A DNA stretch of 64,000 nt from assembly GCA_947258655.1 (NCBI GenBank), contig CAMYJD010000006.1, positions 1 to 64,000 of the forward strand. Reading direction: 5' to 3'. A program made the translations under genes and the position numbers. The notes below the pieces were generated by a model. The model was given only the letters and a program-made list of their open reading frames with translations, was not told where the DNA came from and did not search any database. Shown here in pieces: positions 1 through 64,000 of this stretch (positions are counted from its first letter, which is position 1; each line of letters begins with the position of its first letter). This DNA is from an uncultured Gammaproteobacteria bacterium. Lineage in GTDB: Bacteria; Pseudomonadota; Gammaproteobacteria; JAADHQ01.

Positions 1-108
1 CAGAGTATTTTTGAATACATTGAAGTTTTTTATAACAGAAAACGCAGGCATGCTTTTTTAAACTACATGACACCTGTAGAATACGAAGAGAAATATGCCT
101 GTAATTAA
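1..108 (+). CDS. IS3-family transposase (OrfB), C-terminal fragment
   Basis: The last 35 residues of an IS3-family DDE transposase read from the window edge to the TAA at 106-108. The segment [16 protein letters not shown] followed by L-x-Y-x-x-P-x-E is the hallmark C-terminal part of the rve integrase core in IS3 OrfB proteins, just after the catalytic glutamate. The 5' part lies outside the window, so completeness and activity cannot be judged. The protein would cut and join the element ends. Confidence 0.8.
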
Positions 109-135
109 ATCGTCCGTTTTATTGGGGGAAGCTCA
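1..135 (+). mobile_element. Right end of an IS3-family insertion sequence
   Basis: The window opens inside an IS3-family element. The transposase C-terminus ends at 108, and the next 27 bases finish with GGGGGAAGCTCA, a typical IS3-family terminus ending in CA. The matching left terminus would start TGAGCTTCCCCCAATAAAAC and is not in the window. Immediately after 135 comes a palindromic repeat lacking the outer part of its left arm, so the element appears to have inserted into that repeat. The exact boundary is inferred from where identity with the repeat copy at 1191-1245 begins. Confidence 0.7.
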
Positions 136-178
136 GTGACAAATAAGAATCATTTGTATTTCGATTTGTCACCGACCC
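136..178. repeat. Palindromic repeat copy A, left arm truncated by IS
   Basis: These 43 bases are identical to 1200-1242. In the complete copy the arms are AAGGGGTCGGTGACAAA and its reverse complement around a 21-base loop. Here the left arm keeps only GTGACAAA because the IS3-family terminus abuts it at 135; the right arm and loop are intact. Confidence 0.85.
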
Positions 179-219
179 ATTGTTTCTTCAGTGCAGAGCA
201 ATTGATAATAAATAAGATA

Positions 220-1203
220 ATGTCATGGATTAAGTTCTTTTTACTTGTTATATATGTTGGTTCCCTTGCTGGTTGCATATCCCGTGTTGATGTACAGGAT
301 TCGAAACATCACATACTTGTGGACAGGATTCTGGACGTGCATGCCGGGGCGTACATCGACAAGGCGCAATTGTTCGAACGTATACATCGCAGTGATTACC
401 TGTTGCTTGGCGAGACTCACGACAATATGCATCATCATCAACTTCACGCATATATCATAGAACGATTAGCTCGAGGTCAACGGCAGGCCTCCGTCTCATT
501 CGAAATGATTAGTATTCAGCAGGGTGAGATGCTCAAGCAAGAAAGCTATTCGTCTTCCGATGAATTGATCGAAACGCTGAATCAGGTCAAAAACAAATGG
601 CCTTATGCACGTGACTATAAGGTCATTTTTGACAGCGTGCTGGCCGCAGGATTCGATATTCTGGCGGCCAATCTCGATCTTGACAGATTGATACGGATCG
701 CGATGCGGGGTGATGAAAATCTGCCTGAAGATATACGGCAGTTGTTAAAAACGACCCCATTTAGTGGAAAATACTTCGCCGACTTGCAAACCGAAATTGT
801 TGAGGCACATTGTAATATGTTGCCTGCGACTGCCATCCCGCCGATGGTGCAGGCGCAAAGGATCAGGGATGCAGTAATGAGCCTGAGTCTGCTTAACAGT
901 CATGCTAATATTAAAGTATTAATAGCCGGCAGCGGGCATACGCGTAGTGATCGTGGTGTGCCATTATATTTGCGTAACCACGATTCCGGCTCAACAATTG
1001 TTTCGATCGCCTTTATCGGGATCGACGAAGAGGCGGGTAAAATCGATGCCTATAAAAAACGTTGGGGCGGGCAGGGCGTGCCCTTCGATTTTGTCTGGTT
1101 TACTCCAGCAGTACATCGTCAGCAGCACCCTTGTGACAGCCTTCGTCAGCATGGTAAGCGCAAAAAGGGAGATGTGCAGGCAAAGCAGGAAAGGGGTCGG
1201 TGA
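220..1203 (+). CDS. ChaN-like haem-binding lipoprotein
   Basis: This 327-aa protein belongs to the ChaN/Tiki-like haem-binding uptake family. It starts with a lipoprotein signal (MSWIKFF, hydrophobic stretch, lipobox LAGC), so it should be lipid-anchored in the envelope. The family signature LLLGETHDN with following histidines lies about 50 residues after the cysteine; EAHCNMLP and MVQAQRIRDA match the later conserved block. ChaN homologues bind cofacial haem and are linked to iron uptake; that role here is inference. The reading frame is open from 136, but the ATG at 220 is chosen because it places the signal peptide at the N-terminus; residues upstream would come from the repeat. The stop codon lies inside the palindrome at 1191-1245, so the last residues (RGR) are repeat-encoded. 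The gene is convergent with the TrmO-like gene. Confidence 0.75.
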   Translation: MSWIKFFLLVIYVGSLAGCISRVDVQDSKHHILVDRILDVHAGAYIDKAQLFERIHRSDYLLLGETHDNMHHHQLHAYIIERLARGQRQASVSFEMISIQQGEMLKQESYSSSDELIETLNQVKNKWPYARDYKVIFDSVLAAGFDILAANLDLDRLIRIAMRGDENLPEDIRQLLKTTPFSGKYFADLQTEIVEAHCNMLPATAIPPMVQAQRIRDAVMSLSLLNSHANIKVLIAGSGHTRSDRGVPLYLRNHDSGSTIVSIAFIGIDEEAGKIDAYKKRWGGQGVPFDFVWFTPAVHRQQHPCDSLRQHGKRKKGDVQAKQERGR

Positions 1204-1245
1204 CAAATAAGAATCATTTGTATTTCGATTTGTCACCGACCCCTT
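1191..1245. repeat. Palindromic repeat copy B between convergent genes
   Basis: Perfect 17-bp arms (1191-1207 and 1229-1245) surround a 21-base loop. The right arm runs into a T tract to 1248, so it could act as a terminator for the plus-strand gene. Both flanking genes end inside it: stop TGA 1201-1203 on plus and 1214-1216 on minus. The loop and inner arms match copy A exactly; a related half-site is at 8157-8187. Confidence 0.9.
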
Positions 1246-1690
1246 TTTCCCAGTCAATCTGATCGTACCAGCCGCTTACCGGATCATGCATCTGATCGAA
1301 TTGTTTGACGTAGGGTTTGATATCCAACAACGGTGTGCCGTCTATGACGTCAATATCGTCACAATGTAATATATTGCCCTGTATTCTGTTCAGGGTCAGG
1401 ACGCTAATGCCGATCGGATTTGGCCGGGTCGGATAACGACTGGCAAATATTCCGTGTTCAGTCGACGGGTCAAAGCAAGGCCTGGCTTTCAGGCGTACCT
1501 CTGTCTGTCGATGGAAATAATACAATGCAAAGATGTGAGAGAATTCTTCCAGACCTTCCAGTCCATCGACAAACTGATTGAATATCCTGATCTGGCCCTT
1601 GCGGCCGTCAATGCTGGGCTGCCTGCCACCACTGCGTGGATCATGAAAGGATGAATGAATAATGCCAATTGCATTGATTGAATAATTCAT
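1214..1690 (-). CDS. trmO: TrmO/TsaA-like (UPF0066) tRNA methyltransferase
   Basis: A 158-aa protein of the TsaA/TrmO family, whose characterised members methylate N6-threonylcarbamoyl-adenosine at position 37 of tRNA using S-adenosylmethionine. The N-terminal IGIIHSSF strand, then SRYPTRPNPIGIS, the family's most conserved block, and LDIKPY near the end are all present. It is shorter than E. coli YaeB (about 235 aa) and corresponds to the single-domain form, so the substrate is less certain. The start at 1690 follows AAGGA with 7-base spacing; the open frame continues upstream without a better site. The last residues (GVGDKSKYK) are encoded by the palindromic repeat, so the native C-terminus may have been replaced. 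Confidence 0.75.
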   Translation of the reverse strand: MNYSINAIGIIHSSFHDPRSGGRQPSIDGRKGQIRIFNQFVDGLEGLEEFSHIFALYYFHRQTEVRLKARPCFDPSTEHGIFASRYPTRPNPIGISVLTLNRIQGNILHCDDIDVIDGTPLLDIKPYVKQFDQMHDPVSGWYDQIDWEKGVGDKSKYK

Positions 1691-1719
1691 GATGATTCCT
1701 TGTTTCCATATCTTATGTC

Positions 1720-1747
1720 GGTGTGCCTGCGTGCATGCAGGCACACC
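1720..1747. terminator. GC-rich hairpin downstream of mtoX
   Basis: GGTGTGCCTGC pairs perfectly with GCAGGCACACC over 11 bp around a 6-base loop. It lies 18 bases past the mtoX stop on the minus strand and before the TrmO-like start. There is no clear U tract on either strand, so it may be an mRNA 3'-end stabiliser rather than an intrinsic terminator. Confidence 0.5.
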
Positions 1748-1764
1748 GTGAGCATAGAATCTCG

Positions 1765-3258
1765 CTAGTGGAAACCACCTCCTGGAGTGGCGGCCGGATC
1801 AAAAAAGATCTGATGTGGACCGGCAGGCCCTATCGTGTTTTTCTTCTGGATGTTGCTGGTATCGACGATGAAATCAAGATCGGGTTGCATGCCACCCTGG
1901 GTGTGGTCGATATTAATTTTGCGCACACTATAACTGATGTTTCTGGTAACGCCTGGCGGAAATTCAGTATCGTCCCAGCCGCTGAGCAGGCTGTTACCGT
2001 AGTAGAGTCGTTTGTTATCCAGGCTCAGACGCATCATCTGTGCATACGGAGTGTCTACCTGGGCAACCAGCACGGGATGGAAAGGATCCTCGATATTCCA
2101 TTGCTGGATATTTCCGCCCTCGGGGACTCCACCTCCTACCCAGTTGGCGACGTACAGAAACTTATCGTCAGTGGAGAGGATGATATCCGTGGGGGTCGAG
2201 AACTGGGGAAGCTGGATCGCTACCTGGAACTTGTAGAAACCATCACCGTCCATATCGCTCCACATCCATATTTCGTCGGTACCGGGGGCGTTGGTATAGC
2301 CGATTGGAACACCGTGTTCATTCAGCCAGCGTACCTCGAGTGCGCCACTATTCGGGCTTAATTTAACCCGCTGGATGACTTTTTCTTTCTGCAGATCCCA
2401 GACATAGACTTCATCACCGAGACCGGCCACATTGATAGGGCCTTCGATGTCACGTGGCAAACCAAACGTGGTCGAGATCATGCGGTTCAGCTCGGGTTTG
2501 TAGCCGGCATCGTACATATAGGTCGGGCCTATGCGTTCGTGGTTGCGTCTGGCGCTGGGTCCGAAATCACGCAGGTATTCACCCGTTTCTCCGCATACCT
2601 CTATGATACCGCCGGGCGCCGTTGTTTCCGTATCCGCTCCCAGCATCGTGACCAGATTGTTGCCATTGGGAAGGCCTATAACGGTATGAGGATCCTGGTA
2701 CTTACTGTCCTTTACCAGATCTTCATAGACACTTTCGACATAAGGTTTGCGCGGATCATCAAGATTGACGATATGCATTCTGCTCGAGAACAGGCCAGGA
2801 ATGATCAGTTTGCTGCGGTCCGCGTTATAACCGAAATGATGCACCTCGTCACCGATATTCGGCAGGTCCATGCGATGTATGATTTTTCCATATTCCTCCT
2901 CGTTGCCGGGGTTGGCACCGATAACAAGTAACATGTCAGGGTCTGTTTCCCCGCCTTGATTGATGGTGCCAACATAGAGGAATTCCTCCTGCACCGGTAC
3001 AATCGTTTCCTCTTCTACATTTTCCCAGTCTATCTTTTTGGTCTTGCACAAGCCTTTACCCTTTCCCTTGTTGAGTTTGGGTTCAGATTTTTGTATTCCA
3101 TGCTGGTGCTTGTGTTTACCATAACCTGAACCATCTTTAGCATAGGCCGGATTTAGAGCCAGACCTGCGCAACATATCAGCGCAGTGCCGAGGATACTTT
3201 TCCCGGCGTTCAGGGCATTAGCGATATCTGAGTGACTATATTTTCGTATCCAGAACAT
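1765..3258 (-). CDS. mtoX: Methanethiol oxidase / selenium-binding protein (SBP56), exported
   Basis: A 497-aa protein of the SBP56/SBP1 family, the methanethiol oxidase that converts methanethiol, O2 and water to formaldehyde, H2S and H2O2 with copper. The sequence runs as the family's seven-bladed propeller, with the C-terminal signature GPAGPHQIFFDP and internal DPHTV and STPTDI blocks. An N-terminal signal peptide (hydrophobic ILGTALICCAGLAL, cleavage near AYA) points to the periplasm, followed by a Lys/His/Gly-rich linker before the catalytic domain. Two in-frame ATGs exist (3264, 3258); the AAGGAG touches the first and sits 6 bases before the second, so 3258 is preferred. It stands alone on the minus strand. 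Methylated sulfur degradation is the likely role (inference). Confidence 0.8.
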   Translation of the reverse strand: MFWIRKYSHSDIANALNAGKSILGTALICCAGLALNPAYAKDGSGYGKHKHQHGIQKSEPKLNKGKGKGLCKTKKIDWENVEEETIVPVQEEFLYVGTINQGGETDPDMLLVIGANPGNEEEYGKIIHRMDLPNIGDEVHHFGYNADRSKLIIPGLFSSRMHIVNLDDPRKPYVESVYEDLVKDSKYQDPHTVIGLPNGNNLVTMLGADTETTAPGGIIEVCGETGEYLRDFGPSARRNHERIGPTYMYDAGYKPELNRMISTTFGLPRDIEGPINVAGLGDEVYVWDLQKEKVIQRVKLSPNSGALEVRWLNEHGVPIGYTNAPGTDEIWMWSDMDGDGFYKFQVAIQLPQFSTPTDIILSTDDKFLYVANWVGGGVPEGGNIQQWNIEDPFHPVLVAQVDTPYAQMMRLSLDNKRLYYGNSLLSGWDDTEFPPGVTRNISYSVRKINIDHTQGGMQPDLDFIVDTSNIQKKNTIGPAGPHQIFFDPAATPGGGFH

Positions 3259-3824
3259 CTCCATCTCCTTTTTGTTTTGCGACTGCTGCTATTAGGAAGG
3301 AGAGATGTCACTGCGATGTAACGTAAAGATTATTTTTTAGTCACGAATTTATATCCTTAATGGTACATAACGGTAGCAGGCAAGAAGGGATAGCGCTGTA
3401 GAGTTCTGTTCTGTTATACCCATGCAAATCAACAGCCGCACATTGGTAAAATACATTAATGTAGTGAATTTATTCATGCCAGCTAGCATGTTGTGTGATA
3501 GGCGCCAATGGGCAAGGTGTTAATATTAAATTAACATATATCGTTATAATTTAATAAGACTAGACGCCGAAGTTTTTATATCATCCCAAAAATTTGAATC
3601 AGGGTATCTGTAGGCTAAATATAAACTAATAATATCAACCAGTTAATTCATTTCCCTGGTATTTTGTTTGGGTTCTTCATAATAACCATAAAATTAAGAT
3701 GCCCCTCTTAAAACGCAGTCGTCCCCGGCCGTAAAAATACCTGACAAATGTAATAAACATTAAATCCTGTTGATGGCCACCTGCATCTGACAGCCACGAA
3801 CAAAGACAAGAATGGAGATTAGAT
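3259..3824. other. Divergent intergenic region, AT-rich
   Basis: This 566-bp gap separates mtoX from the 840-aa lipoprotein gene. It is AT-rich, with TATAAT at 3545-3550 but no convincing -35 partner at standard spacing. No ORF, RNA gene or repeat was recognised. It should hold the divergent promoters. Confidence 0.4.
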
Positions 3825-6347
3825 ATGACGTTTCGATCCGATTTCAAGCCAAGCGTGTTTGCAACAACCCTGCTGCTACTCAGTGCCTGTGGTGGCGGAG
3901 GAGGAGGTTCAACGGGTAGTGGCTCGGGATCGGGGGGTGGCGGTGCCACAGTAAGCGGCGTGGTACTGCCTTCTGAAATGAGTGTCGTTACCAGTAGTGA
4001 TGATGGTGGTGCCAGTGTGTCGGGTGTCCTGCTCAATTATGCATCCGTAACAGGCATCCTGACCAGCCAGAGTTTCGACACGGGTAGCGATTATGCGAGC
4101 GACAAGACCAATACCTATGTCTTCGATGAATCCATGCAAGGTGTCGGCACAGTAAACATGCTGCTGTGCCTGATGGACCAGACTGGTGCATCGAAGATGG
4201 TCAACAAGGGTTCCTATGTTGCCCTGGTCGATGAAGATAAGTGTGAGCAGGGCTCAAACCAGAGCAGTGCTGGCAGTACAGGTCAGTCCAGTGGTGGTAA
4301 GGCCAAGGAATATAATCGCTGGGTAGTGCAGTCCACACGTGCAAGCAATGATGACCCGATGCTAGTCAATGCCTGGGTCGCTGGCATCGAAGGGCCGGGC
4401 CAGGTCGGCATGAATATCGTGGTCGAGGTCGAGGCGCGAGATGGCGTGTCTGCTGCAAAGCCTTTCGGTGACTTTACGATGAATTTCCGTGGTGTGAATG
4501 CCATCGATAATTCAACCATTGTCATGGAAGGTACGCTAAAGACTGTATTTGACCAGGAAAATAACTTCAAATTCTCTTATATAAACCTCGGCGGTGACAG
4601 CGCGCCAAACGGTCCCGGTAATACAGGAACAGATTTCACGGAGAAGGCCTTTGTTGTACTCGATGATGCTGATGGCGACAGTGGTGTCGCACGTCTTAGT
4701 CACAGCTTTTCCATGAGTGGTGGCCCATTTGGTACGGTAACTGAAGGTGAGGAATTCCAGGTCGCATATGATCCTGCCTATCTGCTGCGCAAGGAAGCCG
4801 ATGTTGATGGTGAGCCGCCGCATACGCCGGTATGTCTTGATCGCTCGAGCTTTAACACCCATGTATGGCGCTATAACCTCTATCATCGTGATGCCGGAAC
4901 CTACCGCGGCAATGCAGTGACTGCAGGACAACGCGTTGAATTGAATTCAGGTTTCCCGATCCGTTACACCAGTGGCGACAACAGCTATGATGGCTATATC
5001 AGTTACTGGGGCCTGTGGGTAGACGGCGACCAGAACCTGACTGATGGCGCCAGTGTCGAAAAAGTAAGCTATGATGATGAAGTATCAACATCAGAGACAT
5101 ATACCGTTAACGTCAGTAAGGGTCGTCTGATGCGTCGCACAGCCAGCACAATTGGTCTGGAGAAGCTTGTTGGGCAGCAGTTGTTGTACTGGGGTTCCCT
5201 GCCTGGTAACTCAAACAACTCCGCGCCCAATTTTGGTGAATGGGCGGTGCAAATCGACAGTAACAGCTATGCCTTCATGGTCGTAGGCAGTGTCGAGTTT
5301 GGAGAAAATGGACCAACGGTCACAAACCTTGACACACCGGTTGATATTACGCCAAGCACTCAAGGAGAAAACCTGAATCTGTGGTCCGATTCTCTGGGCG
5401 GTAGTATCAATTACGTCCATGATACCGAGATCGCTGCTGCTTCGCGTATAATGACATTCTATGGTGAAGAGGTCGTTTATCCAAACGACTCGGCCCTGTT
5501 TGCAAACGGTAGCGATGTGACTGTCTATTGCTATGATCGTTGCCTGAAGGGTGGTCTGAGTCAGAGTGATGTCGATACTGCCAATGGTGAAAATGATATG
5601 TATCATCCAACAGCTAACTCGGCCTATCAGTATACACTGACATCTACCGGCGGCAAGATGGTACTGTTCGATCATCTGGATAAAGTGGTCGATTTTTCTG
5701 CCTTGAATATGAATGCGATAGGGCATCAATGGGGTATCAACAGTGGTGAGATGGTGACTAGCCTGGATGGTATCGAAAATCCATGGGATGTGTATGGTGC
5801 TGCAACCAGTTATCGCTGGGAAAGTGGTAGCAATAACTGGAATCAGCTGGTTACTGTTACTGACAGTAACAATGTCATTGCTACATTCGACAAGCCTATC
5901 CAGTTCACATATACACTGGATGCCGGTGATGAGGCCAATGGTGACAGCTCGCATGTTGGCGATGTCTTCCGTCTCGAGTATGGTGGTAATGGTGACCTGT
6001 GGGGGTTCCCGTGGGAAAGTGAAGAAGGATGCAACTTTGAGACTGACAATTGCCGCTGGTATCCTGCAGCCACGCTGAAGACAGGTGTGGAATTGACGGA
6101 TTCCAACAATAATGCCTATGTGCTCAAGCAGATAGAGCGTGAACAGAGCTTCAATGACGCAGTGCTGGCAAGTTGCACCGATGCACATACCGGCAGCCCG
6201 AATGGCCTCAACCTGGATGGCGCCTCTGCGCTGGCCTTGCCAAGCACTATTGATGCTGCCGTCAGTAATACCTGGGTTGATAAACCAACTCCGACGAATG
6301 ATGCGCCTGCCGTTATCGAAGGTGTTCTGCAAGCGTCAGAATCCTGA
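3825..6347 (+). CDS. Large lipoprotein with glycine-rich linker, unknown function
   Basis: An 840-aa predicted lipoprotein. The signal peptide ends in lipobox LLSAC, and the acylated cysteine is followed by a run of glycines and a Gly/Ser linker of about 25 residues, a common spacer that holds a globular domain away from the outer membrane. The rest is rich in Asp, Asn, Ser and Thr with beta-type patterning and no transmembrane segment. Scattered cysteine pairs (for example CYDRC near the middle, CTD near the end) suggest disulfides. No family was recognised. GGAGA 8 bases upstream supports the start. A terminator follows at 6372, so it is probably monocistronic. Adhesin or surface sensor are possible roles, without direct evidence. 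Confidence 0.6.
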   Translation: MTFRSDFKPSVFATTLLLLSACGGGGGGSTGSGSGSGGGGATVSGVVLPSEMSVVTSSDDGGASVSGVLLNYASVTGILTSQSFDTGSDYASDKTNTYVFDESMQGVGTVNMLLCLMDQTGASKMVNKGSYVALVDEDKCEQGSNQSSAGSTGQSSGGKAKEYNRWVVQSTRASNDDPMLVNAWVAGIEGPGQVGMNIVVEVEARDGVSAAKPFGDFTMNFRGVNAIDNSTIVMEGTLKTVFDQENNFKFSYINLGGDSAPNGPGNTGTDFTEKAFVVLDDADGDSGVARLSHSFSMSGGPFGTVTEGEEFQVAYDPAYLLRKEADVDGEPPHTPVCLDRSSFNTHVWRYNLYHRDAGTYRGNAVTAGQRVELNSGFPIRYTSGDNSYDGYISYWGLWVDGDQNLTDGASVEKVSYDDEVSTSETYTVNVSKGRLMRRTASTIGLEKLVGQQLLYWGSLPGNSNNSAPNFGEWAVQIDSNSYAFMVVGSVEFGENGPTVTNLDTPVDITPSTQGENLNLWSDSLGGSINYVHDTEIAAASRIMTFYGEEVVYPNDSALFANGSDVTVYCYDRCLKGGLSQSDVDTANGENDMYHPTANSAYQYTLTSTGGKMVLFDHLDKVVDFSALNMNAIGHQWGINSGEMVTSLDGIENPWDVYGAATSYRWESGSNNWNQLVTVTDSNNVIATFDKPIQFTYTLDAGDEANGDSSHVGDVFRLEYGGNGDLWGFPWESEEGCNFETDNCRWYPAATLKTGVELTDSNNNAYVLKQIEREQSFNDAVLASCTDAHTGSPNGLNLDGASALALPSTIDAAVSNTWVDKPTPTNDAPAVIEGVLQASES

Positions 6348-6371
6348 GTCATACTGCAAAGGAGTGAAATA

Positions 6372-6402
6372 CCCCGGTCGCACAGGCGGTCGGGGTTTTT
6401 TT
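6372..6402 (+). terminator. Intrinsic terminator
   Basis: A 9-bp stem including two G-U pairs (6372-6380 with 6387-6395) around a 6-base loop is followed by seven T residues. It ends the large lipoprotein transcript. Confidence 0.8.
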
Positions 6403-6540
6403 AATGAAAATATCTATGCAAGTAATATAATAAATACTAGACTATAGGAGACTCAGGGCACGGTGTAAGGATAGACAATCTGTAACAGTAGATGCCTACA
6501 ATACTAAAAAACATATATTACTGACGAGACCTCCAGTCGC

Positions 6541-7371
6541 ATGCTAATACTATTAAAGCGCAATAGTCGTTTCTGTAAACTACTAATTTCTATATCTGTG
6601 TTACTTGGTATGGCATTGCCACATGCCGGCATGGCGCAACCGCCAAACCGCACACTTAACATGAAGCTTGGCCTGGGCGCGGCCAGTTTCAATTACGAGG
6701 AAACGTTAGGCGGTAGCCAGGTCAATGCAGAAGATGGCATATTGCCAGGCCTGTATATATCCTTTAAAGAATATCGCAAGCGCGTGTATGGTGAGTTTGT
6801 CCTCACTTTTTACGGTGGCAACGTGGATTACGCCGGCCAGGCGCAAGATAGTCTGGGTAATTTTCTTGGTCTCGTCACAACGGATACCGATACCCAGTTA
6901 CTTGATCTGAATTATAGGGTTGGCAGCTATTATACGCGTGCTTTGGAATTGTATGGTGGGCTCGGTTATCGTTATTGGCAACGCGAAATAAATCCTGCCA
7001 GCCTGTCAAATGGCACGCCGGTTGCTGGTCTGCTGGAGCGTTTTACCTGGTTTTATGGTTTGGCGGGCGCAAGCTATCATTTTAATACCGGTTCAAATAT
7101 GGACATCGCTGTAAACCTGCAGGCACGGCGCATGTTCAGGCCGAAGGTTAATGCCAAAAATCCGACGATCATCGCAAACATCGAGCCTGATGAAAAGTGG
7201 GGCTACGAATTGACGGTACCGGTTACGATTAGGATACGCTCGCCATATACGCTGACCATTGAACCTTTTTACAAACAATGGCGACTCGACCAGGCCAGTG
7301 ACAGCAGTGGCAACACCCTGCCTGACAATGACACGGATACCTATGGTGTTAACTTTATCCTGGGTTGGTAA
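6541..7371 (+). CDS. Outer-membrane beta-barrel protein
   Basis: A 276-aa exported protein. A signal peptide with cleavage near GMAQ precedes alternating hydrophobic/aromatic strands typical of a small outer-membrane barrel (for example KLGLGAASF, VYGEFVLTFYGG, YGGLGYRYW, YGLAGASYHF), and the last residue is tryptophan, a recognition feature for the Bam complex. No specific family was identified; channel or structural roles are equally possible. Long internal loops are rich in Asp and Asn. It stands alone after the terminator at 6402. No strong ribosome site was seen before 6541; a later ATG at 6610 would destroy the signal peptide. Confidence 0.65.
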   Translation: MLILLKRNSRFCKLLISISVLLGMALPHAGMAQPPNRTLNMKLGLGAASFNYEETLGGSQVNAEDGILPGLYISFKEYRKRVYGEFVLTFYGGNVDYAGQAQDSLGNFLGLVTTDTDTQLLDLNYRVGSYYTRALELYGGLGYRYWQREINPASLSNGTPVAGLLERFTWFYGLAGASYHFNTGSNMDIAVNLQARRMFRPKVNAKNPTIIANIEPDEKWGYELTVPVTIRIRSPYTLTIEPFYKQWRLDQASDSSGNTLPDNDTDTYGVNFILGW

Positions 7372-7647
7372 AGATATGCACTTGATGGTGTAACATGGTG
7401 TCATTTAATTATGATGCCCGCTCACCCAATAAAATTGAAGAGCTCATTCATTGCGAAAATGCGTGCCAGTCCCGGTACTATTTTACTTCATTATGCAGGG
7501 ATTACTTCGTATATCGAAATGACAGTTTTAGGGCCCGAATAGCTTAAGTTAATGCAATTCTGCTCAAAAAGTAACTATTGGAAGTATCTGCTATCCCGAA
7601 TATTTCCTGTTTTGATTACAAAGCCGGGTATAGTAAAGGTGCAAACA

Positions 7648-8013
7648 GTGAATAACAGGCAGAAGTCATTGCGTAAACTGTCTCAGCTGGCGATAGTTAT
7701 GCTATTGTGCACGGTTTCAGGCTGTGCCTCTGTAAACGGATCCCGGAACAAGGATGCCTGGTTTGCTCATGATAAGGCAAAACATTTTGTTGTGTCAGCC
7801 GCAATCGGTGCCGGCAGCGCTAGAATCCTAAAAAACAACGGCCGCAGTGCCTGTGATGCAGCAACAGCGGGTATTGGCATTAGTCTGACTATTGGGGCCG
7901 GAAAAGAATACTACGATAAATATATTCGTAAAAAATACTGGAGCTGGAAAGATATGTTCTGGAATCTTGTCGGTGGCACGGTGGGCAGCCACGTGGCTAC
8001 TGGTTGTCACTAA
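7648..8013 (+). CDS. Small lipoprotein, DUF2279/YfiM-like
   Basis: A 121-aa predicted lipoprotein starting at a GTG. The upstream open frame to 7552 has no signal-like sequence; from GTG 7648, preceded by AAAGG 9 bases away, the protein has a basic n-region (RQKSLRK), a hydrophobic core and lipobox VSGC. The mature part carries AWFAHDKAKHF, the YfiM/DUF2279 signature, then a glycine-rich hydrophobic stretch and GAGKEYYDK. Homologues are envelope proteins of unknown function. Confidence 0.65.
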   Translation: MNNRQKSLRKLSQLAIVMLLCTVSGCASVNGSRNKDAWFAHDKAKHFVVSAAIGAGSARILKNNGRSACDAATAGIGISLTIGAGKEYYDKYIRKKYWSWKDMFWNLVGGTVGSHVATGCH

Positions 8014-8156
8014 ACTTGTTGGTGTAGCTGCAGAGATAAATAGAATGTGTCGGTGTAATGCTTCCATCTATATTAGGGCTGATAATATTTTTGGCGATAT
8101 AAATGAAAATTTCATATTAATTTTCAATCTGGATTGATGATAAATATAAATATAAA

Positions 8157-8187
8157 TGATTCTCAGTTTTCACCGACCCCTTTTTTT
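8157..8187 (+). repeat. Half-site of the GGGGTCGGTGA palindrome with T tract
   Basis: TTTTCACCGACCCC followed by seven T residues matches the right arm of the palindrome at 1229-1245, and ATGATTCTC just upstream resembles the loop. The left arm is missing. It lies in the gap before the secreted-protein gene at 8339. Confidence 0.6.
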
Positions 8188-8338
8188 GCCTTTTTTTGTT
8201 TTTTGTTATCTTGTATCTGACTGTTTTGATCTGGAATACCAGTAGATGATTTGGATTTATATAGAAGGATCTCTGTTTTAGCGTTATCATTATAATGTAT
8301 TGGTGTGTAAATATAATAAAATGCGGGGTGGGCGAGCA

Positions 8339-9070
8339 ATGAATACAAACAAGAAGTTGATAGTCATCATGTCCATGATGATGGGTGTTGTTGTGCAGAT
8401 GAGCCCAGCAGCCGTGGCATTTGCTGCAGATAAATTAGTCAATATCAAAAAAGTAACGATCAAATACAAGCACGAGGGTGCTGCCAGTGGCTGGAGTGAA
8501 ACCTGTATGTCCAACTGGGGTAATCTGGTCGTAGAACGCAGGGAAATAACGATGAAAGTAATGGGTATCGAAAACAAGGAGTCGAAGAAGGTCATTACCA
8601 AAGGCCCGGATATCATTACCATTGATTACCTGACAAACAAGGCCACAAAAACCCGTAATCCGATGTATGACTCGATGAAAAAACAGGTCAGTAAGAAAGG
8701 CGGTGTAAAGACCGGTGAAGATGTTATGAAGGCGATGGGTGGTCAGAAGACAAATCGTACAGGACGCTTCGCCGGGTATCCGTGCACGTACTGGACGCTG
8801 ATGGGTTCGGAAAGTTGTGTGAGCAAAGAAGGGCTGACATTGCATGTTAAAGCGGGGGCAATGGGCATCAATAATATCCAGACTGCGGTCGAGGTCAAAA
8901 AAGGAAAGGGCTGCTCTACGGATGCGGCCAAGGTCCCAGCCGGTATGAAAGTGCAGGAGGTTAACATCGACAGGATGATGGGCGGACAGCGGCCGCCTGC
9001 TGGAGACAAAACCGGCAAACCACCTGCTGGTTTTAATATGGATAAGCTAAAGGATATGTTTTCCAGGTAG
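8339..9070 (+). CDS. Secreted protein of unknown function
   Basis: A 243-aa exported protein. The ATG at 8339 gives a signal peptide (basic start NTNKK, Met-rich core, cleavage near AFA-ADK); the frame is open further upstream but without a plausible signal. The mature protein is Lys-rich and basic with several cysteines (CMSNWG, GYPCTYW, SESCVS, GKGCS), suggesting disulfides in the periplasm, and ends in a Pro/Gly-rich tail before FNMDKLKDMFSR. The middle, including ITIDYLTNKATK, resembles DUF4412-type periplasmic proteins only loosely. Function unknown. Confidence 0.55.
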   Translation: MNTNKKLIVIMSMMMGVVVQMSPAAVAFAADKLVNIKKVTIKYKHEGAASGWSETCMSNWGNLVVERREITMKVMGIENKESKKVITKGPDIITIDYLTNKATKTRNPMYDSMKKQVSKKGGVKTGEDVMKAMGGQKTNRTGRFAGYPCTYWTLMGSESCVSKEGLTLHVKAGAMGINNIQTAVEVKKGKGCSTDAAKVPAGMKVQEVNIDRMMGGQRPPAGDKTGKPPAGFNMDKLKDMFSR

Positions 9071-9429
9071 TTATTAAACGAATAAACAGGACAGTAGATT
9101 CACCGGGGCAACTCAGGGTTGAGTTGTTTCGGTATTCACATATTATATTTTCTGAATTGCTTATCATGGTGTTTTCCATTAAAGAATCATTGCAGTGAGC
9201 GAGATATGCAGTTTTATCGGGCAGTTTTTCACTAAACGCCAAGTTACTCCGTAAATGGCAGCTTATATTATTAACTCAATTCGTCTGTCGATATAAATAG
9301 CTATACTTCCGGTAGGCTTTGCATGAATCACCAACATGTTGCAGCAGTGTGGAATATAATGCCTCTGATTCTATTGTAAATATGTTATCATATTCGTCGC
9401 GACAGAATTTGCCGTTGCGCCGTTCAATG
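9071..9429. other. Intergenic region upstream of the SulP gene
   Basis: About 360 bp with no ORF that looks real. It is moderately AT-rich and should carry the sulP promoter. The only clear signal is the palindrome that follows at 9430. Confidence 0.35.
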
Positions 9430-9455
9430 ATTCGTTAGCGCTAACGAATATTTTT
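9430..9455 (+). promoter_or_regulatory. Perfect 20-bp palindrome plus T tract before sulP
   Basis: ATTCGTTAGCGCTAACGAAT (9430-9449) is a perfect palindrome ending 16 bases before the SulP start codon, followed by A and five T. As DNA it is a symmetric operator candidate. As RNA it is an 8-bp stem with a GCGC tetraloop and a U tract, an attenuator-like shape. Either would control SulP expression. Confidence 0.5.
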
Positions 9456-9465
9456 AGAGTTAAAG

Positions 9466-11196
9466 ATGAAGCTAGTAGCACTTTTCCCTTTTCTTCGTTG
9501 GTTTCGATTAGTCACCAAACAATCAGTTAAGGCAGATCTTGTCGCCGGGTTAACCGGTGCCGTTATAGTTCTTCCGCAAGGTGTGGCTTTCGCCACCATT
9601 GCCGGTTTGCCGCCTGAATATGGCCTGTATACCGCGATGGTTACACCGATAATCGCAGCATTGTTCGGCTCGTCTTTTCATCTTGTGTCGGGGCCGACAA
9701 CTGCTATTTCCATAGTAGTATTTTCGGCTATTAGTCACCATGCAGAGCCAGGCACTGCAGAGTTCTTGTACATGGTATTAACGCTCACCTTTCTGGCCGG
9801 CGTTTATCAGATTGCCTTTGGGCTGGCGCGCCTGGGAACTTTGGTTAATTTTGTCTCGCATACAGTCGTTATCGGTTTTACTGCGGGCGCCGCTATATTG
9901 ATAGCAACCAGTCAAATGAAACACATATTGGGAGTGTTTGTACCCAAGGGAGAGACATTTATCCACACCTGGGTGGATATTTTCAATGAATTAGGTGATA
10001 TCAACTATTATCTTGTTGCAATTGCAGGTATGACATTGCTCAGCGCAATTGTAATCAAGAAGTTTCTGCCGAGGTTTCCCAATCTTCTGATCGGTATGGT
10101 TATCGGCAGCATATTGGCATTTTTCCTCAAAGACTATACAGACAGTATCAAACTGGTTGGCGAATTGCCGGCACAACTGCCGCCCCTGTCAAGTCCAATA
10201 TTCACGTTTGAAACCGTGAAAATGCTGGCCCCGGAGGCCTTTGCGGTGGCATTACTTGGTCTTATTGAGGCTGTTTCAATCAGTCGCTCGATCGCGACCA
10301 AGTCAAGCCAGCGCATCGATGCCAATCAGGAATTTATTGGTCAGGGCATGTCCAACATGGTTGGGAGCTTTTTTTCGAGTTATGCCGGCTCCGGATCTTT
10401 TACGCGTTCCGGTATTAATTATGAAGCCGGAGCGAAAACACCGTTATCAGCCATATTCGCCGCCATTATATTAATGATGATTGTATTGTTGATCGCACCA
10501 CTCACGGCCTATCTGCCCATCGCTGCTATGGGAGGGGTTATTTTGTTGGTTGCGTACAACCTCGTCGATATGCATCATATACAGGCTATATTGAAATTCA
10601 GTAAATCAGAATCGACTATTCTGCTGACAACATTTTTAGCCACGCTGTTCCTGGAGCTGGAGTTTGCCATTTATCTCGGTGTGCTGATTTCCTTGCTGTT
10701 TTTTCTGGCGAAAACCTCGACGCCTTATATTCCTACCCTGTCTTTCGATACGCCCCCGGGAGATGAGAGCAGGAAATTAATCAATATAGTCAAAAAGCCG
10801 GTCAAGCAGTGCCCGCAACTGAAGATCATTCGTATTGATATGTCTATTTATTTCGGCTCGATCAGTCATTTGCAAAACCGTATTAGCCAGATCGTTGAGC
10901 ATGAAAGGATCAATAATATCCTGATAGTGGCCAGTGGTATCAACTTTATTGACCTGAGCGGGGCTGAAGCATTGGTGTCGGAAAACAGGCGTCTGGCACA
11001 GCAGCATGGTGGTTTGTATTTCGTCGGCCTTAAGTCATCGGTATACGAGTTTGCAGCCAGGTCATGTTTTATAAGTAAAATAGGTGCAGATCATTTCTTT
11101 GATAGCAAGGCTGATGCTATCCGTAGTATTTATCGTCGTCTCGATGCCAAGGTTTGCTCAACATGTCAGGCACAGATATTTGGGGAATGTCCATAA
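9466..11196 (+). CDS. SulP/SLC26 family anion transporter with STAS domain
   Basis: A 576-aa inner-membrane transporter. The N-terminal two thirds contain about 12-14 hydrophobic segments with the SulP signature [21 protein letters not shown] (split here at the family's conserved proline-rich turn) and [10 protein letters not shown] cytoplasmic STAS domain follows from about residue 445 ([25 protein letters not shown]). Members carry sulfate, bicarbonate or other anions; the substrate cannot be deduced here. The tail has a CSTC and a terminal C-P, an unusual extra cysteine cluster after STAS. The gene is single, with the palindrome at 9430 directly upstream. Confidence 0.85.
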
Positions 11197-11522
11197 ATAT
11201 CAGTTATTCCTGGCCTGAAAATACTCGCAGTGAAATATTAAAGGATCAGCGAACTTGAATCTTTCAATGACTCTGACCCCATGATTTCATACCAGGGCTG
11301 GGCAAGATGGTGAATGATAGGTCTGGATTTGAGCACTTTTCCTCACATTTATCTGCACTGATTATATATATTTAAGAAAATTAAATAATAATCAACCAGT
11401 TATTCTTATAAAGAATCCCGTTGCCTTACCGTTATATAGTCGTAATCAGGCAGATAAATCGAGAACATGACAAGGAACAGTATTTTATAACTGTGTCTTG
11501 AGTGTGCGAATGGAATAAAAGT
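11197..11522. other. Intergenic region with a CTCTGACCCC half-site
   Basis: This 326-bp AT-rich gap contains CTCTGACCCC at 11271-11280, the reverse complement of the GGGGTCAGAG end of the repeat family at 30426 and 58184-58286. Nothing else was recognised. Confidence 0.45.
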
Positions 11523-12788
11523 ATGCAAAAGCAGATAGACTCTCAGGACCTGGAAATCGGTATGTATATCTCCCAGCCCGATCGGCCCTGGCTTGAGACT
11601 CCTTTCAGGTTCCAGGGTTTCTTCATCGAATCTGAAAGGCATATCGAAGAAGTGCGACGGATTTGTGAGTATGTTTTTATCGACGTGATCAAAGGTAAAG
11701 ATACTGACAGGATACTATCGCCCAACAGGGTTTTTACCTCGCCGCCAAAACCGAAGCCTTCACGTGTATATATCGATACCACGGCGCTGGAGCAGGAAAT
11801 TGCGGTTGCAGAAGAGCTTCGCAAGCAGGCTATTGAATGTATCGATGAGGTCTTCGAGAATATCAAAAGCAACAAGCAGCTGGATATTCCCAAAATCAAG
11901 AAAGTAGTGAGTGGCTTTGTCGATAGTATTGTGCGCAACCCCAATGCACAAATGTGTTTAGCGCAGTTAAAGGACAGGGATGCATACACAGCCCAGCACA
12001 GCATAAATGTTTGTATCTTGACCATTACTTTCGGCCGCCATCTGGGGATGGCAGAAAATTCTCTCAACATGCTCGGATTGGGGGCAATGTTGCATGATGT
12101 TGGTAAGTTAAAAACGCCACTGGAGATACTTAACAAACCGGGCAGGCTGACTGATGAAGAATTTGAGATAATGAAAGCCCACCCCGAGCATGGCAGGAAA
12201 ATTCTCAAGCAATCCGGTGGTGTCCCTGACAGTGTTATCGATATAGCCCTGTCGCATCATGAGCGACTGGCCGGTCATGGTTATCCACGAGCTTGTATGG
12301 GTAATCAGATATCGCCCTGGAGTAAGATTGTAGCTATAGTAGATGTCTACGATGCCATAACCAGCGATCGTTGTTATCATGATGGCATGAGTCCGACCCA
12401 TGCGCTGACGAAAATGTATGAATGGCGTATACGTGATTTTGATCCTGAATTACTCGAGCAATTTATTCAGTGCATTGGTATCTATCCAATCGGTACGATA
12501 GTTGAGCTGACCAGCGGTGAAGTCGGTATCGTCATATCCGTAAACAGCGATATGCGCTTGCGGCCGAAGGTAATGTTAATCATGGATGATGACAAAAACC
12601 CCTACTATCCGACTCGTATTGTGGACCTGTCCGCGTTTATGCTGAATGCTAATGACAGTGTCTATGGCATTGAGACTGTTCTGGAACCCGGGCTCTATAA
12701 CATTAATGTAAAGGAATACATTAAGGACATTCAGCAGGCACAGCAAGTGAATATGTCAAGAATGACCAAGGAAAAGAAAGAGATGTGA
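11523..12788 (+). CDS. DUF3391/HD-GYP c-di-GMP phosphodiesterase
   Basis: A 421-aa cytoplasmic protein. The N-terminal region (QKQIDSQDLEIGMYI) is the DUF3391 domain commonly fused to HD-GYP enzymes. The HD-GYP domain spans about residues 140-330 with the metal-binding HD at 191-192 in MLHDVGK, a second histidine pair HH before ERLAGHGYP, and GYP at 253-255. It is expected to hydrolyse c-di-GMP, usually to GMP. All metal ligands visible by eye are intact. The start at 11523 is preferred over an ATG 21 bases upstream because it begins the DUF3391 domain cleanly. It is a single gene, one of two c-di-GMP genes in the window. Confidence 0.88.
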   Translation: MQKQIDSQDLEIGMYISQPDRPWLETPFRFQGFFIESERHIEEVRRICEYVFIDVIKGKDTDRILSPNRVFTSPPKPKPSRVYIDTTALEQEIAVAEELRKQAIECIDEVFENIKSNKQLDIPKIKKVVSGFVDSIVRNPNAQMCLAQLKDRDAYTAQHSINVCILTITFGRHLGMAENSLNMLGLGAMLHDVGKLKTPLEILNKPGRLTDEEFEIMKAHPEHGRKILKQSGGVPDSVIDIALSHHERLAGHGYPRACMGNQISPWSKIVAIVDVYDAITSDRCYHDGMSPTHALTKMYEWRIRDFDPELLEQFIQCIGIYPIGTIVELTSGEVGIVISVNSDMRLRPKVMLIMDDDKNPYYPTRIVDLSAFMLNANDSVYGIETVLEPGLYNINVKEYIKDIQQAQQVNMSRMTKEKKEM

Positions 12789-13197
12789 ATCTCGTGATTT
12801 AGATAATATTTAGCTAAAGCGGTTTGGAATTCCATATCGGACGACGGTGATTGTACGGGGGGTAAGCCAAGCATCTGAGTATGAATGATTCGTTGCGGAG
12901 GAAAATATCCATTTAATAGCGCTAAAAGGAATCAGGATAAATCTTTACGCTGAGTTTTCTAGATGAGTTGTACTGGAAATGTGTGTCTACTACGAGGTGG
13001 TTTGCAGTTTGCTTGCTCTCGTAGCACTCACCCGTCCATTGGCTCCGCGACCATAGTGCCAATCATTTTTTATTCTACTAAATGGCAATAAGGACATTCC
13101 GTGCAAGCCGTTCTCGCCCATCCGTGGGTTCCACGTCATAAGGCCGTCCATGGCCAAAAACCCGCAATGACATGCTGCTATTATCGCTTCAGGCCAA
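12789..13197. other. Intergenic region, convergent between HD-GYP gene and ccmI
   Basis: A 409-bp gap between convergent genes. It contains a weak inverted pair CTACGAG/CTCGTAG around 12990-13025 and GGCCGTCCATGGCC at 13142-13155, but no hairpin with a U tract. A 42-codon frame at 12963 looks non-coding. Confidence 0.35.
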
Positions 13198-14460
13198 TCA
13201 CGGTACCTGGCTATTAATCTCCAGGCTAAGTTTGTCGTTACCCTTCACGCCCACCTCGGGCTGGTTGCTGATCAGGTCGCCACTCTGGGTGATCGCTTGA
13301 CCACTCTTTGATACGCGTGCACTGACGACGACCTTGTCGAAGTTGGACAGTTTCATTTGCGCCATCATCGCCATGCTGTCATCCAGGGTGAAGTCGAACG
13401 GCAGGTCTCTGACCTGTTTGCGGACGATGGCCAGTGGCATGCGTGGGCCGCTGGCGGCACGCGCATAGACAAACACGGTGTCGTCGGGGCTGACCTGGTC
13501 TTTCAGGGTATCGGCCAGCGTGACGCGACCGGAGATGCTGGCGGCTGCGGCGCTGTCGGTCTGTGCGGGTTGTTGCACCTGTTGTTCAGTGGGTTCGATG
13601 CCCATGCGCTGCTGCGCATCGGCAATACTGCCGCGTAGCATTTCGGCGTCTTTCGAATCGGGAGGCAAATCCTGTTTTAGTCTTTCCCAGAAGCGGATCG
13701 CCTTGTCATAGCTCTGTTGCTGGAAGTGATAGGTGCCGGCCAGCCACAGGGCCTTCGGATGTCTCGGTTCGATGGCCAGCGCGCGCTTGGTCAGTTCATA
13801 GGGTTTACCCGCGAGGCTGCCTTTCTGATTGACGGCGGCGACATCGGCATAGTTGGCCCAGATGTTGGCGTCATTGGTAGCGATCTTGGTAAGCTTTTCC
13901 AGTGTCTGCTCGGCCTTTACGAATTGCTGCGTATGCATGTATGCGCGCGATAACAGGTACAGACCCTTCGCATCATTGGGCTCTTTTTGCAGGCGCTGTT
14001 CCAGTTTGGTGATCATTTCCTCGACACTCGGTGCCGGCTCATCGGTCGGACGGCGTGCGCCTTCATGCGGGACGGCGGCGTGGCGGGCACTGGTATCGAT
14101 GTCGAGTGATTCGGGATTGCCGAGGTGCAGGTACAGGCCGATGGCCAGTGCCGGTACAACGATCAGTACACTGATCAGGCTGGCTTGGCTGCGCTGGGTG
14201 TTGGTCTGTTGCTGATCCTGTTCGGGGATATCGACGATCAGTTGTTTTTCGAGATCCTGCTGTGCTTCCTTGTATTCCTGTTGCTCGATCTGACCCTCGG
14301 CGAGGTCATTGTCGAGTTCGGTCATGCGTTGCTTGTAGATTTCGAGGTTGACCTGTTGGCGTTCGACCGTGCTGTCCTGCTGTGCACGCAACAGCGGACG
14401 TACGAGCAGGCCGATAGCGATCAGCAGCATCAGCGCTGCAAGGATGGCAAAACTAATCAT
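13198..14460 (-). CDS. ccmI: Cytochrome c maturation protein CcmI
   Basis: A 420-aa protein, the last gene of the ccm operon. Two N-terminal membrane segments (residues 2-21 and about 95-112) flank a basic, coiled cytoplasmic loop (residues 25-80, Gln-rich); a periplasmic region with TPR motifs (about 150-290) follows, then a C-terminal beta domain with PDDTVFVYARA. CcmI chaperones apocytochrome c to the CcmFH haem-ligation complex. Its start overlaps the end of ccmH by 8 bases, indicating translational coupling. Confidence 0.88.
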   Translation of the reverse strand: MISFAILAALMLLIAIGLLVRPLLRAQQDSTVERQQVNLEIYKQRMTELDNDLAEGQIEQQEYKEAQQDLEKQLIVDIPEQDQQQTNTQRSQASLISVLIVVPALAIGLYLHLGNPESLDIDTSARHAAVPHEGARRPTDEPAPSVEEMITKLEQRLQKEPNDAKGLYLLSRAYMHTQQFVKAEQTLEKLTKIATNDANIWANYADVAAVNQKGSLAGKPYELTKRALAIEPRHPKALWLAGTYHFQQQSYDKAIRFWERLKQDLPPDSKDAEMLRGSIADAQQRMGIEPTEQQVQQPAQTDSAAAASISGRVTLADTLKDQVSPDDTVFVYARAASGPRMPLAIVRKQVRDLPFDFTLDDSMAMMAQMKLSNFDKVVVSARVSKSGQAITQSGDLISNQPEVGVKGNDKLSLEINSQVP

Positions 14461-14932
14461 TACGGGTGTCCTTCTGTTGTTCTTTCAGCAGCGCCTGGAC
14501 GCGTTCGTGATCGTGCTCATCGATCGATGGTGACGGGGTGCGCGTACGTTTACGGATGTAGGCAATCAGGAACACGATCGCCAGGCCCATCATGATGAAC
14601 GGGCCGGTCCAGAGCAGGTAGGTGCTTTTCTTGACTGGCGGTTTGTATAGTACAAAATCGGTAAAGCGCGCGACCATGAAGTCCTTGATCTGCTGGTCGG
14701 ACTTGCCGTCATTGATCATGACATAGACCTTGTCGCGCAGATCTTTGGCCAGGTCGGCATTGGAATCGGCGATGGTCTGGTTCTGACAAACCGTGCAGCG
14801 CAATTCATTGATTAGCTTGTCGAAGCGCTCTTTCTTGACCGGGTCGGCAAAATCGTAGGTATTGAATGCGGCCTGTGTCTGCAGGCTGGCGAGTGACAGC
14901 AGCATGCCGAGCATCAGTATCAGTGTCTTCAT
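14453..14932 (-). CDS. ccmH: Cytochrome c maturation protein CcmH
   Basis: A 159-aa protein with signal peptide, the family motif LRCTVCQNQ (C46 and C49) and a single transmembrane helix near residue 105 (GPFIMMGLAIVFLIAYI). CcmH is the thiol oxidoreductase that keeps the CXXCH of apocytochrome c reduced and forms the ligation complex with CcmF and CcmI. It lacks the TPR tail fused in E. coli CcmH; that function is in the separate CcmI. Its first four bases overlap ccmG. Confidence 0.92.
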   Translation of the reverse strand: MKTLILMLGMLLSLASLQTQAAFNTYDFADPVKKERFDKLINELRCTVCQNQTIADSNADLAKDLRDKVYVMINDGKSDQQIKDFMVARFTDFVLYKPPVKKSTYLLWTGPFIMMGLAIVFLIAYIRKRTRTPSPSIDEHDHERVQALLKEQQKDTRND

Positions 14933-15462
14933 GATTCCTGCTCCAGTTGGCGGATCAATGGCAGTATTTCATTGTTGAGCACATCCATCGTGATCGGGCC
15001 GATTTGTTTGAAACGGATAATGCCTTTCTTGTCGATCAGGAAGGTTTCCGGTACACCATACACGCCCCAGTCGATACCAACCGTACCTTGCAGATCAAAG
15101 GCGCTGTTGACGTAGGGATTGCCGAAAACCTCGAGCCAGCGGATTGCATCTGCACGCTGGTCCTTGTAGTTCAGGCCATAGATCGGTGTGTCGTACTGTT
15201 TGGCGAACTCGACCAGTAGCGGGTGTTCCTCGCGGCATGCCGCACACCACGAAGCCCAGACGTTGAACAATGCGACCTTGCCGATGAAGTCAGCGGTAGC
15301 GACCTGTTGCTGCGGCTGCAGTACAGCGGGTAACGAGAACTGCGGTGCCGGTTTGCCGATCAGTGGTGAGGGGATCTTTTTCGGATCACGTGTCAGGCCG
15401 ATCGCCAGCAGAATGACGAGCACGATGAAGGCCAGCAACGGGATCAGTGCGCGTAACTTCAT
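14929..15462 (-). CDS. ccmG: Thiol:disulfide interchange protein CcmG/DsbE
   Basis: A 177-aa membrane-anchored thioredoxin-like protein. An N-terminal helix (residues 6-23) is followed by a periplasmic thioredoxin fold with active site WCAAC (C73, C76) and the cis-proline region YGVPETFLID. It reduces the CcmH/apocytochrome disulfides using electrons from DsbD/CcdA. Four-base ATGA overlaps join it to both ccmF and ccmH. Confidence 0.92.
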   Translation of the reverse strand: MKLRALIPLLAFIVLVILLAIGLTRDPKKIPSPLIGKPAPQFSLPAVLQPQQQVATADFIGKVALFNVWASWCAACREEHPLLVEFAKQYDTPIYGLNYKDQRADAIRWLEVFGNPYVNSAFDLQGTVGIDWGVYGVPETFLIDKKGIIRFKQIGPITMDVLNNEILPLIRQLEQES

Positions 15463-17420
15463 GATGCCTGCTCCGCAGGGGGCTGCTTGCTGACACGTTT
15501 CAGGCGATAACGCTTGTCACTGAGCGCGACGACGCCGCCGATGGCCATAATCAGGCAACCGAGCCAGATCCAGCGGATCAATGGCTTGTATTGCATGCGT
15601 ACGCTCCATTCGCCGTTGCCGAGCGGTTCGCCCAGCGCGACAAACAGGTCACGCATCAGACCCGCGTCGATCGCCGCCTCGGTCATCGGGCTGCGTTGCA
15701 CCAGGTACAGGCGTTTCTGCGGGTTCAGTTCGGTATACGGTAGGTTATTACGCGTGACGCTGATGTTACCTTCCTGTGCGCGATAGTTTGGTCCTGTGAC
15801 ATCCTTGACGCCATTGAAGCGGAAGTCATAGCCACCCAGGTTCAGGCTGTCACCGGGTTTCATACGGATGTCTTCCTCGACACTGTAATGACTCGTGAAG
15901 GTCGCACCAAGGGCAAACACGGCAACACCGATGTGGGCCAGGAACATGCCATAGAAACTGCGGGGTACGCGTGTTAGTGCGGCCAGTTTATTTGGTTTGT
16001 TCTGCACGTGTTTGTACAGGTTCAGGAATGCGCTGGCGACCATCCATACAAACAGCGCAATAACCATGGCCACTGGCCACGAGATCGTACCAATGATGTA
16101 GTAGGCGGCGATACCGCTTAGCAATGCAAAGATAAAGATAAACTTCAAGTCATTGGCCAGGCGCCCGGCCTTGTGTTGTTTCCAGCGCGTGATCGGGCCG
16201 ATCGCAGACAGGAACAGGATCGGCAGCATCAGTGGTACGAACACGGCATTGAAATACGGCGGGCCGACCGACAGTTTCTCGTTGTACAGCGCATCGATTA
16301 ATAACGGATACAGGGTGCCGAACAGTACCGTCGCTGCGGCGACGACGAGGATGACATTGTTGACCAGCAGTAGGGTTTCACGCGACAGCAGACTGAATTT
16401 GCCGACGCTGTGAATGCTGGTGGCACGTACTGCATACAGCAACAACGAGCCACCGACGACAATGCCGAGGAAGATCAGGATGAACACACCGCGGGCCGGA
16501 TCGGTTGCGAACGCATGCACCGACGTCAGTACGCCGGAACGTACCAGGAAGGTGCCGAGCAGGCTCAACGAAAAGGCCATGATCGCCAGCATGACGGTCC
16601 AGCTTTTGAACGCCCCGCGTTTTTCCGTGACTGCCAGTGAATGGATCAGGGCCGTGCCGACCAGCCATGGCATGAACGATGCGTTTTCGACCGGATCCCA
16701 GAACCACCAGCCACCCCAGCCGAGTTCATAATAGGCCCACCAGCTGCCGAGGGCGATGCCGACGGTCAGGAAGGCCCAGGCCATCGTTGTCCACGGGCGC
16801 GACCAGCGTGCCCAGGCACTATCCAGTTGGCCGCCGAGCAACGCCGCAATCGCGAATGCGAACGCGACCGAGAAACCGACATAACCCATGTACAGCATGG
16901 GTGGATGGATAATCAGACCGAAGTCCTGCAGTAATGGGTTCAGGTCGCGGCCCTCGGGGGCAGCCGGAATCAGGCGATCGAACGGATTCGAGGTCAGCAG
17001 CGTGAACAGCAGGAAGCCGATACTGATCAGCCCCATCACGCCAAGCACGCGCGCCAGCATGGCCTGTGGCAGGTGACGGCTGAATACGGTGACGGCGAAG
17101 GTCCAGGCGCTGAGGATCAGAATCCATAACAACAGTGAACCTTCATGTGAACCCCATACGGCCGAGATGCGGTATTGCAGTGGCAGTAATGAGTTGGAGT
17201 TGTGTGCAACATAGGCGACCGAGAAATCATTGGCAATGAATGCATAGGTCAGGCAAAGATACGAAATCAGCAGAAACAGAAACTGTCCGCGCGCGGCTGG
17301 CCTGGCCACTGCCATCCAGCGGGTCTTGCCCGAGGCAGCACCGGCGATCGGGAAAAACGCCTGTATGATCGCCATGCACAGCGCGAGGATCAGCGCAAAA
17401 TGTCCAAGTTCTGCCGTCAT
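15459..17420 (-). CDS. ccmF: Cytochrome c haem lyase subunit CcmF
   Basis: A 653-aa polytopic membrane protein with about 14-15 helices. The WWD haem-handling motif GWGGWWFWDPVENASF lies near residue 235, with flanking periplasmic histidines and the LLVNNVIL region further on; a periplasmic beta domain precedes the last helix. CcmF takes haem from holo-CcmE and attaches it to CXXCH. Length matches the family (about 640-660). The start codon overlaps the ccmE stop by one base. Confidence 0.95.
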   Translation of the reverse strand: MTAELGHFALILALCMAIIQAFFPIAGAASGKTRWMAVARPAARGQFLFLLISYLCLTYAFIANDFSVAYVAHNSNSLLPLQYRISAVWGSHEGSLLLWILILSAWTFAVTVFSRHLPQAMLARVLGVMGLISIGFLLFTLLTSNPFDRLIPAAPEGRDLNPLLQDFGLIIHPPMLYMGYVGFSVAFAFAIAALLGGQLDSAWARWSRPWTTMAWAFLTVGIALGSWWAYYELGWGGWWFWDPVENASFMPWLVGTALIHSLAVTEKRGAFKSWTVMLAIMAFSLSLLGTFLVRSGVLTSVHAFATDPARGVFILIFLGIVVGGSLLLYAVRATSIHSVGKFSLLSRETLLLVNNVILVVAAATVLFGTLYPLLIDALYNEKLSVGPPYFNAVFVPLMLPILFLSAIGPITRWKQHKAGRLANDLKFIFIFALLSGIAAYYIIGTISWPVAMVIALFVWMVASAFLNLYKHVQNKPNKLAALTRVPRSFYGMFLAHIGVAVFALGATFTSHYSVEEDIRMKPGDSLNLGGYDFRFNGVKDVTGPNYRAQEGNISVTRNNLPYTELNPQKRLYLVQRSPMTEAAIDAGLMRDLFVALGEPLGNGEWSVRMQYKPLIRWIWLGCLIMAIGGVVALSDKRYRLKRVSKQPPAEQAS

Positions 17421-17872
17421 CAGTTGTTCGCCTTGAGTTGTTTGTCGACACCGATCGGCTTCATCGCTGCGGCGACTTCCGGAGGCATGTAGTTTTCATC
17501 ATGCTTGGCCAGTACTTCATCGGCGATAAACACGCCATCGCTGCCGAGCTTGCCCTGGGCGACAATGCCCTGGCCCTCGCGGAACAGGTCAGGGAGGATG
17601 CCTTTATAGGCGATCGTCACTTCCTTGGCGTTATCATGCACAATGAAGCGTACGGTCAGACCATCGTCGTCACGATTAACACTGTTGTCCTTGACCATGC
17701 CGCCAACGCGGAACGAGCGGTTCAGTGGTGCTTCGCCGGCGGCAACCTGGCTTGGTGAAAAGAAAAACATCAGGTTCTTGTTGAACGCCGTCAGCGCCAG
17801 GGCCGCGGCCGTGCCAACACCCAGAACTATAAGTAATACCATCATCAATCTGCGTTTACGCGTGGGTGTCAT
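17420..17872 (-). CDS. ccmE: Haem chaperone CcmE
   Basis: A 150-aa periplasmic OB-fold protein tethered by an N-terminal helix (residues 10-28) after a basic start. The covalent haem-binding histidine is H124 in LAKHDENY, with the partner Y128 of the HxxxY motif. CcmE receives haem through CcmCD and delivers it to CcmF. Linked by a 4-base overlap to ccmD. Confidence 0.95.
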
Positions 17873-18036
17873 GTGCGTTGTCCTCGTCTCTTCTTTCTGC
17901 CCAGTTGTTTCAGTAACTGGCGTTTACGTCGTATCGGGTTGATAAATTGGGCCAGCATGACCACCAGTGCCAGGCCATACGAGGCCCAGACATACAGGTA
18001 GTAGCCATCCATGTATAAAAATTCAGATAAAGTCAT
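17869..18036 (-). CDS. ccmD: Haem exporter small subunit CcmD
   Basis: A 55-aa single-pass membrane protein. The ATG at 18036 overlaps the ccmC stop as ATGA; a longer frame upstream exists only inside ccmC. The sequence has the CcmD pattern: YVWASYG at the start of one helix, then a strongly basic tail ([17 protein letters not shown]). It helps release holo-CcmE from the CcmABC complex. Confidence 0.9.
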
Positions 18037-18773
18037 AGGTGTTCTCTCTCTTCCTGCACCCACTTGGTGTGAGACTCGCGTTCGAGGATTTCGTTCCGGC
18101 TGCGCATCAGTAATACCGTCGCGAAGTAGGTTTTAAAGGCCGTGGCCATGACCATCAACGGGTATAACATACTCTTGTCCATGGCCTGTTTTTCCTGCAA
18201 CACCTGCACGGTAGGGCCTTGATGCAGTGTGAACCACCATTCTACCGAATAATGGATGATCGGGATGTTGACGACACCGACAATGGCCAGGATCGCGGTC
18301 GCGCGCGCGGCCGTGCGCTTGTCCTCGAATGCCGATTGCAGGGCCATATAGCCGAGATACAGGAATAACAGCACAAGTTCTGATGTTAAACGCGCATCCC
18401 ATTCCCACCAGGTACCCCACATCGGCTTACCCCACAGTGAGCCGGTAGCCAGGGCCAGGAATGTGAACGCCGCTCCGATTGGCGCACAGCTATTGGCGAC
18501 GACCTCGGAGGCCTTGGTCTTCCAGATTAGCGATGCGGCGGCCGATGTGGCCATGACCATATATACAAATAGCGACATCCATGCAGCCGGTACGTGGATA
18601 TAGATAATCCGGTAACTATCTTTTTGCTGATAATCGGCCGGTGCCTCGACCAGGCCCCAGTACAGGCCGACTATCATCAGGATTAAAGTTGGCCAGGCAA
18701 ACCAGGGCAACAGTTTTCCGCAAAAGAAGTAGAAGTTTTTTAACGAAGCCAGTTTCGTGATTGCTTGTAACAT
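18033..18773 (-). CDS. ccmC: Haem-handling protein CcmC
   Basis: A 246-aa six-helix membrane protein. The WWD signature GTWWEWDARLTSELVL is near residue 125, with the conserved histidines in IHVPAAW and IHYSVEWW. CcmC loads haem onto CcmE. A 3-base gap separates it from ccmB. Confidence 0.95.
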   Translation of the reverse strand: MLQAITKLASLKNFYFFCGKLLPWFAWPTLILMIVGLYWGLVEAPADYQQKDSYRIIYIHVPAAWMSLFVYMVMATSAAASLIWKTKASEVVANSCAPIGAAFTFLALATGSLWGKPMWGTWWEWDARLTSELVLLFLYLGYMALQSAFEDKRTAARATAILAIVGVVNIPIIHYSVEWWFTLHQGPTVQVLQEKQAMDKSMLYPLMVMATAFKTYFATVLLMRSRNEILERESHTKWVQEEREHL

Positions 18774-18776
18774 GTC

Positions 18777-19457
18777 TTATCCTATACTCGCACGCAGCGC
18801 CGCGGCCGTTGCCAGCGGCGCCAGGGTTAGGGCCAGGGCCAGTAATGCTGCAATTAGCATCAGATGCCCACTGATATCGAGGCCGGCCGTCGCAGCAGCC
18901 ACTGCATTGGCGCCAAAAATCAATACCGGAACATACAATGGCAATACCAGTAGCGAGATCAGCATACTGCCACGTTTCAGGCCGACTGTCAGCGCACTGC
19001 CGATCGCGCCGACCAGGCTTAGAACCGGCGTGCCAAACAGCAGGGTCTGCATCAGTATCAATGTCGCATTGACGTCCAGATGAAAGAACGTGGCCAGCAA
19101 CGGCGACAACAGGATCAGCGGCAGTCCGGTCAATAGCCAGTGTACAAAAATCTTGCCCAGCACCAACAGCGCAAACGGGTACGGCGACAGCGTCAATTGT
19201 TCGAGGCTGCCGTCCTCGTAATCGGCGCGAAACATCGTGTCCAGTGACAACAATGCGGCCAGTAACGCAACGACCCAAATGATACCCGGTGCAATCTGTT
19301 TCAATATCGTTGTGTCCGGACCGATGCCGAGCGGGAACAGTACTGCGGCAAATACAAAAAACAACAGCGGATTCAGCCACTCGGACTTGTTCCTGGCCGC
19401 GAGGGTAAAGTCACGCCATAACAGGATTTTCAGGGCATGCTGGCTACTGTTGATCAT
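18777..19457 (-). CDS. ccmB: Haem exporter membrane subunit CcmB
   Basis: A 226-aa six-helix protein, with the family features ARNKSEWLNPLLFFV near the N-terminus and YEDGSLEQLTLSPYP in the middle. The ATG at 19457 overlaps the ccmA stop (ATGA); the extra upstream frame lies inside ccmA and is not used. CcmB is the permease of the CcmAB ATPase complex that drives release of haem-loaded CcmE. Confidence 0.93.
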   Translation of the reverse strand: MINSSQHALKILLWRDFTLAARNKSEWLNPLLFFVFAAVLFPLGIGPDTTILKQIAPGIIWVVALLAALLSLDTMFRADYEDGSLEQLTLSPYPFALLVLGKIFVHWLLTGLPLILLSPLLATFFHLDVNATLILMQTLLFGTPVLSLVGAIGSALTVGLKRGSMLISLLVLPLYVPVLIFGANAVAAATAGLDISGHLMLIAALLALALTLAPLATAAALRASIG

Positions 19458-20098
19458 GCGGCGTCGACTTTCAGTAATTGGACGTCGGTGTTCGGGATCG
19501 TCATACTGTGGTGTGTGGTCAGGATGATCATGCCGCCCGCCTGGCAATGCTGGTCGAATATACCTTCCATGCGTTCACGGCTGGCATAGTCCAGCGCCGT
19601 GAATGGCTCATCGAGGATCCACAACGGCGCGTCACTGAGCAGTAGGCGCGACAATGCGACCCGACGTTGCTGCCCGGCAGACAGTTTACCGGCGAATTCA
19701 TCGATCAATTCATCCAGGCCCATTTGTTCGAGTGCCTGCTCGATGTCATAGCCCTGTCTGAAATGGTCCTGGATTGCCGATACCTCGAGGTTTTCCTCGC
19801 AGGTCAGGTTGCCCTTCAGGCCATTGTTATGGCCGATATATAACATATCGGCATAATACTCACCGCGTGCATGCTCGATCTCGCGTTCACACCATTTCAC
19901 TGCTCCCTCGGCCGGACGTGCCAGGCCGCACAGGATACGAATCAGGCTGGTCTTGCCGCAGCCATTGGCGCCTTCAATCTGGATCAGTTGTCCAGGGTGT
20001 AATTCGAAGCTTAGTTCTTGGAACAGTTCGAGGTTATTACGCACACAGGTGAGGCGGTCTGCCTTGAGTGATTTGATGTCCGCTGCTGCAAAATCCAT
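19454..20098 (-). CDS. ccmA: Cytochrome c biogenesis ATP-binding protein CcmA
   Basis: A 214-aa ABC ATPase and the first gene of the ccm operon. Walker A is GANGCGKTS, the signature is LSAGQQRR, Walker B is PLWILDEPFTALD, and the H-loop is TTHHS. The start at 20098 is chosen because the ATPase fold begins right after it; the upstream frame encodes an unrelated stretch. No strong ribosome site is visible. The operon promoter should lie within 20099-20650. Confidence 0.93.
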   Translation of the reverse strand: MDFAAADIKSLKADRLTCVRNNLELFQELSFELHPGQLIQIEGANGCGKTSLIRILCGLARPAEGAVKWCEREIEHARGEYYADMLYIGHNNGLKGNLTCEENLEVSAIQDHFRQGYDIEQALEQMGLDELIDEFAGKLSAGQQRRVALSRLLLSDAPLWILDEPFTALDYASRERMEGIFDQHCQAGGMIILTTHHSMTIPNTDVQLLKVDAA

Positions 20099-20650
20099 AC
20101 GGGAGTAATAGTTATATATAAAGGTAACAAGAGCGCGATAGAATAACACGTATCCGGCGCAGGATAAAACTCTATTATACTTTAATAAACATGCGCTTAC
20201 GTGAATATATTAGATTTTTTTAATATTTTGTTGATATGTCACGCAGGCGCGCGTGTCTCAGGCTTTAAAACACATTAATAATGATGTTATTTGCTGTCGT
20301 CTCGTATACCTCTGCCGGCCATACTCAGCCTTGTGTAAGTGCTGAAAATGATTGCAGTTTATGTGATATCGACTCGTGAAAATGGAAGTGATTCAGTAAT
20401 AATTGGTTGATTATTCCACAGCAGGGACAAACGTGCTGGCAAAGACCTGGCCTGCCATGCAGTGCATGGCAATGTGGCGCGTGGATGCTGGCGGAAAATG
20501 ATATAAAAAGCTGTGGCTGTTGATTTTCTGGCATTGGATGTTTTTATATTTGCAGATCTCGAAACTCATGTAAGCGGCGATAGTGGATTACCCCGTTAGG
20601 TGAGGGCGGCAAGAATACGGATTATTATAAGTTTAGAAGTGAAAGAAAAA
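20099..20650. other. Intergenic region upstream of ccmA
   Basis: About 550 bp holding the presumed ccm promoter. TGCCATGCA and TGCATGGCA form a 9-bp inverted pair around one base near 20454-20472. No ORF looks real, and no RNA gene was seen. Confidence 0.35.
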
Positions 20651-20678
20651 GTGCGACATGTTATTCAACATGTCGCAC
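20651..20678 (-). terminator. Strong intrinsic terminator
   Basis: GTGCGACATGTT and its exact reverse complement form a 12-bp stem around a 4-base loop. Reading on the minus strand the stem is followed by TTTTTCTTTC, so it terminates the small gene at 20705-21016. Confidence 0.88.
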
Positions 20679-20704
20679 GATTTGTCATCGACGAGCAGGT
20701 ATGA

Positions 20705-21016
20705 TCATTGACTACCCATACCACCACCAGGGCCCATGCCTCCACCCTTGTGCATGGCACCACCTGCGGGTGGTTCATCAGGCAGTGTCTTTCCCTGGGC
20801 CTTGGCCCTTTCCTGCATCAATGCATGATGTTCCTGCCGAATCTGATCGCGCTCTTCGGCTGTCTTTGCATTGAGTTGTTTTTTCCGATACTCAAGTTTT
20901 TCCTGTTGCGTCATCAGCTGGCTGCCGTAAATCTTTTCCTGCTCGCCAGCAATTGCCGGGGCGGCGGATAATAGCAGGGCCGCGCTCAGCGTGGATATAA
21001 TCAATGGTTGTTTCAT
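20705..21016 (-). CDS. Small periplasmic protein, Met/Gly-rich C-terminus
   Basis: A 103-aa exported protein. The signal peptide ends near AIAGE; the mature part begins EKIYGSQLMT and continues as a charged helix rich in Lys, Glu, Arg and Gln, then a Gly/Met tail with HKGGG and GPGGG. Proteins of this layout are common in proteobacteria and have no assigned role; the helix and Met/His tail could suggest metal binding or a Spy-like chaperone, but that is speculation. GGAG lies upstream, and the terminator at 20651 makes it monocistronic. Confidence 0.65.
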   Translation of the reverse strand: MKQPLIISTLSAALLLSAAPAIAGEQEKIYGSQLMTQQEKLEYRKKQLNAKTAEERDQIRQEHHALMQERAKAQGKTLPDEPPAGGAMHKGGGMGPGGGMGSQ

Positions 21017-21410
21017 TATCGTTAACTCCTTCTATACGTAGATTATTTGTTTAGCGGGCCCGGGCAATGTACTGCGTATTGGTCGGGCAAACGCTATCAA
21101 TTACTATAGGTCGTTTAGGAAATATTGCCAGCCAATTTGTATGCGGCGAATCGCGCAATTCCTTTTTTCTGCCGCTTTTATGACGGTGTTCACGTTAATG
21201 GTGATGTGTTAATGATTGGCTCGTTTAACGGATTTATGCAGATGTAGGTACGACTGGATTGTGCGATGTTTAATGGTATTGTGTTGTTGTTTACCTTTAT
21301 GCTCTATGGAGAAAATCGTCGTAAGCAATATTGGCATTCCCCTGTGGCCTGGAAGGGAAGCGTAAAAATAATTGGGACTATCACTATCATGTTTCTGATA
21401 AGGCAATTAA

Positions 21411-21617
21411 GTCCGTTCATATTTCATTGCCGTTATATCTGAATGCGAAATTGGTAAGCGTAGAAGAAAATCGCTGGAAAAAATCAAAGTACTGAAATCG
21501 ACTGCCTCATTAGACTTCAGCTTTATGTCAGATACTGTTGAGGGTAAAAGCAAGGCAAATCCAGTGTTAAAAATTGCAGCAACAGATCTGGTCTTTGTTG
21601 GAGTAAAGGTAAGATAA
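21411..21617 (+). pseudogene. Possible gene remnant in an intergenic region
   Basis: A 68-codon open frame without a convincing start runs from after the TAA at 21408 to TAA 21615. The translation (containing KSLEKIKVLKST and DTVEGKSKANPVLKIAATDL) has protein-like composition, unlike its surroundings. No ribosome site and no family were recognised; it may be the 3' remnant of a lost gene or chance. The rest of 21017-21752 shows nothing else. Confidence 0.2.
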
Positions 21618-21752
21618 TTATCTATCGGTTATTTAATGTCTCTATTGTCACTAACTATTGAGCTGCTATTGTCGGATCACTGAACTTTTTGTATCAGTCA
21701 TCGTCTATTTAGGCTATAAAACAATAATTCATCAGGTATAAAGGTTACTGCT

Positions 21753-23339
21753 ATGACTCTCGTCAGAAATGTATATATCCTGTTGTCGATTGTACTGCCG
21801 ATATTGACGATTTTGATCGCGCTGCAATGGCCACCGGCCTGGTGGGTATTCATTGTTCTAGGTCCCCTGTTGCTGCTGGGCAGTTATGACCTGTTACAAC
21901 GCAAGCATACGATACTGCGCCTTTATCCGATTATTGGCCGCTTTCGCTATATGTTTGAATATGTGCGTCCCGAAATTCAGCAATATTTTGTCGAGGACAA
22001 TATCAATGGCCGTCCGATCAATCGCGAATTCCGTGAGCTCGTCTATCAACGCGCAAAAGGTGTCCGCGATACACGTCCCTTCGGCACGCAGTTTGATGTA
22101 TACCGCGCCGGGTATGAATGGGTCAATCATTCGATATCGCCGTCACCGCGTGCTGATGAGCCAACCAGGGTGTTGTTTGGTGGGCGTGATTGCAGCAAGC
22201 CCTATTTAGCATCGAGCCTGAACATATCGGCCATGAGTTTTGGGGCATTGAGCAAACACGCCATTCTGGCGCTGAACAAGGGTGCGAAGATGGGTAACTT
22301 TGCCCATAATACCGGTGAAGGCGGTATTTCTCCCTATCACCAACAATATGGCGGTGACCTTATCTGGCAAATAGGGACAGGTTATTTTGGCTGTCGTAAT
22401 GACAGGGGGCAATTCGATGCAGCGCTGTTCACCGAGCAGGCTGGTCTGGACAGTGTCAAGATGATCGAGCTCAAGCTGTCACAGGGTGCCAAGCCCGGTC
22501 ACGGGGGCATATTGCCGGCTGCCAAACTGACAGAGGAGATTGCCGCTATCCGTAAGGTAGCGATGGGTGCCGATGTTGTTTCCCCGCCTGCGCACACGGC
22601 CTTCTCGTCACCCATAGAACTAATGGAATTTATAGCCAGACTGCGTGAATGGTCAGGTGGTAAACCTGTCGGCTTTAAGCTGTGTGTCGGTCATCATCAT
22701 GAATTTATGGCGATTTGCAAGGCCATGATCGAAACCGGCATCAAGCCTGATTTTATCACCGTGGATGGCGCCGAGGGTGGCACAGGTGCTGCGCCGATCG
22801 AGTTAACAAATTCTGTCGGTACCCCTTTGCGTGATGGTCTTAATTTTGTCCATAATGCCCTGGTCGGCAGCGGCTTGCGTCAGGACATACGCCTGATCGC
22901 ATCCGGCAAGATCATGTCGGCCTTTCATATGTTCAGGATTATGGCGCTCGGCGCAGATACCATCAATTCGGCGCGCGCAATGATGCTGGCGCTGGGCTGT
23001 ATCCAGTCCCGGCACTGTAATACAGACCGTTGCCCGACAGGTATAGCAACCCAGAATCCTGCGCGCTACAAGGCGCTGAATGTCGAACAAAAAGCACTGC
23101 GTGTTACCCGATATCACAAGTCAATGTTGATTCACCTGTCGGAATTGCTGTCTTCAGTGGGTCTTGTATCCACTACGGACATCGAGCGCAAACATATCAA
23201 GCGACGTATTAATGGTGCGAACATTGTGACTTATGAAGACTTATATCCAACGCTGCAGGCCGACTGTCTTCTTGTAGCAGATACCATCCCTAAGGAATGG
23301 AGAGAGCGCTGGCAAATGGCTAGCCCTGCTCGTTGGTAG
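21753..23339 (+). CDS. Membrane-anchored glutamate-synthase-like FMN protein
   Basis: A 528-aa protein. Two N-terminal helices (residues 7-24 and 28-46) anchor a cytoplasmic glutamate synthase central/FMN domain (about residues 145-460), with HNTGEGGISPYH, GAKPGHGG, VDGAEGGTGAAP and the iron-sulfur cysteines C416, C422 and C427 in the CxxxxxCxxxxCP spacing of GltB. The glutaminase domain of GltB is missing, so it is not a normal glutamate synthase; stand-alone members of this family have no settled reaction. Binding of FMN and a 3Fe-4S cluster is expected from the residues seen. It is a single gene. Confidence 0.8.
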   Translation: MTLVRNVYILLSIVLPILTILIALQWPPAWWVFIVLGPLLLLGSYDLLQRKHTILRLYPIIGRFRYMFEYVRPEIQQYFVEDNINGRPINREFRELVYQRAKGVRDTRPFGTQFDVYRAGYEWVNHSISPSPRADEPTRVLFGGRDCSKPYLASSLNISAMSFGALSKHAILALNKGAKMGNFAHNTGEGGISPYHQQYGGDLIWQIGTGYFGCRNDRGQFDAALFTEQAGLDSVKMIELKLSQGAKPGHGGILPAAKLTEEIAAIRKVAMGADVVSPPAHTAFSSPIELMEFIARLREWSGGKPVGFKLCVGHHHEFMAICKAMIETGIKPDFITVDGAEGGTGAAPIELTNSVGTPLRDGLNFVHNALVGSGLRQDIRLIASGKIMSAFHMFRIMALGADTINSARAMMLALGCIQSRHCNTDRCPTGIATQNPARYKALNVEQKALRVTRYHKSMLIHLSELLSSVGLVSTTDIERKHIKRRINGANIVTYEDLYPTLQADCLLVADTIPKEWRERWQMASPARW

Positions 23340-24075
23340 AAAGGCAGGTATGTATACTGCTGGCAGCAATACGGTTGCTCTGGTTTGTATGTACACCGCG
23401 GTGTTGTGCTGCATTCCCTGTTTGTGATTGAAAAGTCATTATCAACAGATGGCATGCCAGCAATGATGAGTATGCCTGTATATTGGTAACGGGATGGAAG
23501 CGTAGTCACAAGGGTGCAGCAGTCCGGCCTGTTTCTTGTTAATCTATTATCGCCGGGCCGAAATCGGCTACTGCTATCTATGCTGGATTATTAAATATTT
23601 TTATGATCTCTGTCAGGCGATTTTAATAGTGTTTAAGATAGTTGGATACTGCATTCCTGGCTGTTGATGTTTTTTAAATAAGTATCACGGAAAAGATATT
23701 AAAAAATATATAGCCATGCAATGTGTTAGGCGTTGATTATTGGTTTTATGTTAGTCCTAACAAGATAGCCTGTTATGCTTATCGTGTTTTTATTAAATAA
23801 CGTCCCGATCCATGCAAGGTTCGGTGATTTGTTAAATCTTTGTAAAAATGATACACATGGCAATCGCCATGATCTTAATATATTTCTGTTTTACCGCTAC
23901 AATATAATAGTTTGATATATCCCGGTCCATAACAATTTCATGGCCAGAAACGAGTAAGTCATCTGTCAGATTCGGCCGCTATAATAACAGTTACAGGGAT
24001 GGAGCGATCAGCATAGTGTCATCGTTTGACGTCAATATGTTGCATCGTATGATTGCTTAATTAAGGAGCTAGCAG
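23340..24075. other. Long AT-rich intergenic region
   Basis: This 736-bp stretch has no convincing ORF, repeat or RNA gene. It is AT-rich from about 23570 on, with TATAAT-like sequence near 23902, and should contain the promoter of the gene at 24076. Confidence 0.4.
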
Positions 24076-24711
24076 ATGTCTGCATTACCACATGTTGTAT
24101 TGCTGGATACCGACGCCACTTGGCCCGGGGAAGTTTTTGCCAATCTTGAACCTGTCAGGATGCAATCTTTCTGTCATGAAAATGCACTGACCGATGCAGT
24201 GACGCATGGCGCGTCCATGTTAAAGGTGTTATCCGCCAACCTGAAGGGCACGGTTGGGGTTAGTCTGGGTAAAGTGATTGGACATAGTCGTACAGGATCG
24301 CCTCAGGCCTTCGCTCGTGGTCTGGTATGGGCGGCTGAGCTATATCCGGACGTGGTCGTTATTCCATTGGGCCTTATGAAGCCCAATTCGAGTGTCAAGG
24401 CGGCACTCGAGATCCTTGCCAATACACACTGCAGAATTTATGCGGCGGTTGGAAAGAATGATCAACTCCAGCAGGATAGTCTGTATCCCGCTGCCTATCC
24501 CGAGTGCATCGCCGTAGGGAGTACACAGCAAGGGCAGTTATACCGGGAATGGGAATTCAAGCCCGACCTGATGGTCGACGAGTCGGTGATCAGGGCTACA
24601 AAAGCATTGAAGAATATCCAGATGGGTACTGCAACAGCAACAATGCTGGCAGTAGCTGAATATCTGAATCATGAATTTTTCGATGATAAGTTGAATTTTA
24701 ATACTTACTGA
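24076..24711 (+). CDS. Subtilase-like protein lacking the catalytic serine
   Basis: A 211-aa protein with a shortened subtilisin (S8) layout. HVVLLDTDA carries the Asp position (D11), THGASM the His position (H44), AAVGKND the oxyanion Asn region (N128), and YPAAYPECIAVGS the next conserved strand. At the catalytic motif GTSMA, however, the sequence is GTATAT (184-189), putting alanine where serine should be. No signal peptide or membrane segment is seen. It is therefore probably an inactive subtilase used for binding, or a recruited domain as in some peptide natural-product loci. GGAG 9 bases upstream supports the start. It is convergent with nnrS, overlapping it by 7 bases. Confidence 0.55.
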   Translation: MSALPHVVLLDTDATWPGEVFANLEPVRMQSFCHENALTDAVTHGASMLKVLSANLKGTVGVSLGKVIGHSRTGSPQAFARGLVWAAELYPDVVVIPLGLMKPNSSVKAALEILANTHCRIYAAVGKNDQLQQDSLYPAAYPECIAVGSTQQGQLYREWEFKPDLMVDESVIRATKALKNIQMGTATATMLAVAEYLNHEFFDDKLNFNTY

Positions 24712-25898
24712 TCATTATCTATATTTTTGCGAATAAGTACGGGCAAGTAGACTAGTATAAATCCTGCGAAGGCACCTATCCATAATAGCTGTGAAATCAA
24801 AACCCATAGCATGTATTGAGCCGGATCCAGTAGCGGCAGTATTACCCTTGCTGTCGCAGCAGTAATCATCAGCAGGAATATCCAGGCTAGTACCGGAGGC
24901 GGCGCATCGACACGTCTACCTGTATGTCCCAGTGATACCCGTGCCATCATGCCGATGGTCATGATACCGATGCCGCCCAGTGCGAAAGCATGCAATGCCA
25001 GGAAGGGTGAGCTGGCAAGGAAATACTCGGTGGTCTTGAGTATAAAACCCAGTATTATGAAGGCATAGGCAATAAATAAAACCCACAGCAGGGGTTTGCG
25101 CCAGATAGCGCCAATATGCCACAGATACAACCGTAAACCATGCAGAACAGCCAGGGTCAGTGCGAGCAATGAGGCGACAAATCCCGAAGGCTGTATGATG
25201 TCGCCGATCATAAAACACAGAAAAATGATCAGGCTGGAGAGATCTAGCCAGCGCCAGTTTTTCAGTGGTGTTGTCAGGCCGCAGCCCTTTTCGATAAAAA
25301 AAGGCATAACACGTCGTGCCATCATCAGGATCAGCGCAATGACCAGGTACAACCCTGCATAGATCCCCCAGCGCATACCGTTGTCGAGTATGTCCATCGC
25401 ACCAAGATAAAAAATAACATTGGCAATCACTAACAACGCTACTTTTGCCAGTAGCCCGGCCTGTTGCCATTGTCTGCTTTTGAAAACCGGCCTGCTTATC
25501 GCATACAGTAGCGATATACCAAACAGACAGTCGACAGCAAACATAATGCTCAGACCGTCAGCCAGTGGTATAAATGGTAACAGCCGTGCCAGTGTCCATA
25601 ACGCAAACAGCAGCAACAGCGGGTAGGCCGTTGCCGTTCTCAGTCCGGTCCAGTTGCTCACCGCCGTTAACAGAAAACCGGCTATCACGGCCATGGCATA
25701 ACCAAAAATCATTTCGTGTGCATGCCAATACTGGGGCGATAAGTAGTTGATCCCGGCATCATGATGCAACGAATATGCAGACATCCATATAAGGATCGAT
25801 ATCAGTGCATATAAGCTGGCGCCGACAAAGAAGGGCCGGAATCCGAGGCTGAGGAAGGCGCCTGGTCGATTGTTATCGGTATTGTTGACGATGCCCAT
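24705..25898 (-). CDS. nnrS: NnrS family membrane protein
   Basis: A 397-aa polytopic membrane protein with about 12 helices. The signature WHAHEMIFGYAMAVIAGFLL near residue 60 and LGFRPFFVGAS at the N-terminus identify NnrS, a haem/copper-binding protein linked to nitric-oxide stress and denitrification. No denitrification genes are in the window, so its role may be NO tolerance. Its 3' end overlaps the subtilase-like gene on the other strand. Confidence 0.88.
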   Translation of the reverse strand: MGIVNNTDNNRPGAFLSLGFRPFFVGASLYALISILIWMSAYSLHHDAGINYLSPQYWHAHEMIFGYAMAVIAGFLLTAVSNWTGLRTATAYPLLLLFALWTLARLLPFIPLADGLSIMFAVDCLFGISLLYAISRPVFKSRQWQQAGLLAKVALLVIANVIFYLGAMDILDNGMRWGIYAGLYLVIALILMMARRVMPFFIEKGCGLTTPLKNWRWLDLSSLIIFLCFMIGDIIQPSGFVASLLALTLAVLHGLRLYLWHIGAIWRKPLLWVLFIAYAFIILGFILKTTEYFLASSPFLALHAFALGGIGIMTIGMMARVSLGHTGRRVDAPPPVLAWIFLLMITAATARVILPLLDPAQYMLWVLISQLLWIGAFAGFILVYLPVLIRKNIDNDQ

Positions 25899-26031
25899 CG
25901 CTGTCCAGATCGCAGGTTAATTTCATTGTTTGCCAGTGTGGTTTGCTTGATTATGCATTATTCAAGGCCATAGGAATTATAAAATGTATGGCATTGGCAG
26001 ACTTGATACGGGTCAAGTTTGAGCGAAAATA

Positions 26032-26060
26032 TTGACACTCTGTTTTACAGAGTCTATATT
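26032..26060 (+). promoter_or_regulatory. Near-consensus sigma70 promoter with operator in spacer
   Basis: TTGACA (26032-26037) and TATATT (26055-26060) are separated by exactly 17 bases. The spacer is almost entirely the 17-bp palindrome ACTCTGTTTTACAGAGT (26037-26053). It drives the operon starting at 26111. Confidence 0.85.
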
Positions 26061-26090
26061 TTGCCATATTACTCTGTAAAACAGAGTGTC
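26034..26090. promoter_or_regulatory. Twin palindromic operators
   Basis: Operator 1 (26037-26053, ACTCTGTTTTACAGAGT) and operator 2 (26071-26087, ACTCTGTAAAACAGAGT) are each a 7-bp inverted pair around three bases. The two are also inverted copies of each other, extending to 20-bp arms (26034-26053 and 26071-26090). Their centres are 34 bp apart, about three helical turns. Binding by the winged-helix protein encoded at 27183 would block the promoter (inference). Confidence 0.82.
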
Positions 26091-26110
26091 TATTATCGGG
26101 GACGCTTGTT

Positions 26111-27181
26111 ATGGAAAAAAAGAATATTAGCGTAGATGATCAGCTTGAATCGATTCATGCAATGTTGGCTGATGGGCATAAAAGTATTCAGCTTGAACGG
26201 CACACATTGCCTTTGTGGGGGGGAGGTATCGCATTTCTTATCGCATTTGCGCACGATATTTCGATCCCTGTATATCAATTCGGCCAATTCTGGGGGAAAA
26301 GCTTTCATATCGGATTAATCGCTAGCGTATTACTGGCGATCATCTGGATAGATCATCGTTTAACCAGTGCGGCCCGCGTCATGCGGGATGAATCGATCTC
26401 GTTTATACAACGAAAAGTGACATTGACGATCTGGTTATTGTTTGCATTTGCGTTTCTGCTGGACATCTATGCGGGTATATACCTGGGTGGTGGGCACAGG
26501 TTGTCCGGTGTTTATCTGGTATTGAGCGGTATTGTCCTGACCATGTTTGGTTTGTATTCAGAGTATTGGTACAGGTGGTCCGGTATTGTGCTGATGCTTC
26601 TGGGTGCAGGCGTCATGTTTATGCTACAGCCCGGTAATACCACGCAATTATTGACAGCATCGATATTCCTGAGCGCAGGATTTGCTATAGCCTATCTGCA
26701 GCCCTTCGCGACCAGCAAGAAGCGCTGCGCGTTATTATCTGCTGTATGGGTAAGCGCGGCATTGTTACTAAGCGTACTTGCCTATCAGCTGGATTATTAT
26801 CTGGATATCAGTGCCGATGGAAAGAGCATCATGCCATGGTCCGAGTTTCAGAAACAACAACCCAGCGGAAAGCGGATCGTCAGGCTGTCACCGGGTACCG
26901 AAATACCGGTTGATATCAGTGTTACCGGTGATGTTTTTGCAGGCGCATCCTCGGCCAGACTTGGATTAAAGATCGTGAAACAGATCGATGTGGAGTTCGA
27001 CGATGGCAAGCCTACCGGTACATACAGGATCAACGCCGGCCCCTGGTTGGAACAAAAAGATGCGATGTTTACGCGCAAGCTTGTGCGTGAGACGATCTTG
27101 AACAAACCGTGGGGGCCTGAACTGGTACGCAAGCTGGAAATAGGAACACAGAGACGCGTCGGCGGTTTGCTTGGCGAATAG
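26111..27181 (+). CDS. Multi-pass membrane protein, first gene of regulated operon
   Basis: A 356-aa protein of unknown family. A short cytoplasmic helix (residues 1-28) precedes about seven or eight hydrophobic segments between residues 35 and 235, in pairs; a soluble C-terminal domain (about 245-356) follows, rich in beta patterns and ending KLEIGTQRRVGGLLGE. Membrane proteins of this layout often sit beside winged-helix regulators of the PF13601 type, as here. It starts 50 bases after the promoter -10; the gene overlaps no other, and the next start follows the stop by one base. It could be a sensor or a partner of the ABC exporter downstream. Confidence 0.6.
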   Translation: MEKKNISVDDQLESIHAMLADGHKSIQLERHTLPLWGGGIAFLIAFAHDISIPVYQFGQFWGKSFHIGLIASVLLAIIWIDHRLTSAARVMRDESISFIQRKVTLTIWLLFAFAFLLDIYAGIYLGGGHRLSGVYLVLSGIVLTMFGLYSEYWYRWSGIVLMLLGAGVMFMLQPGNTTQLLTASIFLSAGFAIAYLQPFATSKKRCALLSAVWVSAALLLSVLAYQLDYYLDISADGKSIMPWSEFQKQQPSGKRIVRLSPGTEIPVDISVTGDVFAGASSARLGLKIVKQIDVEFDDGKPTGTYRINAGPWLEQKDAMFTRKLVRETILNKPWGPELVRKLEIGTQRRVGGLLGE

Positions 27182-27182
27182 T

Positions 27183-27482
27183 ATGCATTCAGATAAGTCC
27201 CTGGATCCGATTCTTCATCAACCCGTGCGGACACGACTGATGGCATTTCTTGCTGGTCGTGGTGAAGCCACCTTCAAGGAACTAAAGGATTTGCTGCATG
27301 TAACTGACGGAAATCTCGATGCACATATTCGAAAATTACTTGCTGTAAACTACATAAAAAGCCGCAAGCAGCAAATTAACAGAAGAAGTCAGACTTTTTA
27401 TTGTTTGACGGAGCAGGGACGACATGAATTTCAATTGTATGTCTCATCATTGCAGGACTTACTATCGATGGAGAAAGATTGA
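27183..27482 (+). CDS. Winged-helix transcriptional regulator (PF13601-like)
   Basis: A 99-aa DNA-binding protein. LDPILHQPVRTRLMAFL, then a helix-turn-helix (FKELKDLLHVTDGNLDAHIRKL) and a wing with RRSQTFYCLTEQGR match the PF13601 winged-helix family. The ATG at 27183 is taken rather than a TTG 12 bases upstream that overlaps the previous gene. It probably binds the twin palindromes at 26034-26090 and represses its own operon. No ligand domain is present. The stop overlaps the next start (TGATG). Confidence 0.78.
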   Translation: MHSDKSLDPILHQPVRTRLMAFLAGRGEATFKELKDLLHVTDGNLDAHIRKLLAVNYIKSRKQQINRRSQTFYCLTEQGRHEFQLYVSSLQDLLSMEKD

Positions 27483-29719
27483 TGTCAGGCAGGAGAATTG
27501 ACCAGTCAATGCAATACCAGCCAATGCTGCCAGACAGTGTGATCCGTGACTTGCAGAATCATGGATATGCGCCGGAGTCAGCGGAGTACCTTATCAGCGC
27601 TGATATCCTCGCCGATGGAAATTTCGGTGATTCCTGGATGCTGTTAATCGGCGTAAAGCTTGTTATTACGGATGGGCAGCGGGTTATCGAGCAACTGAGT
27701 CTGTCCGATATCAAACGTGTATATATTGAGGAATTGTTTGCCAGTGCCTGTCTGAAAGCGGAGTGCAGGGAGGGTGATAAATGCCTGCTTCGCTATACAA
27801 AATCAAGGGCCAGTGATTTTGCCAATTTTTGTCGCGTACTGAACGAGAGAATTGCCACGGGTGAAAATGTAGCAGTCAGGGAGGAAGCAAACACTGTCTG
27901 TAGCCAATGCGGATATCCAATAGCTGAGAAGGACGGTGTGTGCCCAAAGTGCGTTCCGAATTGGTCAGTGCTTAAGCGTTTATTGGGGCTGATGCAGCCA
28001 TATAAAAGCCGATTATATCTGGTGGTAATCTGTACCTTCATTGCCGTTGCGGCGCAGATGATACCGCCCTATATTACCAAAAGAATCGTCGATGATGTGA
28101 TTATCGTCAAAGATGCCTCTGCACTATCGTTATTGATTGGAATTATGCTGCTTGCCGGTATTGTATATTTATCGGCGCGCTGGATTATAGGGGCAACGTC
28201 TGCCTGGTTAAGTGCGCGCTTGATATCGGATTTGAGGGCTAGACTGCACCTGCATCTGCAGAAGTTGCAATTGTCCTACTTTAACAAACGCTCTTCAGGG
28301 GATATTGTTGCGCGCGTGATGCAGGACACCACCGAGCTGCAACAATTTCTTATTGAAGGACTTCCATTTCTGTTGGTCAATGGTTTCTCCTTTATCGTAA
28401 TCTCGGTCATTTTACTGTCGTTGGATAGTGGTCTGGCGTTGATAGCTTTTTTTCCCGTGCCGTTCCTGATTGTCGGTGTGCATTGGGTGTGGCAGCGGCT
28501 GCGCCCACTGCTGTACAAGCGCGGTCGTTACCGTGGCGAAATCACGTCAATTCTGGCCGAATCTGTACGTGGTGTGCGCGCTGTCAAGGCGGCCGGATTC
28601 GAGCAGGCCAGAGCAGATCATTTTAATGAATACAATGAAAAATTCTTTCATTCCCTCAGGCGGATCATGACCGGGTTTGTCGGTTTCTCCGAGGGTAGCT
28701 ATTGGTTAATGTCGGTGGGTGTGGCGGTCATATGGCTGTTCGCGAGTATACGCCTGACGGGCGCAGACGACAATCTGAGTCTGGGTGATTTGCTGGCATT
28801 TGTAGGTTATATATGGCTATTTTATGCGCCATTGCAGTGGTTTGGTGTGATCATGAACTGGATGAATAATGCATTCGCAGGCGCCGAGAGAATATTTTCA
28901 ATCCTCGATACCGAGCCCGAAATGTATGATCGTGCTGACAGTATTCAACAGCCGCATATTAAAGGTGAGATAGAGTTCAGGAACGTGCACTTCAGCTACG
29001 AAAAGGGGAAGGAGATACTTAAGGGGCTAGACTTCCATATTCGTGAAGGCGAAATGATCGGCCTGGTTGGTAAGTCGGGCATGGGCAAAAGCACGATGAT
29101 CAACCTGATCTGTCGTTTCTACCAGCCCGATAGTGGACAGATCCTGCTCGATGGTGAAGCGTTGGATCGTTACAGGCTTAGGGACCTGCGCCATGCCATC
29201 GGTATTGTCATGCAGGATCCGTTTATATTTTATGGCTCTATCAGGGAAAATATTGCCTATGGTAGGCCGAATGCGAGTATCGATCAGGTTATCGATGCTG
29301 CGCGTGCGGCGCATGCGCATGAATTTATTCTGGATAAGGAATTTGCTTACGATACGATAATTGGTGAAAACGGGGTTGAGTTGTCCGGTGGAGAAAGGCA
29401 GCGAATCACGATCGCGCGTGCCATTCTGCAAGATCCCGCGATCCTTATACTCGATGAGGCAACTAGCCTGGTAGACAGCGAGACCGAACAAAGCATACAG
29501 TCAGCCATCGATGCACTGGTAAAAAATCGAACCACGATCGCCATCGCTCATCGTTTAGGGACGCTACGCAACGCAGACCGCCTGCTGGTGGTGGATGATG
29601 GCGAAATCGTTGAGCAGGGGACGCATGATCAGCTTTTGCAGTCAAAAGGGATATATGCACGTCTGGTCAAGGTGCAGTCGGAATTAAATGAGCTGAGTGC
29701 AAAGGCGCATATTGCATAA
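27482..29719 (+). CDS. ABC exporter with N-terminal zinc-ribbon domain
   Basis: A 745-aa half-transporter (membrane and ATPase fused). An unusual N-terminal region of about 165 residues ends in a zinc ribbon (C140, C143, C154, C157), followed by six helices (about 175-450) and a nucleotide-binding domain with Walker A GLVGKSGMGKST, signature ELSGGERQR, Walker B ILILDEAT and H-loop AHRLG. It should function as a homodimer exporting an unknown substrate. ABC proteins with this N-terminus next to DUF1854 are, from memory, labelled cyanophycin-metabolism-associated in public annotation; no cyanophycin gene is in the window. GGAGAAAG precedes the ATG, which overlaps the regulator stop. Confidence 0.82.
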   Translation: MSGRRIDQSMQYQPMLPDSVIRDLQNHGYAPESAEYLISADILADGNFGDSWMLLIGVKLVITDGQRVIEQLSLSDIKRVYIEELFASACLKAECREGDKCLLRYTKSRASDFANFCRVLNERIATGENVAVREEANTVCSQCGYPIAEKDGVCPKCVPNWSVLKRLLGLMQPYKSRLYLVVICTFIAVAAQMIPPYITKRIVDDVIIVKDASALSLLIGIMLLAGIVYLSARWIIGATSAWLSARLISDLRARLHLHLQKLQLSYFNKRSSGDIVARVMQDTTELQQFLIEGLPFLLVNGFSFIVISVILLSLDSGLALIAFFPVPFLIVGVHWVWQRLRPLLYKRGRYRGEITSILAESVRGVRAVKAAGFEQARADHFNEYNEKFFHSLRRIMTGFVGFSEGSYWLMSVGVAVIWLFASIRLTGADDNLSLGDLLAFVGYIWLFYAPLQWFGVIMNWMNNAFAGAERIFSILDTEPEMYDRADSIQQPHIKGEIEFRNVHFSYEKGKEILKGLDFHIREGEMIGLVGKSGMGKSTMINLICRFYQPDSGQILLDGEALDRYRLRDLRHAIGIVMQDPFIFYGSIRENIAYGRPNASIDQVIDAARAAHAHEFILDKEFAYDTIIGENGVELSGGERQRITIARAILQDPAILILDEATSLVDSETEQSIQSAIDALVKNRTTIAIAHRLGTLRNADRLLVVDDGEIVEQGTHDQLLQSKGIYARLVKVQSELNELSAKAHIA

Positions 29720-29734
29720 AGGAGCGGGTGAGCG

Positions 29735-30217
29735 ATGAGTGCGATAGATAATCAAAAAATTTACTTGTCGAGGAAAGATGATCAGCTTTATTTGCGATTT
29801 GATGGAGATCATGAGTCTGTTCCGGTAAGTGCATTGCTGGCTGCACCCTTGTCGGAGGACAGAAAAATAATATCCATCGTACATAAAAAGGACAGGAAGG
29901 AGCTGGTATTATTGAAGACACTGGACAGACTTGATGAATCAGGCAGGAAGCTCCTGCGTGATGAAATACAAAGACGCTATTTCCTGCCGCAAATAGAAAA
30001 AATAAATGATGTCAATATACACCTGGGGGATTATTACTGGGATGTTATAACAGACAGGGGGTCAAGGAAATTTCTATTACGTTCGCCGGCCATTAATATG
30101 CGTTGGGTTGGCAGTAAGCGGATCATACTGTGCGATTCCGATGGTATTCATTATGATCTTGATGATTTCGATTCGCTCGACAAGGATAGTCGCAAATTGC
30201 TCGAGCGTATATTATAG
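29735..30217 (+). CDS. DUF1854 family protein
   Basis: A 160-aa soluble protein of the DUF1854 family. The conserved features are a beta-rich N-terminus, RRYFLPQIEKI followed by a WDVITDRGSRKFLLRS block, and the ending LDKDSRKLLERIL. The family typically accompanies the zinc-ribbon ABC exporter, as here, 15 bases downstream with AAGGAG before the start. The function is unknown; a cytoplasmic partner of the transporter is plausible. Confidence 0.72.
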   Translation: MSAIDNQKIYLSRKDDQLYLRFDGDHESVPVSALLAAPLSEDRKIISIVHKKDRKELVLLKTLDRLDESGRKLLRDEIQRRYFLPQIEKINDVNIHLGDYYWDVITDRGSRKFLLRSPAINMRWVGSKRIILCDSDGIHYDLDDFDSLDKDSRKLLERIL

Positions 30218-30388
30218 GTTTAATGAAATTATAGTTGTTCAAGCCCAGCCCGGCATATCACAAAATAGATTTATACTTGACCTGACTATATTGTTCGGAT
30301 TTAAAGGTCGCATAAACTCTATAGCAGTCTTTCAGGAATAGTTGTTGAACAGGCTCACAGCCAAAAGCGGCCGTTCCTTCGGACCGTC

Positions 30389-30413
30389 ATCCCCGAATGA
30401 CTTTGTCGGGGAT
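30389..30413. repeat. ATCCCCGA hairpin, CGTCATCCCCGA repeat family
   Basis: ATCCCCGA and TCGGGGAT pair around nine bases. The preceding GGACCGTCATCCCCGA resembles the copy at 33411-33430 (GACCGTCATCCTCGA), so both are members of one dispersed repeat. Confidence 0.6.
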
Positions 30414-30425
30414 CCAGGAACATTT

Positions 30426-30445
30426 GGGGTCAGAGTAAAAACTCT
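30426..30445 (+). repeat. Solo GGGGTCAGAGTAAAAACTCT repeat end
   Basis: This 20-mer is identical to the left arm at 58185-58204. Here it stands alone without the opposite arm. It is internally pairable (AGAGT/ACTCT). Confidence 0.75.
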
Positions 30446-30530
30446 TTTAGATCTCCATCCCCAGGCAACGACGATCGTTGTTCGCTAAATAATTGCGTAT
30501 GGTATCCTTTCCATTCTTAGTCCTTTCTGG

Positions 30531-30550
30531 ATTCCCGCCTGCGCGGGAAT
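30531..30550. repeat. ATTCCCGC...GCGGGAAT dispersed palindrome
   Basis: ATTCCCGC and GCGGGAAT form an 8-bp stem around four bases, flanked by CTGG and GACA. This TGGATTCCCGCCTGCGCGGG-type sequence is a widespread dispersed repeat in proteobacterial genomes. Confidence 0.7.
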
Positions 30551-30837
30551 GACATTAGGGGGTGGCGCTATGCTTATCCGCCTGCTTTGGGTCGCTATTT
30601 GCCTGACAATTCACCTTAGATTGGCTTTATAGATGATTGCTATCGGCCAAATGCTGTCACTCAGGACACCTGCTATTCCTGAAAAGCGGGCATTGGCGTG
30701 CGAGCTTGATAGCGCGTTTACGCGTGCGCCTGGGGCGACTTGTTGTGTGATACATTGCTCAGAATGAAATTTTCAATTTTCTGCTTTCGTTAACATGCAC
30801 TGAGTAGTTCGCACAATATGAATGATTCCTGAGTTTG

Positions 30838-31158
30838 TTACTGAGCTGGCATTTGCATCAATTCAGATACCTCAAGTGAACCGCCAATTTCAAGAAAAGG
30901 ACAGGCCTGTGCAATCGATAGTGCGGCCTCCATAGAATCTGCTTTAATTATCGAAAACCCGGACATTGCGCTACTTCCTCCTTCTCTTGTAGTTCCATCG
31001 GGGCTTACTGTATTTGTATCCTTTAATGGCATTGTTGGAATGACAACCGAGTCACCGAGTGATGATAGCCATTCCATATATTTCGAAAAATGCTTGTTAG
31101 CTTCCTCCGGGTTGGATGGATGATTGCCGCCCAGATAAACAAATACGAATTGTGTCAT
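30838..31158 (-). CDS. YCII-like (DGPF) protein
   Basis: A 106-aa protein of the YCII/DGPF superfamily of small alpha-beta barrel proteins. It begins MTQFVFVYLGG and shows GFSIIKADSMEAALSIAQACP, the usual second half where a strand leads into the helix and the conserved cysteine-proline. Related proteins are commonly encoded beside ECF sigma factors; an ECF gene lies 3.4 kb away but in a separate unit. GAGG 8 bases upstream supports the start at 31158 over the longer frame. Biochemical role unknown. Confidence 0.7.
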   Translation of the reverse strand: MTQFVFVYLGGNHPSNPEEANKHFSKYMEWLSSLGDSVVIPTMPLKDTNTVSPDGTTREGGSSAMSGFSIIKADSMEAALSIAQACPFLEIGGSLEVSELMQMPAQ

Positions 31159-31220
31159 TTTAATTTCCTCATTGAATAAAATTTCGCTCAATCTTTACGC
31201 CACACGTTTCCGTAAAACAA

Positions 31221-31859
31221 CTATTCATTTGCGAACGGATCATCAGCAAGCAGGATGCTAAGATATGGCGCATAAGTTAATACGGCACCTTGCATAATCC
31301 CCAGGTCATTGAACGCATTCTCTATTTGCATAAAATACGAATCATTTTGCGGTTCTGTTTTTAGTGCTTCCAGAGCAGCGAGTAAAGGTTTGATTTCTTC
31401 CTTATCCATATACTTTTCCAGTAATTGGATACTCTCCTCGACCCTCGTAGGGTTAACGTTTTGCCCTTTGTTTTTTAACCGGTTATGGCCAAACTCCTTG
31501 AATTCTGGCGGCTCTTCATAAATGTTCGCGGCGAGTCCGGCGGATTGAGAGGCTACATTAACTCCAGCTAATGCATTGTTTTCCTCATGCACTCGTTGCT
31601 TCAACATATCAATAAAGGTGTTAAATTGTTCTGCATTTGGTTTATTTAAAAATAGCGATAGCACTGGCCCGGATTTGGTATGGCTATGAAACTCCAGATA
31701 TGACCTGTTAGCGACAGGGTCAGGGTTTAAAGTTGATAGGCCAATAGTCAGCTTTTCCTCCTTGAATATTCTTTTTATTCGTACATTGACAATATCACCT
31801 TCTAGCTCAAATTCTCTAGTGCCTTTTAAAAAATTTTTCTGTATAAGCTTCATAGTCAT
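31221..31859 (-). CDS. Hypothetical protein
   Basis: A 212-aa soluble protein with no signal peptide or membrane segment and no recognised family. The N-terminal 90 residues are beta-rich (FELEGDIVNVRIKRIF, LTIGLSTLNP), the middle is hydrophilic, and the C-terminal half is helical with many Glu and Lys (ESIQLLEKYMDKEEIKPLLAALEALK). A second ATG two codons in is equally possible; no ribosome site decides. It precedes the YCII-like gene by 62 bases on the same strand and may be cotranscribed. Confidence 0.5.
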   Translation of the reverse strand: MTMKLIQKNFLKGTREFELEGDIVNVRIKRIFKEEKLTIGLSTLNPDPVANRSYLEFHSHTKSGPVLSLFLNKPNAEQFNTFIDMLKQRVHEENNALAGVNVASQSAGLAANIYEEPPEFKEFGHNRLKNKGQNVNPTRVEESIQLLEKYMDKEEIKPLLAALEALKTEPQNDSYFMQIENAFNDLGIMQGAVLTYAPYLSILLADDPFANE

Positions 31860-32082
31860 AGTAGTGTGATTGTTAGCCTAAATGGCGGGTTTAATGGATT
31901 TGATTTTTGCAAAAAAACTGTGGTTCTGATATTAAACTATAATCTTATATCTTTCATGATATTTATATTGTGGGATGTATGCTGTATTGAGGTGCAGTGC
32001 CTCTCGTGCCCAACCCTGAAATACTTCTGCTAAGCTCCCTGTCTCATGCGTGTAATAATGCATGTAGTACTGGAACAGTTCC

Positions 32083-33111
32083 TTATAGCCTTTTCAGCAT
32101 ACTTTTCAGTGATTCGACAAACCGTTGATAGCTGCCCGTGGGCTTTACATTTTTTACACAACTCAACGCGAAACGCTCCCTGCGATCAGACATCCAGTCC
32201 TGTTTGTAAGTATCGTTACCCGTCAGAAAGTCGATCTCCTCCACCTTGTCAGTATCGATCACGTACTCCATCAGGAAACTGGTGAGTATTGACCCCGGTG
32301 AATATTTCTTCCACGTCTCGTCATACGCTAGCCTGAATATACTTGCTTTAGCGTGAAGCACAAACCACAGCTGTGCCGCGATAGGACTCCCATCGACATA
32401 AAGAATCGCAAGCCTAGACCAACCCGACCTCGAAAAACCCGCCACAATGCCATCCATAAACTTTACATACTGTTCATTCGCTTTCCAGCTAGCCCTGTAG
32501 ACCGCATAGTAATCTGACATGGCCTGTGGCACTTCGTCTCCAGTAAACAGACGAATTTCGTAACTGTGTTCACGATCAAGTTTACGCTTCTTCCGGGATA
32601 TTGTATTGCGCAACTGGGCAGGACGAGTCGCCATATAGTCCTCATATGACTGCCCCTGCACACGAAAAATCCAGTTATACAACCGAAAAAATTGCTCACA
32701 GCTAAATCCGGCCGTTTCCATGGTCCGTTGCAAGCCGACTATTTTACTGTCATCGTCAGCAACCGGCTCCAATAGCAATGAATGAAGCGGTAACTGCCTC
32801 AAACCCTCGCCCAGGCAAGCGAGTGTCCGCTGCTGATCATCGTCAGCAAGCAGCAGGCTGTAATGTGTGGTGTATCGGTGCTTGAGGGACTGCCAGGCAT
32901 TCCCGTCGCTCTTCATCAGAGGCAGGATTGCCAGCACTTTATTCCCTGCTACTACGCAGGCCAGTACCATAGTGTGATCATCATCAAGTGCAGAGGTCAA
33001 ATTCTCAAACCACGGGCGGGAGAAAAAGATGCTGTCTTTCTCTCCCTGCTCAAACAGTGCATTTGCGCTTTCTGGTAGTTGCTCCCAGCAGGTGTAACAT
33101 ACAAATTTCAT
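32083..33111 (-). CDS. CelD/BcsL-type GNAT acyltransferase
   Basis: A 342-aa protein of the CelD/FemAB-like GNAT superfamily. The C-terminal half holds the acyltransferase block: RNTISRKKRKL, then YYAVYRASWKANEQY, LAILYVDGSPIAAQLWFV and AYDETWKKYSPGSILTSFLMEY, with the expected DFLTGNDTYKQDW ending. Such enzymes transfer acyl or aminoacyl groups in polysaccharide or cell-wall modification; the substrate here is unknown. It is cytoplasmic and stands alone, so it is not in an obvious polysaccharide cluster. The ATG at 33111 is the only upstream candidate giving the usual N-terminal strand. Confidence 0.72.
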   Translation of the reverse strand: MKFVCYTCWEQLPESANALFEQGEKDSIFFSRPWFENLTSALDDDHTMVLACVVAGNKVLAILPLMKSDGNAWQSLKHRYTTHYSLLLADDDQQRTLACLGEGLRQLPLHSLLLEPVADDDSKIVGLQRTMETAGFSCEQFFRLYNWIFRVQGQSYEDYMATRPAQLRNTISRKKRKLDREHSYEIRLFTGDEVPQAMSDYYAVYRASWKANEQYVKFMDGIVAGFSRSGWSRLAILYVDGSPIAAQLWFVLHAKASIFRLAYDETWKKYSPGSILTSFLMEYVIDTDKVEEIDFLTGNDTYKQDWMSDRRERFALSCVKNVKPTGSYQRFVESLKSMLKRL

Positions 33112-33677
33112 TAATAAGCTCGACTGCAGCGGCGATACTGACAGCAGTTGTATAAACGAGATCCCTTGTCTCGTTATACATTACTAGCGAGACCTCGTAT
33201 CAATGTTATTTTCTATTGTATTTCAAAAATATAAACGATTTCTGTCGCATTATACATCCCGAAAAGCGTGACAGGTCAAGATTATGAATTTTATATGGAA
33301 ATCTGTAAAGGACAGCAACTAAGCGCATAAGTCGAACGTCTGCAAAGGATCGTAAGTACTCATTCAACTATTAGATTTATAAGTCTCAGAACGGCCAGAA
33401 GCAGCGGTTGCTTCCGACCGTCATCCTCGACTAAAGCATTCGGGGATGACGGTCAGTGTCCGCTTCGGGTTGTGACTCCGGCCTGACAGCCCCATTGCCA
33501 TAAATGTCCGCTTTTTGGATTTTTGACATATTGACTGTCAAGTTATATCGAACCTGCTTTATAAATCGGTCAGATAGTGTGTCTGAATTTATACATATAA
33601 AACCGCTCTCAGCTGGCTTTACAATATGTTTAAATATGCGCAAGCCCCTCGATTAAAACAGGAGGGGACCAGGATGG
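33112..33677. other. Intergenic region with a GACCGTCATCC hairpin
   Basis: A 566-bp gap. A repeat at 33411-33454 (listed separately) is the only clear feature. A minus-strand 70-codon frame at 33431-33643 includes the repeat and is not believed. Confidence 0.4.
33416..33454. repeat. GACCGTCATCC inverted repeat
   Basis: GACCGTCATCC (33416-33426) and GGATGACGGTC (33444-33454) are perfect 11-bp arms around 17 bases. It belongs with the copy at 30381-30413. Confidence 0.8.
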
Positions 33678-34109
33678 TCAGCGCGTTTTCCCGATATTTT
33701 CTATCAAGGCCTTTTCATACTCCTGTACGGCCTTGTCCGACTGACCGGTATTCTTGAGCAGATCACCGAGGCGCATATAGGCCGCATTGCGGATGGTCTG
33801 ATTGTCTGTCTTGTCCAGAATTCTCCGGAACAGCTCTATCGCCAGCTCGGGTTCCTTGCGTTTTTTGTGTATTTCCTCGATTTCATGCATCTGATGAATA
33901 GCGGCCTTTTCGGGATTATCCGCCATCGAATGGACTGCATCCACTACGTTGATGAAGTCCTGCATCAGACCAAGAAAATTTCGCATTCGTTCTACCTGTT
34001 CGCTGCTTCCTGCTGCAGGAGCTGCAGAAACCTGCAGTGGCACCAGCGGTAAGATGAATAATAATATGGCTGCAATCCGAATATATGCATTATTGTGTAA
34101 TTTTTTCAT
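33678..34109 (-). CDS. Periplasmic TPR-containing protein, ECF sigma neighbour
   Basis: A 143-aa exported protein. The signal peptide ends near VSAAP; the mature part is helical, with one clear TPR (MRLGDLLKNTGQSDKAVQEYEKAL) at the C-terminus and a weaker one before (PELAIELFRRILDK). GGAG touches the first ATG and sits 7 bases before the second, so 34109 is preferred. It follows the membrane protein gene by 13 bases and likely shares the ECF operon. A protein-interaction role in the envelope is inferred. Confidence 0.6.
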   Translation of the reverse strand: MKKLHNNAYIRIAAILLFILPLVPLQVSAAPAAGSSEQVERMRNFLGLMQDFINVVDAVHSMADNPEKAAIHQMHEIEEIHKKRKEPELAIELFRRILDKTDNQTIRNAAYMRLGDLLKNTGQSDKAVQEYEKALIENIGKTR

Positions 34110-34122
34110 TCTCATACTCCTG

Positions 34123-34545
34123 TTACGTGATCGTTATAGATTGGTAGGGTTTCTGAATCTTTGTGTGCCGGTCTTGTTTATCTGTTTCCGCCGGATTCAG
34201 GCTGTCTGGAACAGATATATCCATCAGCCCGGGTATTTTCTCCAGCTCAGACAGGTCAGGGCTGTCTGTGTCCATGCTGAGGGTAATGCCGGCAGCGGAT
34301 AAAAGACTGATTGACGGTGATACCTGGTTGTCATAAAACACTGCATTACGGTGTATATTCGACACAAATAAAACAACTGCAGCCAGGCCCATGGCAGCGG
34401 CGAAACCGACTTTGCCGACGCCTGACCAGCCAACACGTAAGCCTTTATGACTTGCTCGTGCAGGATCCACTGTCACTCGTGTCGGTGCCTGGATACTGCG
34501 ATATTCCCGAATGAGATGTTGAATGTCTGTCGATTGTCTAGTCAT
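34123..34545 (-). CDS. Single-pass membrane protein, putative anti-sigma partner
   Basis: A 140-aa protein with a cytoplasmic N-terminus of about 45 residues, one helix (about residues 46-62, VGFAAAMGLAAVVLFVS) and a periplasmic tail. Its position right after the sigma gene, overlapping it by 8 bases, and its topology are those of anti-sigma factors. No HxxxCxxC zinc motif is visible, so the assignment rests on context. The tail is rich in Asp, Ser and Pro. Confidence 0.5.
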   Translation of the reverse strand: MTRQSTDIQHLIREYRSIQAPTRVTVDPARASHKGLRVGWSGVGKVGFAAAMGLAAVVLFVSNIHRNAVFYDNQVSPSISLLSAAGITLSMDTDSPDLSELEKIPGLMDISVPDSLNPAETDKQDRHTKIQKPYQSITIT

Positions 34546-35080
34546 AATACTGGCCTTCCAGTGTGTTGATCTGTTTTTGTGCCTTGTGCAGCAAGGCCTT
34601 TACCGTGCCAGGACGGCATTTCATGATCGTCGCCGTTTCTGCAATCGAGAAGCCTTCAAAGATCCTCAGCATGACAACCTCGTATTGTCGTTTGGGTAAC
34701 CTTGCAAGCAATTCCCTGATCTCAATTAGATAATGCAAAGTCTCGGTATCACTATTATCGCTAACATTTTGCAACTCGTTCATGTGTTCACTGCTGGCTA
34801 TACTGTCCCGTTTAGACTTCCTGTTGAATTCCTGGCATACGAGTTTCATCGTTCTGTACAGCCATGTGAACGGTGCCGATTGAAAGCGGAACTTCTTCAA
34901 GCCGCGGTATGCCCGCAGAAACACCTCCTGGGTAACATCCATGGCATCCTGTTGTTGATAAAGATTCATACAGGCAAGGCGGTATATCCTGTCCTGGTAA
35001 CGACGGGCAAGTTCTGAAAATGCTGTGTCGTCACCCTTGCGGAACGCACTGACGAGTTCCGAATCTGAAATATCATCCAT
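34538..35080 (-). CDS. ECF-family RNA polymerase sigma factor
   Basis: A 180-aa sigma70-family protein lacking region 1. Region 2 is SELVSAFRKGDDTAFSELARRYQDRIYRLA to DVTQEVFLRAYRGL (shown here by its ends), and region 4 is LLARLPKRQYEVVMLRIFEGFSIAE with the helix-turn-helix and GTVKALLHKAQ. Of two ATGs, 35080 has AGG 7 bases upstream. It probably directs transcription of its own operon with the downstream membrane and TPR proteins; the signal is unknown. Confidence 0.88.
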   Translation of the reverse strand: MDDISDSELVSAFRKGDDTAFSELARRYQDRIYRLACMNLYQQQDAMDVTQEVFLRAYRGLKKFRFQSAPFTWLYRTMKLVCQEFNRKSKRDSIASSEHMNELQNVSDNSDTETLHYLIEIRELLARLPKRQYEVVMLRIFEGFSIAETATIMKCRPGTVKALLHKAQKQINTLEGQYYD

Positions 35081-35462
35081 AAACATGCCTGCTAACCTGT
35101 TATTCTATTAGTGCATGGCCAGCGGGAAAGGTTTACTACCGGTCCAGTTAGTCCATTGATTGTGTGTGGCATTGTAGTCTGGTGCAGACCCGGGTGATTA
35201 GCATCTGCCGCGTTATTTCCAATCGCTATGACTTGTTGGTCATTATATGAGTCAGCCTTATTTTTTTGTATATTTATCAATAAGTAACATGATAAAATAG
35301 TTGCAAATCATGCTAAAGTCCTCGCTACTTAAGTCGATATAACATGTATTCGCCTGTTTAACTAATGATGGACATGGTTTTTCCGCGCTGTTTTATTGTC
35401 GATACCGCAGGTTATAGAAAAGAATATTCTCAGATGTTTAATAAGATATGGATTCGTAGACC
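35081..35462. other. Divergent intergenic region between ECF and CheY-like genes
   Basis: A 382-bp divergent gap that should carry both promoters. AT-rich from 35230 on. No repeat, ORF or RNA gene was recognised. Confidence 0.35.
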
Positions 35463-35810
35463 ATGAAAATCCTGATAGTCGATGACAGTACCTTCATCCA
35501 GAAACAGATCCGTAAGATCGTCCTGGCAAAGTATCCCGATAGTGAAATTGTGCTGGCTGGCAATACCAATGCAGCGCGGGAAACCTTTGCAGATAATGAA
35601 TTCGACTTTATCACGATTGATTACAATATGCCCGGTGAAAACGGCGGTGTTTTACTGGGTGATGCGATCATGCGCTATCCGCATGCGAAAATTGCCCTGC
35701 TGACAGCCAATAAACAGGCTGCGATTCGTGAAAAGGTCGAAAAGACGGGCGCTAGTTTTATTCCCAAGCCTGATTTTCGTGATGACCTGATTCAGTTTCT
35801 GGAGCCTTAA
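35463..35810 (+). CDS. Single-domain response regulator (CheY-like)
   Basis: A 115-aa receiver domain. Acidic pocket D7/D8, phospho-acceptor D53 in ITIDYNMPG, switch T81 and K102 in IPKP are all present. No output domain, so it works through protein contact. The next gene, a CheC-like protein, begins one base after its stop, suggesting the pair form a phospho-signalling unit. The cognate histidine kinase is not in the window. Confidence 0.88.
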   Translation: MKILIVDDSTFIQKQIRKIVLAKYPDSEIVLAGNTNAARETFADNEFDFITIDYNMPGENGGVLLGDAIMRYPHAKIALLTANKQAAIREKVEKTGASFIPKPDFRDDLIQFLEP

Positions 35811-35811
35811 C

Positions 35812-36423
35812 ATGGATTTGAATGAAACACAGGTCGATTTTGTCAAGGAAATCTTCAACACGGGTCTGGGTGAGGCCGCAGTAGAGCTGAGCGAACTGGT
35901 CGAGGATGAAGTCCTGTTATCCGTTCCACAATTTAGTCTGATCCCCAGTGAGGAACTGACAAAGCATGTGGCGGTCGGTGAGAAAGACGTTGTTACCACA
36001 GTCACGATGGAATTGATCGGTGATATGTCAGGAAATGGGATGCTGATTTTTCCCGCTGCGAACAGCCTCGATCTGGTGCGCACCATCGTCGAGGAAAGTG
36101 CCGGGCCTGAAAACCTGACCGACCTTGAAGAAGAGGCGCTGTCCGAGATTGCCGGCATTATCCTGAATCATATGGTTACAACGTTTTCCAGTTTCCTGAA
36201 TATTAATGTCAAGACCGGTATGCCGCGATGTCACCAGGACACCCTGAGGCGGATTATGCAGGAATCGTATTTTATCGATGGCATGATCATGTTTATCGGC
36301 ATGAGTTTTGAAGTGAAAAGCCTGAATCTTGCAGGTGATATTCTGTTTTTACAGAACGTCGATACTACAGAGAAGTTCTTGTCACAAGTGGTCGCCGCTC
36401 TTGAAGAGTATGACCTGGACTAA
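35812..36423 (+). CDS. CheC-like phosphatase
   Basis: A 203-aa protein of the CheC/CheX/FliY family, which dephosphorylates CheY-P. Both half-motifs are seen: an N-terminal VKEIFNTGLGEAAVELSEL and a second LSEIAGIILNHMVTTFSSFL, with the E and N pair typical of the active site. Translationally coupled to the CheY-like gene (GGAG 8 bases upstream inside it). It probably resets the signal or, as in related pairs, is a phosphorylation-dependent scaffold. Confidence 0.78.
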   Translation: MDLNETQVDFVKEIFNTGLGEAAVELSELVEDEVLLSVPQFSLIPSEELTKHVAVGEKDVVTTVTMELIGDMSGNGMLIFPAANSLDLVRTIVEESAGPENLTDLEEEALSEIAGIILNHMVTTFSSFLNINVKTGMPRCHQDTLRRIMQESYFIDGMIMFIGMSFEVKSLNLAGDILFLQNVDTTEKFLSQVVAALEEYDLD

Positions 36424-36434
36424 ATGGTGCAGGG

Positions 36435-38597
36435 ATGCCGGATGATGCTTACAATAGCCGAATCATTGAAAATGCCTTTATCGACAGTGATCTCGGTATC
36501 ATCCTTATCAATGAAAACAAGCAAATAACCTTCGTCAATAAATGGATGGAATCGACATCACTCTGCAGTGGTGATGACCTGCTTGGCAAAACATTGGCAG
36601 AAGCATTTGATGGTCAATTAAGCCCCCGACTTATCCGTGCCGTTGATAGTGCCATCGATAATGGCAGAAATTCAGTTCTTTCGCAAAAACTCAACAAATC
36701 ACCATTCCCATTGTACAAGGGTGATGGTGAGCGTCAGTTGGGGCAGAAGCTACAGCAATTAATCTATGTTAAAACCATTAGTGATGCATATGATAACAAT
36801 TATTGCATGGTTGAAATCTTTGATGTAACCGAGGCTGTGCGCAGGGAAAAATCGCTGATAGAGCTTGGAGAGAAATCCAGGTTGGCAGCAGAGCAATTGA
36901 GTATTGAAGAGGCAAAAATGCGTGCCATTCTCAATAGTGCAAAAGACTGCATCATTACTCTGGACGAAAACGGGATCATTCAGACGCTGAATGAATATAC
37001 TGAAACGGTATTCCAGTGCAAGAAAGAACAGTTGTATGATAAAAGCATGGCGACCATTCTGTCACCGGATATGCCTGCAGGCTTGTCGCGTTTTACCGAT
37101 ATGTCCGGGTTGCTTGAATACACGTCAAAACTTAGCGAAGCAGTCGAGTTAAAGGCTGTACGCTGTGTCGATGAAGTCATAGACATCGACCTTACAGTCA
37201 GCAGAATACGTACTGAAGAAGAAAACAGCTACGTCGCGATCATTCGCGACATTACGGAACGCAAGAAGGCCGAAGCTCGACTGCATTACCTGGCTAAATA
37301 TGATCCGCTAACAGGTCTCGCAAATCGGGCACTTTTCCATGAGAGACTGGAGCATGCAATCCAGGTGGCCAAGCGGGAAAATCAAATATTTCCGGTTTTG
37401 TTTCTGGATATTGACAGGTTCAAAAACCTGAACGATACATTGGGACATGATACCGGTGATGCTATTCTGAAAGTGGTGTCCAGGCGCATAAAGGGAAGTC
37501 TGCGTGAAGTCGACACCGTTTGTAGAATGGGTGGTGATGAATTTGTAATAATTATCGAAACGATACATTCAGTGAATGAAGTCAGCAGGATAGCCGAGAA
37601 GATAATTGAAAATATATCCAAACCGATCAGGATTGAGCACAACGAGTTGTTTGTTACCGTGAGCATCGGCATTGCGATCTATCCGGATGACGGAGATGAC
37701 TATACAGCCATCTTCAAGAATGCGGATCTGGCGATGTATGAAGCAAAAGATGAGGGTCGCAATAATTTCCAGTTTTTCTCGCAGGCGATGAATGAGCGCA
37801 TTCAACGTCGCATGTCGATGGAGTCTGACCTGCGTAAGGCTATAGCCGAAAACCAGTTTGTTCTCTATTATCAGCCCCAGGTTGATATCAATAAGAGGTG
37901 TATCAATAGTTGTGAGGCACTGATTCGCTGGATACACCCGGACAAGGGAAATATCCCTCCATTTGAATTTATTCCGCTTGCTGAGGAATCGGGCCTGATA
38001 TGGGATATAGGTAAATATGTTGTCGAGCAGGCCTGCAGGTTTGTCAGCGAAATAACAGGCAGAGGCTGGCATGACTTTGTCATGGCGATCAATATCTCAC
38101 CAAGGCAGTTCCAGCATCCGGATTTTATGTCATTCATAACAGCTGCTTGTGAAAAATATAATATTAGCACTGCCAATATAGAGCTTGAGATTACCGAAGG
38201 CCTGTTGATGGATAATACCGAGCATAGTGTGACGATGCTGAGGCGCCTGTCTGATGCCGGATTTAAGATCTCAATCGATGATTTTGGTACCGGTTATTCA
38301 TCGCTGGCCTATTTGCGTAAATTTCCACTGGACACTCTCAAGATCGATCGTTCATTTGTTATTGATTTACCGGAGAACCCGGATGCGATTGCGGTATCAC
38401 GTGCAATTATAGGGCTTGCGCATAGTCTGCGCTTGCATGTCGTTGCAGAAGGTGTGGAAACGCAGGAGCAAATGGACTTTTTAAGTGTCGAGGGTTGTGA
38501 GTATATACAGGGTTATCTGGTCAGCAAACCAATACCGTCTTCTGATTTCATGGCCTGGCTGGAAGCCTATGCTTGTGATGCAATCGGATCTGAATGA
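36435..38597 (+). CDS. PAS-GGDEF-EAL protein (c-di-GMP metabolism)
   Basis: A 720-aa protein with two PAS-type sensory domains (about 15-130 and 160-280, the second ending DITERKKAEARL), then GGDEF at 366-370 in RMGGDEF and EAL at 494-496 in CEALIRW. Both catalytic motifs are intact, as are the EAL loop DDFGTGYSSL and metal ligands, so cyclase and phosphodiesterase are both possible; which dominates cannot be told. No transmembrane segment. It follows the CheC gene by 11 bases, so the CheY/CheC module probably controls it. Confidence 0.9.
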   Translation: MPDDAYNSRIIENAFIDSDLGIILINENKQITFVNKWMESTSLCSGDDLLGKTLAEAFDGQLSPRLIRAVDSAIDNGRNSVLSQKLNKSPFPLYKGDGERQLGQKLQQLIYVKTISDAYDNNYCMVEIFDVTEAVRREKSLIELGEKSRLAAEQLSIEEAKMRAILNSAKDCIITLDENGIIQTLNEYTETVFQCKKEQLYDKSMATILSPDMPAGLSRFTDMSGLLEYTSKLSEAVELKAVRCVDEVIDIDLTVSRIRTEEENSYVAIIRDITERKKAEARLHYLAKYDPLTGLANRALFHERLEHAIQVAKRENQIFPVLFLDIDRFKNLNDTLGHDTGDAILKVVSRRIKGSLREVDTVCRMGGDEFVIIIETIHSVNEVSRIAEKIIENISKPIRIEHNELFVTVSIGIAIYPDDGDDYTAIFKNADLAMYEAKDEGRNNFQFFSQAMNERIQRRMSMESDLRKAIAENQFVLYYQPQVDINKRCINSCEALIRWIHPDKGNIPPFEFIPLAEESGLIWDIGKYVVEQACRFVSEITGRGWHDFVMAINISPRQFQHPDFMSFITAACEKYNISTANIELEITEGLLMDNTEHSVTMLRRLSDAGFKISIDDFGTGYSSLAYLRKFPLDTLKIDRSFVIDLPENPDAIAVSRAIIGLAHSLRLHVVAEGVETQEQMDFLSVEGCEYIQGYLVSKPIPSSDFMAWLEAYACDAIGSE

Positions 38598-38781
38598 ATG
38601 TTATCAGGCGTGCTACACGCATAAACCCATATGTATAGCTGATTAAACAATTTCGGTATGAAGTAGGGGTGCTTGAATAAAATACATATCTGTTTTTCCT
38701 GGTGCCTTCGTGGTAAGTAATAACAAGCATAAAACATATTCAATGTGTACGATTATGTTCAAACCAATACACATAATAAAA

Positions 38782-38801
38782 AGGCCCGCATTTGCGGGCC
38801 T
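38782..38801 (-). terminator. Intrinsic terminator for the Crp-type gene
   Basis: AGGCCCGCA and TGCGGGCCT form a 9-bp stem with a 2-base loop, followed on the minus strand by a T tract. A second small stem, GCGGGC/GCCCGC (38822-38836), lies between it and the crp-like stop. Confidence 0.8.
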
Positions 38802-38882
38802 CTTTGCCAAAAGGGACTGAGGCGGGCTTTGCCCGCATTTCCATCCCTTTGCTCTTTTAACTTGTATCTTTTCCCTGCCGTT

Positions 38883-39536
38883 TCACCATCCCGGCGGCAA
38901 CTTCTCATTAATAATGATGCGTTTGCTTTCGGAAGTAATATAACCACCTTTCTGCAGATCCTTCATGATCCGACTGACCATTTCGCGTGACGAGCCGATC
39001 ATCCTGGCAATGTCCTGATGGGTCAGTTTCTGGTTAATGACCTGCTTGCCATCGATATCGTCGGCCATGTCCAGCAAGGTCCGGGCGACGCGTCCATAGA
39101 CGTCCATCAAGGCCAGGTTGCGGACACTGTCGGTCAGGCGCCGGATCGTGCGGGTCAGTTCCGATACCAGTTTGCGCGCCATTTCCGGGTGTGCATCCAT
39201 GGCCATATCGAAGTCTTCCTTGGAAATGATCGAAAACTTGCAGGGTTCCATGGTCATGATCGACGCTGAGCGTGGGGCACTGTCGAGGATCGATAATTCA
39301 CCGAAATAATCGCCCGGTCTCATGATCTTCAGAATGACTTCCTTGCCGTCTTCGTTGCTGAGATAGACCTTGACCTTGCCGCTCTGGATGATATACATCG
39401 AGTTGGTGTCATCGCCTTCATTGATGATAATGGCGTTCTTGGGATAGCTTTTGCTTGCGGCATGCGATGCAATGGTCTGTAATTCCCCTTCTTCGAGGTC
39501 GGCAAACAGTGGTATTGTTTTCAGAATCTGTTCCAT
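38883..39536 (-). CDS. Crp/Fnr-family transcriptional regulator
   Basis: A 217-aa regulator. The N-terminal cyclic-nucleotide-binding domain (about 1-115) contains PGDYFGELSILDSAPRSASI, with the Glu, Arg and Ser that contact cyclic nucleotide in Crp. A helix follows, then the helix-turn-helix LTHQDIARMIGSSREMVSRIMK. There are no Fnr-type cysteines, so cAMP or cGMP is a more likely ligand than oxygen. It lies divergent from the CHASE2 nucleotide cyclase gene, a natural source of its ligand. Confidence 0.85.
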   Translation of the reverse strand: MEQILKTIPLFADLEEGELQTIASHAASKSYPKNAIIINEGDDTNSMYIIQSGKVKVYLSNEDGKEVILKIMRPGDYFGELSILDSAPRSASIMTMEPCKFSIISKEDFDMAMDAHPEMARKLVSELTRTIRRLTDSVRNLALMDVYGRVARTLLDMADDIDGKQVINQKLTHQDIARMIGSSREMVSRIMKDLQKGGYITSESKRIIINEKLPPGW

Positions 39537-39742
39537 AGGGTATTTTTCTTTTATTGCATGGTGTATTGGCGCTAGAATTCAGATAAGCGTTGCCTGTAAT
39601 TTAATTCCTTCATCAGGGTTTGGGCACAGTAACGGGAATGATCGTGGATATCGAGTATCGCTACTGATCATCGGGCTCCTGGTGTGTGGTCTCCCCTGAT
39701 GGGGATGTTTATTTATATATAATATAGTATACGGAACACCAT

Positions 39743-41968
39743 TTGCGATATTCAAGGCTTAAAAAGACAATATTGCTGTTTATGGTCACGATAATCGTGG
39801 CCAGCGGCCTGTCCCTGTTGCCTGTTGTGCATGATAGCGAGGAGGATCTGGGCCTGTCGTGGCTGTTCCATGCCCGTGGTCTCAGATCGGCCCCTGATTC
39901 TGTTATTGTTATCAGTATCGATAAATCTTCATCCCGGCACTTCAATTTGCCCAATCTGGCGAGAAAATGGCCGCGTGACCTGCATGCCCGTCTGATCGAC
40001 AGGCTGAACAAGGCCGGGGCCAGGGTTGTTGCCTTCGATGTGCACTTCAAGGACGCCAAGGACCGGCAGCAGGACCTCAAACTGGCCGAGGCGATCGGCG
40101 CATCCGCCAATGTGGTGTTGTTCAGTTTTTTGCAGAAGCAGGTCGTCGAGGCGCGTGATATCCAGGGGCGGGAGTCACGCCTTGTTGTCGATGAGCTGGT
40201 GCCTCCGATAAGCGTTATCGCCGATGCGGCGGTCGCCCTTGCACCCAATCCCCTCCCCAAGGTGCCGGTCAAGGTCAGTCAGTTCTGGAAATTTGTTCCC
40301 GAAGCCGGTGATGCGCCTACATTGCCGGTGCTCGCGTACCAGCTTTACCTGCTGGAGTATTTGCCATCATTCATCGATATGCTGTCGACATTAACAGATA
40401 TGCAGCTGATGCAATATGAGCCGGAGCGAATAGGTAGCAACAACCGGCTTCCGGTATTGATGACAGCATTGCATGAATTGTTCGTGCAGCAACCGGATTT
40501 GAGACAAAGGATGCGAGAACGTATCGCCGTAGTCGACGTCACAGCAGATGTCAGGCGTAACCTGAACAATCTACTCGCATTGTACGCCGGGCCGCCATCG
40601 CAATATATCAGCTACTATGGGCCGGCACGCAGTGTCAGGACAATTCCATTTTATCAGGTGCTGGAGTCCGACCAATACCTGGAAGGCCTGCGCGATAAAC
40701 TCGTATTCATCGGTTTCTCCGAGCACCGGCAATGGGAACAGCAGGACGGTTTCTATAGTGTGTTTTCAAATGAAGAGGGCCTGGATATCAGTGGTGTCGA
40801 GATTACTGCCGCTGCGGCAGCGAATTTGCTCGAAGGTGTATCGGTACGACCGATGACGCTGGGCATGCACTTTCTGGTCATACTGCTGGTCTCGATTATG
40901 CTGGCAATAATATATCTGCGTAGTCGCGGTGTGTGGCTACCGCTTGCGCTGTTTGGCGTGGCCGGCCTGTATTTCCTGCTCGCATGGCAGTTGTTCGCAT
41001 ATAACGGCCTGTGGCTACCCCTGGTCGTGCCCTTACTGATCCAGTTGCCTGTGGTGCTGTTATTGGGAATGACCTGGAACTATCAGGAACTGAACCGTGA
41101 GCGCAAAAACATACAACGCGCCTTTGGTTATTATCTGCCGGAAACAGAAGTTAATCGCCTTGCACGTGATATCACCTCCCATGATCTCGGTGGACAATTG
41201 ATGCATGGAACATGCCTGTCTACCGATGCCCAGCAATACACGACCCTGTCCGAGAAAATGACACCACAACAACTGACGACATTCATGAATGAATATTATG
41301 AATCCATCTTCACGCCGGTGCGTCAACATGCGGGCATAATTTCCGATGTCGTTGGTGACAGCGTCATGGCGTTATGGGCCAGTCCGGCTGAAAACCTGCA
41401 ACAACGTGAACAGGCCGTAAAGGCCGCAATCGCGATAGTCGACAGTGTTGCTGTTTTCAATCAACAGCATCCGGGCAATGAGCTGCCGACGCGTATCGGC
41501 CTGCATTATGGCGTTATGGTGATCGGTAATGTCGGTGCGGTTGATCATTATGAATACCGTGCCGTGGGTGATATCGTCAATACCACATCCCGCATCGAGG
41601 GCATGAGTAAATACCTCGGGGTGCGATTGCTGGCGAGTGCCGATGTGCTTGAAGGTTTGGAGGATTTTGATAGCCGCTTTGTCGGACGTTTTATACTCAA
41701 GGGTAAAACTGTCGGTCTGCCATTGTTTGAGATTGGTGCTCAACACATAGCCACGCGTGCTGAGCGGACGCAATTGTGGCAACAGTTCGCCGCTGCGCTC
41801 GCATTGTTTCAGCAAGGCCTATGGACAGAAGCCGGTGCGGCCTTTGAGCAGATACTGCAAACCTATCCACACGACGGACCCTCCAGTTTCTATCGCCATT
41901 ACTGTGAGCAAAATCGCTTTCAGCCGCCAGAAAATTGGCAGGGTGTTATTCATATGCAAGATAAATGA
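39743..41968 (+). CDS. CHASE2-domain adenylate/guanylate cyclase
   Basis: A 741-aa inner-membrane class III nucleotide cyclase. One N-terminal helix (about 9-27), an extracytoplasmic CHASE2 domain (about 30-340), a cluster of three helices (about 370-440) and a C-terminal cyclase (about 480-660) with metal aspartates in STDAQQYTTLSE and ISDVVGDSVMALW. The beginning is a TTG codon; the next ATG (39782) would cut the first helix. It senses an envelope signal and makes cAMP or cGMP. It is 231 bases before the FecR-TPR-barrel gene and divergent from the Crp-type regulator. Confidence 0.85.
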   Translation: MRYSRLKKTILLFMVTIIVASGLSLLPVVHDSEEDLGLSWLFHARGLRSAPDSVIVISIDKSSSRHFNLPNLARKWPRDLHARLIDRLNKAGARVVAFDVHFKDAKDRQQDLKLAEAIGASANVVLFSFLQKQVVEARDIQGRESRLVVDELVPPISVIADAAVALAPNPLPKVPVKVSQFWKFVPEAGDAPTLPVLAYQLYLLEYLPSFIDMLSTLTDMQLMQYEPERIGSNNRLPVLMTALHELFVQQPDLRQRMRERIAVVDVTADVRRNLNNLLALYAGPPSQYISYYGPARSVRTIPFYQVLESDQYLEGLRDKLVFIGFSEHRQWEQQDGFYSVFSNEEGLDISGVEITAAAAANLLEGVSVRPMTLGMHFLVILLVSIMLAIIYLRSRGVWLPLALFGVAGLYFLLAWQLFAYNGLWLPLVVPLLIQLPVVLLLGMTWNYQELNRERKNIQRAFGYYLPETEVNRLARDITSHDLGGQLMHGTCLSTDAQQYTTLSEKMTPQQLTTFMNEYYESIFTPVRQHAGIISDVVGDSVMALWASPAENLQQREQAVKAAIAIVDSVAVFNQQHPGNELPTRIGLHYGVMVIGNVGAVDHYEYRAVGDIVNTTSRIEGMSKYLGVRLLASADVLEGLEDFDSRFVGRFILKGKTVGLPLFEIGAQHIATRAERTQLWQQFAAALALFQQGLWTEAGAAFEQILQTYPHDGPSSFYRHYCEQNRFQPPENWQGVIHMQDK

Positions 41969-42199
41969 TCTTCTCGATACGTTAAAAGCAGCTTTATAAA
42001 GCATGCCATAGCATATTGCCGCACCGGCGGATGTGAACTAATCACCTTTTGCCTGTTAAAAAAAGCGATTGAATGCATATTTTTATGGCAGTACAATCGT
42101 TGTCAATAATAAAATCTTGTCGCAATTAATAATAAAGAGTGTTGCGGCATTAACCAGATTGGCGGTATTGCCAGGAATCTGGGGCTGGGGTGAGAAAAT

Positions 42200-45100
42200 A
42201 TGCACGTAGTGAAGCGCACTATGACAGTTTGTCTGGAGAGGGGATTTTCTGAGGCTTGCAGGCTTTTGGTGTCCCTGTTCGTGCTCCTGTTTTCATCATC
42301 CAGTTACGCTACCTGTACTGACTGGATTGCCCGGGTGGTGTCCATCCAGGGCAATGTCGATGTACGTGTTGTAAACACGGCGCAATGGAAGCCGGTTGAA
42401 TTGCAGCAGGTATATTGTAGCGGCGACACGCTACGTGTACAGGCCAACAGCCGCGCCGCACTGGAACTGCATAACGATACGATCCTGCGCCTGAACCAGA
42501 ACTCGACACTGGTATTGTCCGGCCCCAAAAAGGAGGCCTCCTGGCTCGATCTGCTCAAAGGCTCATTGCATTCGATCAGTCGTGTCCCGCGCTCCCTGAA
42601 AATCGAGACACCGTTCGTCAATGCGGCCGTCGAAGGCACAGAGTTTCTGGTCCAGGTCGATAGCGACAACACCCTGGTCGGTGTGATCGAAGGCAAGGTT
42701 GCAGTTGCCAATGAATTCGGACGTATCCTGCTGGCGAAAGACCAGTCGGCCATTACCTATAAGGGTAAGGCGCCGGTGCTGCGCCTGGATATTCGTCCCG
42801 CCGACAGTGTGCAATGGTCACTGTATTACCCATCCCTGAATGTCGTCGCGCTTAAGCCGGCCGAAGACCTGCTGCGGGTTGGTCAGGTCGATGCCGCCAG
42901 GTCATTATTGCAACAGCAAAGCGGTGCCGAGGCACTGGCACTGCGCAGTATTATCGCGATTGCCGGAAACAACAAGGATGCGGCGCTGCAGCTCGCCGAA
43001 CAGGCCATCCAGGCAGATACATCCTCGGCTGTCACGCATCTGGCGCATTCCTATGCGCTGCAGGCGCGCTTCGATCTGCCTGCGGCAATGAAAGCAGCAG
43101 AACAGGCCATCAAGCAGGATACAAAGGATGCCATCGCCTGGGCCAGGCTGGCCGAATTGCATCTGTCACTTGAAGAGCTGGATAAAGGCCTGGCCGCGGC
43201 AGGACGTGCAGTTGAACTTGATCCTCAACTGGCACGTACCCAAACCATGCTCGGATTTGCCTACCTGTTGCAATACAGTACAGCCGAGGCCAAAGCCGCC
43301 TTCAAGCGCTCCATTGAACTGGACTCTGCCGATCCGCTTGCACGTCTCGGTAATGGTCTGGCAACTATCCGCGAAGGGAATCTGGTCCAGGGTCGGCGCG
43401 AGATAGAAATTGCTGCGAGCCTGGACGCCAATAATTCACAGATACGCAGTTACCTGGGTAAGGCCTATCTGGAGGAAAAGCGTAACCGACTTGCCGCAGA
43501 ACAGTTCGCCCTGGCCAAGGAGATGGACCCGAAGGATCCAACGCCATGGTTATATAGTGCACTTCTGAAGCACACGCAGAACAGGCCTGTAGACGCCCTG
43601 CGTGAACTGGAACATTCAATCAGACTGAATAACAACCGCGCGGTCTATCGTTCCAGTTTGTTGCTGGATAGTGATCAGGCTACACGTGGTGCAGGTCTTG
43701 GGCGTATCTATCAGGATCTGGGCTTTGAGCAGCTTGCCTTGAATGAGGCGACGAAGTCGCTGGCCGCCGATCAGGCCAATGCCTCGGCGCATCGTTTACT
43801 GGCCGATGCCTATCTGTCCAGAACACAGCATGAAATCGCGCGTGTCAGTGAACTGTTGCAGGCGCAAATGTTGCAGCCGATCAACACGACTCCACTGCAA
43901 CCACAAATGAGTGAAAGTACGCTGACGTTGCTGAATAATCTTGGTACCGATAGCACCGGATTTAACGAATACAGCTCGTTGTTCATGCGTAACCAGGCCA
44001 GGGTTGGAACAAATGTTTTATCTGCCGGTAATAACACATTCGGCGGTGAATTCATTGTATCGGGTGTGATGGACAAGTTTTCGATCAGTGCCGCCAAGTA
44101 CAGTTATGAAACCGATGGCTTTCACGCGAATAACGAAGATGACCAGCTGCTGGAAAATGTTTTCCTGCAGTATGCCGCAACACCCAGCACTAGTTTGTTG
44201 TTCGAGATCAGTAATAATGACCGTGAGTATGGTGATCTGCTGAGATTTGATCCAGCTAATTTTTCCCGGACCTTGAATAATATTCGTGATGTCAGCCGGA
44301 GAAGAGTGGGTCTGACCCACAGATTTTCTCCGCGATCCATGCTGTTGTTGACTGCAATGAAGGAGGACCGGTTTCAGCAAAGATTGCAGGGCGCTGGATT
44401 TTTAACCATCAGAGATGATACGGATTTTGATTCAGTGGCCAAGGAGATGAGGTATATTGTTGATGAGGACCTATGGGATTTAACATTTGGCTATTCATAT
44501 AACAAATCAACTTCATCAGGCATACAGCGCAGACCTTTTAGTCCTCCAAGATCTGTGTCAAATCGCCTTAGCAACAGTACAGTTTATGCCTATTTGTACC
44601 CCGTATTGGATGATATGCGCGTAACTGTCGGAATGACGCGGGATCATTTTAAGTCAACGAGTGGTAATCGCGATAATAAGGCTAATTCGAAAAAATTTGG
44701 CCTGGAGCTGGATCTGAATTCTGATGCTGTTTTCCGCCTGGGCTATTTTGAGACATTTACGCGTCCGATTTTGAATAATCAAACACTCGAGCCTACATCT
44801 GTTTCAGGTTTTAACCAGTTTTACGATGATGCAAACGGTACTCGGGCAAAAAACCGCGCTGTTGCGCTGGATTATCGCTTAAGTGACAAGCTCAAGTCAG
44901 GTGTTGAAATTAGAGAACGCGATTTACGTGTTCCATTTGCGCTTAATGGGCCGATCCCAACCACGGGCATTGCTGACTGGAATAGTGCTTCATCAAGCAT
45001 GTATGCATATTGGTTGCCGCGAAATGATCTGGCGGTCAATATTGGTATTAACCAGGAAAAGCTTGACCGCGACCGGTCTTTAACGACAAATGTAAGGCTG

Positions 45101-45421
45101 CTTAATAGCACGATATACCGTCTTCCTATTGGTATTAACTGGTTCCATGATTCAGGCTGGATTGGGCGGGCCAAGTTGACTTATGTAAAACAGAAAGCTC
45201 AATTCATTGATATTTTTACTAATGGTGTCAGTTCGGGGCGCGATAATTTTGTCGTAGTCGATGCTGATATCGAATACCGCTTTCGTAATGGAATGGGTAG
45301 TTTTAGTTTGGGTGCCTTGAATCTGTTTGACGAGAGCTTTAATTATCAAGATGCCGATGAAAACCGGCAGTTATTTTCTCCAGGAAGAGTTGCATTTATG
45401 CGTTTGAACTTGTTGTTTTAA
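42200..45421 (+). CDS. FecR/TPR/outer-membrane-barrel protein
   Basis: A 1073-aa exported protein of three parts. A signal peptide (cleavage near SYA) precedes a FecR-type domain (about 45-160) with LRLNQNSTLVL and NAAVEGTEFLVQV. Then come about eight TPR units (about 225-540). The last 500 residues alternate as barrel strands and end RLNLLF with a terminal Phe, so the protein is anchored in the outer membrane. FecR/CHASE2 genes are often neighbours, suggesting the protein feeds the cyclase an envelope signal. DNA from about 44380 is visibly more AT-rich than the first half. Confidence 0.75.
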   Translation: MHVVKRTMTVCLERGFSEACRLLVSLFVLLFSSSSYATCTDWIARVVSIQGNVDVRVVNTAQWKPVELQQVYCSGDTLRVQANSRAALELHNDTILRLNQNSTLVLSGPKKEASWLDLLKGSLHSISRVPRSLKIETPFVNAAVEGTEFLVQVDSDNTLVGVIEGKVAVANEFGRILLAKDQSAITYKGKAPVLRLDIRPADSVQWSLYYPSLNVVALKPAEDLLRVGQVDAARSLLQQQSGAEALALRSIIAIAGNNKDAALQLAEQAIQADTSSAVTHLAHSYALQARFDLPAAMKAAEQAIKQDTKDAIAWARLAELHLSLEELDKGLAAAGRAVELDPQLARTQTMLGFAYLLQYSTAEAKAAFKRSIELDSADPLARLGNGLATIREGNLVQGRREIEIAASLDANNSQIRSYLGKAYLEEKRNRLAAEQFALAKEMDPKDPTPWLYSALLKHTQNRPVDALRELEHSIRLNNNRAVYRSSLLLDSDQATRGAGLGRIYQDLGFEQLALNEATKSLAADQANASAHRLLADAYLSRTQHEIARVSELLQAQMLQPINTTPLQPQMSESTLTLLNNLGTDSTGFNEYSSLFMRNQARVGTNVLSAGNNTFGGEFIVSGVMDKFSISAAKYSYETDGFHANNEDDQLLENVFLQYAATPSTSLLFEISNNDREYGDLLRFDPANFSRTLNNIRDVSRRRVGLTHRFSPRSMLLLTAMKEDRFQQRLQGAGFLTIRDDTDFDSVAKEMRYIVDEDLWDLTFGYSYNKSTSSGIQRRPFSPPRSVSNRLSNSTVYAYLYPVLDDMRVTVGMTRDHFKSTSGNRDNKANSKKFGLELDLNSDAVFRLGYFETFTRPILNNQTLEPTSVSGFNQFYDDANGTRAKNRAVALDYRLSDKLKSGVEIRERDLRVPFALNGPIPTTGIADWNSASSSMYAYWLPRNDLAVNIGINQEKLDRDRSLTTNVRLLNSTIYRLPIGINWFHDSGWIGRAKLTYVKQKAQFIDIFTNGVSSGRDNFVVVDADIEYRFRNGMGSFSLGALNLFDESFNYQDADENRQLFSPGRVAFMRLNLLF

Positions 45422-45457
45422 TATTAATCAAAATTAATTGGTATAAGGAGAGTGCTT

Positions 45458-45790
45458 ATGAAATTTATGAAAAAGTTTGGCTTAGTTGCATTTACGATAA
45501 TTGCTGCCCTCGGATTATCCGCATGTGGTCAATATAAAAAAATGAAAGACCCCAGATTACCGGGTGGGACATTGGCTGGCATAAGCTTCCAAGGAAAAGG
45601 GATAGTATTATTTAATCAGGAAGGCCAGCCAATAAAACCTACGCGGGAGACACGCGAAGGTGTAGTAAAAAGAAGTGCTACTATCAACATGAAAAAAATC
45701 AATCCATGTGTAATTGAATGGTGTCCGGACGGTGATGTGTGTCAAGTTTATGTTATTCCTGATATGGATCAATGTCCTGAATGGTGGTAA
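45458..45790 (+). CDS. Small lipoprotein after the FecR-barrel gene
   Basis: A 110-aa predicted lipoprotein (signal peptide, lipobox LSAC). The mature part is basic, then has four cysteines near the end (CVIEWC, VCQVYV, DQCPEWW), probably disulfide-bonded. The ATG at 45458 has AAGGAG 8 bases upstream and is preferred over an ATG two codons before. It follows the barrel gene by 36 bases and shares its AT-rich composition, so it is likely cotranscribed. Function unknown. Confidence 0.6.
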   Translation: MKFMKKFGLVAFTIIAALGLSACGQYKKMKDPRLPGGTLAGISFQGKGIVLFNQEGQPIKPTRETREGVVKRSATINMKKINPCVIEWCPDGDVCQVYVIPDMDQCPEWW

Positions 45791-45810
45791 GTAGCTTCAA
45801 ACAAGGATAA

Positions 45811-45837
45811 AAAAACCGGCCCAGGCCGGTTTTTTTA
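45811..45837. terminator. Bidirectional intrinsic terminator
   Basis: ACCGGCC and GGCCGGT form a 7-bp GC stem extended by A-T pairs around a 2-base loop, with T tracts on both sides. It ends the lipoprotein transcript and can also end the minus-strand gene at 45930. Confidence 0.85.
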
Positions 45838-45929
45838 CTAGTAGCATTAGATTCGTATTTCCCTAATCTTAATGCCTGATGCGACAGAAAAAATATCAGC
45901 TGGAACGGTGCCGATTTGCATTAATAATA

Positions 45930-46115
45930 TCAGGACAACGAAATCCTGAAATTACACGCCTTCGGCTTCTTGCCATCCAGGGTACGGGCCTCCTGCACCT
46001 TCTTTTCGGCTTTAACTGCGCTGCTTGCGGCTTTACTGCTCTCGGTTGCTGTGGACGTCAGGCTGAATAGCCCCAGGGCCGTTACGAGCAATACGTTTCG
46101 GAGTGCTGTGTACAT
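45930..46115 (-). CDS. Small exported protein
   Basis: A 61-aa protein with a signal peptide (basic start, hydrophobic core, cleavage near TSTATES) and a short Lys/Ala/Glu-rich mature part ending in KACNFRISLS. The ATG at 46115 has AGGAG 7 bases upstream; the longer frame upstream is not used. No family recognised. The single cysteine near the end is unusual for so short a protein. Confidence 0.45.
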   Translation of the reverse strand: MYTALRNVLLVTALGLFSLTSTATESSKAASSAVKAEKKVQEARTLDGKKPKACNFRISLS

Positions 46116-46198
46116 GTCTGATCTCCTGCAATGGCTGTCTGTACTCCGTATAACGGCAGCTTCCGCCAGCAATTTAGCTTTTTTTACAGGGTTATAAA

Positions 46199-46223
46199 AA
46201 AGCCGGTAAAAACAACCGGCTTT
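46199..46223 (-). terminator. Terminator-like hairpin after the DsrC-like gene
   Basis: AAAGCCGGT and ACCGGCTTT pair over 9 bp around seven bases, with A/T tracts on both sides. It lies 28 bases beyond the DsrC-like stop on the minus strand. Confidence 0.75.
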
Positions 46224-46251
46224 GTTATATCTTCAGACCGTTGGGTGCAGG

Positions 46252-46614
46252 TTACTGGACGCTGCCAAATGATTCGCTGGTGCTGTCGGCGGGTGCATGC
46301 AGACCGGCCAGACGGCAGCCCTGGGCAACCGGGCCCTTCGGCATGACCGTATACAGGTATTTGATGCCGCCTTCATCATGAAATTTCTCTTCCAGTGCAT
46401 CATGCAGCTCGCGAATATGCACCTTGTCGTGCTTGGCGTAGTATTCCTGCAGTCCTATGATCGTCTGCCAGTGGGCCTCTTCCAGTGTTATACCCTCTTT
46501 ATCGGCCTGTGCCTCGGCGTCGGCACTGGTCCAGCCCTCGGGCGCATGCGGGAACAAGGCTTCTTTGTGTGTACTGTTTTCAGGATTCAGTTGTTGAATA
46601 ATGGACTCAGACAT
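46252..46614 (-). CDS. DsrC/TusE-family sulfur-carrier-like protein with one cysteine
   Basis: A 120-aa protein of the DsrC/TusE family. The conserved helix-turn region (DAEAQADKEGITLEEAHWQTIIGLQEYY) and LYTVMPKGPVAQGCRLAGL are clear. Dissimilatory DsrC carries two cysteines in its mobile C-terminal arm; here only the first (GCRLAGL) is present and the tail continues for 17 residues to SFGSVQ without the penultimate cysteine. It resembles TusE or a regulatory paralogue rather than the trisulfide-forming DsrC. GGAGAAA 7 bases upstream supports the start. No dsrAB is in the window. Confidence 0.78.
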   Translation of the reverse strand: MSESIIQQLNPENSTHKEALFPHAPEGWTSADAEAQADKEGITLEEAHWQTIIGLQEYYAKHDKVHIRELHDALEEKFHDEGGIKYLYTVMPKGPVAQGCRLAGLHAPADSTSESFGSVQ

Positions 46615-46964
46615 AGATATTTCTCCGAATTGACGTGTGGTTCCGGGCTTTTTGTCTGCCCTCATCATTAATAATAGACGCTGATTACTGAACTGCCAGT
46701 GCCGCTATGTTGCACTCCGGTTAATAGTCTGAACAGATGTAAGTCCAGATTTATTAGATACTGCTAATATGCTGTTTCGGTCGCACTGTCCGGCCATCAC
46801 ATGCCAGCCCGGCGCACTCACAGGTGAGGTAACGATCCAGTCCCCTTCGAGCTGCCCGGCAATCCGGGTAATTTGTCACAAATCGGACGGTGACGTTTCA
46901 CAGTCATAAGGGAGTAATTTATTCAAAATAATATGCAAGACAACATGCAACGGGAAGGAAATAC
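46615..46964. other. Divergent intergenic region
   Basis: A 350-bp divergent gap. CCCGG/CCGGG (around 46857-46870) can form a short stem followed by TAATTT, but it is too small to call. Nothing else was recognised. Confidence 0.35.
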
Positions 46965-47309
46965 ATGAAACAGCAGGAAATCAATGCAACGATCATCATT
47001 AAATCGCCGGATGAGGTCGACAGCAATCGCGGCAAGATCAGTGCACAGCAGGCACGCCTGGGTGATTATCTCCCCGACCTGCAGACTGTTATCGATACCG
47101 CACGCTATTTTCGTGACGCGGGTTTTAATGTCAGGCCGAGGCAGAACTGTATCAATATCGCCGGATCGACTACGCAGTTCGAGGCCATGTTCGGTGTGCA
47201 GTTCGGACAGCAGATGGATATGGATGGCGTCGGTTATCGATATGTGCCGGAATTATTGAAGGACATTCTGGTCAGGATTATTTTTCCTGGCTTATGGAGC
47301 CATGCGTAA
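46965..47309 (+). CDS. Stand-alone S53-propeptide-like protein
   Basis: A 114-aa protein that resembles the pro-kumamolisin activation domain of S53 (sedolisin) peptidases: VIDTARYFRDAGFNV, then NCINIAGSTTQFEAMFGVQFG, then YRYVPELLKDIL with a final GL. In sedolisins this domain is followed by the peptidase; here the gene ends. No signal peptide. It is probably a binding or inhibitory module. AAGGAA lies 4 bases before the ATG, and an intrinsic terminator follows at 47407. Confidence 0.55.
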   Translation: MKQQEINATIIIKSPDEVDSNRGKISAQQARLGDYLPDLQTVIDTARYFRDAGFNVRPRQNCINIAGSTTQFEAMFGVQFGQQMDMDGVGYRYVPELLKDILVRIIFPGLWSHA

Positions 47310-47406
47310 TAGTGCCTGTATTTGTCAGGATGTAACGATTCACAGGGAGTACACAAAGGAACTGCGGGGTCAATGGATGAATGACCGGGTCAGGGACGCT
47401 TGTAAA

Positions 47407-47436
47407 GGGTATCCAACGGAATGGATGCCCTTTTTT
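47407..47436 (+). terminator. Intrinsic terminator
   Basis: GGGTATCCA and TGGATGCCC form a 9-bp stem (one G-U pair) around six bases, followed by six T. It ends the S53-propeptide-like transcript, about 100 bases past its stop. Confidence 0.82.
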
Positions 47437-47617
47437 ATTCCACTATACGCTCGCCCCAGATGGTTAATATTTCACAAATTCGCTGTTAATTAGGCTACCG
47501 CATTAAATCACGACTATGGCGACAATATCCTTAAAGGAACAATTGCAAATAAATCGAATATCTATTGCTTCAGGAGCTGACAGTGGTGGGTATAAACACG
47601 GGAAAAGGGGAAAGACC

Positions 47618-48289
47618 ATGATGGCTCAAACAAACATACTGGATTTCAGGGCGCCGGTGAATGAATCAGCAGATGATGCGTTACGCGGCGTGTGGAAGGA
47701 TTTTATCGGCAGTGTTGCCGGGATCGGCAAGGGTATCTATCACAGTGATATCGAAATGAACTCGGTGCTGAATCATAATCTGGTGCTGGTGCATTCGCTG
47801 TTGATGAATACATCGCATTACCGCGAACTGGTAAACAGTTCTTTTCGACGCCTGACGCGCACAAAAAACTGGGGCTGGAAGGCTGTTTATGAGGACGAGT
47901 TGGGCAAGACCGGCCTGTTCTCTGTCTACAAGAATGCACCGGTGCCATTGCATGACCATCCGGGAACAAGGGGGGCGATGATGGTCGTGGAAGGGGAGGT
48001 CGAGGTCGAGCGCTTTACGTTAAAGGAAGAATATCGTCGTCGCAATGAATCCGGCCTGGTGGAGCTGCAACGCTGTGACAAGAAGGTGCTGAAACCATAT
48101 GACGTCACCTGGTTTGGGCCGGATCAATGCAATGTGCATGGTATGCAGGCGTTGACTGAGCAATGCGTCATGCTCAAGGTGCAGTTGTTGCAGATGAAGG
48201 CCGAGCGTTCCTGGTATTTTCCGGTGTTCTCGTTCGAGCAGGACCAGGAAGTGCTGTCGGCGCGTCGTATCGTTAGCCGTTATCTGTAG
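47618..48289 (+). CDS. Cupin protein, thiol-dioxygenase-like
   Basis: A 223-aa cytoplasmic cupin. VPLHDHPGTRGAMMVVEG supplies the first two histidines, and NVHGMQALTE the third; the arrangement matches the three-histidine iron site of cysteine/cysteamine dioxygenases (PCO/ADO type), which oxidise thiols to sulfinates with O2. The frame is open from 47516, but GGGGAAAG before the ATG pair at 47618 and the start of the helix there fit best. The substrate (free thiol or N-terminal cysteine) is not deducible. It shares its direction with the Sel1 gene 24 bases downstream. Confidence 0.62.
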   Translation: MMAQTNILDFRAPVNESADDALRGVWKDFIGSVAGIGKGIYHSDIEMNSVLNHNLVLVHSLLMNTSHYRELVNSSFRRLTRTKNWGWKAVYEDELGKTGLFSVYKNAPVPLHDHPGTRGAMMVVEGEVEVERFTLKEEYRRRNESGLVELQRCDKKVLKPYDVTWFGPDQCNVHGMQALTEQCVMLKVQLLQMKAERSWYFPVFSFEQDQEVLSARRIVSRYL

Positions 48290-48313
48290 GCTACAAAGTA
48301 GGGGGGATCTGAA

Positions 48314-48754
48314 ATGAACAAGACAATGCTGGTTACATCGCTATTTGTAAAAGGCTGCCTGCTCGGGAACTCCGTTATGGCAGCAGAGGATGCAGGGGAA
48401 CAGCGAGAGTTGCTGGCAAGCCTGAGCAAAGACAGTCTGCCAGGGGTGGAACGCTCATTGCTGCAATATGCGCAAAACGGTGATAATAATGCTCAGCTTG
48501 CACTGGCCAAGATCTATGAAAGCGAGAACAGTCATAATCCGAACCTGATGCTCGAGTGGTATAAAAAATCGGCCATCAGTGGCAATGCCGAGGCACAGTT
48601 CCAGCTGGGTTTGTTATATATCGACGGTGAAGTACCCGATGGTGATTGGGATACCGGTTTGTACTGGGTCGAGATGGCGGCAGCACAGGGGCATGAGCGC
48701 GCGAAGATTGTATATGAGAGCCTGGAAAATGAATATTATTCGATCGGCTGTTGA
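48314..48754 (+). CDS. Small Sel1-repeat protein, exported
   Basis: A 146-aa protein. A hydrophobic start (TMLVTSLFVKGCLLGNSVMA) reads as a signal peptide, followed by two to three Sel1-like repeats (ANAQLALAKIYES and GNAEAQFQLGLLYIDGEV types), the second complete. Sel1 repeats bind other proteins. It is probably cotranscribed with the cupin gene. Ribosome site GGGGGG is 8 bases before the ATG. Confidence 0.65.
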   Translation: MNKTMLVTSLFVKGCLLGNSVMAAEDAGEQRELLASLSKDSLPGVERSLLQYAQNGDNNAQLALAKIYESENSHNPNLMLEWYKKSAISGNAEAQFQLGLLYIDGEVPDGDWDTGLYWVEMAAAQGHERAKIVYESLENEYYSIGC

Positions 48755-48811
48755 TTTAGCGCGACTGTTCCAATCCATCAGCGGGAATGCCCGCAAGCCC
48801 GTGTGCGGATT

Positions 48812-48836
48812 GGCCCCTCGCCGCGAGGGAGGGGCC
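48812..48836. terminator. Hairpin downstream of the DegQ-like gene
   Basis: GGCCCCTC and GAGGGGCC form an 8-bp GC stem around nine bases, 15 bases beyond the protease stop on the minus strand. No U tract follows; likely a 3'-end hairpin shared by the convergent genes. Confidence 0.55.
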
Positions 48837-48850
48837 GTTGTCCAATAGTT

Positions 48851-50236
48851 TTACTGTAATAACAGGAACAGGGCGCCGTTACCACGACGGATATTCAACA
48901 GAATGCCCCTGTCTTTACTGCCCACGGCCTTTTTCAGGTCGGCAAGACTTTTCACACTTTTACGGTTGGCCGATGTAATGACATCGTTTTTCCGCAGCCC
49001 GGATGTCCATGCAGGTGTGCCCTGCTGGACGTCGAGAACGACTACGCCGTCAACCTTGCCGAACAACGGATGGTTCTCTTCCAGTTCGCCCAGGACCGCG
49101 CCTTCCAGGCGCTGATGAAGTGCCTTGGCCTGCTGTTTTTCCAGTTGCGGCTCGCCGATGACTGCATCGATGGTGCGCAACTTGCCATCACGCAACACGC
49201 CGAGTTCGACTTCCTTGCCTATCGGTAACAGGCCGACTTTATTGCGCAGGCTGGATGCGTTTTTGATCGGTTTGCCATCCAGTGACACGATGATGTCGCC
49301 ATCCTTGATCCCGGCCTTTTCAGCCGATGAGCCGGGCGACACACGTGATACGACCGCGCCCTGGTGTTTCTTGATATCGAAGGCGCGGGCCAGATCCGGG
49401 GTCAGGTCCTGGATGTAGACACCGAGGCGGCCACGGCGGATCTCGCCATGCTCAATGAGCTGGGTCATGATCTTGTTCGCCATATTGATCGGGATCGCAA
49501 AGCCGATGCCGATGTTGGCGCCACTGCGTGACAGGATGGCCGTGTTAATACCGACCAGTTCGCCATGCAGGTTGACCAGTGCGCCACCCGAGTTGCCCGG
49601 GTTGATCGAGGCATCGGTCTGGATAAAGTCTTCATAACTTTCTATGCCCAGGCCCGAGCGTCCGAGGGCGCTGACAATACCGGATGTGACTGTTTGTCCG
49701 AGTCCAAAGGGATTACCGATGGCGACAACATAATCGCCGACCTTGAGCTTGTCCGAATCGGTCATCGGTACGGCCTTGAGATTATCTGCCGGGATCTGGA
49801 TTACGGCAATATCGGATTCCTCGTCGGCGCCGATGACCTTGGCGGTAAAGTGTCGACCGTCGCGCAGCGTGACGGTGATCTTGTCGGCCTTGGCGATGAC
49901 ATGGTTATTGGTTGCGATATAACCCTTTTTCGCATCGACAATAACACCGGAACCGAGGCTTTGTGTGGGCTGTGGGCGCTGATTATGCTCGGGTATATTA
50001 AAGAAGTGCTTGAAAATGGGATCATCCAGGAAGGGATTGGCTAGCTGGCTGGCTTCTTTTTTGCCTTCTGTCGCGATATTGACAACCCCCTGGATGACAT
50101 TTTGTAACATTGGTGCCAGGGACGGGAGTTCCTTGCCATTGACTTCGCTTGGAAATGCAGCCTGTGCTGCATGTGGCAAGCCCAATGACAGGGCCAGTGC
50201 AATACTGGTTGCAGAAATAAACTGTTTAAATCTCAT
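48851..50236 (-). CDS. Do-family periplasmic serine protease (DegP/DegQ)
   Basis: A 461-aa HtrA-type protease with a signal peptide (cleavage near AQAAF). Catalytic residues are H112 in TNNHVIA, D142 in SDIAVI and S216 in GNSGGAL. Two PDZ domains follow (about 265-355 and 375-455). It degrades or refolds damaged envelope proteins. The start at 50236 has AAGGTA 8 bases upstream; the extra 33-residue frame upstream has no signal. The neighbouring Hsp20 gene, also on the minus strand, fits a protein-quality-control pair. Confidence 0.9.
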   Translation of the reverse strand: MRFKQFISATSIALALSLGLPHAAQAAFPSEVNGKELPSLAPMLQNVIQGVVNIATEGKKEASQLANPFLDDPIFKHFFNIPEHNQRPQPTQSLGSGVIVDAKKGYIATNNHVIAKADKITVTLRDGRHFTAKVIGADEESDIAVIQIPADNLKAVPMTDSDKLKVGDYVVAIGNPFGLGQTVTSGIVSALGRSGLGIESYEDFIQTDASINPGNSGGALVNLHGELVGINTAILSRSGANIGIGFAIPINMANKIMTQLIEHGEIRRGRLGVYIQDLTPDLARAFDIKKHQGAVVSRVSPGSSAEKAGIKDGDIIVSLDGKPIKNASSLRNKVGLLPIGKEVELGVLRDGKLRTIDAVIGEPQLEKQQAKALHQRLEGAVLGELEENHPLFGKVDGVVVLDVQQGTPAWTSGLRKNDVITSANRKSVKSLADLKKAVGSKDRGILLNIRRGNGALFLLLQ

Positions 50237-50399
50237 TCGTAAGTACCTTGTTGAATACGCTGGCTTAAAGTCAGTTATATTGACCCTGGAAGTAGAGAAA
50301 TGTTCCGCCGAATCATGGATGACATAAGCAGGCATCGTCCGGCTGCCCGGATAACGGTGGCAGCCAGGCGATAGTCAACTTGATGTCATGAGCGTTAAT

Positions 50400-50846
50400 T
50401 TATCCCTCGACAGTGATCTTTTTAGGCATAACCTTGTCCTGCTTGGGGATGGCGACTTCGAGTACGCCATTGCTGCATTTGGCTGAAATCTTTTCCGCAT
50501 TGGCGCTATCCGGCAGCATGAAGCGACGCAGGAATGTGCCACGCACACGCTCCTGGAGTCGATAGCCCTGGCGCTCCTGGGTAGTTTCGTTGCTACGGCT
50601 GCCACTGATTGTCAGCACGCCGTCCTCCATATGGACATCGATATCCTTTGGATCAACGCCGGGAATATCGGCATGGATCAGAAAACGCCCTGTTTCTTCG
50701 CGGATGTCGACGGCCGGGACCCAGTCACTGGCGACAGTGTTTTCTTCCTTGCTCTGCGGACGCATATAGCGCGGAGCAAACAGGTGATTCAGTTCATTCG
50801 AGAACTGGTTTAACAGGCCCCATGGCTCATGATGACTTGATGGCAT
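50400..50846 (-). CDS. Small heat-shock protein Hsp20
   Basis: A 148-aa alpha-crystallin-domain chaperone. The domain spans about residues 40-130, with VPAVDIREETGRFLIHADIPGV at its start (split family block), GTFLRRFMLP and SNGVLEVAIPK at its end, and a short tail PKKITVEG in place of a classical IxI. It holds unfolded proteins for later refolding. AGGAG 7 bases before the ATG at 50846 supports the start; a longer frame upstream is unused. Confidence 0.9.
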   Translation of the reverse strand: MPSSHHEPWGLLNQFSNELNHLFAPRYMRPQSKEENTVASDWVPAVDIREETGRFLIHADIPGVDPKDIDVHMEDGVLTISGSRSNETTQERQGYRLQERVRGTFLRRFMLPDSANAEKISAKCSNGVLEVAIPKQDKVMPKKITVEG

Positions 50847-51320
50847 ATTGATTCTCCTCTTCATATATTCAAGACGGTGTTTCAATCTGTCTGCTATGTG
50901 AATGCTTACCTGATAAATGGTGATCGTCGTGCTGATTTCAAGGGATGCAGTCGCGAAATCATTCGGTATCGAAAAAATTTTACTGGTATGCAAGGTGCAA
51001 ATTATCTGCTTTATACGGGTGTTCGAAGTGATATCTAACAGCGTTTAGTTCCAAATCGTTTAGATATCAAAAACTTCTGTTATTCAGTCAATTCTGCATA
51101 TAATAAATTACTGAAATTTAAGCCTTCGTGGGGCTCAAAATGCCGTTGTTGCGAGGTATTGACAGTCCGCGATCTTGTATCTAAGCTACGCATCTATACA
51201 CAATATGTTGTGTTTACTAGTGCTATATTCTCAAAATATACGAATATATTTGCTTCCCTGGCCAATTGCCGGGCTGCGGGACATCATCTAAAATATAACA
51301 ATACGAGGAGTGCCGGATAT
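50847..51320. other. Divergent regulatory region between hsp20 and nrdJa
   Basis: A 474-bp region divergent between Hsp20 and nrdJa. It holds the NrdR-box-like palindrome at 51198-51213. No cobalamin riboswitch core was seen. The open frame from 51159 passes through it and is not coding. Confidence 0.45.
51198..51213. promoter_or_regulatory. Candidate NrdR box
   Basis: ACACAATATGTTGTGT has 6-bp inverted arms and a TATG centre. It fits the 16-bp NrdR-box pattern (ACAC-x-ATAT-x-TTGTGT) and lies 108 bases before the nrdJa start. NrdR boxes usually come as two about 31 bp apart; no good second copy was found. Confidence 0.6.
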
Positions 51321-53468
51321 ATGAAATCCGCCCATCTAAAAGCTGTCAATTCCGGTGTAGCATCCATCCAGTTTCAATCGGCCTCGATGGATATCTGGGA
51401 CAAGAAATACCGCCTGAAAACCAAGGATGGCCAGATCGTAGATGAGACCATTGACGATACCTACAGTCGCGTAGCGCGCGCATTATCGGATGTTGAGGAA
51501 AGCGCTGAAAAACGCAGTGAATGGTTCGAAAAATTTCTGTGGGCACTCAAGCGTGGCGTGATACCGGCAGGGCGAATTATCTCGAATGCAGGCGCACAGG
51601 AACACAAACCGGCTACCAGTACCATCAACTGCACCGTTTCCGGCACCATCCGTGATTCGATGAATGACATCCTCGGTAAGGTGCATGAGGCGGGCCTGAC
51701 GCTGAAAGCCGGTTGTGGTATCGGTTATGAATTCTCGACATTGCGCCCCAAGGGCGCCTATGTTGCCGGCGCCGGTGCGTATACCTCCGGTCCGCTGTCG
51801 TTCATGGATATCTATGACAAGATGTGTTTTACCGTATCCTCTGCCGGTGGCAGGCGCGGTGCACAGATGGCCACGTTCGATGTCGGTCATCCGGATGTGC
51901 TGGACTTTATTCGTGCCAAGCGTGAGGACGGGCGCCTGCGTCAGTTCAATCTGTCGCTGCTGATTACCGACGAGTTCATTCAGGCGGTCAAGAATGACGG
52001 CGATTGGCAACTGGCCTTCCCGATATCCGAGCAGGAGAATCCCGATCTGGATCTGAATGATCCCGCCAAGGTGGTGTGGCGGGAATGGCCGATCAGCGCA
52101 GGCTATATCACCAATGCCGAGGGTCTGGTTGCATGCATGGTGTATCGCAGCATTCGCGCGCGCCGTCTGTGGGACGTGATCATGTCCTCGACCTATGATT
52201 TCGCCGAGCCCGGATTCATTCTGATCGACAAGGTCAACGAGATGAACAACAACTGGTTCTGTGAAAATATCAGGGCCACGAATCCCTGTGGTGAACAGCC
52301 ACTGCCACCCTATGGCTCCTGTTTGCTCGGCTCTATTAATCTGACCAAGTTTGTCACCGACCCATTTACCGATCATGCCGCCTTTAACTGGCAGGAATTC
52401 AACGAGGCCGTGTCCATCTTTACCCGCATGCTGGATAATGTTGTCGAGATAAACGGTCTGCCGCTGGATGGGCAGCGCGACGAGATTTTGCGCAAGCGTC
52501 GCCATGGCATGGGATTCCTTGGGCTGGGCTCAACGCTAACCATGCTAAAAATGAAATATGGCACAGAAGCCTCACTGGAGTTCAGTGAACGAGTTAGTCG
52601 TGAACTGGCTGTGACCGGCTGGCGTACCGGCCTCGAACTGGCCCGGGAAAAGGGTCCGGCACCGATCATGGATGAGGAATTTGAAGTCAGTCCGGAAATG
52701 CTCAGGAAGCGTCCGGAAATGGTCAGGGACGGATATCAGGCGGGCGATAAGGTCAAGGGCAAGGTTCTGCATGCCCGCTACAGCCGCTACATGCAACAGG
52801 TAGCCGGCGTCGATGCCGAACTGGTGGATGAACTTGCCAGTAGCGGTGCGCGTTTTACCCATCATAGCTCGATTGCACCAACGGGTACGATCTCGCTGTC
52901 GCTGGCCAATAATGCCAGTAATGGTATTGAACCGAGCTTTGCACACCATTATTCACGTAATGTTATTCGTGAAGGCAAGAAGACCAAGGAGAAGGTGGAT
53001 GTCTACTCCTTTGAATTACTCGCCTATCGTGAGCTGGTCAACGCCAATGCGATGCCATTCAGTGACAAGGACAACGAACGCCTGCCGGATTATTTTATCG
53101 CTGCCGATGATATTCATCCAAAGGAGCATGTCGATGTCCAGGCCGCGGCACAGAAATGGGTGGATTCCTCCATTTCCAAGACCGCCAATGTGCCGACTGA
53201 TTACCAGTACGAGGACTTCAAGGATATCTATATGTATGCCTACGACCGAGGTCTGAAGGGTTGTACGACGTTCCGCTTTAATCCAGAGGCCTTCCAGGGT
53301 GTGCTAGTGAAAGAATCCGACCTGGAAAACACCCTGTACAAGTTCACACTCGAAGATGGTTCGGTGGTTGAGCTCAAGGGCAATGAAGAAATTGAATACG
53401 ATGGCGAAGTGCATACCGCTGCCAACCTTTATGATGCCTTGAAAGAAGGTTACTACGGCAAGTTCTGA
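51321..53468 (+). CDS. nrdJa: Class II (B12-dependent) ribonucleotide reductase, catalytic part
   Basis: A 715-aa reductase. Active-site features are the disulfide cysteine C104 in STINCTVSG, the radical-site cysteine C323 and E325 in NPCGEQPLPP, and C648 near the end. It reduces ribonucleotides to deoxyribonucleotides with adenosylcobalamin and works with or without oxygen. The ATG at 51321 is chosen because the upstream frame crosses the NrdR-box-like site and has no ribosome site; GAGGAG lies 10 bases before. The redox C-terminus is in the next gene, as in the split nrdJab of Pseudomonas aeruginosa. Confidence 0.88.
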   Translation: MKSAHLKAVNSGVASIQFQSASMDIWDKKYRLKTKDGQIVDETIDDTYSRVARALSDVEESAEKRSEWFEKFLWALKRGVIPAGRIISNAGAQEHKPATSTINCTVSGTIRDSMNDILGKVHEAGLTLKAGCGIGYEFSTLRPKGAYVAGAGAYTSGPLSFMDIYDKMCFTVSSAGGRRGAQMATFDVGHPDVLDFIRAKREDGRLRQFNLSLLITDEFIQAVKNDGDWQLAFPISEQENPDLDLNDPAKVVWREWPISAGYITNAEGLVACMVYRSIRARRLWDVIMSSTYDFAEPGFILIDKVNEMNNNWFCENIRATNPCGEQPLPPYGSCLLGSINLTKFVTDPFTDHAAFNWQEFNEAVSIFTRMLDNVVEINGLPLDGQRDEILRKRRHGMGFLGLGSTLTMLKMKYGTEASLEFSERVSRELAVTGWRTGLELAREKGPAPIMDEEFEVSPEMLRKRPEMVRDGYQAGDKVKGKVLHARYSRYMQQVAGVDAELVDELASSGARFTHHSSIAPTGTISLSLANNASNGIEPSFAHHYSRNVIREGKKTKEKVDVYSFELLAYRELVNANAMPFSDKDNERLPDYFIAADDIHPKEHVDVQAAAQKWVDSSISKTANVPTDYQYEDFKDIYMYAYDRGLKGCTTFRFNPEAFQGVLVKESDLENTLYKFTLEDGSVVELKGNEEIEYDGEVHTAANLYDALKEGYYGKF

Positions 53469-53507
53469 TCATCCGGAACGACAGTAAAAAATAATCAGGA
53501 GTCCAAT

Positions 53508-54191
53508 ATGCCGGTCAAGATTGAGAGAAAAATAGTAGGATACAGCGTCGCCAAGGAAGATGAAGCTGAACAAGTGAGTGCAGCAGAGGCGGTTGAACAA
53601 CAGGAGGAGACCTCCAACGTTGTCCATATGACAGAGAAACTGGAGCGGCCGGAGATGCTGCTCGGTTCGACATACAAGATCAAGACACCGTTATCCGAGC
53701 ATGCCTTGTATGTGACCATTAATGATGTGGTCCTGAATCACGGCACCGAACATGAGCTGCGGCGACCATTCGAGATCTTTATTAATTCCAAGAATATGGA
53801 CCATTTCCAGTGGATCGTGGCGCTGACACGTATTATTTCCGCGGTATTCCGTAAGGGTGGCGATGTGACCTTCCTGGCCGAGGAACTGCGTTCCGTGTTT
53901 GATCCGCGCGGCGGTTATTTCAAACTGGTAGCCGAGATCGGCGATGCGATAGAGTGTCATCTAAGGATGATTGGTTTGTTGAAGGACGATACGCTGGACG
54001 AACATCAGCAGAAACTGGTCGAGGAAAAGCGCGCCCAGTACGATTCGATATCAAAACAATCTGATGACGCGAGTGCCAAGGGTGATTTTCCTGCAGGTGC
54101 GCAATTGTGTGGAAAATGTCATACCAAGGCAGTGATTCAGATGGACGGATGCATGACCTGCTTAAGTTGTGGGGATTCCAAGTGCGGATAA
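53508..54191 (+). CDS. nrdJb: Class II ribonucleotide reductase accessory part NrdJb
   Basis: A 227-aa protein completing the split reductase. A TSCPD-type domain (STYKIKTPLSEHALYVTIND, and HFQWIVALTRIISAVFRKGG) is followed by an Asp/Lys-rich spacer and a cysteine-rich tail (CGKCHTK, CMTC, CGDSKCG at the last residues) that delivers electrons to the active-site disulfide and probably binds zinc. AGGAG 7 bases upstream; 39 bases after nrdJa. Confidence 0.82.
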   Translation: MPVKIERKIVGYSVAKEDEAEQVSAAEAVEQQEETSNVVHMTEKLERPEMLLGSTYKIKTPLSEHALYVTINDVVLNHGTEHELRRPFEIFINSKNMDHFQWIVALTRIISAVFRKGGDVTFLAEELRSVFDPRGGYFKLVAEIGDAIECHLRMIGLLKDDTLDEHQQKLVEEKRAQYDSISKQSDDASAKGDFPAGAQLCGKCHTKAVIQMDGCMTCLSCGDSKCG

Positions 54192-54264
54192 CATTAGCAG
54201 TGGACAGCGCGGATGTCCGCCATTTTTAACCGAGTCAATCTATTCCAGATCAGCGGAGATGGAT

Positions 54265-54498
54265 ATGCAACAACAAAAAAAACCAATAGCGGGCGATTAC
54301 TATGTCAACCTGACCGGCCAGCTTATCAAGGTCAGATATTTGCTATATAGCAACGCGCAATTATCGACGATTGTGCTCGAATACCAGGACGGCTGTCGCC
54401 TGTTCGTCAGTCTTGACGAGTGGTACTGGCTTGATCTGCGGCCCTATTCTGAATGGTTTTTCGGCGACAGGTCTGTCGATACAGGACAGGAATACTGA
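54265..54498 (+). CDS. Small hypothetical protein
   Basis: A 77-aa soluble protein (KPIAGDYYVNLTGQLIKVRYLL, ending SVDTGQEY). GGAG touches an ATG at 54259 and is 6 bases before the next ATG at 54265, which is preferred. The N-terminal GxYxNxTGQ-xxKVR pattern looks like a small conserved domain of unknown function. It follows nrdJb by 73 bases. Confidence 0.5.
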   Translation: MQQQKKPIAGDYYVNLTGQLIKVRYLLYSNAQLSTIVLEYQDGCRLFVSLDEWYWLDLRPYSEWFFGDRSVDTGQEY

Positions 54499-54598
54499 GT
54501 ACAATCAAAGGTATATCGTCTGTGCGGTCAACATGAGCGAGCACAGGCCGGATTATGCGTTATACTATTTAATATATTCATTCATGCTCCCTGTTCAT

Positions 54599-55198
54599 AT
54601 GTCCCTGTCAAAATCAATGAAATCAAGCTGTAAATATCTGTTATGCAGCATACTGCTTGGCGTATCTATATCGCCGGCACATGCAGTGCGTTATGGCGAA
54701 GCCGTGGATGCACCAAAGATCGTAAACCTGCTCAATGTATTACGGGTGCAGCAACAGGAACTCGAAAGGTTGATGAATATGCTTTCCCGACTCGATTCAT
54801 GGAAGCAACGCCTGAACAAGGAAAATACGCGTCTGTACCAGGAAGGTGAACTTGCCAAACAGGACAGGAAAAAGTTTGAACAAGGCGACATATCAGAACA
54901 GGCACTGAACAAAAAATGGCATACATCCGGCAGGTCCATTCGCCACGACAAGGATCTGCAGTTGTTCAAGGACGATGTTAATGAATTCAATGCCTATGTG
55001 AAGGAATATAATCAGTTAACAAATAAAATGAGTCATGTCCTCGATACCCGAACCCCTAACGAAATCAAGTCACTGATAAATGATATGCGCAAGTTGAGCA
55101 CTATTCTGGATAGTGCCATCAGTGATGGCAATATTGAAAAGGCCAGGTATATCGCCAGGAAATCTGCAATCGCTGCCGAGTTCGGCTACAGCGAATAA
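54599..55198 (+). CDS. Periplasmic coiled-coil protein
   Basis: A 199-aa exported protein. MSLSKSMKSSCKYLLCSILLGVSISPAHA is the signal sequence (given by its ends: MSLSK and SPAHA), so 54599 is the start although the frame is open from 54371 (a shadow of the previous gene). The mature part is mostly helical and charged, with heptad-type leucines (VLRVQQQELERLMNML) and NDMRKLSTILDSAI. No family recognised. Confidence 0.55.
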   Translation: MSLSKSMKSSCKYLLCSILLGVSISPAHAVRYGEAVDAPKIVNLLNVLRVQQQELERLMNMLSRLDSWKQRLNKENTRLYQEGELAKQDRKKFEQGDISEQALNKKWHTSGRSIRHDKDLQLFKDDVNEFNAYVKEYNQLTNKMSHVLDTRTPNEIKSLINDMRKLSTILDSAISDGNIEKARYIARKSAIAAEFGYSE

Positions 55199-55221
55199 TT
55201 ATTGTTGTATACCTGTAAGTT

Positions 55222-55866
55222 ATGAGTACCCCGGCTGCCCGACCCTTTCCCTGTGATGGTTCCCGATTTTTCATTCCCGGCCCTGCCGGCCTGATCGAGA
55301 GCATCGCCAATTGCAACAATGATAATAAAAAGATGCTGGCCATCGTCTGTCATCCGCATCCGTTACATGGTGGCAGTATGCAAAACAAGGTCGTGCATAC
55401 CCTCGACAAGGCTCTCAACAGTCTTGGTGCCTTGACCGTGCGCTTCAATTTCCGCGGTGTCGGGCAGAGTGCAGGTCAGCATGATAATGCCCGCGGAGAA
55501 GTGGATGATTTGCGTGCCGTGATTGCCTGGTGTACACGACAGCTGCCGGATCATGCGCTGTGCCTGGCCGGTTTTTCATTTGGTGCCTATATTGCCATGC
55601 AGGCGGCGCAGCAACAGGGCTTGCGCCAACTGCTGACAGTAGCGCCACCGGTCGATATGTTTGATTTTGATGCGCTGCCCTGGCCCGAGTGTCCATGGCT
55701 GCTGATCCAGGGCGACGAAGACGAAATCGTCAATAGCCAACGGGTGATGCAATGGGCGCAACAGTCAGCAGGCGTCGATATGATCAATTTGCCTGCTACC
55801 GGCCATTTTTTTCATGGCAAGCTCAATGTGCTGCAACAGGTCGTGACGGACCATATTGATTGGTGA
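55222..55866 (+). CDS. Alpha/beta hydrolase
   Basis: A 214-aa cytoplasmic hydrolase. CHPHPLHGGSMQNKVV is the oxyanion/early strand, RFNFRGVGQSAG the next conserved block, and GFSFGAY the nucleophile elbow; GDEDEIV and GHFFHG carry the acid and histidine. Substrate unknown; related proteins are small-chain esterases. No clear ribosome site is seen. It is in the same direction as its neighbours. Confidence 0.78.
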   Translation: MSTPAARPFPCDGSRFFIPGPAGLIESIANCNNDNKKMLAIVCHPHPLHGGSMQNKVVHTLDKALNSLGALTVRFNFRGVGQSAGQHDNARGEVDDLRAVIAWCTRQLPDHALCLAGFSFGAYIAMQAAQQQGLRQLLTVAPPVDMFDFDALPWPECPWLLIQGDEDEIVNSQRVMQWAQQSAGVDMINLPATGHFFHGKLNVLQQVVTDHIDW

Positions 55867-56020
55867 TCACGGACCGGCCGCTTGCGGCAAGTGCTATCCA
55901 ACCCGCTGTTTTCAAACAATTATTTTCACGATTCCGTTGATCCTTTAAAGATTCCTGCGCTTCTGGCCGATGCAATATATATACATAGGCCGGAACATCG
56001 CTTTTTGCAGGAGGGGCAGT

Positions 56021-56791
56021 ATGTGCCTGTTCAGACAACTGGATATCATCAACAGACTCATCAAAACGGTGTTGTTTTCGCTATTGATCATTGCCGCTCC
56101 GGCCAGTGCATCCTACATGGCAATGAATCCGGCGCATGATATACGTAGCGCGTTTATTGCCGAGTCAGAGCGCTCCAGGGATCCCTATTACCAATTTAGA
56201 CTAGGCACCAAGGCCTATGATGCCGAGGATTACAAATCCGCAGCAATCATATTCACCGAACTGGCCAAGGCCGGTTATATCAGTGCGCAATACTACCTTG
56301 CCGTGATGCTGGATGCAGGTGCAGGCATGGACGAGGATCATGTGCAGTCGGCGATGTGGTATCGCAAGGCGGCTACAAAAGGGCATGTCGAGGCCCAGTA
56401 TAATCTGGGTATTGCCTATGCTACCGGTGAGGGTGTGCCACAGAATGTACAGGAATCGATCTACTGGATGAAGAAAGCCGCACTCGGCGGCAGCGTCAAC
56501 TCACAATATAATCTGGGCCTGATTTATTACCTTGGCAACGGCGTGAAGATGAATATGGAAGAAGGCATCTTCTGGTGGAAGCTGGCGGCAAAAAATGGCG
56601 ACTCGGTTGCGCAATATAATCTGGGCATGATTTATCTGCAAGGCAAGGGTGTCGACAGCGATATTTGTGAGGCTTCGCGGTGGTGGCAAATCTCGGCAGA
56701 GAACGGATATATGGATTCGATGATGGCGCTGGAAGAACTGCGTAAAAACCATTCGCCACATAATTGTATTGGCATGGTTTCAGTGCGCTAG
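56021..56791 (+). CDS. Sel1-repeat protein, exported
   Basis: A 256-aa protein with an N-terminal helix (IIAAPASA, signal-like) and five Sel1-like repeats: AEAQYNLGIAYATGEG, VNSQYNLGLIYYLGNG, SVAQYNLGMIYLQGKG and two less perfect. AGGAGG about 7 bases before the ATG at 56021 fixes the start. The repeats form a protein-binding solenoid in the periplasm. A terminator follows at 56811. Confidence 0.78.
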   Translation: MCLFRQLDIINRLIKTVLFSLLIIAAPASASYMAMNPAHDIRSAFIAESERSRDPYYQFRLGTKAYDAEDYKSAAIIFTELAKAGYISAQYYLAVMLDAGAGMDEDHVQSAMWYRKAATKGHVEAQYNLGIAYATGEGVPQNVQESIYWMKKAALGGSVNSQYNLGLIYYLGNGVKMNMEEGIFWWKLAAKNGDSVAQYNLGMIYLQGKGVDSDICEASRWWQISAENGYMDSMMALEELRKNHSPHNCIGMVSVR

Positions 56792-56810
56792 GACAACGGT
56801 ATCAGTGATT

Positions 56811-56840
56811 AAAAAAGGCCATATAAAAATGGCCTTTTTT
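56811..56840. terminator. Bidirectional intrinsic terminator
   Basis: AAAAAAGGCCAT and ATGGCCTTTTTT form a 12-bp stem around six bases with T tracts both ways. It separates the Sel1 gene from the convergent small membrane protein gene. Confidence 0.85.
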
Positions 56841-56858
56841 TATGTCGCCCAGATGGCT

Positions 56859-57092
56859 TCAGGCAGTCTTTGATCTGCCGAGTGCGCGAATCCCTTTCAG
56901 GGCCAGCAGCACAAGTGGGGTGCCGTGCAGGAAGAGGTCGAAAATATCAATGGGCTTGGACAGGTTGCCCTGGGATAACATTACCAGTTTCTCCAGCAGA
57001 TGTGGCTGCGGCTGGGATGGGTAAGGGGCCATGCCCAGCATGACGGCGATGAGCAGTAATGGTAAAAAAGGTATTTTATCGAGCCAATTCAT
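56859..57092 (-). CDS. Small inner-membrane protein, RND-associated type
   Basis: A 77-aa protein with two helices (FLPLLLIAVMLGMAPY and FLHGTPLVLLALKG). The layout LDKIPFLPLL, HLLEKLVML and DIFDLFLHGTPLVLLAL is a common short protein often labelled RND transporter in proteobacteria. No real RND sequence is present; function unknown. Confidence 0.65.
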   Translation of the reverse strand: MNWLDKIPFLPLLLIAVMLGMAPYPSQPQPHLLEKLVMLSQGNLSKPIDIFDLFLHGTPLVLLALKGIRALGRSKTA

Positions 57093-57178
57093 AGGGGTTT
57101 GCTTCTATCTAAAACGGGTCGTGTATTCTACACTGAATAATATCAGATGCACAATTTGTGCGGCAACGGGAGAACGAC

Positions 57179-57694
57179 ATGAGCAAGATAATTAAATTGC
57201 TGATACTGGGCGCCGTGTGCGGCATGTTATCCTTCCCTGTCCATGCCGATTCGAAGATCGTGTATACACCTTACAAGGAGCAGAAGGTACTGTTCGATTT
57301 TTATTTCGATGAACCGGAAAAGATCGCTTCGGCACTGTACTGGATCCGATCATGGCTGAATCCGTTAATGAAACCTCCGTATACGCAGGCACCGGAATTT
57401 CTTAACGTGGTGGTCGTGATCCATGGCACCGAACTGGTGACCGTGGCGAAAAAGAATGAAAAGCGCTATCAGGATATTGTCGACCGTATGCGTTACTACC
57501 ATGATTTCGGTTTTCGCTTCAAGGTGTGCGCATTGGCCGCCAGTGACTTCGATTACGAGCTCAGTGACTTTCAGGATTTTGTCGAGGTCGTGCCCTCGGC
57601 GATGACCGAACTGGTGCACTGGCAGCAACAGGGTTATGCCGTAATTGCGCCGACTATCTATTCCAAGAAATTCTCCAATGAGGAGATCAGGTGA
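57179..57694 (+). CDS. Periplasmic DsrE-like protein
   Basis: A 171-aa exported protein of the DsrE/DsrF-like family. The signal peptide ends near VHADS. FLNVVVVIHGTELV, FKVCALA with a conserved cysteine, VEVVPSAMTELVHWQQQGYAVI are typical of periplasmic family members. DsrE proteins move sulfur as persulfide, but the stand-alone secreted members have no proven role. GGGAG 6 bases before the ATG at 57179. Confidence 0.75.
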   Translation: MSKIIKLLILGAVCGMLSFPVHADSKIVYTPYKEQKVLFDFYFDEPEKIASALYWIRSWLNPLMKPPYTQAPEFLNVVVVIHGTELVTVAKKNEKRYQDIVDRMRYYHDFGFRFKVCALAASDFDYELSDFQDFVEVVPSAMTELVHWQQQGYAVIAPTIYSKKFSNEEIR

Positions 57695-57754
57695 GTGCTG
57701 TCCGACTTTGTATCTTCGAAGTTTCTATCAGGAACAGCACAAATCAATTTTGTA

Positions 57755-58135
57755 ATCCCCCCTCCTTCTAGGACGATCCCAGGGAAGGGATCGGTAGACT
57801 GCGTCCGTAACATGCAGTCGAAGGGGCTAAGGGGGGATATATAGCTTATGGAACCTCTGATTAATTAAAAAATTCGTGTCATTGCTGCGCTACGCTGCCG
57901 TTCATAGATATTTCAAATGAATGGCACTTTGTTCTCGCAATGACTAATTAATCAGAGGTTCCTTATATATTACTAGCGTATATGCGAAAAAATGATTCTA
58001 TATATCCCTGCACCCCAGCCTACTCGGCTTTGACTACGGACGCAGTCTCGACAATTACTCCTGCATTGTTCTACCTTCACCCATCCCTGGGCTCGTACCG
58101 ATTCCATCCCTGGTCGACCATGAGGGAGAGGAAGT
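57755..58135. repeat. Large imperfect inverted repeat enclosing a MITE-like element
   Basis: The left arm (about 57755-57845) and right arm (about 57999-58135) are degenerate inverted copies. The best matches are AGACTGCGTCCGTA (57796-57809) with its exact complement at 58035-58048, and CCCAGGGAAGGGATCGGTA with TACCGATTCCATCCCTGG at 58096-58113. The right arm has an extra ~47 bases. The centre holds the TIR element at 57850-57962. No gene was recognised in 57695-58341. Confidence 0.65.
57850..57962. mobile_element. 113-bp MITE-like element with 18-bp TIRs
   Basis: GGAACCTCTGATTAATTA (57850-57867) and its exact reverse complement (57945-57962) bound a 113-bp unit. Both sides are flanked by TTAT (57846-57849 and 57963-57966), consistent with a 4-bp target duplication. 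The interior also pairs (GTCATTGC with GCAATGAC). No coding capacity. Confidence 0.75.
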
Positions 58136-58183
58136 TCGTACAAATAGAGGGGTCAGAGCCCTTAGATAGGAATTATTAATATA

Positions 58184-58286
58184 TGGGGTCAGAGTAAAAA
58201 CTCTTGGATTAAAAGCTTTTGCAGACTCTGTAAATAATTTTGTTATATCGCGGCATTAATTATATAGAGTTTTTACTCTGACCCCA
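58184..58286. repeat. Inverted GGGGTCAGAG repeat pair
   Basis: TGGGGTCAGAGTAAAAACTCT and its exact reverse complement (arms 58184-58204 and 58266-58286) are separated by about 61 bases. Solo copies or halves are at 30426-30445, 58149, 58775 and (complement) 11271-11280. The form is that of a REP/RAYT-associated element; no RAYT gene is in the window. Confidence 0.8.
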
Positions 58287-58341
58287 AACTTTTGTCGTTT
58301 CATGGTCTGTCGACCCGAGTCGAAACCCGGGTCTTTTCAGG

Positions 58342-58665
58342 CTACGGACGTCGATGACCAAAGGCCCTGCCTTTGCCGGCAGCCATGCCTTGCCCAGTCA
58401 CCTTTCCTTTACCTATTGCAATGCCGCGACCGTTAACGGTGCCGGTCCCTGTCTTTCTATGCAGTTTGCCGTCCTGGCCCCGATAAATAACGGTGCCGGT
58501 ACCGCTGGCAGTACCTTCTCCCCGGACCATCCCGGAGCCTTGTGCAAAACCGCTACCCTTTATGCGGCCCTTGCCTTCAACATAACCGTATTCGGTATCG
58601 GCAAATGATGGTACAGATAAGCCGAGGCCTAAAATCAGAGTGCTTAATAATGTAATTTTGTTCAT
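58342..58665 (-). CDS. Secreted GxGxxx hexapeptide-repeat protein
   Basis: A 107-aa exported protein. The signal peptide ends near SFADT. The mature part is ten hexapeptides of GxGxxx form in two sets of five (GKGRIK, GSGFAQ, GSGMVR, GEGTAS, GTGTVI; and GTGTVN, GRGIAI, GKGKVT, GQGMAA, GKGRAF), separated by 12 residues. The rigid period of six suggests a beta-solenoid or other repetitive fold, not a flexible linker. No family was recognised. Lys and Arg recur at positions 2 and 6. Function unknown. Confidence 0.65.
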   Translation of the reverse strand: MNKITLLSTLILGLGLSVPSFADTEYGYVEGKGRIKGSGFAQGSGMVRGEGTASGTGTVIYRGQDGKLHRKTGTGTVNGRGIAIGKGKVTGQGMAAGKGRAFGHRRP

Positions 58666-59193
58666 GGATACTCTCCGTTAATCCTTTAATTTCAATGAAT
58701 GTCAGATAGTAGAACGCGCATACGCCTGGATGGTTGACAAGAGTCTTAATATTTTTTCGGTTTTTATTATTTTTGGGGTCAGAGAAGAATGGCGCTTACT
58801 TTAGCCACAAATCCTGCCAGTGCAGCGATGTAATCTTTCAAACCTCGCATCGGATTAGCGCATTGCATGACATGGAATGGTATCTGAATCAGATTGCCGC
58901 GCTACGACCGCTATTAGATTATTCAAAGGCCTGGCCTTTAAGCTCGCATTGACGAGAAATTATTGTTCTAAAGGGTATTTTCACCTTAAGTAAGTGCCAT
59001 TTTTCTCTAACCGCGTTTTTTCTGTTTTTCTGTGAAATACTTTACATAATTACAGCAATATACTTCACCAATTTCTCAAGAGATATTTCACAGTGATTAA
59101 CGCAATAATCTGATGTAGTGATGCTACATCAGCTTGCCGATATGGCTGATTCATTATCAATATGAGTCGTTTAGATATCACGAGGAGCATGTC
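58666..59193. other. Intergenic region with MITE-like element 1
   Basis: A 528-bp gap that contains the 228-bp TIR element listed next and GGGGTC just before it. The lipoprotein promoter should be near 59100. A 72-codon frame at 58734-58952 overlaps the element and is discussed with the repeat pair. Confidence 0.5.
58781..59008 (+). mobile_element. MITE-like element 1, 228 bp
   Basis: AGAGAAGAATGGCGCTTACTT (58781-58801) and the complement of the right end (58988-59008) agree at 19 of 21 positions. A copy is at 59606-59841. The interior encodes a peptide ending DMEWYLNQIAALRPLLDYSK (AWPLSSH then stop), related to one in copy 2. It is preceded by GGGGTC. Confidence 0.68.
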
Positions 59194-59535
59194 ATGTTTA
59201 TAAGGAAACTTAATATTCTATTTATTCTTGTTTTTGTTACTGTACTTTCTGGTTGTACAGGGGATGTTAGTGGTGTAGTGCAGGTTAAAAATGCAGATGG
59301 TAGCTTTGGCTCGGTAATCGAGGGTGCATCTGTAACATTTGAAAATGAAGATGGTTCAGGAATTGCACAGAGAATTAGCAGTTCAGCAGGGCGTTATGAA
59401 CTAACACTTGATACCGGAAGATATATAGTCAATGCTACGCATGATGATTACGTCTACATTCCAGGCGGTAATCCTACGTATCTTGTTGTAGTGGCTGGTA
59501 GCAATACTGCAAATTTCTTTATGGAGCCACGTTAG
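59194..59535 (+). CDS. Small lipoprotein with carboxypeptidase-regulatory-like domain
   Basis: A 113-aa predicted lipoprotein (MFIRKLNIL start, lipobox LSGC). The mature part is a single beta-sandwich: SGVVQVKNADG, VIEGASVTFENEDG, SAGRYELTLDTGRYIVNATHDDY, the pattern of the CarboxypepD_reg-like fold. GAGGAG 7-8 bases before the ATG fixes the start. The gene lies between two related TIR elements, so it could move with them. Confidence 0.65.
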   Translation: MFIRKLNILFILVFVTVLSGCTGDVSGVVQVKNADGSFGSVIEGASVTFENEDGSGIAQRISSSAGRYELTLDTGRYIVNATHDDYVYIPGGNPTYLVVVAGSNTANFFMEPR

Positions 59536-59545
59536 TAGACAGTTT

Positions 59546-59573
59546 CTGGTTCCACAGAGGGGTGTGGAACCAG
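59546..59573. terminator. Hairpin after the small lipoprotein gene
   Basis: CTGGTTCCACA and TGTGGAACCAG form an 11-bp perfect stem around six bases, 10 bases beyond the stop. No U tract follows, so termination is uncertain. Confidence 0.6.
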
Positions 59574-59605
59574 AAATGTAGGTACGGAAGACCGAAAACG
59601 GGATC

Positions 59606-59841
59606 AGAGAAATATCGCACTTACTTAAATCAAAAAAATGTCATTGCAAGAGTGGCGAAGCAATCTCTCCAGCCACGCAACTGATTATCGCGTTGCCGAC
59701 ATAGAGCAGTATCTTAAACAGATTGCCACACTGCGACCACGAATTTATCATAGTAAGGTATGGCCCATTGGCTCGTAATAACAGAGAATCTGTTGTCCTG
59801 AAGGGTATTTACATCTTGATTAAGCGCCATTTGGATTAGAG
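59606..59841 (+). mobile_element. MITE-like element 2, about 236 bp
   Basis: The left end agrees with element 1 at 17 of 21 positions and the right end (GATTAAGCGCCATTTGGATTAGAG) is a diverged version. The interior carries the matching peptide frame listed below. It is preceded by GGGATC rather than GGGGTC. Confidence 0.6.
59638..59778 (+). pseudogene. 46-codon frame inside MITE-like element 2
   Basis: ATG 59638 to TAA 59778 reads MSLQEWRSNLSSHATDYRVA then DIEQYLKQIATLRPRIYHSK then VWPIGS. Element 1 carries DMEWYLNQIAALRPLLDYSK in the same place. Conservation between diverged copies suggests it descends from a real gene, perhaps a transposase C-terminus. No family identified and no ribosome site. 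Confidence 0.3.
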
Positions 59842-59952
59842 AACAAATTTTTCTAATATAAAATCCGGTTATTGCCGTTATATTGTCTGCTGGCTATATA
59901 ATGTCGGATTTAGTATTGTTTTACGCGAATAGACTGCTACCGGAATTAATCT

Positions 59953-61431
59953 ATGAGTGACCTGAAAGACCTCGAACTTGTTTTTCGATCCAGAGTGCCG
60001 ATTATCGTGATTCAGACGCACGAGGAATTACGGGTAATGGATATGCTGAAAAAGCTGGTGCTGACACTGAACCAGCCCCTGTTCTCGTGGAGCGTGACCC
60101 AGGGTCTGAGTCGGATCGACCTGGATCTGGGAGGGCAGCGGGAATTGAAGGAGCCACTTGCGGTGCTCAAGCATATCAAGGCCAGTTCCATCGATGGCAT
60201 CTACGTATTGCTTGATTTTCATCCCTATATTGACGACCCGCTCAATGCCCGCATGCTCAAGGAGATTGCCCAGCTTCACTTCAATAGCGGTCATCATATT
60301 GTCCTGGTCAGTCATGCAATCGACATACCGGACGATATTCGTAAATTATGTGCCTTCTTTGACCTGCAATTGCCCGATCCGGACAAGCTCCTGCAGATAG
60401 TCAAGGATGAGGCCTTCGCCTGGTCTGCGAAGAATCAGCAGGCAAAAGTACGCACCGATAACATAACCCTGGACGCGCTGGTGCGGAATCTTGGTGGTGT
60501 GTCCACGGGCGATGCCAGGCGTCTGGCCCGGAAGGTGATTTTTGACGATGGTGCGATAACAGAATCCGATTTGTCCGTTGTCATGGCGGCCAAATATGAA
60601 TTACTGAACCAGGATGGATTGTTGTCGTTTGAATATGATACCGAGAAATTCTCGGATGTCGGCGGTATGAGCAAGCTCAAACGCTGGCTCGAGTTACGCA
60701 CCGCTGTATTTCAGAGTGACAGTAATGACCACGGCCTGCAAAGCCCCAAGGGCATTCTGCTGCTGGGTGTGCAGGGCTGTGGTAAAAGCCTGGTGTCCAA
60801 GGCCGTGGCCGGGATTTTCTCGGTCCCTCTGTTAAGGCTCGACTTTGGGGTATTGTATAACAAGTTCTTTGGCGAATCCGAGAAGAACCTGCGCGAGGCC
60901 CTGAAGACGGCCGAGGTCATGGCGCCCTGTGTGTTATGGATTGATGAAATCGAGAAGGGCCTGTCGACCGGTGAAAATGATGGCGGTACCTCGCGCCGGG
61001 TGCTGGGTACCTTGTTGACGTGGATGGCCGAAAATGACAAGTCCGTGTTCCTGGTAGCAACGGCGAATGATATTGAGTCATTGCCACCAGAGCTGATACG
61101 CAAGGGTCGTTTCGATGAGATATTCTTTGTTGACCTGCCTTCGCTTGAGACCCGCGCGGAAATCTTTCGCATACACCTGCAAAAGCGCAACCAGGATGTC
61201 AGTGCATTTGATATTGATGCGCTGGCCGAGGCCAGTGAGGGTTTTTCCGGCTCCGAGATCGAGCAGGCAATTGTCGCGTCGTTGTATGTTATCCATGCAG
61301 CTGCCGAGTCGTTGCAGACCCGTCATATACTGGAAGAAATCAGTCAGACCCGGCCATTATCCGTGGTCATGGCCGAGAAGATACACTATCTGCGTCAGTG
61401 GGCCAGTGAGCGTACGGTCCCGGTTGAGTAG
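59953..61431 (+). CDS. Ycf46-like AAA ATPase
   Basis: A 492-aa cytoplasmic AAA+ protein of the Ycf46 type. The N-terminal half resembles a degenerate AAA domain (IIVIQTHEEL, GIYVLLDFHPYI). The active domain starts near residue 225 with Walker A GVQGCGKSL, Walker B CVLWIDEIEKG, sensor VATAND and arginine finger RKGRFDEIF. Such proteins remodel an unknown partner; the chloroplast homologue is uncharacterised. GGA lies 9 bases upstream of the ATG. It stands alone between the MITE and the LRV gene. Confidence 0.8.
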   Translation: MSDLKDLELVFRSRVPIIVIQTHEELRVMDMLKKLVLTLNQPLFSWSVTQGLSRIDLDLGGQRELKEPLAVLKHIKASSIDGIYVLLDFHPYIDDPLNARMLKEIAQLHFNSGHHIVLVSHAIDIPDDIRKLCAFFDLQLPDPDKLLQIVKDEAFAWSAKNQQAKVRTDNITLDALVRNLGGVSTGDARRLARKVIFDDGAITESDLSVVMAAKYELLNQDGLLSFEYDTEKFSDVGGMSKLKRWLELRTAVFQSDSNDHGLQSPKGILLLGVQGCGKSLVSKAVAGIFSVPLLRLDFGVLYNKFFGESEKNLREALKTAEVMAPCVLWIDEIEKGLSTGENDGGTSRRVLGTLLTWMAENDKSVFLVATANDIESLPPELIRKGRFDEIFFVDLPSLETRAEIFRIHLQKRNQDVSAFDIDALAEASEGFSGSEIEQAIVASLYVIHAAAESLQTRHILEEISQTRPLSVVMAEKIHYLRQWASERTVPVE

Positions 61432-61485
61432 CGCCGGGCATTCATTATTCTCTGTGGTTAAGTCTTTAAAATACAAACTACAGGC

Positions 61486-62013
61486 TTATTGTTGTTGCTG
61501 ATTCCTGTCGTGCAATGACCTTAAGGCCATACTCCTGACCTCGTCGAATGCGTCCTGGCTTAATTTTTCCAGGGTCGGGATGTCGGTGTTCCAGTTGCGC
61601 GCGACCTCGATGCGGATATCGGCGCTCTTGTCAGCGGCCATGACGCTCAATACGCTTGCCGGCACGTATTCAAAACGGGCAACGACACTGCGCACCTGTT
61701 CGGACGGGTCACGGGCGAGGATAAAAAAAATGTTTTCCGGCGTCGCCAGGTTGGTGGCCAGTGCAATGCGTACGTCCTGCCTGGGGTCGCGCGCGAGTTG
61801 CGCGAAAACATCCACGGGTGTTTTTCTGTTCATCGCCACGGCTTGTCGGACCTGCCAGTCGCTATGGGTAGCGAGCACACGCAACTGTTGGGTTGATGTC
61901 GTCGGTAGGTTGGCACGCCTCGTGTCTTCGCTAAGGCCTGCCGCCAGCGGGCTCGTATGGCCGAAAAAAACCAGTATTATCAATATATAAAATGGAATTT
62001 TAGGATTGTCCAC
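61486..62013 (-). CDS. Exported leucine-rich-variant (LRV) repeat protein
   Basis: A 175-aa protein. From the GTG at 62013 the N-terminus is a signal peptide (IPFYILIILVFFG, cleavage near LAAG). The mature part is about four LRV/HEAT-like units with the pattern D-x-x-VR-x-xVA-x-N-x-x-TP (DWQVRQAVAMNRKTP, RQDVRIALATNLATP, EQVRSVVARFEYVP, ADIRIEVARNWNTD). The longer frame to 62124 crosses a terminator hairpin at 62046-62069 and is rejected. Function unknown; likely protein binding. Confidence 0.6.
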   Translation of the reverse strand: MDNPKIPFYILIILVFFGHTSPLAAGLSEDTRRANLPTTSTQQLRVLATHSDWQVRQAVAMNRKTPVDVFAQLARDPRQDVRIALATNLATPENIFFILARDPSEQVRSVVARFEYVPASVLSVMAADKSADIRIEVARNWNTDIPTLEKLSQDAFDEVRSMALRSLHDRNQQQQ

Positions 62014-62045
62014 AAGGCTTCTGAAGGACGTGCTTGCGACACAGA

Positions 62046-62069
62046 ACAGGGCCGTATTGACGGCCCTGT
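62046..62069 (-). terminator. Terminator-like hairpin after the HU gene
   Basis: ACAGGGCCGT and ACGGCCCTGT form a 10-bp perfect stem around four bases, 66 bases past the HU stop. No long U tract follows on the minus strand. Its place inside the extended frame of the LRV protein argues for the shorter start. Confidence 0.65.
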
Positions 62070-62134
62070 CTGTATGCAATGAAGGTGAGGATACCATCTG
62101 TGCAACTGGTCTTGATGCCAGCACAGGGCATGAC

Positions 62135-62497
62135 CTAGTTGGCCATTTCCTTCATTTTCTTCAGCGGCAGGATCTTGACTGCGGTGCTCGCCGGCTTGGC
62201 CTTGAACATGGTCTCTTCACCTGTAAAAGGATTGATACCCTTGCGCGCTTTTCTGGCCGGTTTACGCACGGTCTTGATCTTCATCAGCCCTGGAATGGTG
62301 CATGTACCTGCAGCACCTTTTTTAATGTGGCCATGAATAATTTCCGACAGTGAATCAACGACAGCAGTGACATCTTTCTTGGTCAGTTCGGTTTTTTCAG
62401 CAATGGTGGACATCATTGCAGATTTGGTCATTGGTTCCTTTATGGCTTTGACTCGTGGAGTCGTCGCCTTTGCTTTCGCCTTTTTCTTGGTAGCCAT
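62135..62497 (-). CDS. HU-family DNA-binding protein with Lys-rich N-terminus
   Basis: A 120-aa HU/IHF-fold protein with a 20-residue basic extension (TKKKAKAKATTPRVKAIK) before the fold. Helix 1 is SAMMSTIAEKTELTKKDV, and the DNA-binding arm contains RKPARKARKGINPFTGE, where the conserved proline is in INPFTGE. It bends and packs DNA; the extension adds non-specific contacts, as in some HU variants. GGAGAAA 3 bases before the ATG. Confidence 0.85.
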   Translation of the reverse strand: MATKKKAKAKATTPRVKAIKEPMTKSAMMSTIAEKTELTKKDVTAVVDSLSEIIHGHIKKGAAGTCTIPGLMKIKTVRKPARKARKGINPFTGEETMFKAKPASTAVKILPLKKMKEMAN

Positions 62498-62834
62498 TCT
62501 TTTCTCCGGTTGGATAGTGGTTAAAAGAGAGTTTCACGCATATATATATGCTATGTGAGCACTCTTGTGGAATGTTTTATATCACCTCGAAATACTAATG
62601 GCAAGCTTTTTTAAAATCTTTTACGTTGTTTATATTCTAGTATATAAGCCTGAAATTAATTAGGCGGGTAAGGATTGTGATTGAGATTTAACGTGCAGCG
62701 GTTTTTTTCAATTTACTTTTGCAGGATTGGTTATAATAGGCGTATTCGGCGCCCGTGCCATCGCTGCCGATTTGTTATTTTTGTCTCAACGTAGTCAGCA
62801 TTTAGCGCTTATTGAGGCGCATTCTGGACATGGT

Positions 62835-63515
62835 ATGCAAGAATTCACGTGGATATCGGCATTTTTTCTTGGCTTGATGGGAGCGCCTCATTGTGCGGGT
62901 ATGTGTGGCGGGATCGTTGGCGCATTATCCCTGGCCAGCAAACCTGACCTTGCCGGCAGGCGCCAGGATCTGCTCCAGGTGCTGGCCTATAATCTTGGCA
63001 GAATCATCAGTTATACGCTGGCTGGCGCCCTTGTCGGCGCTGTGGCGGCATTGGCAACCAATATGGTTGCGCTCCATAACGCTCAACTGGTGCTGCAATC
63101 CCTTGCCATTGTTTTTATGCTTTTTTTAGGGCTCTATATAGGTGGCTGGTGGCCGCTATTGACGCGCCTGGAAAGAATGGGCAGCGGCATCTGGCGACAT
63201 CTTGAACCACTCGGAAGACGTTTTATACCGGTGCGTAACCTGGGTTCTGCCTTTGCTGTTGGTATGGTGTGGGGCTGGTTACCCTGTGGACTGGTATATA
63301 CTGCCCTTATATACAGTGCTAGCGCTGGCGGTGCCGTGCCGGGTGGGTTATTGATGCTGTTTTTCGGGCTGGGGACATTGCCGGCGATGTTGCTGATGGG
63401 GGCTGCCGGCGTCCATCTGCAAAAGCTGCTGCAACAGCGCTGGTTACGCAGACTGGCCGGCGCTGTGGTGATTGCGTTTGCCTGTTATATGGCATTTTCC
63501 TTATTCAGGCGCTGA
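62835..63515 (+). CDS. TauE/SafE-like (UreH-type) membrane protein
   Basis: A 226-aa six-helix inner-membrane protein. LMGAPHCAGMCGG near the N-terminus is the family signature (CxGMCGG, metal-binding cysteines), and a second half LGSAFAVGMVWGWLPCGLVYTAL repeats the pattern. Members export sulfite or act in metal handling for cytochrome oxidase; here the role is open. The ATG at 62835 begins the fold cleanly. An upstream TTG at 62727 sits on a TATAAT-like sequence and is more likely promoter. The end overlaps the next gene by 11 bases. Confidence 0.75.
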   Translation: MQEFTWISAFFLGLMGAPHCAGMCGGIVGALSLASKPDLAGRRQDLLQVLAYNLGRIISYTLAGALVGAVAALATNMVALHNAQLVLQSLAIVFMLFLGLYIGGWWPLLTRLERMGSGIWRHLEPLGRRFIPVRNLGSAFAVGMVWGWLPCGLVYTALIYSASAGGAVPGGLLMLFFGLGTLPAMLLMGAAGVHLQKLLQQRWLRRLAGAVVIAFACYMAFSLFRR

Positions 63516-64000
63516 TACTCTTTTCGTTTTCCGGTATCGGGACACTGAGGCGTTGATAGATCCGATTAATCTCGTCAAGTTGTTGCTTGATTGTGGCATG
63601 CTCGTTCTCAAGCTCATCCATGCGCGACTCAACACTGTCGCGGGAGTCGCTGATTTTACGCAATGTCAGCAGACGTTTTTCTATCGCTAGCTTGTTTTCC
63701 TTGATTTGTACGGCAAGAGGGCGCATAGCGTCTTTTTCCCACGCGACGAGGTCATCGTTTGCCTGGAACAGGATATCGCGGGCCTGACTGACCATCTGGA
63801 TAAAGAATCGTTTGATAACGAAATTCTGTTCAGACATCGTGGATACCGGACTCTTGCGGTATTCCTCTGCTTTGGCGTACAGGTTTTCGAGATCGACGAG
63901 GTATTTCTTGACCTTGAATGCCCTTGGTTTGTTGCATTTAAGTCCATGCTCTTCATGGAATTTTCTGTAGATCGCATTGACCAGGCGATGGAGGGTGTCG
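63505..64000 (-). CDS. Possible dynamin-family protein, C-terminal part (partial)
   Basis: The frame is open from the right edge through 63505 (about 164 residues seen) and has no start in the window, so the N-terminus lies outside. Visible sequence is helical and charged: KFHEEHGLKCNKPRAF, KKYLVDLENLYAKAEEYRKS, then a long coiled-coil (MDELENEHATIKQQLDEIN) to the end. The composition and the position of KPRAF before the helices resemble the C-terminal stalk of bacterial dynamin-family GTPases; the GTPase itself is not visible. An ATG at 63837 is internal. Confidence 0.4.
   Translation of the reverse strand, partial: DTLHRLVNAIYRKFHEEHGLKCNKPRAFKVKKYLVDLENLYAKAEEYRKSPVSTMSEQNFVIKRFFIQMVSQARDILFQANDDLVAWEKDAMRPLAVQIKENKLAIEKRLLTLRKISDSRDSVESRMDELENEHATIKQQLDEINRIYQRLSVPIPENEKSISA

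Follow-up and report, generated by a model that had tools for sequence, protein, structure and literature searches.

Three adjoining genes in an uncultured Gammaproteobacteria bacterium (GTDB JAADHQ01) probably make up a signalling unit that spans the envelope in the manner of NsrA-CyaK-Clr; we assign this reading a probability of about 0.8. They occupy positions 38883-45421 of the 64,000-nt stretch of DNA that was analysed (the window; contig CAMYJD010000006.1, GCA_947258655.1), and encode in order a Crp-family regulator, a cyclase with a CHASE2 domain, and a protein combining a FecR domain and TPRs with a barrel (Table 1). Computed support comes from the domain content, the retained catalytic residues, the conservation of gene linkage, homology with NsrA and with CyaK, and one pairing of the barrel with a CHASE2 histidine kinase. 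The idea of a circuit from the outer membrane to a cyclic nucleotide is not new, since NsrA-CyaK-Clr of Sinorhizobium is a precedent.

Table 1. Coordinates of the genes, domains and other elements in the window.
Feature	Position	Strand	Basis or remark
Terminator-like hairpin, 12 pairs, 7 G-C, 3' of Crp gene	38778..38805	-	Consensus scan only
Crp-family regulator, 217 aa	38883..39536	-	ORF and Pfam; phosphate-binding cassette kept
Divergent intergenic region	39537..39742		CRP-type palindrome not above chance
CHASE2-class III nucleotide cyclase, 741 aa	39743..41968	+	ORF and Pfam
CHASE2 domain, residues 33-387, predicted periplasmic	39839..40903	+	Pfam and model
Cyclase domain, residues 493-655	41219..41707	+	Asp495, Asp539, Asn613, Arg617 kept
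Asp535 codon, base-specifying Lys position	41345..41347	+	Alignment
Arg606 codon, second base-specifying position	41558..41560	+	Alignment
TGTGA-N5-TCACC palindrome, upstream of barrel gene	42032..42046		Also in 1/3 other genus members (G003)
Promoter-like TTGAAT-17-TACAAT	42069..42097	+	Consensus scan and genus comparison
FecR-TPR-barrel protein, 1073 aa, NsrA-like putative outer-membrane receptor	42200..45421	+	ORF, Pfam, model
FecR domain, residues 76-167	42425..42700	+	Pfam
TPR helices, residues 200-558	42797..43873	+	Pfam and model
22-strand beta-barrel, residues 599-1072, TonB-receptor type, plug absent	43994..45415	+	Model and structure matches

Domains of the three proteins

All three reading frames lie exactly where the initial annotation had placed them, and the Crp and cyclase genes are divergent as it described, with 206 bases between them. 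The Crp gene product matches the Pfam families cNMP_binding (5.7e-27) and HTH_Crp_2 (1e-17), and it has the nucleotide-binding domain and the helix-turn-helix of a CRP as well as the phosphate cassette. The cyclic-nucleotide residues that it was said to keep are present as the FGE...RS contacts, and binding of a cyclic nucleotide is predicted from the kept cassette.

The cyclase matches CHASE2 (8.1e-27) and Guanylate_cyc (7.8e-17). Its CHASE2 domain had been proposed to be extracytoplasmic, which agrees with the predicted periplasmic location, and in the model more transmembrane helices come after this domain. The TTG start is kept in all four genus members. The third protein matches FecR (4.6e-16) and several TPR models; its barrel region gives no Pfam call but stands out clearly in the AlphaFold2 model (mean pLDDT 83.8, pTM 0.81), where about 40 residues separate the last TPR helix from the first of the 22 strands. 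The best PDB matches of the modelled barrel are TonB-dependent receptors, with PirA at Z 19.2 (rmsd 3.1 over 410 residues) and FecA at Z 17.5 (rmsd 3.5 over 460). No plug family was found among the Pfam matches down to E 0.01, and as modelled the barrel is of the TonB-receptor type without the N-terminal plug. The Pfam matches, the model and the receptor matches bear out the earlier description of FecR and TPRs on an outer-membrane barrel.

Gene linkage and intergenic DNA

The grouping of the Crp, cyclase and barrel genes is far above chance. In a sample of 94 relatives the cyclase ortholog is present in 13 and absent from 81. The barrel protein is found in all 13 cyclase-positive genomes versus 2 of the negatives, and the Crp in all 13 versus 10; lack of co-occurrence, which had been named as evidence against the proposal, is not what is seen. 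When the 779 ORFs of 80 loci were clustered without regard to function, the recurring families were those of the cyclase (80 loci), the barrel (71) and the Crp (45), the next one occurring in 7. The CheC-like and GGDEF-EAL genes upstream (35812-38597) are placed outside the unit, because neither family is a recurring neighbour of the triad across these 80 loci.

The barrel gene lies 3' of the cyclase gene in 65 of the 70 loci, out of 80, that have at least 1 kb of downstream sequence. It seems to track CHASE2 rather than the type of output, because one relative (G070) has the barrel gene followed by genes for a CHASE2-HisKA-HATPase protein and a sigma54 response regulator. The idea that the barrel accompanies any CHASE2 cyclase is rejected: at six loci where relatives encode other cyclases of the CHASE2 type (L047-L052), tblastn with the window protein found no FecR-TPR-barrel. 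Near L049 there is only a short FecR protein; the Pfam scan around the six loci covered 10 of their neighbour genes.

The Crp gene adjoins that of the cyclase in 29 of the 63 loci with at least 1.2 kb of upstream sequence (27 of 34 in Gammaproteobacteria) and is not adjacent in 34. It is unlinked in G047, and in G090 the cyclase is found on a separate contig. The cyclase and the barrel might be a real pair while the Crp is a separate protein, answering general cellular cAMP and a neighbour by chance in Gammaproteobacteria. Most loci outside this class are without the Crp, and the 10 relatives that have a Crp of the same type but no cyclase ortholog also agree with a separate role. This explanation is nevertheless improbable, since the Crp is present in every cyclase-positive genome and adjacent in most gammaproteobacterial loci with room, and 31 of the 34 linked cases are divergent, with 3 codirectional. 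Further, the base-contact residues of the linked homologs are Leu (33/34) and Thr (34/34), as against Thr-Ser in the canonical CRP of the same genome. The reading preferred here is that of one three-gene unit.

A Crp site had been expected at 39540-39740, and none above chance is found there. In the divergent region the best match to the canonical CRP site is 6/10, and TGTGAN6TCACA with at most two mismatches occurs 21 times in the window versus 31.8 expected, with no occurrence inside the region. Nor was any palindrome with a spacer of 4 to 8 enriched in 32 Crp-cyclase regions. In 29 cyclase-barrel regions of loci with Crp, a spacer of 5 is found in 7 versus 2.9 expected (sd 1.5), an excess that counts as weak because it is one of 15 combinations tried. 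The palindrome upstream of the barrel gene is a weak candidate for a Crp-family site. In the promoter-like element that follows it, the four genus members agree in all of TTGAAT and in most positions of the second hexamer.

The active site and the messenger

The cyclase has the two metal Asp residues, the transition-state Asn and Arg, and the fold of class III cyclases, the last comparing with CyaB, Cya2 and CyaC at Z of about 21. Among 80 homologs from several phyla, the metal Asps and the Arg are kept in all and the Asn in 77. The adenine-specifying Lys, which together with Asp, Thr or Ser marks the class III adenylate cyclases, is found in none of them; its site holds Asp or Glu in 71 and Asn or Gln in 9. 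The Asp-Arg pair is present in 63 of the 80, a count to be read with the Arg having formed part of one search pattern. Such non-canonical base-specifying residues might be read as a sign of degeneration, the cyclase then being a sensor without enzymatic activity. This is very unlikely, as the catalytic residues are retained across phyla and the unusual pair, within the same count, is itself kept.

Class III guanylate cyclases have an acidic residue at the Lys site, usually Glu, and no partner of the adenine type. The best PDB sequence matches of the window cyclase are the guanylyl cyclase Cya2 and a construct built on it, and a Glu of Cya2 is aligned with Asp535. The initial annotation had given the messenger as cAMP or cGMP, and the cAMP half has lost ground, the base-specifying residues being different from those of adenylate cyclases. 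The enzyme could still make cAMP, the triad then being a plain gammaproteobacterial copy of NsrA-CyaK-Clr. The homology to CyaK fits this, and in some class III enzymes, Rv1900c and Rv0386 being examples, ATP use is compatible with an acidic or amide side chain in place of the Lys. However, an Asp at this site would repel N1 of adenine and an Arg is unable to accept from N6, and with the complete lack of Lys among the homologs and the matches to Cya2 this makes cAMP production a serious but somewhat improbable candidate. Pairs of Glu with Lys or Arg are predicted to be GTP-type in PMC4886424.

In the Crp, Leu134-Thr135 take the positions of Thr127 and Ser128 of CRP. The other CRP of the genome (L136) retains the canonical Thr-Ser, and the genome also encodes further cyclases with canonical base-specifying residues. 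The altered base site of the cyclase, the Leu-Thr of the Crp and these canonical counterparts together make a private circuit possible, with a messenger other than cAMP, perhaps cGMP. A more specific proposal, which we hold tentatively and at slightly less than even odds, is that the cyclase belongs to a widespread sister lineage of the CyaK-type cyclases, where Lys and an acceptor have been swapped for Asp and a donor. It would then be GTP-specific, serving a barrel-driven private cGMP circuit with a dedicated Leu-Thr Crp, insulated from cAMP-CRP of the same cell.

Proposed route and related systems

In the mechanism that we infer, which extends to the ligand, the barrel-CHASE2 contact, the direction of control, the nucleotide and the target genes, a ligand would bind the surface loops of the plug-less barrel. 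The periplasmic TPR arm and the FecR domain would touch CHASE2 of the inner-membrane cyclase, and this contact would alter cyclase activity. The product of the divergent Crp-family gene would bind the cyclic nucleotide and in turn alter transcription. The three genes had earlier been proposed as one such circuit. That proposal drew no connection to NsrA-CyaK-Clr. Conserved linkage, the CHASE2 kinase swap in one genome and the precedent of NsrA-CyaK-Clr, which was worked out by experiment, strongly support it; the analysis gives no support to the Crp site or to cAMP as the messenger.

NsrA is reportedly the subject of Garnerone 2018, and what is stated here on that study and on Tian 2012 follows papers citing them. 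By such accounts the CHASE2 cyclases of S. meliloti are activated through NsrA and act on Clr. In hhalign the window barrel protein matches the FecR protein beside S. meliloti cyaK (prob 99.9, E 7.7e-31, 977 columns), and the window cyclase matches CyaK (prob 100, E 7.7e-46). The window shares with NsrA, CyaK/CyaD1/CyaD2 and Clr a FecR-TPR-barrel next to a class III cyclase that has CHASE2, together with a Crp-family protein as the putative effector. However, the window cyclase precedes the barrel whereas the FecR gene precedes cyaK, the Crp is linked to the cyclase-barrel pair, and its pocket has Leu-Thr instead of the TT motif of Clr. Because Asp535 and Arg606 replace Lys and Ser of CyaK, the triad is, as far as sequence tells, a variant working like this circuit and not a plain member. 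The FecR domain by itself is no proof, because smc02177, a separate FecR gene of S. meliloti, is described as dispensable for signal perception.

In Campylobacterota a CHASE2 cyclase likewise shares a gene cluster with an outer-membrane protein that has a FecR domain, but these clusters, as described in PMC9239204, include a phosphodiesterase as well, and their TPR protein is a separate one. The Burkholderia BiofilmReg operon, as described in PMC5192318, resembles the window in that a CHASE2 sensor adjoins a FecR-domain periplasmic protein; its output is a kinase with a response regulator, and its FecR protein has LysM and not a TPR-barrel. FecA-FecR-FecI also joins a TonB-receptor-type barrel and a FecR domain in one signalling chain, whereas in the window the FecR domain is fused through TPRs to a barrel without plug, and a cyclase and a Crp are found instead of a sigma factor. 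Among the papers listed in a literature search on CHASE2, FecR and class III cyclases, none was seen on cyclases with the Asp-Arg pair or on a triad whose Crp is linked.

To our knowledge, the stimulation of CHASE2 domains is poorly known. The pairing of the FecR-TPR-barrel with CHASE2 in several phyla, and with a kinase output in one genome, suggests that CHASE2 sensors have a general input from the outer membrane, and the barrel and CHASE2 make up a defined pair for contact testing. We also know of few proven bacterial cGMP pathways. Were cGMP the product implied by the altered base site, the use of this nucleotide would be wider, and a matched pair of cyclase and receptor could be tested in vitro.

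Conservation of the three genes

The initial annotation had placed a Crp-type regulator, a CHASE2 cyclase and a FecR-TPR-barrel protein in the window, and an ORF check located all three exactly where it had put them. In the predicted cyclase structure (mean pLDDT 87.2), N-terminal helices precede the CHASE2 region, and more membrane helices lie between it and a class III domain, whose top structural matches are CyaB (Z 21.9), Cya2 (Z 21.4), and CyaC (Z 21.3), superposing with rmsd 2.1-2.4 over 184-190 residues. The gene starts with TTG, no other standard start being found before an in-frame stop; this start is common to 4 of 4 genus members and perhaps has a role in keeping expression low. The model of the third protein (pLDDT 83.8, pTM 0.81) displays a β FecR domain, TPR helices at 200-558 and 22 strands between 599 and 1072, forming a barrel that resembles TonB-dependent receptors, e.g., FptA, FhuE, FpvA, FecA, and PirA (Foldseek, VIA-align). 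Since its Pfam matches to E 0.01 include no plug family and the TPR-to-barrel gap is about 40 residues in the model, it lacks a plug.

Coordinates of the genes and regions discussed
Feature	Sequence	Positions	Strand	Pfam domains
CheC-like phosphatase, then PAS-GGDEF-EAL protein	window	35812-38597		
Crp-family regulator (linked Crp)	window	38883-39536	-	cNMP_binding, Crp HTH
Divergent region	window	39537-39742		
Cyclase	window	39743-41968	+	CHASE2, Guanylate_cyc
FecR-TPR-barrel protein	window	42200-45421	+	FecR, TPR
DsrC-like protein, PCO_ADO thiol dioxygenase relative	window	46252-48289		
FecR-TPR-barrel gene, CHASE2-HisKA-HATPase gene, sigma54 response regulator gene, in that order	L196 (genome G070)	2709-9803		
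Crp of the linked kind adjoining a cyclase without the adenine-type Lys	L195 (genome G064)	2489-6685		
Crp of the linked kind adjoining a cyclase without the adenine-type Lys	L200 (genome G008)	5547-9132		

Cyclase orthologs (E below 1e-100) are present in 13 of 94 related genomes. The barrel protein (E 1e-20 or better) is found in all 13 versus 2 of the 81 cyclase-negative genomes, and Crp (E 2e-55 or better) in all 13 versus 10 of 81, the cut-offs having been set only after a gap in the scores was visible. Fisher p-values for association with the cyclase are 3.5e-14 (barrel) and 3.8e-10 (Crp), and kinship makes them overstate independence. Crp is present but unlinked in genome G047, G090 has adjoining Crp and barrel genes on one contig and the cyclase on a different one, and contig ends interrupt the loci of G031, G083, and G002. 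Two tandem barrel genes follow a single CHASE2 cyclase gene in the gammaproteobacterium G047 (L039) and in a Nitrosomonas (L134), possibly two inputs feeding one cyclase.

A wider scan covered 80 loci, the best 80 of 281. In 65 of the 70 having at least 1 kb of sequence, the cyclase is followed within 3 kb by the barrel gene; among the other five (L058, L089, L093, L096, L105), L058 has it 5.6 kb further along, L089 has just 1,055 bases, and L105 carries a partial barrel gene on the opposite strand. Crp adjoins the cyclase in 29 of the 63 with at least 1.2 kb upstream (Gammaproteobacteria 27/34, Betaproteobacteria 0/5, the rest 2/24). When 779 non-overlapping ORFs from the 80 loci were clustered, the only recurrent families were the cyclase (80 loci), the barrel (71) and Crp (45), the next family reaching 7. 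Pairwise distances in 22 loci correlate between cyclase and barrel (r 0.91) and between cyclase and Crp (0.84), which common descent alone could produce.

Regulatory sequences and neighboring genes

The initial annotation had proposed a search for Crp sites near 39540-39740; the divergent region holds no Crp-type site above chance. Upstream of the barrel gene there is a conserved TTGAAT-17-TACAAT, and 22 bases before it a TGTGA-N5-TCACC palindrome common to the window and genome G003 only, which could be a Crp site or have arisen by chance. The CheC-like/PAS-GGDEF-EAL pair, immediately past the predicted Crp terminator, is not conserved beside the triad. The DsrC-like and PCO_ADO genes on the other side are suggestive of sulfur metabolism.

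Proposed input from the outer membrane

Two relatives carry the barrel without a cyclase ortholog, G004, which is a 3.7 kb contig fragment, and G070, where the next gene encodes a CHASE2 kinase (CHASE2 E 6.4e-55, HATPase E 1e-25). This one case, G070, suggests that the barrel protein is a CHASE2 input regardless of output. In pSymB record CP130050 of Sinorhizobium meliloti the gene preceding cyaK encodes a 1190 aa protein with FecR and TPRs, which from its place and length we take to be NsrA. Profile comparison matches the window barrel family to this protein (probability 99.9, E 7.7e-31, 977 columns) and the window cyclase family to CyaK (probability 100, E 7.7e-46). Both systems have a FecR-TPR protein gene adjoining a CHASE2 cyclase gene, but CyaK has Lys and Ser at the base-specifying sites, while the window cyclase has Asp and Arg.

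The 1190 aa length agrees with the NsrA barrel described at residues 600-1200 (PMC7529298). The S. meliloti CHASE2 cyclases CyaD1, CyaD2, and CyaK are described as responding to a plant signal via NsrA, an outer-membrane barrel protein, and as acting on the Crp-family protein Clr (PMC13001267, PMC7529298). As a caution, a stand-alone FecR gene of S. meliloti has been described as dispensable for signal perception. A Burkholderia operon described as pairing a CHASE2 kinase with a LysM-FecR protein (PMC5192318) fits the same theme as G070.

Nucleotide specificity and the linked Crp

In the 80 cyclase homologs (best 80 of 281) the metal-binding Asp495 and Asp539 and also Arg617 are kept in all, and Asn613 in 77. 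The adenine-recognizing Lys site (Asp535 in the window) is occupied by Asp (68 homologs), Asn (7), Glu (3) or Gln (2), and never by Lys. The second base-specifying site (Arg606) holds Arg in 72, Thr in 5, and others in 3, an Arg count biased by the scan pattern, of which this Arg formed part; the Asp was in no pattern. With Asp and Arg, donor and acceptor would be swapped relative to the adenine pair, an arrangement that would fit guanine. Cyclases with Glu and Lys/Arg pairs are predicted to be GTP-type in one account (PMC4886424). The PDB sequences closest to the window cyclase are a construct built on the guanylyl cyclase Cya2 and Cya2 itself, whose chain has Glu aligned to Asp535. Two other cyclases of the window genome (L002, L003) carry a Lys/Thr pair.

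In 34 linked Crp homologs the phosphate cassette retains FGE and Arg (34/34) and Ser (33/34). At the positions that the alignment register places opposite CRP Thr127 and Ser128 they have Leu (33/34) and Thr (34/34); a CRP paralog in the window genome (L136) has Thr-Ser. This Leu could also mean weak base dependence, since Leu or Ile at 127 is described as common in CRP* alleles and thought to reduce the need for cAMP (PMC2743635). Among 12 Crp loci examined, Crp genes of the linked kind lie near other cyclases in G069, G064, and G008, with Asp, Gln, and Glu, respectively, at the Lys site (the G064 and G008 alignment is rough). The G064 and G008 cyclases carry zinc ribbon-AAA-TPR or TPR parts. 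Because the cyclase and Crp sites are altered, canonical paralogs occur in the genome and Lys-less cyclases lie near other such Crp genes, the messenger of the circuit is possibly a separate, non-cAMP nucleotide.

In Campylobacterota, CHASE2 cyclases are described as sharing a cluster with a phosphodiesterase, a TPR protein and an outer-membrane protein that carries a FecR domain (PMC9239204); given these clusters and the NsrA/CyaK/Clr precedent, the type of circuit is already known. The triad is real and conserved and is probably a transenvelope cyclic-nucleotide circuit of this type, its variant features being an altered nucleotide site and, possibly matching it, the linked Crp.
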